A stretch of DNA of 28,257 bases from a virus: positions 1 through 28,257 of the IMG/VR virus record IMGVR_UViG_3300046514_000103; one strand, 5' to 3'. Made by a program: the position numbers and the translations under genes. The notes beneath the pieces are model-generated. The model was not told where the DNA came from. It made no database searches and was given only the letters and a program-made list of their open reading frames with translations. Shown here in pieces: positions 1 to 28,257 of this stretch (within the stretch, counting starts at the first letter, position 1; each line of letters starts with the position of its first letter).

Positions 1-391
1 CGCCGAGGTGGGTATGGCTGCGGCCCTCGTCGCCCGGCCAGTGGCCGACTTCGCCGATCACCTGGCCTTTCCTGACGCGGTCGCCGAGGTGGACGCTGCG
101 GCTGCCCTGGTGCGTGTAGAAATACATCAGCCCATCGCGGGTGTGCAGATACGTGTTCCACCCGTAAATGTCGCCGTCGTGGACACCGGTCGCCGGGTCA
201 TGGCCGGAGAGCCGCCAGATCGTGCCGGCCTCGACGGCGAGGATGAGCGTCCCGCCCGGCGCCATGAAGTCGAGCGCCCAGTTGTGGGCGAGCCCGGCCG
301 TCGGGTGGAGCCCCGGCTTGTTGCCGTACATGAGCACGTGGCTCGAGGCTCCGCGCGGGTGCGGGTAGCAGAGCTTGCGGGTGGTGGTCAT
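1..391 (-). CDS. M23-family peptidoglycan endopeptidase, C-terminus cut by window edge
   Basis: The reading frame starts at ATG 391-389 behind a strong GGAGGAACA ribosome site and runs open off the left edge after 130 codons. The visible part carries the lysostaphin-type M23 zinc metallopeptidase signature: HNWALDFMAPGGT near residues 35-47 (the H-x-D zinc ligands of the family, followed by AP-x-GT), and SHTHLG near residue 127, which is the family's H-x-H motif. Family members cut peptide cross-bridges of peptidoglycan. There is no signal peptide. It lies 22 bases downstream of the glycine-rich tail fibre, at the tail/lysis boundary, so it is either the endolysin or a tail-associated muralytic enzyme. 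Any wall-binding domain would lie beyond the edge. Confidence 0.85.
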   Translation of the reverse strand, partial: MTTTRKLCYPHPRGASSHVLMYGNKPGLHPTAGLAHNWALDFMAPGGTLILAVEAGTIWRLSGHDPATGVHDGDIYGWNTYLHTRDGLMYFYTHQGSRSVHLGDRVRKGQVIGEVGHWPGDEGRSHTHLG

Positions 392-413
392 GCTGTTCCT
401 CCTGTTCGGCTAG

Positions 414-1688
414 TCACCACGACGTCACGATGCATACCCCGTCGCCTCCGGCGCCACCGTGCCCTCCGGTAGTGCCACCGCGGCCTCCCCCGCCACCGCC
501 TCCACCGTAGGAACCGCCTGCACCGCCTACGCCACCGGTGACGGTCGCGCCGCCCCCGCCGCCGCCGCCCTGGCCGAGTTGTCCCTTGCTGCCTCCTGGG
601 CCGCCAGCGCCGCCTGCCGCTGTACCGCCGTTCGGCACCTTGGTCGCGAACGTGGTGCCGACGTCGCCGCCCTTACCGCCCGCCAAAGCTGCGCTGCCAC
701 CTGAGCCGCCGCCGGCACACCCGAAGCTCGAGTTGCCGCCGACCCCGCCGGCCAGCCCGTTCGGGCCGCCCGCACCGCCGCCGCCGCCCCAGGCTGCGTT
801 ACCGCCGATGTTGCCGCTACCGCCGCCCGCTCCGCCGTGCCCGGGGTTATCGGCATCGGCGACAGATCCCCCAGGAGCGCCCCCGGCAGCGCCCGTGGGT
901 GTATCCCCGGCGCTCGTCCCGGTTCCCATCGAGCCGCCACCCCCGCCGCCTCCCGAGTCGGCGGCCGAACGGCCACGGCTGCCGCCGCCGCCGCTTTCCG
1001 CCGTCACGAAACGGTTAGCGGCGACAGTGCCGCCGAACGCCGCGTACTCCGAGCTCCCGGTGCCGTTTGTATTGGCAGCACCACCCGCACCGCCGCCGCC
1101 GACATGGACAGCAACCGTGGCTGCCAGATCCGCGGCGCGGAACTTCTGAATCGAGCACGCTCCCCCGCCGCCCCCGGCGCCACCTGATCCGGTGCCGCTG
1201 AAGCCACCGCCTCCACCGCCGCCCGGCCCGACGCACTGCACCTCCACGTAGGTCGCCCACGTCGGCTTCGTCCACGTCGAGTCGCCCACGGTGAACACCT
1301 GCACGTCAGTCGGGTTCTGCAACGTGGCGGCGGGCGTGATTGCGGCTGTCGTGATCGTGCCGGTGTACTCGACTGACGCCTGGTTGAGGACATACACGTA
1401 GGCGAGCACGACGTATCCGGTCGGGTCGGCGGGTTGTGCGTTTAGCCCGTCGTTGATCGGGCCGACGAGAACACTCTTGACGCCGCTCGAGTTGGCGACG
1501 ATCGTGTCGATACGATCCTGCGTCGCGTGTGCGGCGCTGATGACGAGGTTGCCGGCGGCGACGGCCGAGATCGCGTTCTGGTAGACGACCTGGCCCGCGG
1601 CGACGTCGACGCTCATGTTCGCGCCCGCCCCGCGCTGCGCGACGGTCGGGTTGATCGTCGCCCCGGTTCGCTGGAGATAGGTGCTCAC
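414..1688 (-). CDS. Glycine-rich tail fibre / receptor-binding protein
   Basis: This 424-residue protein starts at GTG 1688 behind AAGGAGGACGA. Residues 1-125 resemble the N-terminal part of baseplate or tail-tip fibres. After a WTKPTWATYVEV segment, a hallmark of the glycine-rich domain of phage fibres, the C-terminal two-thirds is dominated by GGAGG and GGGGG runs to the end. In known glycine-rich phage adhesins (for example T-even gp38-type proteins and many actinophage fibres) such runs pack as polyglycine-II helices and carry variable receptor-binding loops. It follows the distal tail gene and precedes the M23 enzyme, the usual place for a receptor-binding protein. Which receptor it binds cannot be told. 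Confidence 0.75.
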   Translation of the reverse strand: MSTYLQRTGATINPTVAQRGAGANMSVDVAAGQVVYQNAISAVAAGNLVISAAHATQDRIDTIVANSSGVKSVLVGPINDGLNAQPADPTGYVVLAYVYVLNQASVEYTGTITTAAITPAATLQNPTDVQVFTVGDSTWTKPTWATYVEVQCVGPGGGGGGGFSGTGSGGAGGGGGACSIQKFRAADLAATVAVHVGGGGAGGAANTNGTGSSEYAAFGGTVAANRFVTAESGGGGSRGRSAADSGGGGGGGSMGTGTSAGDTPTGAAGGAPGGSVADADNPGHGGAGGGSGNIGGNAAWGGGGGAGGPNGLAGGVGGNSSFGCAGGGSGGSAALAGGKGGDVGTTFATKVPNGGTAAGGAGGPGGSKGQLGQGGGGGGGATVTGGVGGAGGSYGGGGGGGGRGGTTGGHGGAGGDGVCIVTSW

Positions 1689-1697
1689 TCGTCCTCC

Positions 1698-2855
1698 TTA
1701 CGGGCTCAACTGCCAGGTCACGACCCAGTCATTCTCGGTGACCTCGTGGCGGATCGACCGGAGCTTCGCGGTGATCGACACCCTCGAGCCGCCGCCGACC
1801 GGCTGGAAGTTGAACGTGTACGGGATGCCGAAGTCGGCGGCGAGCACGACGGGAAACAGGCTGGCAGGATCGCGCATCGGGCGGATGACGACCTCCTTCA
1901 TCCGGTACGGGCTCAGCCCGTTCAGGCTGGTGGCGATCGATGCGGCGACGGTCTGCGCGTTCGTTTGCGCGAATGCCGCCGTGTTGCGGGCGAACGGCCT
2001 GATGCCGTACTTGCCGACCGGGTAGTTCGAGCCGACGTTCGCGGTGACGGTGTTCGGCTGGTTCTGCGTCCACGGCCCCGCCGGGCCGGTCGCCGCGGTC
2101 AGTTGCACCTGCGTGAACCAGTAGCCGCCGCCGACGCCGCCGCCAGGCGTGACGAACGCGAGTTCGCTGCCGGGGAGGTCGCCGAACGTGCCGCCGCTCC
2201 CCGACGTGGCAGTGAACATGGCGTGCGTCGTCAGTACGCCGGTTCGATCCTGGTAGAGCACCTGCGCCTGCCCGTTCGCGACTTCCTGCATCGACGAGAG
2301 CGCGTCGACGTTCTGATACACCTGTCCCGCCGTGAGCGGGTAGGTGCCGCCGGCGAACGCCCGTGCCGCGGCGGGCCATCCTCCTGCGTTCGCGAGGTCG
2401 GTGAGCCGACCGGTCGCGGTAGTGGAGATGAATGCGCTCGACACAATCCGTGTGAATCCCAGCCCGCCGAACCGCTCGATGCAATTGACCTTGACAACCG
2501 CCTCTTCGCCGAGCGCCCAGTCCGGCACGAAGTCTTCGGCCTGCGCCTGAATCTGCTGGTATGAGGTGGCGACCGTCGGGTAGAAACACGTGATCCGGGT
2601 GGGTCTCGCCGGCACCATGTTTGCGTTCGTGGTCACGTCGTAGGTGCGTGCACGGTTGTTGAGCGTGAACTGGCAGGTTCCGGGGCTGATGGACTGGAAC
2701 TCGTCGTTGCGTCCGCGCTCCCACACGAGCCCGTCGGCGAAGCGGACGTCCCCGGTTACGTCGGTGTACGCCGGCGAGGCCACGTTCCAGTTCGACGTGA
2801 AGTCGACTTCGATCTTGACGAACGCCGCGTTCTGGAACGGCTGGACGGCGGCCAT
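1698..2855 (-). CDS. Distal tail / minor tail (baseplate) protein
   Basis: This is a 385-residue protein starting at ATG 2855, directly after the tape-measure stop (TAGATG, no gap). The N-terminal region (about residues 10-80, with KIEVDFTSNWN and a QFTLNNRARTYD segment) looks like the beta-rich start of siphovirus minor tail proteins. The C-terminus (VSITAKLRSIRHEVTENDWVV) resembles the end of baseplate hub or distal-tail proteins. Position immediately after the tape measure supports a role in tail-tip assembly. I assign the function from context and overall look, without a diagnostic motif, and cannot separate a Dit-like from a hub-like role. Confidence 0.65.
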   Translation of the reverse strand: MAAVQPFQNAAFVKIEVDFTSNWNVASPAYTDVTGDVRFADGLVWERGRNDEFQSISPGTCQFTLNNRARTYDVTTNANMVPARPTRITCFYPTVATSYQQIQAQAEDFVPDWALGEEAVVKVNCIERFGGLGFTRIVSSAFISTTATGRLTDLANAGGWPAAARAFAGGTYPLTAGQVYQNVDALSSMQEVANGQAQVLYQDRTGVLTTHAMFTATSGSGGTFGDLPGSELAFVTPGGGVGGGYWFTQVQLTAATGPAGPWTQNQPNTVTANVGSNYPVGKYGIRPFARNTAAFAQTNAQTVAASIATSLNGLSPYRMKEVVIRPMRDPASLFPVVLAADFGIPYTFNFQPVGGGSRVSITAKLRSIRHEVTENDWVVTWQLSP

Positions 2856-5800
2856 CTAGTGGGCGAGTCCGGGGCTGCCCCACCGCGCCTGCTCGCCCAG
2901 ATAGTTCTGCACGCTGCGGCCGACGACGCGCCCGTCGAGTTCGATGGTGGTGTGGAGTTGGATCGGCATGCCGCCACGTGCGGGGATCACCGTCTCATTC
3001 TTATGGAGCATGGCGAGCCCGTCGGCGAGCGCGGTGCCGCCGCGAGCGAAGTGGACGGCGTGGCTGGTGAGCTGCTCGACGAGCGAGCCGTGCGTGTTGG
3101 CGCCGGTGCCGGAGCCACCCATGCTCGACGCGATCAGCGAGCCGAGCTCCTGCCCGCCTTGCGGAAGTCTCGACGCTGCCTGCATCCACGAGATCTGCTG
3201 GCCGGGCGTGCCAGGCTCGAACGTGATGCCCGGGTAGTTCTTCTTCCACGCGTCGACCATCTTGGAATCGACGACACCGCCGCCGGCGCGCCATAGCCCG
3301 TGGCGAAGCGAGACGCCGCCGACCCTGGTTGCCCGGATGGCAGCCTGCGCCTGCGCGCGCGGGCCGAGCAGCCCGGCGAGGGCGGTGCCGATATCTACCT
3401 GGTTACGGTCGTCCCCGTAGTCGTTCAGGTACATGGCCGCCGCCCGGTACGCGGGATCGTCGGGCCCGCCGGTTGTCGGGTTGATCTTCGGGTTCTTCCC
3501 GATCTTCGGGAGGTTGGGCACGAACCCGCCCTCCTGGAAGTGCCCGAACCAGTTCAGGTGGTTCAGCGCGGGCAGGCCGATCTTGCGGGTGGCTGAGGAT
3601 TTGAGCACGTACTCACCGGCGTGGAGCATCGCGAGCCCGGCCTTGGTCTTGCCGCCGTCAGCGTGGTGCGGGAGGCTGCCTGCGCTTGTTGACGGTAGGG
3701 CGGAGCTGGCGCCGGTCAGATTGTTGATGGCGATGATGAGCGCCTGCATCGACCGATTGAGGTCGCCCATCGCGCCGACGAACAGGGTCTGGGCGGTGTT
3801 CCAGTCGGAGCCCGCCTCGACGCTGCCGAACGTGAGCCCGTACTTCTTGAACAGCGCCCGGATCTTCTCCTGGATCGCTTTGACCTGCGCCTCGGTCTTG
3901 GCCCCGGCGGCCTGCTGCTCGAGCGCGGCCAGCGCCTTCTCGAAGGCGTCCTTGTCGTCCTTCTGCTTCTTCGCCGCCTTGTCCGCGTCGGCCTGCGCTT
4001 GCTGTTGCGCCTCGTAATCGGCCTTCGCCTTAATCGCGGCGTCGATGGCGTCCTGGTCAGCCGTCAACGTCGCGGCGTCAGCGCCCGCGGACGTATCGTC
4101 GCCAAGTTTGGTCTTGGCGACCTTGATCGCTTTCTCGTTCGCAGCACGCTGATCTACAATCTGCTGCGCCGCGATGGCCGCAGCCTCGCGCTTCGCCTTC
4201 GCGGCCAGCCTGCGTGTAGTCGCCGTGCCGCCGCCGGCTGCATCGAATCCGCCCACCGCCGCAGAGGCGAACGACGACAGAGTGGAGACGAGATCGGTCT
4301 TGGCCTTAGCGAGCGCCTGCTTGGCCGCGATGATCGCGCCCTGGATGATCACGGTGACGGAATTGGCGAGCGTGGTTGCGACGCCCGAGGTAGTCGCAAC
4401 GATGCCCTCGATGATGCCCTGCATCATCGGGATCCCGATCGTGTGCTTCGTCCACTGGAACGGGCCCGAGCCGTGCAGCAGGCTCCCGGCCCAGCTGACG
4501 GCACCAGCGAGCTGGCTATGGATCCAGCCGCCCACCCGCCCGGCGAGATCCCCCATGCCGGCGATGATGCCGTGGATAATCTCGGCGCCGATCGCCGTCG
4601 CGGCGGTGTACGCACTATGGGCGACGCCGCTGATGACAGCCCAGATCGCGTCCAGCGCACCCTTGACCCACTTGCCCACCGTCTTTACGACGCCGTAGAT
4701 ACCCTGGACGATGTTCGTGCCGATCTGCTTCGCCTTGTTGTAGGCGGCAACAGCCAGGTTCTCGAGCGCGTTGATGACGGCCTGGATGCCGAGTACCCTC
4801 ACCACGAAGAACGCGATACGCCCGAGTTTGCCGAAAATACCCTTGATCACGCCCTCCAGGAACGCCCCCACCCGCTCGAGTACCGCAGCGGCCATCGGGC
4901 CCAGTTTCGCCAGCACAGCGACCGCAAATGTAATCGCCTCCAAGAACCCCTTGGCGAGCGCCGGCGAGAATTTTTCGATCACGCCCGCCACGACTAGCGC
5001 GAGTTCGCCGCCGAGCTTCGCCGCGAGCCCGCCGAGCCGCCCGACCGGGAACGCGGTGACCGCCACGGCCAGCGCGAGCGACCAGTGCTGCGCCCAAAAC
5101 CCCGGGTCGGTGAGCGTCGCGAATGCTGCTGCTATCGCGCCCGCCAGTGCCGGGCCCATCTTCACGCCGATGTCGCCCCAGGGGATCTTGTCAACCGCGG
5201 CGCTAACGATGGCGGACAACCTCGCCGCGATCTTCCCGGTTTCTTTCAGCCCTGCCACAATCCCGTCGAGGATCGCCTTGCCGATCGCACCCCAGTCCAC
5301 CGTCTTGAGCCCGGCCAGCAGCCCGGCGTGGACGGTCGTCAGCGTCTGCGTGCCGCCCTTGATCGAAACCTGAGTCGTCCAGCCGCGCCAGAAGAAATCC
5401 GCCAAGCGGCTCGCGAGATCCTGCGCCACCTGCTGGAGGTTCGTCCAGATCACCCGCAACTTGCCGGTGAAGGTGCGCTGCTTGCTGACCTCCTTGTCGA
5501 GCTTGCCGAACCACTTTGTGGCGCCCGAGACGCCATCGGCTGCCGCGTTCGCGATCGACCCGAGCACCGGCAGCAAGTGCTTGCCGACCTGCTCCTCGAT
5601 GTTGTTCAGCCCGGCCCGGAACTTGGCCATGCCGCCGGCGGCGGTATCCGCGTATGCCTTCGCCTGCCCGCGCAGCTTCTCGGACACCTTGGCGATCACC
5701 GCCGCGCCCGTGGCCTGCTTGTCGGCGAGCTTCGCCGCCGCCTCGGCCGCCTTACCCGCCGCGGTCGTCAGATCCATGTGCGACTTCTTCAGCGCGTCCA

Positions 5801-6326
5801 TGTTCGTGGTCAACGGGATTACGGTGATGCCGAGCTGCTTGGCGGCCCGCTGCGATCCCGTCATCGCCATCGCCAGCATCTGCGACGCCGTCGTCAGGTC
5901 GGTGCCCTTGAACCTGGCGATGTCCTGCGCCACGCCTAGATCCTTAACCGCCTTGCCGGTGTTGCCCGTCGCTACGACTAGCTTGGCTAGCCCCGCCTCC
6001 GTGTCCGTGTTCACAAACCCGAGCCGACGGCCGGCCGCCTCGGCCTTCTCCACCTCGGGCCAGTATTTCTTCACTGACAGATGCGATGCGGTGAAGGCAG
6101 CCCCTAGCTTCTTCTGCGCGACCTCCGCATCGAGCGCAGCCTTGACGGACTTGTCGATCCCGATAGCGAGCGCGCCGATCCCGGCGGCCCCCGCGGCAAC
6201 GACGGCCACCTTCGCCATCTTGCCCATCGAACTAGCGAACGATTCGGAGGCGGCCGTAGAACGACCAAGCGCCCGTTCGAGCGACTTGGAGTCGCCCGAG
6301 ATGACTACCTCGAGTTTACGCGGCAA
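2856..6326 (-). CDS. Tail length tape measure protein
   Basis: At 1156 residues this is the longest gene in the window, as expected for a tape measure, and it lies between the tail chaperones and the distal tail gene. It starts at TTG 6326 with a good GGAGGAG site five bases upstream. The N-terminus (SGDSKSLERALGRSTAASES) and an AVVAAGAAGIGALAIG hydrophobic stretch near residues 40-57 are typical. The middle has several alanine/glycine-rich hydrophobic segments that could cross a membrane during DNA injection. An Ala/Lys/Gln-rich helical region about residues 680-830 looks like a coiled coil. The protein sets tail length and helps deliver DNA. No lytic-transglycosylase or peptidase motif was recognised in it. 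Confidence 0.9.
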   Translation of the reverse strand: MPRKLEVVISGDSKSLERALGRSTAASESFASSMGKMAKVAVVAAGAAGIGALAIGIDKSVKAALDAEVAQKKLGAAFTASHLSVKKYWPEVEKAEAAGRRLGFVNTDTEAGLAKLVVATGNTGKAVKDLGVAQDIARFKGTDLTTASQMLAMAMTGSQRAAKQLGITVIPLTTNMDALKKSHMDLTTAAGKAAEAAAKLADKQATGAAVIAKVSEKLRGQAKAYADTAAGGMAKFRAGLNNIEEQVGKHLLPVLGSIANAAADGVSGATKWFGKLDKEVSKQRTFTGKLRVIWTNLQQVAQDLASRLADFFWRGWTTQVSIKGGTQTLTTVHAGLLAGLKTVDWGAIGKAILDGIVAGLKETGKIAARLSAIVSAAVDKIPWGDIGVKMGPALAGAIAAAFATLTDPGFWAQHWSLALAVAVTAFPVGRLGGLAAKLGGELALVVAGVIEKFSPALAKGFLEAITFAVAVLAKLGPMAAAVLERVGAFLEGVIKGIFGKLGRIAFFVVRVLGIQAVINALENLAVAAYNKAKQIGTNIVQGIYGVVKTVGKWVKGALDAIWAVISGVAHSAYTAATAIGAEIIHGIIAGMGDLAGRVGGWIHSQLAGAVSWAGSLLHGSGPFQWTKHTIGIPMMQGIIEGIVATTSGVATTLANSVTVIIQGAIIAAKQALAKAKTDLVSTLSSFASAAVGGFDAAGGGTATTRRLAAKAKREAAAIAAQQIVDQRAANEKAIKVAKTKLGDDTSAGADAATLTADQDAIDAAIKAKADYEAQQQAQADADKAAKKQKDDKDAFEKALAALEQQAAGAKTEAQVKAIQEKIRALFKKYGLTFGSVEAGSDWNTAQTLFVGAMGDLNRSMQALIIAINNLTGASSALPSTSAGSLPHHADGGKTKAGLAMLHAGEYVLKSSATRKIGLPALNHLNWFGHFQEGGFVPNLPKIGKNPKINPTTGGPDDPAYRAAAMYLNDYGDDRNQVDIGTALAGLLGPRAQAQAAIRATRVGGVSLRHGLWRAGGGVVDSKMVDAWKKNYPGITFEPGTPGQQISWMQAASRLPQGGQELGSLIASSMGGSGTGANTHGSLVEQLTSHAVHFARGGTALADGLAMLHKNETVIPARGGMPIQLHTTIELDGRVVGRSVQNYLGEQARWGSPGLAH

Positions 6327-6361
6327 CGCACTCCTCCGGTTAGTGAGCTAGGCTGCGGCCC

Positions 6362-6574
6362 ATGAAAACACCACACGGGATCGACACACCGCAGAACGCC
6401 GCCAAAAGCGTCGGCGCGGTCATCGCGTTCATCTTCCTCATCGGGCTGGGCGTCCTGCTCATCTCGAACCACAACGCCAACCTGATCCTCGGCTACGCGA
6501 TCATCATCGGGTTCCTGGCACTGATCGCCTACGCCTTCATCGCGGCAGCCATCGAGAGCCGCCGCAGCAAATAG
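6362..6574 (+). CDS. Small two-helix membrane protein on the opposite strand (moron-like)
   Basis: This 70-residue protein is the only convincing plus-strand gene. Two hydrophobic segments are visible, roughly residues 17-35 (VGAVIAFIFLIGLGVLLIS) and 42-63 (LILGYAIIIGFLALIAYAFI), with a basic tail ESRRSK. Almost every codon ends in G or C, which argues for real coding. It sits in the gap between the chaperone extension, whose stop is at 6575, and the tape-measure start at 6326, so it converges tail-to-tail with the chaperone gene. The ribosome site is weak, and I see no convincing promoter in the 35 bases upstream. It could be a holin-like protein, a superinfection-exclusion protein or another moron product; the sequence does not decide. 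Confidence 0.7.
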   Translation: MKTPHGIDTPQNAAKSVGAVIAFIFLIGLGVLLISNHNANLILGYAIIIGFLALIAYAFIAAAIESRRSK

Positions 6575-7089
6575 CTACGGCTTCATAAAGTCCCAGCAGG
6601 CGCTTAGCTGCTGCGGGGACATGTCGGCGAGATCCGCCGGGCTCAGCCCGCAGAAGTGCCCGAGCGCGGGAGACCAGTAAGACTCTGGTCGCTCACCGGG
6701 AGCACCGAAACGGTGCTCGAACTTTCGCCAGAAGATTCGATCCTGTCGGAGTCGCTTGGCTCGAGCTCGCTGGCGGTCTCGGTCGGTTGCGCCGGGGGGA
6801 GAGCATCATCCTCCACTACAACCTCGTCCTCGTCGTCCTCGAGCGTGACCGAACCGGCCGGCGCGTCCCATAGCAGATCCTCCGCGCCCTCCTTGCCTTC
6901 GCGCTCCATGACGACGACGGCGAGCGCAACAACCATATCGTTGTCGCCGGCCTGGAACGCCTCCATGAACTCCCCGGCCCGCAGGCCGGTCATCTTCTTG
7001 ATCTTGTGCAACTCCCGGTTCGTGAAGAACGTGATGTCGGCCGGGTACTCGCCGTCGAGCCCGGGCACGTCTGTGACAACTAGCTTCAC
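6575..7089 (-). CDS. Tail assembly chaperone, long frameshifted form (gpGT-like)
   Basis: This is the long product of a predicted -1 ribosomal frameshift. Translation starts at ATG 7089, reads 99 residues in the first frame to the Pro-Pro encoded at 6798-6793, slips back one base at CCCCCCG and continues 72 residues to TAG at 6577-6575, 171 residues in total. The extension frame is closed upstream by a TGA at about 6807-6805, so it can only be reached by frameshifting. It contains RQDRIFWRKFEHRFG, PESYWSPALGHFCGLSP and ends in CWDFMKP, and it looks protein-like. In lambda-type phages the G and GT products, made in a fixed ratio, chaperone the tape measure, which is encoded just downstream here. 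Confidence 0.75.
6643..7089 (-). CDS. Tail assembly chaperone, short form (gpG-like)
   Basis: This is the unshifted 148-residue product, starting at ATG 7089 (ribosome site AAGGAGGAAG just upstream) and stopping at 6643. Residues 1-80 form a compact domain (FFTNRELHKIKKMTGLRAGE, then DMVVALAVVVMEREGKE and LLWDAP) typical of actinophage tail chaperones preceding the tape measure. Residues 82-97 are strongly acidic. From residue 100 on, the zero-frame sequence is Ser/Glu-rich and low in complexity, as expected where another frame carries the conserved extension. It lies between the gp10-like gene and the opposite-strand membrane gene. It binds and protects the tape measure during tail assembly. 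Confidence 0.8.
   Translation of the reverse strand: MKLVVTDVPGLDGEYPADITFFTNRELHKIKKMTGLRAGEFMEAFQAGDNDMVVALAVVVMEREGKEGAEDLLWDAPAGSVTLEDDEDEVVVEDDALPPAQPTETASELEPSDSDRIESSGESSSTVSVLPVSDQSLTGLPRSGTSAG
6793..6799 (-). promoter_or_regulatory. -1 programmed ribosomal frameshift slippery site CCCCCCG
   Basis: Read on the minus strand, the zero frame is GCT CTC CCC CCG GCG, giving a heptamer C CCC CCG of the X XXY YYZ type. Slipping back one base keeps both proline tRNAs paired with CCC and CCC and joins the gpG frame to the open extension ending at 6575. The shift must occur after the TGA that closes the -1 frame about ten bases upstream, and this is the only such heptamer I found in that interval. 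I did not identify a defined downstream pseudoknot by eye. Confidence 0.7.
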
Positions 7090-7102
7090 CGCTTCCTCCT
7101 TG

Positions 7103-7462
7103 TCAGAACCCGGCCTCGCCGCCGAGTTTGTCCAGCATCAACTCGAGCCGCGCGACGACCGCTTCCTCCTTGTCGCCGAGGGCTTTCATCAGGTACCACA
7201 TCTGGTGCGACCCGTAGTCCGGCCGCATCCCCGTGGTCTTGCGATACCGCTGCTCCACCACCGCCGTCGACCCGCGGGCACGCGGACGAAACCCGCCCGC
7301 CGACCGGGGCGAGATGTGCATGAACCCGGCGGCGGCCTCCTGCCTGACAATCAGGGCGGCCGCCGACAGTTCCCGCTGGATATCGCGGCGGAGTTCCTTG
7401 TCGATCTGGCCGAACGCCCGGACGAGCTCGTTCAGCCCTTCGACCTTGACCGCCCCAGCCAT
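7103..7462 (-). CDS. HK97 gp10-like tail completion/neck protein
   Basis: This 119-residue protein has its chosen start at ATG 7462, five bases after the major tail protein stop; a longer upstream frame would overlap that gene and is not needed. The first half (GLNELVRAFGQIDKELRRDI, then AALIVRQEAA and SPRSAGGFR) follows the pattern of HK97-gp10-like proteins: an amphipathic N-terminal helix, an A-x-x-x-x-R-x-x-A helix and a basic loop. The ending ELMLDKLGGEAGF is also in character. These proteins act at the head-tail joint or in tail completion. The position after the major tail protein is unusual, since the gene commonly comes before it. Confidence 0.65.
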   Translation of the reverse strand: MAGAVKVEGLNELVRAFGQIDKELRRDIQRELSAAALIVRQEAAAGFMHISPRSAGGFRPRARGSTAVVEQRYRKTTGMRPDYGSHQMWYLMKALGDKEEAVVARLELMLDKLGGEAGF

Positions 7463-7466
7463 CGGG

Positions 7467-7877
7467 CTACGTGGTCGCCATGACGACGGCACCGGTGCAG
7501 GTGAACTTGACCTGCGTGTCGGAGCGGTCGCCGACCTTGCCCGAGAGGGGCATGTAGTCCATCAGGAGCGCGGTGGCGGTGAACGACGGGTTCGTCGTCG
7601 ACACCGTGGTGTTCACCGGCACGATCTTGACCGTAAAGCCGGTGCTTGCGAGCAGCGGCCACAACGTTGCGTTCACCTTCGACGCGGCGAAGTCCTGCAG
7701 GAACGTCACGGTGATCGTGTCCGAGCGGAGTCCGACCGCGTGCTGCGTTGCGGTAGCGCCCATCGCGGTGATGTCGACATCGTTCTGCGAGATAGCCACC
7801 TCGACCGAGTCGACGTGGTCGGTCAGGTCGACGGCGTTCACCGTCACCTGTGCGTTGGTCAAAATTACGACCCCCAC
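7467..7877 (-). CDS. Major tail (tube) protein
   Basis: This 136-residue protein starts at GTG 7877 behind a strong GAGGAAGGGG site. It has the compact beta-rich look of a siphovirus tail-tube subunit: VDLTDHVDSVEV near residue 17, TFLQDFAASKV near residue 59, GFTVKIVPV, then LLMDYMPLSGKVGDRSD near the C-terminus. It forms the tube through which DNA passes. It lies upstream of the chaperones and tape measure, in the expected order. A second copy of the same fold is encoded at 9326-10183, recognisable by the shared DHVDSV, FLQDF and PLS-x-KVGDRSD blocks. Confidence 0.75.
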   Translation of the reverse strand: MGVVILTNAQVTVNAVDLTDHVDSVEVAISQNDVDITAMGATATQHAVGLRSDTITVTFLQDFAASKVNATLWPLLASTGFTVKIVPVNTTVSTTNPSFTATALLMDYMPLSGKVGDRSDTQVKFTCTGAVVMATT

Positions 7878-7937
7878 TTTGGCCCCTTCCTCTAGGTTGT
7901 GCCGCCCCAGAGCCGGGGCTGGCTTACTGCGCTGCGG

Positions 7938-8363
7938 CTAGGCGCCGCAGATGACGTACACGTCCCACTCCGCGCCGAGCACGGATGAGCCGTCGGAGCG
8001 CACATACTCCTGATAGGCGCGGCACTCCCTTACGTCCAGGTCGGAGCATGCCCCGCCCAGAGTCTTGTCCGACTCGATCGCGTCCTGCACCGACGACGCC
8101 GAGCCGGTGCCGATCATCTCGTCGAGCAGCTTCTGCGCCCCGATATCGGAGACGGCGCCGACGAACGCGAACACGACCATGTACCAGTTCGTGCTGCCGC
8201 CGCCCATCGCCTGCCCGTACTCGACACCTACGTCGGTAGACGGCCTGACCCAGATCGTGGGCGGCGTCGGGTTGCTCAACACGTAGGCCGAGACCTGCTC
8301 GACCCCGGCGACGGCCTGGAGGTTGGCGGCGAGGCCGGCGCGGATCGCGGCGAGTGAGGTCAC
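7938..8363 (-). CDS. Tail terminator-like / minor neck protein
   Basis: This 141-residue protein starts at GTG 8363, overlapping the connector stop by four bases (GTGA). The N-terminus (SLAAIRAGLAANLQAVAGVE) followed by VSAYVLSNPTPPTIWVRP and a later WYMVVFAFVGAVSDIGAQKL fits the alpha/beta layout of tail-terminator proteins that cap the tail tube and join it to the neck. It is followed after 60 bases by the major tail protein, as in many siphoviruses. The call rests on size, order and overall pattern; no catalytic or unique motif is present. The 60-base gap after it holds a short GCCCC...GGGGC inverted repeat of doubtful meaning. Confidence 0.55.
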   Translation of the reverse strand: MTSLAAIRAGLAANLQAVAGVEQVSAYVLSNPTPPTIWVRPSTDVGVEYGQAMGGGSTNWYMVVFAFVGAVSDIGAQKLLDEMIGTGSASSVQDAIESDKTLGGACSDLDVRECRAYQEYVRSDGSSVLGAEWDVYVICGA

Positions 8364-8965
8364 CCGCTCGGCCGCTCACGCTGGTAGTCGGCGACGAGGA
8401 ACCTGACGGACGGATCCGTGACAGCGAGGCGGGTGACGGCGCCGACGTCCATCCCGATCGCAACGACACCGAATGGCGCCTCCCGTGCGCGGCGAAGCAG
8501 TTGCGTGGCGAGGATCGTGACGGCCTCGACGATCGCGCCCGGCACCGCCGCCCAGCCGAACTTGCCGGTCACCTCGACGCTACGCGGCCACGGTGGTAGA
8601 GCCCTGCCCCACACGAGGTTAACGGTCGCGCGCGTCCACGGCCGGCCGTCTGAATCGGCGTTGTTCGGCTCGAGCACGAACCACTGGTTCAGCGTCCACG
8701 TCTCCTCGTACGTGCCGTCGCCGTTGCGGTCAACCTTCAAGCTCGTGAGCGTGATCAGGTCGTCGATCAGGCAGGTGCTGCCGGTCTGCGGCGTGTAGTG
8801 CCTCACCTGCGTGGCGTCCGCGTCCGGGTAGAACCGGCGGTTGCACGCGCCCTCGATGCCCCGGCTGGCCGCCTCGATCGCAGCGGACACGTCGTCTTCG
8901 GCGAACGTGGTGCCCGTGAGCTCGAGAGTGGCCTTGAGTTGCTCGTTGGTCAGGTAGACGGTCAC
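8360..8965 (-). CDS. Head-tail connector (adaptor) protein
   Basis: This 201-residue protein starts at GTG 8965 through a GTGA overlap with the upstream gene. The N-terminus (YLTNEQLKATLELTG, EDDVSAAIEAASRGIEGACN then RRFYP) is the characteristic helical start of phage head-tail connector adaptors that dock under the portal, including the conserved ending in R-x-F-P/Y. A beta region follows (WTLNQWFVLEPNN, RSVEVTGKFGW) and the C-terminus returns to helices (AVTILATQLLRRAREAPFG). In most siphoviruses this gene follows the capsid closely; here more than 13 kb of accessory genes lie between them. Function is well supported by the N-terminal pattern. Confidence 0.75.
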   Translation of the reverse strand: MTVYLTNEQLKATLELTGTTFAEDDVSAAIEAASRGIEGACNRRFYPDADATQVRHYTPQTGSTCLIDDLITLTSLKVDRNGDGTYEETWTLNQWFVLEPNNADSDGRPWTRATVNLVWGRALPPWPRSVEVTGKFGWAAVPGAIVEAVTILATQLLRRAREAPFGVVAIGMDVGAVTRLAVTDPSVRFLVADYQRERPSG

Positions 8966-9315
8966 GCGCCCTCCGGTGTGATCCTGACGAGGATGTACGA
9001 GTCGTTCGGGAACGTCTGGATGCCGCCCCCGCTGTAGGTGACCTGCCAGTCGGCGAGGTAGAGCCCGGAGACGCTCGTGTTGCCCGCAATCCAAGCGTAG
9101 GACACCTTGCCCTTCGAGCCGTCGACGCCGGTGCCGTTCTGGTCGTTCGACGCCGCCGTGTTGATGACAGGCGTGCCGCTGCCGTTGATCGGCGCGACCC
9201 GGAACTTGACGGTGGCGTTCTGAATGTTGACGGCGGCGCCGGTCGAGTCCTCGAGCGTCGTGCGGATGATGCTGGTCGTGTCACCTACGCGGAGGAAGAA
9301 ATCAGCTACTGGCAT
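8962..9315 (-). CDS. Small BppU-like Ig-fold virion protein
   Basis: This 117-residue protein is read from ATG 9315 with GAAAGGG upstream; a TTG three bases earlier is an alternative. The pattern FFLRVGDTTSIIRTTLEDS, then AAVNIQNATVKFRV, and a C-terminal GLYLADWQVTYSGG and TFPNDSYILVRI resembles the N-terminal domain of BppU-type baseplate proteins and similar phage Ig-like domains. Those attach receptor-binding parts to the baseplate. Here it stands alone between the second tail-tube paralogue and the connector, so it may be a decoration or attachment module. The similarity is a pattern judgement. Confidence 0.5.
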   Translation of the reverse strand: MPVADFFLRVGDTTSIIRTTLEDSTGAAVNIQNATVKFRVAPINGSGTPVINTAASNDQNGTGVDGSKGKVSYAWIAGNTSVSGLYLADWQVTYSGGGIQTFPNDSYILVRITPEGA

Positions 9316-9325
9316 CAAGGCCCTT

Positions 9326-10183
9326 TCACGAGGTGGCCTGCGTGATCGCGGTGACGGCCTGGAACGTTACGGGCGCATCGCTGCGGTCGCCGACCTTGGC
9401 GCTGAGCGGCGTGTAGTCCAGGACGATGCAGGTGGCGGAGAACAGCGGATTGGTGGCGCTGACGACGCCGGAGCGCGGCTTGCAGGAGACGGTGAAGCCG
9501 TTGCTCGACAGTAGTCCAGCGATAACGGCGTGCACCTTGTTAGCGCCGAAGTCCTGTAGGAACACGGCCTGGATCTGGTCGGTGCGTAGCGCCGGCGCAT
9601 AATGCAGCCCGGTGTCGCCGTAGCGGGTGACATCCATCATGCCCTGGTGGACGGTGATGGTTACGGAGTCGACGTGGTCTGAGAGGTCAACGCCTGCGAT
9701 GGTGAGGACGGCGTCTCGGAGAACGGAGAGTGGCGCCTGGACGGGAGGCGGGATCGTGCCGCCGGTTCTGGCACCCGAGCCGTAGAGGTGTGCGAGGCCC
9801 GCGCCGGTCTCGGCGTAGGTGAGGATCTTGCGTCCGGTGGCGTAGTCGCGGGCGGTGCCTGTACCAGTCTTCTGGTAGAGGACGCCGCTGCCGCCGAGCA
9901 GGTACTGCTTGGCACCTGTCGCGTAGAGCTGCGCGACCCCGGCGCCGGTCTTGGCGTAGGCGCCCGGGCTCGCCTGCTGGCGGAACGGCACCAGCGGCGA
10001 CAACGTGGAAAAATAGCCCGCCGCAATCGTCTTCGCTCCTGCGCTGTAGAGGTGGGCGACCCCGGCGCCTGTCTTTACGAACAGAGCCCTGCCGCCCGTC
10101 CTGGATCCGCGGCCGTACAGCTGCGAGGCCCCGGCCCCCCGCTCGCCGTAGATCACCTGCTTGCTGCCGTAGCCCTTAGGCAT
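9326..10183 (-). CDS. Second major tail protein paralogue with N-terminal repeat domain
   Basis: This is a 285-residue two-part protein starting at ATG 10183, immediately after the previous stop (TAGATG). Residues 15-146 contain five degenerate copies of the TGAGVAxLYxTGxK repeat that fills the protein at 12995-14416. Residues 155-285 are clearly related to the major tail protein at 7467-7877: GVDLSDHVDSVTITV, FLQDFGANKV, GFTVSCKP, VLDYTPLSAKVGDRSD, at roughly 40% identity by eye. It could be a minor tube subunit that displays the repeat domain on the tail surface, or a tail-tip tube component. Known tail proteins such as lambda gpV carry surface Ig domains, but at the C-terminus; an N-terminal repeat array is not familiar to me. 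Confidence 0.7.
   Translation of the reverse strand: MPKGYGSKQVIYGERGAGASQLYGRGSRTGGRALFVKTGAGVAHLYSAGAKTIAAGYFSTLSPLVPFRQQASPGAYAKTGAGVAQLYATGAKQYLLGGSGVLYQKTGTGTARDYATGRKILTYAETGAGLAHLYGSGARTGGTIPPPVQAPLSVLRDAVLTIAGVDLSDHVDSVTITVHQGMMDVTRYGDTGLHYAPALRTDQIQAVFLQDFGANKVHAVIAGLLSSNGFTVSCKPRSGVVSATNPLFSATCIVLDYTPLSAKVGDRSDAPVTFQAVTAITQATS
9746..10141 (-). repeat. Five degenerate 20-residue repeats in the tail-protein paralogue
   Basis: The coding repeats begin RGAGASQLYGRG, TGAGVAHLYSAG, TGAGVAQLYATG, TGTGTARDYATG and TGAGLAHLYGSG. They are separated by linkers of uneven length, including GGSGVLYQK. The DNA resembles parts of the 13127-14314 array: TACTGCTTGGCACC occurs in both, and a segment near 9867 reading GGTCTTCTGGTAGA recurs at about 14313. 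Confidence 0.85.
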
Positions 10184-10876
10184 CTACGTCATCCAGGCGA
10201 AACCGGTCTTCTGGTAGACGCTGCCGCTACCGGGCGCCTTGAACGTCGCGATCAGGGAAGTCCAGTTCTGTGTGTTGCTGAACGAAGGGTTGTTGTGGTA
10301 CGCCCCCGTGGCGGAGACGGTGAGGTCGCTGATCGCGACGGTCTGGTTCGCGGTGACGGTCTGCCGGACGGTGCCTGCCCCGCCGATTCCCGCCACCCAT
10401 GAGGGATTCAGAGTGTTGTCGTTCGTGTTCAGCCCGAACAGCAGCTCGTTCGCCTGCGTTGTCGTAGCGGTGGCGTTACTGTCGGCTGTGGAGCTCGTGG
10501 TGTCCCCCTGGTTCGAGGACGTCTTGTCAATAGGGTCGCCGGAGGTCATGGCGCCGCTGTACTCGGCCATACATGAGCGGATCGAGGCAGCTGCGCCGCT
10601 GATCCCCACCGTCACTGTCGTCGACCCCGCGCCCGCGTTCCATTTGTAGAAGATGTAGCCCTGGTGGCCGTCCGTGGTCTGCTGCTGCGTAACTGCCTGC
10701 GTCCAGTTGCCTGCGTTTACGTTGTCCGAGACGGTGACCGTGCGGCCGAGAGCGCCGACGCGAACACCAATCACGAGAAGCGACCCAACCGTGACAGACG
10801 CCAGATAGGTGTCCCCAGCCGACGTGACCCCCGTGGCATTGATCCCGGAGCCGTCCTGAATAAACGTGATCGCCAT
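10184..10876 (-). CDS. Adhesin-like beta-sandwich virion protein with repeat remnant at C-terminus
   Basis: This 230-residue protein starts at ATG 10876, coupled to the upstream stop (GTAGATG). It is rich in Thr, Ser, Ala and Gly and looks all-beta: AITFIQDGSGINATGV at the start, TVTVSDNVNAGNWTQAV, YIFYKWNAGAGSTTVTV and MAEYSGAMTSGDPID, then NPSFSNTQNWTSLIATFKAP near the end. This matches a jelly-roll or Ig-like domain seen in secreted bacterial surface proteins. The last residues GSGSVYQKTGFAWMT copy the VLYQKTG linker that precedes repeats in the two repeat proteins, then stop. It is probably a tail decoration or fibre component; no enzyme motif is seen. Confidence 0.55.
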   Translation of the reverse strand: MAITFIQDGSGINATGVTSAGDTYLASVTVGSLLVIGVRVGALGRTVTVSDNVNAGNWTQAVTQQQTTDGHQGYIFYKWNAGAGSTTVTVGISGAAASIRSCMAEYSGAMTSGDPIDKTSSNQGDTTSSTADSNATATTTQANELLFGLNTNDNTLNPSWVAGIGGAGTVRQTVTANQTVAISDLTVSATGAYHNNPSFSNTQNWTSLIATFKAPGSGSVYQKTGFAWMT

Positions 10877-12334
10877 CTACGAGTTGCTCTTTTCATACGC
10901 CCCGGCATCGAGGCTCGTAGCCACCACATCCGGCCGAGTGGCCCCGATGATGTCGATAACCGGGACGGCCGGCACCGATCCGGCTGGCACGAAATCAACG
11001 GTCGGCGACCCGGCCTTCTGCGTGAAGTTGTACGCCGGGTAAGTCGGGTCGACGTAGATGCCGCTCAGGGCGTTACCTGCCGAGTTGGTGCCGCTACATC
11101 CGGTCGGGCTGTTCGTGAAGATGTTGTAGGTGTAGGTGATGACGGTGAACGAGCTGACCTGCGTGGGGCAGTTCGAGCCGTCCAAAATGTTGCCGTAACT
11201 CGCGATCGCTGCGCACTTCGCCGCACCGCCGTTCCACAGCCCGTCGAATATGTCGCCGCCGTAATAGGAGTTGAACCGGACGGTCACGTCTTTGAGCGTG
11301 CCGAAGTCGCAGCCCCAGGAGATAGCGCCAATAGACCCACAGGGAGACCCGTGGTTCGAGCAGGGACGGTCGAAGATGTTGTTCTCGATCAGCATGTGGT
11401 CGAGATGGTCGTTGCTGCTATGCGGATGGAAGCTGATGTCTTGCTGGTCGTTGTTCGTGAACTTCACACGAGCCACGTAAGCGTAGGTTGTGTCTTGCCA
11501 GTGAATGCCCTCGATGTGACCAGCAGGGTTCGAGGTGGTGGTGTCGTGGATCGTGCCGCCGATGATGGCGACATGATCGGTGTTTATGTAGGCACCGATG
11601 TTGTTGATCGAGGCAGGGTCGCACGGCTGGATGTTGTTGCTCGCGTCCGTCGTCGGACCGATGTTGTCGTTGATCAGATACACCTGCGAGACGCCGCCCA
11701 GGTAGAAGCCGCCGAACGTGTCGTTCGACAGGATCTCGTTGTTGGGCTTCTGCTGATCGCAGTTACCGCCACCGTGGTTGCCGTCCCAAAAGAGCGTAAA
11801 CCCACCCGTGGAGGTGAAGCTGTCGATCCACACGTACGGGGCGTTGATTGTCATACCTGAAAGTGTCGGCGTGTCGCCTGTTTCGGGCAGATAGTGGATG
11901 CAGCCGGACAGGTTCTGGGTGACGTTGCTGGTCGGGAACGGTGCACCGTATTGACATGTCGAGCCGGCAGACTTAGCGTTCGCCCAGAAAATAGTCTGGT
12001 ACCCATAACTGCAAGTCGTCCCGCCGCCGCAGCCGACGCCGATGGTGTCACCGACCGATGCCAGTTGGTACGCCTTGCTGAGCGTCAGGCAGTCGGATGT
12101 GCCCCCCGTGTCCGGGTTGGCGATCAGGGAACTACTGCGGGTACAGGAGCCGCTGCTATCCGATCCGTTCTGCGCCACCCAGATGTTCGCCATCGCTGTC
12201 GACGTACAGCCGCCGCAGCCGCCGCCGGAGGCACCGCCGCCGACAAGGCCGCCCTGCCAGACGCCGATGCCGAGACCGATCGCGGCCGCGGCGAGCACCA
12301 CGCCGCCGATCCGCCGGAGACCGCCGCGCGCCAT
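10877..12334 (-). CDS. Right-handed beta-helix tailspike-like protein (putative polysaccharide-binding or -cleaving)
   Basis: This 485-residue protein starts at ATG 12334. After residue 48 (ANIWVAQNGSDSSGSC) it shows the layout of a parallel beta-helix pectate-lyase-like protein: a Leu-x-Ala-Tyr region (CLTLSKAYQLASVGDTIGVG), then many short strands with Asn/Asp turns (LINDNIGPT, HVAIIGGTIHD, MLIENNIFDRP, VTVRFNSYYGG). It ends in PDVVATSLDAGAYE, a common close of such domains. It is Cys-rich, unusual for a cytoplasmically assembled virion part. Residues 8-35 form a hydrophobic, signal- or anchor-like stretch (VVLAAAAIGLGIGVW) behind MARGGLRR. Phage beta-helix proteins often bind or depolymerise surface polysaccharide; catalytic residues cannot be assigned. 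Confidence 0.6.
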   Translation of the reverse strand: MARGGLRRIGGVVLAAAAIGLGIGVWQGGLVGGGASGGGCGGCTSTAMANIWVAQNGSDSSGSCTRSSSLIANPDTGGTSDCLTLSKAYQLASVGDTIGVGCGGGTTCSYGYQTIFWANAKSAGSTCQYGAPFPTSNVTQNLSGCIHYLPETGDTPTLSGMTINAPYVWIDSFTSTGGFTLFWDGNHGGGNCDQQKPNNEILSNDTFGGFYLGGVSQVYLINDNIGPTTDASNNIQPCDPASINNIGAYINTDHVAIIGGTIHDTTTSNPAGHIEGIHWQDTTYAYVARVKFTNNDQQDISFHPHSSNDHLDHMLIENNIFDRPCSNHGSPCGSIGAISWGCDFGTLKDVTVRFNSYYGGDIFDGLWNGGAAKCAAIASYGNILDGSNCPTQVSSFTVITYTYNIFTNSPTGCSGTNSAGNALSGIYVDPTYPAYNFTQKAGSPTVDFVPAGSVPAVPVIDIIGATRPDVVATSLDAGAYEKSNS

Positions 12335-12336
12335 TT

Positions 12337-12735
12337 CTAGTAGCGCCTGAATGCTGGGTAGACGTTCACGGTGCCGGCGTCCGAGATCAGCCTGACCGTC
12401 GACAGGTTCGTGAGCTCGAACGTGCCGCCGGCGGGAATGCAGATGCCTAGCCCGCCCGCGGTGGGGACGGTGCCGTCCTCGGTGAAGTAGATGTTGGCGC
12501 CGCCTGGAGGCACGGACAGGAGCGCGTGCGTGGCGCCGCTTGGGATGCCGCCCGTAATCGAGGACAGCAGCGCGGCGCTGCCGGTCACGGCGAGCGTGTG
12601 TCCGGACGCGAGCGGGGTCGGCACCGTGGTCGTTGCCGCGGTGACCATCGAATAGTTGCCGTCCGCGTTCAGGTACACCATGAACGAGCGGGCTACGCCG
12701 CTGGAGTCGAACAGTGAGATCGTGGAGAGGGCCAT
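12337..12735 (-). CDS. Small virion structural protein, function unknown
   Basis: This 132-residue protein starts at ATG 12735 behind an excellent ACAGGAGGCTAG site that overlaps the upstream stop. The first part (STISLFDSSGVARSFMVYLN) and the second (IPSGATHALLSVPPGGANIYF, then EDGTVPTAGGLGICIPAGGTF and STVRLISDAGTVNVYPAFRRY) look like small beta-barrel capsid- or tail-decoration proteins. In those, Ala-Leu-x-x-Val-x-x-Gly-Ala-x-Ile/Val-x-Phe strands precede a Gly-rich loop and a final strand ending in Tyr. Its neighbours are all probable virion surface proteins. I do not recognise a named family. Confidence 0.65.
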   Translation of the reverse strand: MALSTISLFDSSGVARSFMVYLNADGNYSMVTAATTTVPTPLASGHTLAVTGSAALLSSITGGIPSGATHALLSVPPGGANIYFTEDGTVPTAGGLGICIPAGGTFELTNLSTVRLISDAGTVNVYPAFRRY

Positions 12736-12993
12736 CTAGCCTCCTGTCGCCTTATGGTGGGCTCGATACTCGGCCCGGAGCGCGAGCCCGGTCGGCGTTA
12801 CTACCGACGGGTACTGACTCGCATCAAACCAGTACACCTCTAGCCGTTCCGCCTCTTTGGGATTCGACCGCTTGAACTGCTTGTAGAGCGTGCCGGTGAG
12901 GAGGTATGTATGTGACTCTAGAAGGTCAGCCGCGATCGCCGTCAGCGGGCTGTCCTGCCGGGGTAGCGGCACGAGCGGGGATACGGATCTCAC
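12736..12993 (-). CDS. Small unrecognised protein in the decoration cluster
   Basis: This 85-residue protein starts at GTG 12993 with GTAGGAGGC seven bases upstream, overlapping the end of the repeat-protein gene region. It is mostly helical by composition: LTAIAADLLESHTYLLTG, then LYKQFKRSNPKEAERLEVYWFD, and a C-terminal TPTGLALRAEYRAHHKATGG. The pattern of charged and aromatic residues is unlike its Gly/Thr-rich neighbours, so it may be an assembly factor or adaptor for the surface proteins on either side. No family is recognised. Confidence 0.6.
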   Translation of the reverse strand: MRSVSPLVPLPRQDSPLTAIAADLLESHTYLLTGTLYKQFKRSNPKEAERLEVYWFDASQYPSVVTPTGLALRAEYRAHHKATGG

Positions 12994-12994
12994 G

Positions 12995-14416
12995 TCAGCC
13001 TCCTACAAGGACGCGGGTGCGGCTCGAGGACGGCGGGCTGTTGCTGGTGCCGTCGCCGCTCTCAGTCTCGGTGACGCTGTCGTTCAGCACGAGTTCATCG
13101 ACGCCCGACCCGGTGCTGGCGCGGGTGCGGCCGTAGACGGGCGAGCCGGCACCGGAGCGGATGACGAGACTGGCGCCGTTGCCGTACAGCCGGGCGATGC
13201 CACGGCCGGTCTCGACGACCAGGGCGGCATCAGCGCCGGAGACGTATAGCCGAGCCAGGGTCGCGCCGGTCTCGACGAACGTGCCGGCTTTGACGCCGGT
13301 GGCGTAGAGCCGGGCTGTCCCGGCGCCTGTCCTGGCCCTGGTGTTGAGTTTCGCGCCGGTGGCGTACAGCTTGGCGGTGCCCGCCCCGGTGCGCGCCCGG
13401 ACGTTGAGCTTCGCGCCGCTGCCGTACAACTGGGCGACGGCAGGTGCCTTGCGGTTGAACAGCGACGCGTCCGCGCCTGTCGAGTAGAGCCTGGCTACCG
13501 CAGCGCCGGTCTTGCTGTAGACCTGGCCGCCCGACGGGATGTACTGCTTGGCACCCGTACCGTAGAGCCGCGCGACACCGGCGCCGGTCTCGTTAAGCAG
13601 GAGTTGGTCGGCGCCCGTCGAGTACAACCGCGCGACTCCCGCGCCGCGCTCGCCGTAGGTGACGACCTTGCCGCCGGTCGCGTACAGCTTGGCGGCGCCG
13701 GCGCCTGTCTCGACGTAGGTGAGAACTTTCCCACCGGTCGCGTACAGCCTGGCTACGCCGGCGCCGCGCTCCTGGTAGGCGACGACCTTGCCGCCCGAGC
13801 CGTAGAGCTTGGCGACTCCTGCGCCGGTTTTGCCTAGCGTCGCTGCGTCCGCGCCGGTCGCGTACAGCCTGGCGACCGCGGCCCCCGTCTTCGTGTAGAC
13901 GACGCCGCCGCTCGGGATGTAGAGCTTGGCCCCCGAGCCGTAAAGCTTGGCGACACCCGCGCCCGTCCGGTTGAACAGCGACGCGTCCGCGCCCGACCCG
14001 TAGAGCTTCGCTACTCCGGCGCCCGTCCGGTTGAACAGGCTGGCGTCTCTGCCAGTCGCGTAAAGCCTTGCGGTGCCCGCGCCCGTCTCGACGAACGTGG
14101 ACGCTTTCGCTCCGGTCGCGTAGAGCTTCGCAACGCCCGCGCCCGTCTCTGTGAATGTCGCCGCCTTGGCGCCGGTGGCGTACAGCCGGGCTACTCCTGC
14201 GCCGGTCTTCTGGTAGGTGAGGGGGACAAGGTGGCCGTACATGCCCGCGCCGGTCTCGACGTAGGTGACAGCCTTGGCGCCGGTCGCGTATAGGCGGTTG
14301 ACGCCCGCCCCGGTCTTCTGGTAGAGAACCCCGCCGCCGCCGAGCGTGCCGAGCGGCCGCCGGTGCCGCCTGAGGTTTACCGCTCGAGAGCTGCGCGGGC
14401 TCTGGCGGATCGCCAC
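12995..14416 (-). CDS. Protein built of about 19 tandem 20-residue TGAGVARLYATG repeats
   Basis: This 473-residue protein has residues 1-29 basic then glycine-rich (RQSPRSSRAVNLRRHRRP, GTLGGGG), residues 35-430 as about 19 repeats, and residues 431-473 as a Ser/Thr-rich tail (ELVLNDSVTETESGDGTS). The consensus is T-G-A-G-V-A-[RK]-L-Y-[AG]-[TS]-G-[AG]-[KD], then six variable residues such as AATFTE, ASLFNR or VVTYGE. Positions 1 and 11 are nearly always Thr/Ser followed by Gly. Two copies carry a 6-residue IPSGG insertion. The period, hydrophobic Leu-Tyr and Gly turns suggest a stacked beta-hairpin or solenoid fibre. It lies among virion surface genes and is probably a fibre or surface decoration. 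I know no named family for this repeat. Confidence 0.8.
   Translation of the reverse strand: MAIRQSPRSSRAVNLRRHRRPLGTLGGGGVLYQKTGAGVNRLYATGAKAVTYVETGAGMYGHLVPLTYQKTGAGVARLYATGAKAATFTETGAGVAKLYATGAKASTFVETGAGTARLYATGRDASLFNRTGAGVAKLYGSGADASLFNRTGAGVAKLYGSGAKLYIPSGGVVYTKTGAAVARLYATGADAATLGKTGAGVAKLYGSGGKVVAYQERGAGVARLYATGGKVLTYVETGAGAAKLYATGGKVVTYGERGAGVARLYSTGADQLLLNETGAGVARLYGTGAKQYIPSGGQVYSKTGAAVARLYSTGADASLFNRKAPAVAQLYGSGAKLNVRARTGAGTAKLYATGAKLNTRARTGAGTARLYATGVKAGTFVETGATLARLYVSGADAALVVETGRGIARLYGNGASLVIRSGAGSPVYGRTRASTGSGVDELVLNDSVTETESGDGTSNSPPSSSRTRVLVGG
13127..14314 (-). repeat. Tandem array of about 19 coding repeats, 60-base unit
   Basis: Units are mostly 60 bases, with longer units of 78 and 84 and one short unit of 48 bases. 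On the plus strand each unit shows a GCGACxCCxGCGCCGGTCT-like core. Third-position differences between units are common, so the protein repeat is conserved more than the DNA, though several neighbouring copies (for example those ending ASLFNR near 13975-14035) are nearly identical in DNA and look recently duplicated. Confidence 0.9.
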
Positions 14417-14419
14417 GGG

Positions 14420-14899
14420 TTAGCCGATCTCGCGAACCTTGAGCCCGGCGTTCATCGTCAGCGCGTCAGCCGGGGCTACCGGCAGCCTGACGTAGATCGG
14501 GAGTGCCTGCGTGCCGTAGGGGATCCAGGAGAACGACGGCGGCGACCAGATGTACGGGCTGCGGACGTTCCAGCCGTCGGCGTGGATGATGTACGGCGTG
14601 CCGACCGTGCCCATCGTCGTGTTGCGGCACTCGGCCGTGAACCCCGCGGCGGCGTCGCCGGGATTGAGCCTGCCGACGGTCGCCGACGCCCCGCCCGAGC
14701 CGGACGTGGTGTAGCCGACGATGATCTGAACCTGCAGCACCTCGTCCTGCGCGTCCCCGAAGTCGGAGGTCTGCCAGATCGTGAGCTCGTCGATAAATAC
14801 GGGCTTGTCGTCGGCGGGCGCGATCTCGAAGATGTCGATGGCGGTGGTGACGGCGGTGGCCGCGTCCCAGGTGATGACGTATGGCCTTCCTGGCCCCAT
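14420..14899 (-). CDS. Virion structural protein, unrecognised
   Basis: This 159-residue protein starts at ATG 14899 behind TAGGAGACCCTG. It looks all-beta: YVITWDAATAVTTAIDIFEI, then DKPVFIDELTIWQTSDFGDA, VLQVQIIVGYTTSGSGGAS, PYIIHADGWNVRSPYIWSPP and a final ALTMNAGLKVREIG. The many Trp and Tyr in loops and the short strands suggest a jelly-roll or head/tail decoration subunit. This pattern (ADDKPVFIDELTIWQTSD) recurs in small phage structural proteins of unknown role. It lies between the LamG-like gene and the repeat protein. Confidence 0.6.
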   Translation of the reverse strand: MGPGRPYVITWDAATAVTTAIDIFEIAPADDKPVFIDELTIWQTSDFGDAQDEVLQVQIIVGYTTSGSGGASATVGRLNPGDAAAGFTAECRNTTMGTVGTPYIIHADGWNVRSPYIWSPPSFSWIPYGTQALPIYVRLPVAPADALTMNAGLKVREIG

Positions 14900-14908
14900 C
14901 AGGGTCTC

Positions 14909-16183
14909 CTATCGGTAGACGACGCGACGGCGAGGGATAAGGCGGCGGGACATGTCGATCGTGTCGGACACGACGACAGCCGGGGTGTAGTCGACGTACA
15001 GACCCACGAAGCACGCCATCGCGATCCGGGTCGATGACGTGACCTGCGTGATCCGGGCGACCGGTGCCGTGCCTTTCGTGACCGTCGGCGCCTCCGTGAT
15101 CGTGCCGGGCGACCACTTCCAGCCAGTCGGATAGGTGCTGCCAGCGTTGCCCTGCCAGAACGCCGCAGCCGTCCCAGCCGCCCCCAGGTTGACGTTGGTG
15201 ATCACCGGGTTCGACGCGACACCGATCGTCCCTAGCTTCGCCGCCGTAGTAACCGGGGCGGCAGTTGCTACCCATGGGATCACGGCGTTGATCGTGTCAC
15301 TTGCGCCAATTCCGGCCGCCGTGTACGTGGTCAAGTTCGCGTCGAAGTTGGCGTTGGCGGCGGCGGTCGCATTCCTGATCTGCCCGGTGTCGGCACCGAC
15401 GCCGCCAAGGTCTGCGATCCCCACAGGCGGCCTGTTGTTGATCGCATCCCAGCCCGAGCCGCCCTCGGCCGTGTTGTTGCCGAGCACCCAGCCGGTGCCG
15501 ACCGCGCTATCGGAGGTCGGCACAAGCATGACCACCTTGCCGCTACCTGGCCACGTATTGTTGAACGATCCTGTCGAATCGTTCAAAACCGCATCGTCGG
15601 CATAACAGATCTTCGAGGCGCCCGGCGCCGAGATCCAGCCGCAACTCCAGACACAAGCGGAAACGAGAACCGTCAAGCCCGACGCCGAAGCGACCGAGAC
15701 CCCGTCCAACTGCAACTCGCAATCGGTCAGATTATTACTGCCGTCCGTGATCCCTTTCATCTCCAGGCGGTAGTACGTACCCGTGGCGATCGTCGCGGCG
15801 GAGTCGGAGCCGATCTGGGTACCGGCCGTGTTATTCCACAGTTGCAACTTGCCGCCTGTGGTCAGGCGGGCACTGATACCCAGAGTTCCACCATTGTTGG
15901 CGACACCCATCACCTGAGCCGTGGTTCCGGGCAAGGCCGGGAACATCATGTACACCCGCCAAAACATGGTCTTGCTAACTAACGAGATTTGCGCGAGAGG
16001 GACTACCGTCAAGTTGCCGGCAGTCGAGTCGAATTTGGCGCATCCGCTGCCGGTGCGCTGGTTCGACGCGTCCCTGGTGACCGTGCCAGTGCCGAAGATG
16101 TTGCTCCCGTTTGGATTCTCCGGCCCGACAGCCAAAGCCCTGGGCTGATCGACCTCGTAGCCGATCGTAATCAGCCTAGCCAC
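14909..16183 (-). CDS. LamG/concanavalin-like virion surface protein
   Basis: This 424-residue protein starts at GTG 16183. Residues about 30-205 look like a LamG-type jelly roll: SGCAKFDSTAGNLTVVPLAQ, TMFWRVYMMFPALPGTTAQV, RLTTGGKLQLWNNTAGTQIG, TGTYYRLEMKGITDGSNNLT and CELQLDGVSVASASG, then KICYADDAVLND. The second half (residues 210-400) is another beta-rich region ending in YVDYTPAVVVSDTIDMS and a basic RRLIPRRRVVYR tail. LamG domains in phage proteins usually bind sugar or serve as oligomer surfaces. It lies downstream of the glycan module, in a row of probable decoration genes. Ligand unknown. Confidence 0.65.
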   Translation of the reverse strand: MARLITIGYEVDQPRALAVGPENPNGSNIFGTGTVTRDASNQRTGSGCAKFDSTAGNLTVVPLAQISLVSKTMFWRVYMMFPALPGTTAQVMGVANNGGTLGISARLTTGGKLQLWNNTAGTQIGSDSAATIATGTYYRLEMKGITDGSNNLTDCELQLDGVSVASASGLTVLVSACVWSCGWISAPGASKICYADDAVLNDSTGSFNNTWPGSGKVVMLVPTSDSAVGTGWVLGNNTAEGGSGWDAINNRPPVGIADLGGVGADTGQIRNATAAANANFDANLTTYTAAGIGASDTINAVIPWVATAAPVTTAAKLGTIGVASNPVITNVNLGAAGTAAAFWQGNAGSTYPTGWKWSPGTITEAPTVTKGTAPVARITQVTSSTRIAMACFVGLYVDYTPAVVVSDTIDMSRRLIPRRRVVYR

Positions 16184-16189
16184 GTAACG

Positions 16190-16279
16190 TCACCGGAAGC
16201 TGATAGGGGCGCACGGGATCACGCAAGTGTCTAGCGCAGTGCCCGTTACAGCCGGATCGCCCACGCCCCCGGCCAGCAT
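16190..16279 (-). CDS. Possible 29-residue peptide gene
   Basis: In the 116-base space before the LamG-like gene, ATG 16279 opens a 29-codon frame (MLAGGVGDPAVTGTALDTCV, then IPCAPISFR) ending at TGA 16192-16190, seven bases before the next GTG. It has two cysteines. No good ribosome site precedes it and the length gives little statistical weight, but the location just upstream of a coupled gene fits the window's packing. Confidence 0.25.
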   Translation of the reverse strand: MLAGGVGDPAVTGTALDTCVIPCAPISFR

Positions 16280-16299
16280 ACGCCACTCGCGCTATCCGG

Positions 16300-16737
16300 C
16301 TACCCACCCAAAATGACCGTCGGCGTCACCTTGATCTGATCCGACGAGTTGATTGTGACCGCTGTCGTGTCGTCGAAGTTCGCGGCGAAGTACGCCTTCC
16401 CGACCGTCAGCGAGTTGCCCAGCCAGAACCCGTTGAGCGCGCCGCCCGTGTAGGCGGCGGTAGCGACCGGGAACGAGATCTGCGCGCACGCGGACGTCCG
16501 TCCGGAAGTGGTCGAGCCGATCGCGCCCCACGACGCGCTCGAGATGGTTTGCCGCGCGTAGGCGCCCGCACCCGGCTCGGTGTACGACAGCGCCACCGAC
16601 GCCGACGTGCCTACGGTCGATGCGGTGAACGTGTTGAACAGGGCGAGCCAGGTGTTGACCGGCGCGGTGCCGGACGTGGCGAACCCCGCGTTCGCGAGCA
16701 CCAGGTCGATGCCCTCGTTGGGCCAGATTTCTGCCAT
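16300..16737 (-). CDS. Virion tail/decoration protein, unrecognised
   Basis: This 145-residue protein starts at ATG 16737 with a strong AAAGGAGG site. The opening (AEIWPNEGIDLVLANAGFA) followed by WLALFNTFT and ALSYTEPGAGAYARQTISSA matches a common small phage structural protein that begins with an N-E-G-x-D-x-x-L motif and has a central E-P-x-x-x-x-Y-A-R-Q segment. Those are found near tail fibre genes. The rest is beta-rich, with GGALNGFWLGNSLTVGKAYF and TTAVTINSSDQIKVTPTV at the end. It is the first gene of the surface-protein group after the sugar module. Confidence 0.65.
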   Translation of the reverse strand: MAEIWPNEGIDLVLANAGFATSGTAPVNTWLALFNTFTASTVGTSASVALSYTEPGAGAYARQTISSASWGAIGSTTSGRTSACAQISFPVATAAYTGGALNGFWLGNSLTVGKAYFAANFDDTTAVTINSSDQIKVTPTVILGG

Positions 16738-16751
16738 TCAGACCGCCTCCT

Positions 16752-16949
16752 TTAGGCGATAGGGATCATTGTGGGTCGCCGATCGCCGGCGGCCTTACAC
16801 TTCGAGCAGTAGTACCTGTCTCGGCTCAACCAGAGGATCGTGCGGAGCTCGCCGCACTCCGAACAGACGGTGATCGTCACCGGGTTGTCGTGGCTGTTCG
16901 GGAGTTCGATCGCCGGGTGGCCGGTGATCTCAGGTGGCGGCTGGCTCAA
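16752..16949 (-). CDS. Small zinc-ribbon protein
   Basis: This 65-residue protein's most likely start is TTG 16949, overlapping the glycosyltransferase gene by 20 bases; GTG 16880 would give a shorter protein. Residues 29-51 carry two Cys pairs, VCSECGEL and YYCSKCKA, spaced as in a zinc ribbon. The remainder is polar. Such proteins bind metal and often nucleic acid or protein partners, but no specific role can be read. It lies between the sugar module and the surface-protein group. Confidence 0.6.
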   Translation of the reverse strand: MSQPPPEITGHPAIELPNSHDNPVTITVCSECGELRTILWLSRDRYYCSKCKAAGDRRPTMIPIA

Positions 16950-17691
16950 GCTCCGGCGCCTTCAACCCGATGTAGATCTCGTTCTCGCCGTCGGCGCCGC
17001 CGTGGTCGATCTTCACCATCAGCATCCCGTCCCGCCACTCGGGCCACAGGTACGCCTGCCCGATGTGGCCGAGCAGCGCGTCCGGGTCGCACCAGATGTC
17101 GTAGTCGTGCGCCCGCACCTTGCGGCAGAACTCGTAGTCCTCGTTCAGGTAGACGCCGTCGGTGCTCTCGAAGAACGGGAACCCGATGTCGTCGAGGACA
17201 CGGCGGCGGACGAGCATGCCGGCGCTCCCGGACGCCATCACCGTGAACAGTTCTCCTGGCACCTCGTGGAGTTGGTATGGCATCCAGCCGGGGTAGTCGC
17301 GGCCGAGGCGCTCGTCGTGGAACACCGATTCCTCTTTGGCGATCGTCAGTGTGTACGGCGGGTTGCGTTTGACGCCGAGCGGCACGACGACGTCGACGTC
17401 GTCCTCGAGCAGCCGGACGAGCAGGTCGCCGGGGAAGCGGTGGTCGTCGCCGAGGATCCACGCCCACTCGTGCTCGGGCGGCATGTCCATGATCGCCATG
17501 TTCAGGTTGTCGGTGATCGACGCGGAGCGGCGCATCAGGACGCCGGAGCCGGGCGGCGTGGCGAGGTTGAACAGGTCGATGACGAAGTCGGGGTAGCGGA
17601 GCTGGTCGCCGATCGGGATGATGACGCTGCCCGGCGGCTGCTTCCTCGCCCGGTCTTTAGGCGGCATGGCCGTGGGCGGCGGCACGATCAA
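16930..17691 (-). CDS. GT-A-like glycosyltransferase
   Basis: This 253-residue protein is most likely read from TTG 17691, with GTG 17685 as an alternative. The fold resembles a GT2-like glycosyltransferase: SVIIPIGDQLRYPDFVIDL at residues 22-40, SITDNLNMAIMDMPPEHEWA, then WILGDDHRFPGDLLVRLLED at 78-97, where GDDH takes the place of the usual D-x-D metal motif. The later part has GSAGMLVRRRVLDDIG, FESTDGVYLNEDYEFCRKVR (the acidic E-D-Y-E typical of the acceptor side) and ending KAPELEPAAT. It would transfer a sugar from a nucleotide-sugar to an unknown acceptor. It is third of three such genes in the operon. Confidence 0.7.
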   Translation of the reverse strand: MIVPPPTAMPPKDRARKQPPGSVIIPIGDQLRYPDFVIDLFNLATPPGSGVLMRRSASITDNLNMAIMDMPPEHEWAWILGDDHRFPGDLLVRLLEDDVDVVVPLGVKRNPPYTLTIAKEESVFHDERLGRDYPGWMPYQLHEVPGELFTVMASGSAGMLVRRRVLDDIGFPFFESTDGVYLNEDYEFCRKVRAHDYDIWCDPDALLGHIGQAYLWPEWRDGMLMVKIDHGGADGENEIYIGLKAPELEPAAT

Positions 17692-17700
17692 GGAGGGAGC

Positions 17701-18546
17701 TCATACCGCCGCCTCGTCGGCCTCGACGACGTCGGTTTCGTCGTCGAACTCGGGCGGGTCATGGTTCGCGAGCCACTCGGCCCGCGTCTCCTCCCGCATC
17801 GCGTAATAGCCTTTCTGCGTCTCGCGCCGGGTCTTCGGCCTGTCCTCCGGCCGATGGTAGGAGACGAGGTCGCGGCCGAGGTCGCAGGTGGGCACGTCCT
17901 TGTCCCAGTTCGGCCCGCGCACCCACTCGCGCTTACCGGCGGCGCCCTTGACGCTGTAGAGCCAGTGCTGCGGGCCGACGCGGAGTGTCGGGTTCCACCG
18001 GAAGATATTGCGATCCTTGTACGTCCACTCGCTGTCGCAGTCACGGTCGCGCACGTACTCGGACAGCCCGAGCGGCGTCGGCACCTCGAGCCCCATCCAC
18101 TCCTGGACGCCGGTGTCGTCGAGCATGTCGCGACCGTCGAGGACGGTGTAGGTGGCGACGTTCAGGTCGGTGGCGGCGAGGCGGGAGCGGGCGAGCTCGG
18201 GGTCGACCTGGAGGATGCACTGGTCGGCGTCGAATACCAGCACCCAGTCCTCGTCGGTCAGTTCGAGCGTGCCGGCGAGCCGAAGTAGCTGGTTGCGCTT
18301 CGCCAACTCGTTCCCCCACCAGATCGAGGTGGGCCTGTAGATGATCGACGCGGCCCCGCCTGCTTCGGCGGCGTGCATGATCGCCTCTGCCTCGCGCGGG
18401 TGGCTGCGCGCACGAGCGCCGGGGGTGAGCGAGTAGGCGCCGTCACAGGCAACGATCGTGTCGCAGATGCGGGCGAAGCCGCCCACGGCGGCGGACAGCC
18501 AAGACGGGCTTTCCATCCACCAGTTCAGCAGGCCGACGACCTTCAA
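17701..18546 (-). CDS. GT2-like glycosyltransferase
   Basis: This 281-residue protein starts at TTG 18546, overlapping the methyltransferase stop by four bases (TTGA) with AAGGAG well placed upstream. Residues 1-45 (KVVGLLNWWMESPSWLSAA, TIVACDGAYSL) give the Rossmann-like nucleotide-sugar binding start, and WVLVFDADQCILQVD at 101-115 carries a D-x-D metal-binding motif. NELAKRNQLLRLAG at 79-92 is a common feature of such enzymes. The C-terminal half has REWVRGPNWDKDVPTC and VSYHRPEDRPKTRRETQKGY, likely the acceptor-binding part. The sugar, acceptor and linkage are unknown. Confidence 0.75.
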   Translation of the reverse strand: MKVVGLLNWWMESPSWLSAAVGGFARICDTIVACDGAYSLTPGARARSHPREAEAIMHAAEAGGAASIIYRPTSIWWGNELAKRNQLLRLAGTLELTDEDWVLVFDADQCILQVDPELARSRLAATDLNVATYTVLDGRDMLDDTGVQEWMGLEVPTPLGLSEYVRDRDCDSEWTYKDRNIFRWNPTLRVGPQHWLYSVKGAAGKREWVRGPNWDKDVPTCDLGRDLVSYHRPEDRPKTRRETQKGYYAMREETRAEWLANHDPPEFDDETDVVEADEAAV

Positions 18547-19178
18547 TCCACGCTCCTTTCGAAGAACCTGACGTGCGACGGCACGCCCTGCTCGGAGTAC
18601 CAGGCGTGCCTAACCTTCCAGCCCGCCTTTAGCCATCTCTGAACGAACTCGTCTAGCGACAACTCCAACACGTGCGTCGTGGTCGAGCCGTTCCAGGTCT
18701 GCCCGACATCGTCGAGCGGCACGTCCACGTAGGCGTAGTCACAGTCGAGCGCCGCGATCAGCGCGTCCAGGTGCTGCTCGGTGAGATGTTCGAGCGAGTG
18801 GGAGGCGATGAACGCGTCGCAGGGGACAGAGTAGGGGCCGTCCGCCCATAGCCAACCATCATCGATACTGAACGCGTAGGAGGAGTGGTAACAAACCTGC
18901 GGCACATCGGCGAGTTCGTAGTTCCACCAGATACCGATGCCGAAACGATCAGGGAGCATGGCGGCGGCGAGCGCCCCGTCCCAGCCGCCGAGCTCGACCA
19001 CCCAGCCGGGCTTGCACCAGTCGAGGAACGCGGCGACCTGCTCGGCGTCCCAGTAGTTCTGCTCCGGGTACTCGCGGGCGAGTAGGTCGTAGAACTCGCG
19101 GTGCGCCTGGTAGGGCATGCCGTCGCGGTAGCGCGTGCGGTAGTCGTCGAGAGCGGCCACGTCGATCACGTGAAGCAT
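18543..19178 (-). CDS. Class I SAM-dependent methyltransferase
   Basis: This 211-residue protein has an ATG at 19178; GTG 19169, which overlaps the upstream stop as GTGA like its neighbours, is an equally likely start. VVELGGWDGALAAAML at residues 60-75 is SAM-binding motif I and DAFIASHSLEHLTEQHLDAL at 121-140 is the motif with E-H common in type-11 methyltransferases. The C-terminal TTTHVLELSLDEFVQRW and SEQGVPSHVRFFERS fit the rest of the fold. It probably methylates a sugar or another small group within the same pathway as the neighbouring glycosyltransferases; substrate is inferred from context only. Confidence 0.75.
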   Translation of the reverse strand: MLHVIDVAALDDYRTRYRDGMPYQAHREFYDLLAREYPEQNYWDAEQVAAFLDWCKPGWVVELGGWDGALAAAMLPDRFGIGIWWNYELADVPQVCYHSSYAFSIDDGWLWADGPYSVPCDAFIASHSLEHLTEQHLDALIAALDCDYAYVDVPLDDVGQTWNGSTTTHVLELSLDEFVQRWLKAGWKVRHAWYSEQGVPSHVRFFERSVD

Positions 19179-19438
19179 CTCTCCGGCGGTTCCTCAAGGA
19201 AGGCCTGCGGGCGACTGGATCCCGTATAGGCGAGTTCCCCCGTGTGGCGATAGGTAGCGATGATCCTGGCGATCTCATCCGCCTGCTCTGCTTCCGTCCA
19301 GGTTCCCTCGCACTCGAGTTCGCTAAGCGCCCGCAACTTCATAAGCAGACGATGAGTTGTGAGAAGCGCGCCTCCCTCGTGAAGGATCTCCCGAAGTAGG
19401 CGGCGAACTTCGTCATTGGATATATCGCGGTCGATCAC
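19166..19438 (-). CDS. Unrecognised small helical protein in the glycan module
   Basis: This 90-residue protein is read from GTG 19438, which overlaps the upstream glycosyltransferase stop by four bases (GTGA); a longer in-frame start would intrude on that gene. Sequence is largely helical and charged: RDISNDEVRRLLREILHEGG, THRLLMKLRALSELECEGTW, EAEQADEIARIIATYRHTG, then SSRPQAFLEEPPERCFT. No motif is recognised. The location between a glycosyltransferase and a methyltransferase suggests an accessory role there, or none. Confidence 0.6.
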   Translation of the reverse strand: MIDRDISNDEVRRLLREILHEGGALLTTHRLLMKLRALSELECEGTWTEAEQADEIARIIATYRHTGELAYTGSSRPQAFLEEPPERCFT

Positions 19439-20070
19439 GTCAGCACCACCTCCTGCTCGAGCCCGCACGGCTTCGCGTCCCGCTCATCCTCGCCGAACAC
19501 CCGGGCGTGCCGCCAGTGATACATGAACCCCTCGCGGGCGGCGACGATCGGCACCGCGTCCTCCTGCAAGCGGGCGGACGTCCAGAAGTCCGACGCGTAG
19601 CCGGGTGTGCCGAAGCACTCGAACGGATGCTTCAGCCACAGGTCGCGGCTCATCCCGGTCAGGCTCATGCCGGTGAACCACGTCGGGATCACCGGCTCCG
19701 GGTAGCTGACGCACTCGGCGTACTGGCGGAACGTGTAGGCGTGCTCGAGCGGCCCCGGCTTCAACGGCTCGCTGGTCAGGTTGACCGTCCACTCGGTGTG
19801 CGAGCCCTGGCTGTAGCCGGTGACGACCGGGTGGTCGCCGGAGTCGCGCAGGCGGCGGACGGCGTCGAGGGCGGGCTTCCGGACGATCACGTCGTCGCTC
19901 ACCACCCAGAGCCAGTCGAAGTCGTAGCCGAGCACGGCCGGGAACGCGTGGTCGGCGATCCCGCGCTCGGTGTAGCCGGTCATCCACAAGGTCGGGATAT
20001 CGAGTTGCTTGATTGAGTCGAGACATTCGGGGATGTCGCGGGCGTGCATGACGACGAGCGCGTCACGCAC
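19435..20070 (-). CDS. GT-A-like glycosyltransferase
   Basis: This 211-residue protein starts at GTG 20070. RDALVVMHARDIPECLDSI opens a nucleotide-sugar-binding half, and FDWLWVVSDDVIVRKPALDA at 51-70 holds an S-D-D-x-I/V motif in place of D-x-D, common in small glycosyltransferases of phages and surface-glycan clusters. WFTGMSLTGMSRDLWLKHPF around residues 131-150 and FWTSARLQEDAVPIVAARE around 162-180 resemble the acceptor and catalytic side. It is one of three such enzymes in the module. Donor and acceptor are unknown. Confidence 0.7.
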   Translation of the reverse strand: MRDALVVMHARDIPECLDSIKQLDIPTLWMTGYTERGIADHAFPAVLGYDFDWLWVVSDDVIVRKPALDAVRRLRDSGDHPVVTGYSQGSHTEWTVNLTSEPLKPGPLEHAYTFRQYAECVSYPEPVIPTWFTGMSLTGMSRDLWLKHPFECFGTPGYASDFWTSARLQEDAVPIVAAREGFMYHWRHARVFGEDERDAKPCGLEQEVVLT

Positions 20071-20134
20071 TGAGCCGCCACCACGTCTTCCCGAACAGAA
20101 CCCACCACGTGCCGCCCACCTGAACGATCGTCAC
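20063..20134 (-). CDS. Possible 23-residue Trp-rich peptide
   Basis: Minimal ORF starting at GTG 20134, overlapping the upstream stop as GTGA and ending in TGA that itself overlaps the next GTG by eight bases. The peptide VTIVQVGGTWWVLFGKTWWR is amphiphilic and has four Trp. Evidence is the unbroken chain of stop/start overlaps and the lack of any other gene in this short space. It is too short to rule out chance. Confidence 0.35.
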   Translation of the reverse strand: MTIVQVGGTWWVLFGKTWWRLSA

Positions 20135-20271
20135 GACCGCGCCAGCGCGATCTCGCAACGGATGAACTCCGCGTAGAGCCGGGCGGTGCGCCTACACCAC
20201 CGGACACGGCACGGCGGACACGGACAGCAGACATTGCACGGGTTGTGGCTCTCACGCTCGAAATCGGTCAC
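20131..20271 (-). CDS. Small cysteine-rich protein
   Basis: This 46-residue protein starts at GTG 20271, a GTGA overlap with the upstream gene, and ends at 20131. The core PCNVCCPCPPCRVRWCRR has six cysteines within 18 residues and could bind zinc or another metal; the rest is polar (RLYAEFIRCEIALARS). It opens with the same VTDx start as the preceding membrane peptide. Function unknown; its place among the glycan genes gives no direct clue. Confidence 0.55.
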   Translation of the reverse strand: MTDFERESHNPCNVCCPCPPCRVRWCRRTARLYAEFIRCEIALARS

Positions 20272-20366
20272 GGCCTGCCCCACTTCCGCCACCTTCTCGC
20301 CACATCGGCGAGTAGGAACGCGCACCCGGCAAGGACGAGCCCGATGAAGACCCACCAGTCGGTCAC
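20268..20366 (-). CDS. Single-helix membrane peptide
   Basis: This 32-residue protein starts at GTG 20366, overlapping the deacetylase stop as GTGA. Residues 4-20 (WWVFIGLVLAGCAFLLA) form one transmembrane helix, followed by a basic RRWRKWGRP tail that would sit inside the cell. The basic tail and size resemble small membrane anchors or scaffolds. Its place between an acetyl-group enzyme and glycosyltransferases may mean it tethers them to the membrane; that is inference. Confidence 0.55.
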   Translation of the reverse strand: MTDWWVFIGLVLAGCAFLLADVARRWRKWGRP

Positions 20367-20986
20367 GGCTTGGCCGCCTCCACCTTCCGCACGCGGGCGG
20401 TAACGTTGGCTGGCCACCACCACCACTCCGGGTGACAGTTCACCTGCACCGGCCCGCCGGCCGCCAACATCTCTTCCGGCGACTCCCGCCATACGCCGCG
20501 CGAGTCGGCCACGTACCTGTCGGCCCACTGCGGCGCGAGCGCGTGCTCGAACCCTGGCACGTCGCGCCAGTAGACGTTCCGAGGCGGCGCGTGGAACGCC
20601 ACCCGGCGTGTCACGTCCAGCCCGCCCTCCTGAAACAGCAGCCAGTCCCACTCGCACGCACGCCGCATCGACTCCGTCGAGACCTGTGAGCCGCGCCCGA
20701 GCTCCAGATCGACGTGCATGCCGAGCGTGTGGCCGTACCCGATGACCTCCTTGAACAGCTGGCTGGTCTTCGTTCCGAACGGGTTGTAGAAGTCACCGCG
20801 CCCCATCACGTAGTAGGTGGACCGAATGCCGAGCCGGTGCTCCAGTTGCGCCATCTTCAGGGCGCATTCGGGGTCGAAGTCGATGTCGTGGCGCCACTCC
20901 ACCTCCGGGTTGTCGGTGGCAAGCAGCCGCTCGAGCCTGGCGATGGAGAAGTCGTGGTCGAGCGCGGGGACGGTCTGGGCGGTCAC
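20363..20986 (-). CDS. Polysaccharide-deacetylase-like protein
   Basis: This 207-residue protein starts at GTG 20986 through a GTGA overlap. It has the compact carbohydrate-esterase 4 (NodB-like) layout: RHDIDFDPECALKMAQLEHR at residues 32-51 contains an H-D-I-D motif and leads to LGIRSTYYVMG at 52-62. GHTLGMHVDLE at 85-95 is the second conserved block and FHAPPRN at 131-137 the third. The end VQVNCHPEWWWWP at 180-192 fits the last. These enzymes remove N-acetyl or similar groups from sugars. Members of this subfamily often lie in surface-glycan gene clusters, matching the neighbours. I could not confirm every metal ligand. Confidence 0.75.
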   Translation of the reverse strand: MTAQTVPALDHDFSIARLERLLATDNPEVEWRHDIDFDPECALKMAQLEHRLGIRSTYYVMGRGDFYNPFGTKTSQLFKEVIGYGHTLGMHVDLELGRGSQVSTESMRRACEWDWLLFQEGGLDVTRRVAFHAPPRNVYWRDVPGFEHALAPQWADRYVADSRGVWRESPEEMLAAGGPVQVNCHPEWWWWPANVTARVRKVEAAKP

Positions 20987-21777
20987 CGGGCCGTGAACTT
21001 ATCCCAGCTGCCGTCGGCGATGTCGCCGTGCGAACCCGCGGTGGCCGCGCGATAGTCCGCATCCGTCCAACTACCGTCGGCGATATCACCATGCGAGCCG
21101 GAATGCTCGAGCGTCGCGTGTGGGCCACACCATCCCGCTTCGCGATCCAGACGATCCAGCCGCCGCTCCTCGATGTCCCGCGCCGGGTTACCCACCACGG
21201 TCACCCCCGCCGGCACATCCCGGATCACCACAGCCCCCAGCCCGCAGCGGCCATCGTCGCCGACCTTTACGTGGTCGGTCAGCATCGCCGCCGGGCCGAT
21301 ATGGCAGCGGTCGCCGATCTCGCACGACCCGCTGATCTGGCTGTTCGCGATGATCAGGCAGTGCTCGCCGACCAGACAGTTGTGGGCGATGAACACGTTC
21401 GCGTCGATCTTCGTGCCCGCCCCGATCACCGTGTCGCGATACCGGCCGCGGTCGATGACGGTGCCCGCCCCGATCTCCACATGGTCGCCGATCACCACAC
21501 CGAACGGGTGCTCGCGGCGCTGCCACGACCGCCGCCCCGGATCCGTGCACGGCGGGCACAGCGTGTCGTGCGTGCAGAAGTCGCACTCCCACACGTAGCC
21601 GAAACCCTCCCAGCCGATCGACACGTTCGGGCCGATCGTCACGTGCCTGCCAACAGTGACGCAGTCGGCGATCCACGCGGTGTGATGAATGCGCGTGCCC
21701 TCCATCTCGGACGGCTCCCGCGCAGGCCAGTTCTCATACGCCTGCGAGTCGAGGTACGGGAACTTCGGTTCGGTCAC
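20983..21777 (-). CDS. LpxD-like left-handed beta-helix acyltransferase with Cys4 insertion
   Basis: This 264-residue protein starts at GTG 21777 by a GTGA overlap. Residues about 35-200 are hexapeptide repeats (VTIGPNVSIG, VVIGDHVEIGAGTVIDRG, TVIGAGTKID, HVKVGDDGRCGLGAVVIRD) forming a left-handed beta-helix. The block IDANVFIAHN with His132 matches the catalytic AHN of LpxD, and WEGFGY then VEIGAGTVIDRG match its conserved blocks. It would transfer an acyl group from ACP or CoA to an amino- or hydroxy-sugar. Cys65, 68, 74 and 77 sit in an insertion between the FGY and VVIG blocks, like a zinc knuckle. The C-terminus repeats GSHGDIADGSW twice. A lipid-A role is unlikely here; a sugar acyltransferase is preferred. 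Confidence 0.75.
   Translation of the reverse strand: MTEPKFPYLDSQAYENWPAREPSEMEGTRIHHTAWIADCVTVGRHVTIGPNVSIGWEGFGYVWECDFCTHDTLCPPCTDPGRRSWQRREHPFGVVIGDHVEIGAGTVIDRGRYRDTVIGAGTKIDANVFIAHNCLVGEHCLIIANSQISGSCEIGDRCHIGPAAMLTDHVKVGDDGRCGLGAVVIRDVPAGVTVVGNPARDIEERRLDRLDREAGWCGPHATLEHSGSHGDIADGSWTDADYRAATAGSHGDIADGSWDKFTAR
21004..21099 (-). repeat. Duplicated GSHGDIADGSW tag at the acyltransferase C-terminus
   Basis: The 11-residue GSHGDIADGSW occurs at residues 227-237 (21067-21099) and again at 248-258 (21004-21036), separated by ten residues. The two 33-base copies differ at about six positions, all of them synonymous, so the peptide has been kept while the DNA drifted. Confidence 0.85.
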
Positions 21778-22082
21778 GCCACCCTCCTGAGCCTCGCCGG
21801 CTCCGGCTCGTACTCCCGAACGGTTCCGCGGTCGACGTCCATCCCCAGCCGCATCAGACCCTCATGGACGCCGCGGCACTGCGGATCCGACGGGTCATCC
21901 GGCAACCCAAAAATCTTGATCTGCGGGTAGACGCCGACGCTGCAAACCTGCTCTGCCCGAAACCTGATCCCATCGACGAGAGCATAACCCCGGGCCAGTA
22001 CCACGCTCGCCTCGTCCGGGTGCAGAACCCACTCGTGGTAACCGGCGTAGAACCGCTCGCCCGGTGCCAGCGTGAACGTCAG
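21774..22082 (-). CDS. Unrecognised protein, likely CTG start
   Basis: The frame is open upstream with no ATG, GTG or TTG that makes sense; CTG 22082 overlaps the previous stop as CTGA, the same geometry as the GTGA junctions nearby, and gives 102 residues. The protein (LTFTLAPGERFYAGYHEWVL, DEASVVLARGYALVDGIRFR, EQVCSVGVYPQIKIFGLPDD then GVHEGLMRLGMDVDRGTVRE) is well balanced and looks real. It lies between the post-capsid gene and the acyltransferase. No family is recognised. If CTG is wrong the start is a rarer codon or lies further upstream in the neighbouring gene. Confidence 0.55.
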   Translation of the reverse strand: MTFTLAPGERFYAGYHEWVLHPDEASVVLARGYALVDGIRFRAEQVCSVGVYPQIKIFGLPDDPSDPQCRGVHEGLMRLGMDVDRGTVREYEPEPARLRRVA

Positions 22083-22276
22083 CGCGTCTCGGCCTGTGCG
22101 GAAGCAGGGCGCTTCTCCGCCCGCTTCGACGGCTTCTCCGCCTGATACCCCACCCGGGTGAGCGACGCCTTGATGTCGGCGATCTGAGCGTCGTCGCCGT
22201 GCATCTCGGCGCCGCGGAGCTCCTCGAGCAGCGCCACGATCAGCCCGGCGTTCTCCTCGTTCGACTTCTTCGCCAT
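22079..22276 (-). CDS. Small post-capsid protein of unknown role
   Basis: This 65-residue protein starts at ATG 22276 with AAAGGAGC upstream. Residues 1-45 are helical and charged (KKSNEENAGLIVALLEELRG, DAQIADIKASLTRVG), followed by a Lys/Arg/Ala-rich tail (EKPSKRAEKRPASAQAETR). It is the first gene after the capsid and its hairpin. Small helical proteins at this place in actinophages are conserved but mostly of unknown role; some are minor capsid or assembly factors. Confidence 0.65.
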   Translation of the reverse strand: MAKKSNEENAGLIVALLEELRGAEMHGDDAQIADIKASLTRVGYQAEKPSKRAEKRPASAQAETR

Positions 22277-22295
22277 GCGTGCTCCTTTCGGTGCT

Positions 22296-22325
22296 GTAGG
22301 GGCGGGTGGCATCCCCCGCCCCTAC
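22296..22325 (-). terminator. GC-rich hairpin after the capsid gene, probable attenuator
   Basis: An 11-base perfect inverted repeat (GTAGGGGCGGG with CCCGCCCCTAC, read on the minus strand) surrounds an 8-base loop, just downstream of the capsid stop at 22339. There is no T-run after it on the minus strand, so it is not a classical intrinsic terminator. A strong hairpin at this place could reduce transcription of genes after the very abundant capsid message or protect its 3' end. Confidence 0.45.
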
Positions 22326-22338
22326 TTTAATCAGCCGC

Positions 22339-23709
22339 CTAGAACGTCGGCGCGCTGAGCCCTGAACCGGCGATCTTGCAGATCGAGCCGGGGAACCTGC
22401 CGGACGCAAACGCGCTGAACGCGTACAGCCGGATCCTGACCGTGCCCGTGGCCGAACCGACATCGCGGAACACCTCGACGCGAGGCGTGCCCTCCCACAG
22501 GTGCATGTCGGCGTTGCGGGTCACGTAGATCTCGTCCTCGTTCGTGTTGCCGCCGACCGAGTAGACCGTGCCGACGTTCGGGTCGCTGATGATGTTCAGC
22601 CCGGCGAACGAGTTGACGAAGCCGCCTGCCTGCTGGCCTGCGGCCTGGTAGAGCCCGCCGACCTGGAACAGCGGGAACGTCGAGCTCAGGTTGCTGACCA
22701 ACCACGCCGAGCGGCGCGGGTGGAGAACCAGCGTGTCCGGCTCCGCGTACCGGGTCGTCGCGATCTTCTGGATGCCGTCGTAGAGCTTCGGCAGCAGACC
22801 GGACGCGACCGGGGTCGCGGACGTGTAGGTGGACGTCTGGATCGAGCCGACCGCGCGGATGCCGACATGGTCGGTGGTGCCGGCCCCGTTGATGCACGAG
22901 TTGTCGAGCTGCCGGTCGTAGTCGGCGCGGAGGTCGTTGAACAGGATCGTGTCGAAGCCCGGCTCGGCCCGTTCGGCCAACTGGACGGACAGGTCGCTGT
23001 AGCCGCCGATCGTGATGATCGGGACGGTGAGCAGCGCCTCGACGATGTCCCTCGTGCCCAGCGACGTGTTCTGCGTCGTCTGGGTCGCCACCAGCGAGCC
23101 GGTGGTGATCCTCGGGATCGTGATGTTCATGCCGGTCGCCATCAGTGGCGAGTTCGGCAGCGAGTCCGCGAACGGGCGACCCGGCCGCGCGAGGGCGGCG
23201 TACATCTCGCCGAGGTACTGAGGCGGGATGAAGTTACCGCCAGCCGTCACGGTCGTCGACATCGACCGCATTTCCATCGCCATCTCACGCTCGTTCTGCG
23301 CGAGACGGGCGAACGCCTCCTGCGAACCGCCGATCTGGGCGTAGAACACGTCCGCGAAGAACGAGACGCCCGGGTTGTCGGCCCGGTAGGTGAGCGGCTC
23401 CCTGCTCGTGCCATACGCACGGGCGGGGTTGCCGCCGCGCTGCTCCGGCTCGTCGCCGCCCCCATCGTCGTCGTCGGGTGCGGGGACGGTCTCGCGGGCG
23501 TCCCGAACGGCGATCAGCCGCTCGAGCGTCTCCCGCTGGCGCTTCACATCCTCCTGGATGCGCTCAAACGTGGCCGCGTGGAACGCACGCTCCTCGTCCT
23601 TGGTGTCGTCGGGGAGCGCCTGGATCTTCGCGTCCCAGTCGTCCATCTCCTGGATCGACCGGTCGAGCAGATCGCGTGCCTCCTCGATCGACTTGGTGAC
23701 CTTGCTCAT
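22339..23709 (-). CDS. Major capsid protein, HK97 fold
   Basis: This 456-residue protein starts at ATG 23709, overlapping the protease stop as ATGA; a much longer upstream frame exists but runs through the protease gene. Residues 1-75 (EEARDLLDRSIQEMDDWDAK, FERIQEDVKRQRETLERLIA) form a charged coiled coil like the HK97 delta domain, cleaved during maturation. After an acidic linker (PAPDDDDGGGDEPEQ), the body starts near residue 105 and has the HK97-fold features FIPPQYLGEMYAALARPG, LLTVPIITIGGYSDLSVQLA, a central CINGAGTTDHVGIR and DTLVLHPRRSAWL. It forms the icosahedral shell with the adjacent protease and portal. Confidence 0.9.
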   Translation of the reverse strand: MSKVTKSIEEARDLLDRSIQEMDDWDAKIQALPDDTKDEERAFHAATFERIQEDVKRQRETLERLIAVRDARETVPAPDDDDGGGDEPEQRGGNPARAYGTSREPLTYRADNPGVSFFADVFYAQIGGSQEAFARLAQNEREMAMEMRSMSTTVTAGGNFIPPQYLGEMYAALARPGRPFADSLPNSPLMATGMNITIPRITTGSLVATQTTQNTSLGTRDIVEALLTVPIITIGGYSDLSVQLAERAEPGFDTILFNDLRADYDRQLDNSCINGAGTTDHVGIRAVGSIQTSTYTSATPVASGLLPKLYDGIQKIATTRYAEPDTLVLHPRRSAWLVSNLSSTFPLFQVGGLYQAAGQQAGGFVNSFAGLNIISDPNVGTVYSVGGNTNEDEIYVTRNADMHLWEGTPRVEVFRDVGSATGTVRIRLYAFSAFASGRFPGSICKIAGSGLSAPTF

Positions 23710-24704
23710 GCGATTGCCTTTCGTAGTAGGTGTGCGAGGTGCTCCTTCTCCGCCTGGAGCGTCTGCTTCGAGGCGGCGCGGAGCTCTGCTAGCGCGTTCG
23801 GTGCCGAGTCCATCTCCATCTCGTCTCCGACCGGTTCGGCCGGGTCTCCCGGCTCGACGGCCTCGATCGCGATCGCCTGGTCGATCAGGGCCAGGGCGTC
23901 CGTGATCAGCGCGCGTTCCGGCGCGTCGTCGGGCAGGAGCTCTCCTTCGAGGAAGTCCTGTCCGCACTCGTACATCGAGACGAGGCGTGCGATGGATGGC
24001 ACGTCTGCGCGTTCCTCGACACCCGACACGACGCCCCCTGCCTTTAGGGGGATAATCGTCTCCCCCTGCTGCAATAGAGCGACGCCTGTTGCGGTGCCAG
24101 GCTCGGCCCCCACCCATCCGGGCAGGCGACCGCGTACTACTGCGTCCTCCAGTACCGAACGCATCGAAACCTCAGTGGCCTTGTAGGCCGGGTACGTGAC
24201 GACGCTGACGTCGAACAACTGCTCGGCCCCGTCCGGAAGCAGCGTCCGAACAACCGATTCGTCCTCGGTGACGGCCCAGTCGTCTCCGCCCTCCCGGACG
24301 GTGAACGCGAAACTCATCTGGTCGACGTCGCCGCGCTGCATCGACGTCCGCAAGTCGTTCACCCAGCCGATCGTCTTGTCGACGCGGGCGAACACGTGCA
24401 GGCCACGCGTGTCCTCACGAAGCTCGAGCGTGCCGGCGGCGGTGCGCCCCATCACGAAGTTCGGGTCGTGGTTGAACAGCAGGCGCACGTCCGGCTGCTT
24501 GCGGAGCGACGCGCGGAAGAAGCCGGGCGCGATCAGCTCGCGGAAGCCGCCAAGGTCGTCCGAGAGGCTGTTGAACACGGCCGCGTGCCCGCGGAGCGTC
24601 GTTTCGTTCGGCTTCTCCGGGTCGCCGCTGTCGCGCCACTCGCACTGGTCGATCGGGACGTGGATCGTACGCCGCCCGCCCGACTCGGTCTGGGTGCTGC
24701 TCAT
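23706..24704 (-). CDS. HK97-family prohead protease with C-terminal extension
   Basis: This 332-residue protein starts at ATG 24704 behind GGGAGGAAA. It has the caudovirus prohead protease pattern: LRGHAAVFNSLSDDLGGFRE around residue 38, VRLLFNHDPNFVMGR with the catalytic His near 79, DVDQMSFAFTVREGG with the catalytic Ser near 131, and EQLFDVSVVTYPAY around 161-174. It trims the capsid delta domain during maturation. Beyond about residue 200 is a further 130 residues, with a helical region (PERALITDALALIDQAIAIE), an acidic stretch and a Lys/Leu-rich end (KQTLQAEKEHLAHLLRKAIA). This could act as a scaffold-like extension; that part is inferred. Confidence 0.85.
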   Translation of the reverse strand: MSSTQTESGGRRTIHVPIDQCEWRDSGDPEKPNETTLRGHAAVFNSLSDDLGGFRELIAPGFFRASLRKQPDVRLLFNHDPNFVMGRTAAGTLELREDTRGLHVFARVDKTIGWVNDLRTSMQRGDVDQMSFAFTVREGGDDWAVTEDESVVRTLLPDGAEQLFDVSVVTYPAYKATEVSMRSVLEDAVVRGRLPGWVGAEPGTATGVALLQQGETIIPLKAGGVVSGVEERADVPSIARLVSMYECGQDFLEGELLPDDAPERALITDALALIDQAIAIEAVEPGDPAEPVGDEMEMDSAPNALAELRAASKQTLQAEKEHLAHLLRKAIA

Positions 24705-24716
24705 AGGGTTTCCTCC

Positions 24717-26009
24717 CTACCTCGTGAGGAGTTCTTCGGCCGAAACGTGCGCCCGGCCGTTCTGGGACGCCGGGGAGGCGTCAGGAGTACCGCCAGGAGG
24801 CTCTGTGCTGGCTCCTACGGCCCCGCCACCTACCAGCGGGAACTGGAGCTCGTCCCCGCCCGGATGCGGCGGCAGGCCCTCTCTGGCGCGCGCCTCGTTC
24901 GGCGTCATCACGCCGCCCTGGATCATGTTCTTCCACGTAGCCGCCCTGACTTCCTCGGACGCGCGCTCGAGTTCCTCGGTGACGAACCGCCCGTAGACAG
25001 GCTGGCCGGCGAACAGGTCCGGGTCGGCGTCAAAAGCCTTCTCGATCCGGCGCAAACGCTCCACCATGTAGAACTTGATGAACATCTCCGTCCACCACAA
25101 CTCGTTGCGGATCGGCTGCTCACCGGAGAGCTCGAGCAGGTGGTGCGGCCAGTGCCAGATCCGGCAGGCGTCCTCGATCGACACCCGCTTCGCCTCGATG
25201 AAATTCGCGTCCTGCATCGACAGCGGCAGCGCCGTCACGCCCATCTGCCCCCACAGCGCCCCCGGCTTCCACTGGTTGCCCGCCCCGGCGTGCTGGGCGT
25301 TCCAGAGCTCGACGGCGTCGCGCGCCTGGTTCTGATTCGACGCCCCCGTGAAGAAGAACGGCACCTGCGCGTTGTTGCGGAAGTAGTCGCCCTCGAACTT
25401 CTCCATCGCCACCGCGGAGCCGATCGCGTCGCGGTGCAGCTGGATCAACGACACGCCGTTCATCGCGCCGGGCGACGGGGTGTAGCCGCGCACGTGGATG
25501 ATCTGCGACGACGGGATCGTCACCTGGACGCCGTCCTCGTCGTAGAACTTGTACTCCTTGCCGCCCCCGGGAGTGCGTCGAGCGATCATCCGTTGCGGGT
25601 CGAGCACGATCAGCGCCTTCACCCGCTTGTTGAAGAACGCCTTCTGGATGAACGCGTTCTGGGTCGCCTCGAGCGACAGCGCGACGTCGTAGAAGAACTG
25701 GAAGCTGTCGACGTCCGGGGAGGGCGAGTCGGCGAACAGGTCGGCCTGCCAGCCCGTCGCGACCGACTGGACGGTGCCCGTCTCGAAAATCTGGTACGGC
25801 ATCGACGCGAGCAGCCCGGAGGCCTGCCGAATGACGCTGCCGACGGCCGGCACGCCCTGGGCGATGTCCGGGGTGACCAGTAGCCCGGACTGGGCGAGGT
25901 AGCCCTGCCCGAGCGGCGTCGGCCAGGTCAGCGACGTCGACGGCCAGTCGCCGGCTACGCGGTACTCGACGTCGCGCCCGGAGGCGGAGCGAAGGATCAA
26001 ACCGACCAC
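24717..26009 (-). CDS. Portal protein, HK97 family
   Basis: This is a 430-residue protein. GTG 26009 is the longest start; TTG 26000, three codons in, is better spaced behind GAGAGGGG. Features typical of HK97-type portals include VPAVGSVIRQASGLLASMPY around 55-75, SFQFFYDVALSLEATQNAFI near 100-120, IIHVRGYTPSPGAMNGVSLI near 170-190, RDAIGSAVAMEKFEGDYFRN near 193-213 and FFTGASNQNQARDAVELWN. It forms the dodecameric ring at one capsid vertex through which DNA is packaged and released. It lies between the terminase-linked small gene and the protease, the usual order. The C-terminus is Gly/Pro-rich. Confidence 0.9.
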   Translation of the reverse strand: MVGLILRSASGRDVEYRVAGDWPSTSLTWPTPLGQGYLAQSGLLVTPDIAQGVPAVGSVIRQASGLLASMPYQIFETGTVQSVATGWQADLFADSPSPDVDSFQFFYDVALSLEATQNAFIQKAFFNKRVKALIVLDPQRMIARRTPGGGKEYKFYDEDGVQVTIPSSQIIHVRGYTPSPGAMNGVSLIQLHRDAIGSAVAMEKFEGDYFRNNAQVPFFFTGASNQNQARDAVELWNAQHAGAGNQWKPGALWGQMGVTALPLSMQDANFIEAKRVSIEDACRIWHWPHHLLELSGEQPIRNELWWTEMFIKFYMVERLRRIEKAFDADPDLFAGQPVYGRFVTEELERASEEVRAATWKNMIQGGVMTPNEARAREGLPPHPGGDELQFPLVGGGAVGASTEPPGGTPDASPASQNGRAHVSAEELLTR

Positions 26010-26019
26010 CCCTCTCGGG

Positions 26020-26232
26020 CTAGAGAATTTCGCGGAGAATGACGCGCTCGACGCGGATCGAGATCGTGTTATCGGCCGTAAACGTCCGGTCGACGTCCTC
26101 GATGTACGTCGGCACCGCGATCACGTACTCGCCGTCTACGCGGCCGAGGTCGATGCCCTCGATCGCCTTCGGCGCCCCCGCCAGCGGCACGAGTTGCAGC
26201 CGGACGCGCCGCCGCTTGTGCCAGAGCCTCAC
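26020..26232 (-). CDS. Small protein between terminase and portal
   Basis: This 70-residue protein is read from GTG 26232, a GTGA overlap with the terminase stop; the frame is open further upstream but only across the terminase gene. It begins basic (RLWHKRRRVRLQLVPLAG) and continues KAIEGIDLGRVDGEYVIAVP, IEDVDRTFTADNTISIRVER and ends VILREIL. The beta-like second half and basic start resemble small conserved proteins seen at this place in HK97-type actinophages. Role unknown; packaging or portal assembly is a contextual guess. Confidence 0.7.
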   Translation of the reverse strand: MRLWHKRRRVRLQLVPLAGAPKAIEGIDLGRVDGEYVIAVPTYIEDVDRTFTADNTISIRVERVILREIL

Positions 26233-27701
26233 ACGAACACCAGCCCGCCGCCGACACCCAACCACTCCACCGCCACCGAGTGAACCATCGACGCCGCCGC
26301 CAACGCGTCCCACACCCGCATGTCCTGCTGCGGCTGCCCCTTCTGCGACTTCGACGGCCTGTCGAACCGGGCGTCGCCGTGCGGCAGCACCCGGGCGATC
26401 GCGTTCAACGCATGCCTGGTCAGGCCGGCGTCGCCGGAGTGCCACAGCCAGCCCTCGCGCAGCGCCTCCATGAACCGATCGTAGTCCTCGACCGCCTTCA
26501 CGTTCGTCTGCGCCCGGTCGACCACGTCCGCCCCGAGCTCGTCCGCTATCCACTGCGCCAACTGCTCCGCCCGCGACGTGTCCATCACCAGCGTCTCGAC
26601 CGGGTTGCGCTCGTGCAACTCCACAAGCGCGCGCTCCACCCGCCACGACTCGAGGCTCGAGCCGTCCCGCGGCGGCGTAAGGATCCGGGCAGGCCCGAGC
26701 AGGCGGAACTCCGCGTCCCGCCACCACAACGGGACAAGCGCAGTCGTATCCCACTTCCAGCCCACGTCGAGGCCCGCCCAGACCGGCTGTCCGACCGGGA
26801 TCGTCTCGGCGCTCCGGGCCGCATACCACTCGCCCTCCTGGATCGCCGCAAACTCAGACCTCGTCGGCAAATTGCACTTGAACCGCCGCCAGTGCCCCTC
26901 CGTCATCGTCGGCGACCCGAAATCCGCCGCCAGCGTCGCCGCCGTCACGCCCGAGAACGGGTTGGCCGCCGCGACGAGCTCCATGTCCTCGACGTCGCCG
27001 CCCTCCGGCACCGCCCACTCATGCAGCACCAGTTGATCCGACGCAGCCCTCACGAACGTCGCCTCACGGTGCAGGTCGGTCGCCGACTGCCGGATCTTCT
27101 CCCGCGTCTCCTCGAACGGCGCGCCCGGCTCGCCGGCCGTCGAAATCGTGATGATCTGCGCGTCCCGCTTGCCCAGCTTGCCCCGCCACGTCTCGTACAG
27201 GTCGAGCGTCCGGTGGCGGTGCAACTCGTCGACGATGCACATCGACGGGATGATCCCATCACCCGTCCGCTCGTCGGAGGCGAACACCTCGATCGACGCC
27301 GACCCGCCCTGCGGCAACCCGGTACGCGACTGCGACCCGACCGTCCCGCCGAACTCGATCTTCCGGTAGCCGTCGAAGCAGCGAAACCGGCCCGCCAGCA
27401 TCGGCGAGCGGCTCACGAACCCCTTCGCCTGCCGGTACATGATCCGCGCCTGGTCACGCGAGCTCGCAGCGATCGGCACCCACGCGTCCGGCGTGAACTC
27501 GGTGTGGTACAGCGCGAGCCCGGCGACGAGCGTCGACTTGCCGTTGCCCTCCGGTACGACCAGCCAGCACTCGCGGAAGCCCGAGAACACGTCCTCGAGG
27601 AACGCTGCCTGGAACGGCTGGACTTCCCACGGCTCGCCGGAGTCGAGGATCAGGCCGGTCGCCCACTCAACGAAATGCTCGAGCGTGAACCGCTCACTCA
27701 C
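26229..27701 (-). CDS. Terminase large subunit
   Basis: This 490-residue protein starts at GTG 27701. PEGNGKST at residues 50-57 is the Walker A ATP-binding motif of phage terminases and MCIVDELH at 154-161 the Walker B with catalytic Glu; TISTAG at 185-190 is the coupling motif. The nuclease half has acidic residues at GLDVGWKWD (Asp312), LVMDTSRAEQ (Asp374) and RVWDALAAA (Asp465), as in the RNase-H-like nuclease fold. It pumps DNA into the prohead through the portal and cuts the concatemer. A small terminase was not recognised to its right, where it would normally lie. HNH-encoding DNA lies nearby, as in cos-type phages. Confidence 0.95.
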   Translation of the reverse strand: MSERFTLEHFVEWATGLILDSGEPWEVQPFQAAFLEDVFSGFRECWLVVPEGNGKSTLVAGLALYHTEFTPDAWVPIAASSRDQARIMYRQAKGFVSRSPMLAGRFRCFDGYRKIEFGGTVGSQSRTGLPQGGSASIEVFASDERTGDGIIPSMCIVDELHRHRTLDLYETWRGKLGKRDAQIITISTAGEPGAPFEETREKIRQSATDLHREATFVRAASDQLVLHEWAVPEGGDVEDMELVAAANPFSGVTAATLAADFGSPTMTEGHWRRFKCNLPTRSEFAAIQEGEWYAARSAETIPVGQPVWAGLDVGWKWDTTALVPLWWRDAEFRLLGPARILTPPRDGSSLESWRVERALVELHERNPVETLVMDTSRAEQLAQWIADELGADVVDRAQTNVKAVEDYDRFMEALREGWLWHSGDAGLTRHALNAIARVLPHGDARFDRPSKSQKGQPQQDMRVWDALAAASMVHSVAVEWLGVGGGLVFV

Positions 27702-27930
27702 TTGTTTGCGCGCTCACTTTTTTTTCGCGATTGGCTCGCGCGGGATGTCCAGATCGTCGCTGTATGGGTACGCTCCCCCCGTCAAACAAGGATGAGCTGC
27801 TCGCCGCCACCGCGCGCGCCTCTCTTGGTATTGCATGTGTAGTGAGCGAGCCGCACGTTCGTTGGCTCATGCTTGCCACCTTGTTCTTCTGGTAGTAGCG
27901 CTTGTTGTATTCAGTGCGGTTGCGAGGCAT
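27694..27930 (-). CDS. Small unrecognised protein before terminase (frame uncertain)
   Basis: ATG 27930 opens a 78-codon frame ending eight bases inside the terminase start. The first part (MPRNRTEYNKRYYQKNK) looks genuine and resembles the start of small HNH- or DNA-binding phage proteins. After residue 20 the frame becomes Ser/Arg/Ala-rich and less protein-like. An alternative frame open from 27866 to TGA 27714 (containing ATG 27836) reads LHMQYQERRARWRRAAHPCL and ends in GAYPYSDDLDIPREPIAKKK, which looks more natural. A +1 shift near 27866 would join the two. Either this is two overlapping genes or a frameshift is present. Confidence 0.4.
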   Translation of the reverse strand: MPRNRTEYNKRYYQKNKVASMSQRTCGSLTTHAIPREARAVAASSSSLFDGGSVPIQRRSGHPARANREKKVSAQTSE

Positions 27931-28096
27931 GCGCCGCATAGTCGATGGGTAGTTCCTTCCACGCATAGCCACACCCGAGGCACTCCCGGCGAATGAAGTC
28001 AACCTGGTCGAAGTAGCCGACGTGCTGGTCTCGGATGTGGGCGTTGCCGCACTTGACGCACGGTCGTTGCGCGTCGTAGGGCGGAGGGTCACGCAT
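27911..28096 (-). CDS. Zinc-ribbon protein next to HNH endonuclease
   Basis: This 61-residue protein starts at ATG 28096, overlapping the HNH stop by eight bases; a longer start 12 codons upstream is possible but overlaps more. Cys13, Cys16 (PCVKCGNA) and Cys39, Cys42 (ECLGCGYAW) form a zinc ribbon with the typical C-x-x-C pairs and a following aromatic. Such ribbons bind DNA or partner proteins. It lies between the HNH gene and the small pre-terminase gene. Specific role unknown. Confidence 0.7.
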   Translation of the reverse strand: MRDPPPYDAQRPCVKCGNAHIRDQHVGYFDQVDFIRRECLGCGYAWKELPIDYAAHASQPH

Positions 28097-28256
28097 GGGC
28101 ACGTGGTGCATCCACCGACCCGTGGCACCCACGGCAGAGGACGGTGCATGCGTCGAGTGTTGCCAGGTTGTGGTTGCCGCGCAGGCGCGGGTCGAGATGC
28201 ACAGTCAGCCGTTCGCTCGTGCCACATGCGCTGCATCTGTGCCCTGCCTGGTCGAG
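28089..28256 (-). CDS. HNH endonuclease, N-terminus cut by window edge
   Basis: The frame enters from the right edge and reads 55 residues to TGA 28091-28089. The visible part has RCSACG (first C-x-x-C), LTVHLDP, NHNLATLDACTVLCRGCHG (second C-x-x-C with HN and CH), the layout of an HNH nuclease with two zinc-holding Cys pairs. Phage HNH proteins beside terminase often work with it to cut cohesive ends (HK97 gp74 is the example), so this may be part of the packaging machine. The start lies outside the window and no small terminase is visible. Confidence 0.8.
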   Translation of the reverse strand, partial: LDQAGHRCSACGTSERLTVHLDPRLRGNHNLATLDACTVLCRGCHGSVDAPRAHA

Positions 28257-28257
28257 T

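Follow-up and report, generated by a model that had tools for sequence, protein, structure and literature searches.

An uncultivated tailed virus of bacteria was found to encode a 473-residue protein built from 19 tandem copies of a 20-residue unit, and a shorter array of the same unit is fused to one of its two major tail proteins. The sequence analysed (hereafter, the window) is a whole IMG/VR virus record of 28,257 bases, and all window genes described below lie on its minus strand. With a probability of about one-half, we consider the array to be a calcium-free, basic, two-sheet β-solenoid rod on the exterior of a siphovirus, acting both as a modular stalk and as a surface that binds the host envelope.

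The gene for the free repeat protein (12995-14416) starts with GTG and ends with TGA. Its product comprises a variable N terminus (residues 1-34), the 19 units (35-422), and a conserved C-terminal segment outside the repeat (about 420-473), with the pattern ...PVYGRTR-STG-G...SRTRVLVG. Unit starts run from residue 35 to 403, with spacings of 20, 16, 20 (four times), 26, 20 (five times), 26, and 20 (five times). A preliminary description of this DNA had put the number of copies at about 19, and this figure held: identity within the array at a lag of 20 residues was 0.46, higher than in any of 1000 shuffles (mean 0.11, maximum 0.16). Two 26-residue units and one 16-residue unit were likewise found as described, but the supposed long unit is simply the final unit, which continues into the C-terminal tail. 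A shorter period had been overlooked. Identity at a lag of 10 residues was 0.23 (shuffle maximum, 0.16), whereby each 20-residue unit can be seen as a degenerate pair of 10-residue halves (TGAGVAKLYA and TGAKAATFTE).

Column statistics were taken over 60 distinct 20-residue units, drawn from four relatives as well as the window. Gly12 is present in 100% of units, Leu8 in 97%, Gly2 in 93%, and Tyr9 in 92%, with Tyr or Phe at position 9 in 59 of 60; the Leu-Tyr pair, initially called invariant, is thus nearly so. The claim that position 1 stays Thr was looser, as Thr1 is found in 72% of units, although most carry Thr or Ser at positions 1 and 11. Position 7 is Lys or Arg in 56 of the 60 (93%). 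The free protein as a whole is strongly basic, with 57 Lys and Arg residues against 21 Asp and Glu, and contains no Cys.

Relatives were sought by scans of 2.9 million viral contigs. The free repeat protein was found in L009 (the same virus, 100% identity), L010, L011, and L012, and in the more distant L040, and the repeat-bearing tail protein was present additionally in L013-L017; among the contigs scanned, the repeat is confined to these few related uncultivated viruses. The number of units differs between them, with 20 in L010, 15 in L011, about 20 in L012, and, counted by eye, about 14 in L040. Compared with three of these relatives, the gene gave dN/dS values of 0.30-0.38 (0.28 for the C-terminal 170 residues, which are 81% identical to those of L011), as is expected of a real gene under purifying selection. 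Conservation among relatives is highest at the end of the array and in the C-terminal segment. These values bear on whether the repeat might be a GC-rich tandem DNA array that is open by accident. The window is high in GC and holds many spurious overlapping open reading frames, and tandem DNA repeats do occur; against this, the protein is kept in four other virus contigs at DNA identities down to 70% (dN/dS 0.28-0.38 in the three tested), and the unit is also found fused to a tail domain. The substitution pattern already contradicts a chance origin, which we regard as very improbable.

The repeat had been called unfamiliar, and it stayed so in database searches. Only chance-level matches were obtained with Pfam, PHROGs, NCBIfam, and phmmer against the PDB, and tblastn against 50,697 named phage records gave no convincing relative; a match to Salmonella phage 9NA (E 4e-3) was set aside as short and of low complexity. 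The L040 protein likewise had no match among named phages, 84,980 prokaryote species, represented by one genome apiece, yielded no relative, and a viral fold library returned weak, mixed matches only. A profile search, proposed in the preliminary description as a check, matched no named family; a profile of five homologues hit Legionella IcmE/DotG (E 0.002), which was put down to shared Gly/Ala-rich composition.

For structure prediction, six units (13544-13903) were folded in register by AlphaFold using an 18-row alignment, giving a model with two β strands per 20-residue unit at a pLDDT of 91.2 and a pTM of 0.83, scores to be read knowing that repeat alignments can flatter solenoids. The best VIA-align match of this model was an RTX β-roll (7usl; Z 13.0, 109 residues, 2.7 Å), and it also matched the Escherichia coli CsgA fibril (Z 11.9, 8.2 Å), the FHA β-helix (Z 11.4), and an antifreeze β-helix (Z 10.9). 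Z was at least 8 for 72 of 292 chains, and the matches listed were largely solenoids and β-helices. Foldseek TM-scores were low, so that the two-sheet solenoid class is better supported than any single relative. A full-length model built from four sequences was weak (pLDDT 56, with 60-79 in the repeats); the best match of this low-confidence model, P. korlensis CsgA (Z 25.1, 284 residues, rmsd 8.3), stood apart from its other matches.

On the six-unit model, the repeat is likely a parallel two-sheet β-solenoid. This agrees with the earlier suggestion that a β-solenoid could be formed, and the prediction yielded a folded model (pLDDT 91, pTM 0.83) rather than a disordered chain; stacked hairpins, offered as the alternative, are not favoured, given that the best structural matches are parallel solenoids. 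One unit would make one rung, consisting of a strand (VA[RK]LY[AG]), an arc ([TS]GA[KD]), a variable strand, and a second arc (TGA[GA]). At about 0.48 nm per rung, 19 rungs would give a rod only about 9 nm long, to which the word fibre applies loosely. From the alternation of residues along the strand, Ala6, Leu8, and Ala/Gly10 would face in and Val5, Lys/Arg7, and Tyr9 out, so that one face of the solenoid would carry regular columns of Lys/Arg and Tyr.

The RTX β-roll (e.g. the block V domain of adenylate cyclase toxin) is of the same two-sheet β-roll class, and the phage half repeat xGxGxxxLx resembles the RTX motif GGxGxDxUx. The phage half repeat is 10 rather than 9 residues long and has no Pfam match, and the position of the calcium ligand is occupied by Ala, Thr, Asn, Gly, or Ser, never by Asp. 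Curlin units are 23 ± 5 residues in length, with two strands, X-G-X-X arcs, and flanking Asn and Gln (PMC10192328). The phage unit shares with curli CsgA a strand-arc-strand-arc rung of similar length and two pseudo-equivalent half repeats, with TGAG and TGA[KD] supplying the two X-G-X-X arcs and the predicted model the two strands. It differs in being 20 rather than 23 residues long and basic, and it has neither Asn/Gln ladders nor a Pfam curlin match; no column of Asn or Gln bounds the strands as in the curlin N-x-Psi-x-Psi-x-Q motifs (PMC10192328). Furthermore, no secretion signal was seen, and the gene lies in a phage structural cassette. With the sequence hallmarks of both families absent, the repeat resembles RTX and curli proteins but is a member of neither. 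Nor are there collagen-like Gly-X-Y triplets, as the period is 20, the half period 10, and lag-3 identity near background (0.085).

The preliminary description had also overlooked what is now the best clue to place and function, namely the occurrence of the same repeat on a tail protein. The 285-residue product of 9326-10183 carries about five units at its N terminus (residues 8-145; E 5.9e-13 in a repeat search), followed by a major-tail domain (about 150-285) that matches phrog_4574 (E 4.3e-18, residues 161-281). A second, plain major tail (tail-tube) protein of 136 residues, without the repeat, is encoded at 7467-7877 (phrog_4574, E 8.5e-27), in the canonical place, following the tail terminator. 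The decorated copy has a tail domain about 50% identical to this plain protein; the virus therefore has two tail-tube paralogues, only one of which bears an N-terminal repeat arm. The decorated gene departs from the customary order of tail genes in sitting upstream of the head-tail adaptor. Free and tail-fused arrays are consistently paired in L010, L011, and L012, and L040 has the free protein without any tail fusion.

Immediately upstream of the decorated gene, a 230-residue virion-type protein (10184-10876) has a half repeat, YQKTG, at its C terminus (GSVYQKTGFAWMT). Both genes are in the same frame, with a TAG stop followed at once by ATG (10184-10186; also L010:4027-4032), and in L011 their equivalents form a single 494-residue open reading frame (9466-10950). 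A single-sequence scan for homologues of the 230-residue gene gave none beyond the same virus. The start at the junction has no visible Shine-Dalgarno sequence, which makes coupled reinitiation or readthrough likely. Zero-gap stop-start junctions recur in the window (12736/12735, 10877/10876, and 2856/2855, besides 10184/10183), and in L040 a 229-residue homologue overlaps the downstream repeat gene out of frame (ATGA); for these reasons, coupled reinitiation is the simpler explanation, and stop-codon readthrough, raised by the fused L011 frame, is the less favoured alternative. Such abutting cassette genes may help whole modules to be swapped gene by gene.

The neighbourhood of the repeat gene is a virion structural cassette, in keeping with the initial impression of a row of probable virion surface genes. 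A head module (22339-27701) comprises the large terminase (26229-27701), portal (24717-26009), and major head protein (22339-24117), and the tail terminator and head-tail adaptor lie at 7938-8962. The repeat cassette falls between the major head protein and the adaptor, an interval of about 13 kb in the window against about 0.5 kb in Rhodococcus phage Madraxi. Within it, a 145-residue fibre-type protein (16300-16737) matches PF23140 (podophage GP4 fibre I gp80) above the gathering score (E 2.4e-8), and two proteins of 159 and 424 residues (14420-16183) have no family match. The repeat gene is followed by genes for an 85-residue protein (12736-12993) and a 132-residue protein (12337-12735), the latter conserved with L011 and L012. 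The motif SPLVPL of the 85-residue protein recurs as SPLVPF midway along the decorated tail protein, and SPLVP[LF] is also seen in L010 and L012. Next is a probable β-helix surface protein of 485 residues (10877-12334) with a weak choice-of-anchor Q match (E 0.0017). A run of sugar-modifying genes (16930-21777), coding for glycosyltransferase-like proteins and a hexapeptide-repeat acyltransferase-type protein, falls inside the structural operon; their products could modify the virion or the host surface.

Comparison with L011 showed a mosaic pattern. The tail terminator and head-tail adaptor are 100% identical between the two viruses (the adaptor at the nucleotide level), and the tail domain of the decorated protein is 99% identical in amino acids, compared with 81% for its repeats and 67% for the free repeat protein, which places the repeats in a fast-exchanging surface cassette. 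Values of dS rise sharply at the same places as protein divergence, so that module exchange is involved and not only selection at the amino acid level. The most divergent cassette gene is that for the 485-residue protein (37% amino acid identity), which has diverged although neighbouring head-tail genes are identical; it is a good candidate for a receptor-binding or depolymerase component. In L012, the free repeat gene is shifted relative to its neighbours. A domain of about 190 residues interrupts the tail arm, between repeat units, in L010 (4030-5760), L013, L014, and L015. The L010 insert gave no match in a Pfam search and resembled window 14909-16183 only at E 0.05; both may be of jelly-roll type, and a laminin-G-type fold for the insert is a tentative reading. 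Trp-rich inserts (WGDAW..xPWGG and SWFDP..NWFDWGPF) were seen within array arcs or ahead of the array (L012:12375-13535, L010:4030-5760, and the N termini of the L010 and L011 free repeat proteins) and are possible binding loops. Among named phages, the closest relatives of the tail domain come from Rhodococcus phages REQ1, Madraxi, Shagrat, and Jflix2 (40-43% identity), suggesting an actinobacterial host; comparison of the portal gave no clear host signal. The match to these phages covers the tail domain only, and Madraxi has neither the repeat arm nor the 13-kb cassette.

Decorated tail-tube proteins are known from siphophages, including SPP1 gp17.1 (with an FN3 extension), λ gpV, T5 pb6, and YSD1_22, all of which combine a major-tail domain with an additional external β domain (PMC8718954), an arrangement that 9326-10183 would share. 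SPP1 also has two tail-tube forms in one phage, and the FN3-bearing subunits of its mixed tube are proposed to touch cell-wall carbohydrate through weak binding (PMC8718954). The SPP1-type extension is C-terminal, Ig-like, and made by frameshift; that of 9326-10183 is an N-terminal, predicted repeat solenoid on a separate paralogous gene. The appendages reviewed are C-terminal Ig folds, and contacts from ring to ring can be made through the N termini of tail-tube proteins (PMC8718954), for which reason an ordinary tube ring may be unable to accommodate a solenoid at the N terminus.

We propose, at the probability given above, a short, rigid, strongly basic rod outside the siphovirus particle. 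From the shorter array on the second tail-tube protein, some tail-tube (or neck) rings probably bear solenoid arms; the decorated protein might take its place in the tube, at one tube end, or in the neck, and the free 473-residue protein might form a separate appendage or be stacked onto these arms. A place for the appendage on the virion, more exactly on its tail or neck, is probable. Since the arrays carry other domains, either fused or inserted, and near-identical phages exchange the whole cassette, the solenoid is most likely a modular stalk and binding surface. The stalk would bring envelope-binding domains to the cell, and the contact surface would meet the host's anionic wall or surface polysaccharide; binding to the envelope is suggested by these features, and no known binding motif was found.

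Capsid decoration or head fibres are often encoded in the interval from the major head protein to the head-tail adaptor, and this is where the repeat gene lies, beyond the major head protein and the sugar-modifying genes and ahead of the adaptor. It is conceivable that the rod decorates the capsid and that the repeat has been put to a second, independent use in the tail-fused array, as the free protein of L040 with no tail fusion would allow. In the window, L010, L011, and L012, however, the repeat is joined to a major-tail domain, which points to the tail, and Pfam, PHROGs, and NCBIfam revealed no capsid-binding domain in the free protein, leaving a head fibre a distinctly weaker proposition than the tail- or neck-associated rod. 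Rather less likely is a flexible, Thr/Gly-rich spacer whose threonines are glycosylated by the neighbouring phage glycosyltransferases and which would shield the virion rather than grip the host. The Thr or Ser at positions 1 and 11 would provide sites, and glycosyltransferase-like genes lie just upstream in the window, L011, and L012, with one also in L040, but these may act on any virion or host molecule, and the strict 20-residue period, the near-invariant Leu-Tyr, and the confident folded model favour a folded rod. Glycosylation and a solenoid are compatible rather than exclusive. We consider it improbable, although somewhat less far-fetched than a chance repeat, that the free protein and the tail arm stack end to end through their open edges in the manner of curli, giving non-covalently polymerised tail whiskers of adjustable length on a functional-amyloid principle.

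The proposed solenoid rod adds a new, sequence-unrelated (and predicted) solenoid repeat to the parts that phages use on their surfaces. A solenoid with neither calcium nor cysteine, able to fold in the cytoplasm, could serve as a rigid display scaffold. The link to a duplicated tail protein is of more interest than the repeat itself, suggesting that a duplicated tail-tube protein can become the carrier of long modular arms, unlike the C-terminal Ig decorations described so far. Array length and cargo vary while the tail domain stays fixed, a natural experiment in the swapping of phage contact surfaces, and the second tail protein probably displays swappable host-gripping parts on the particle.
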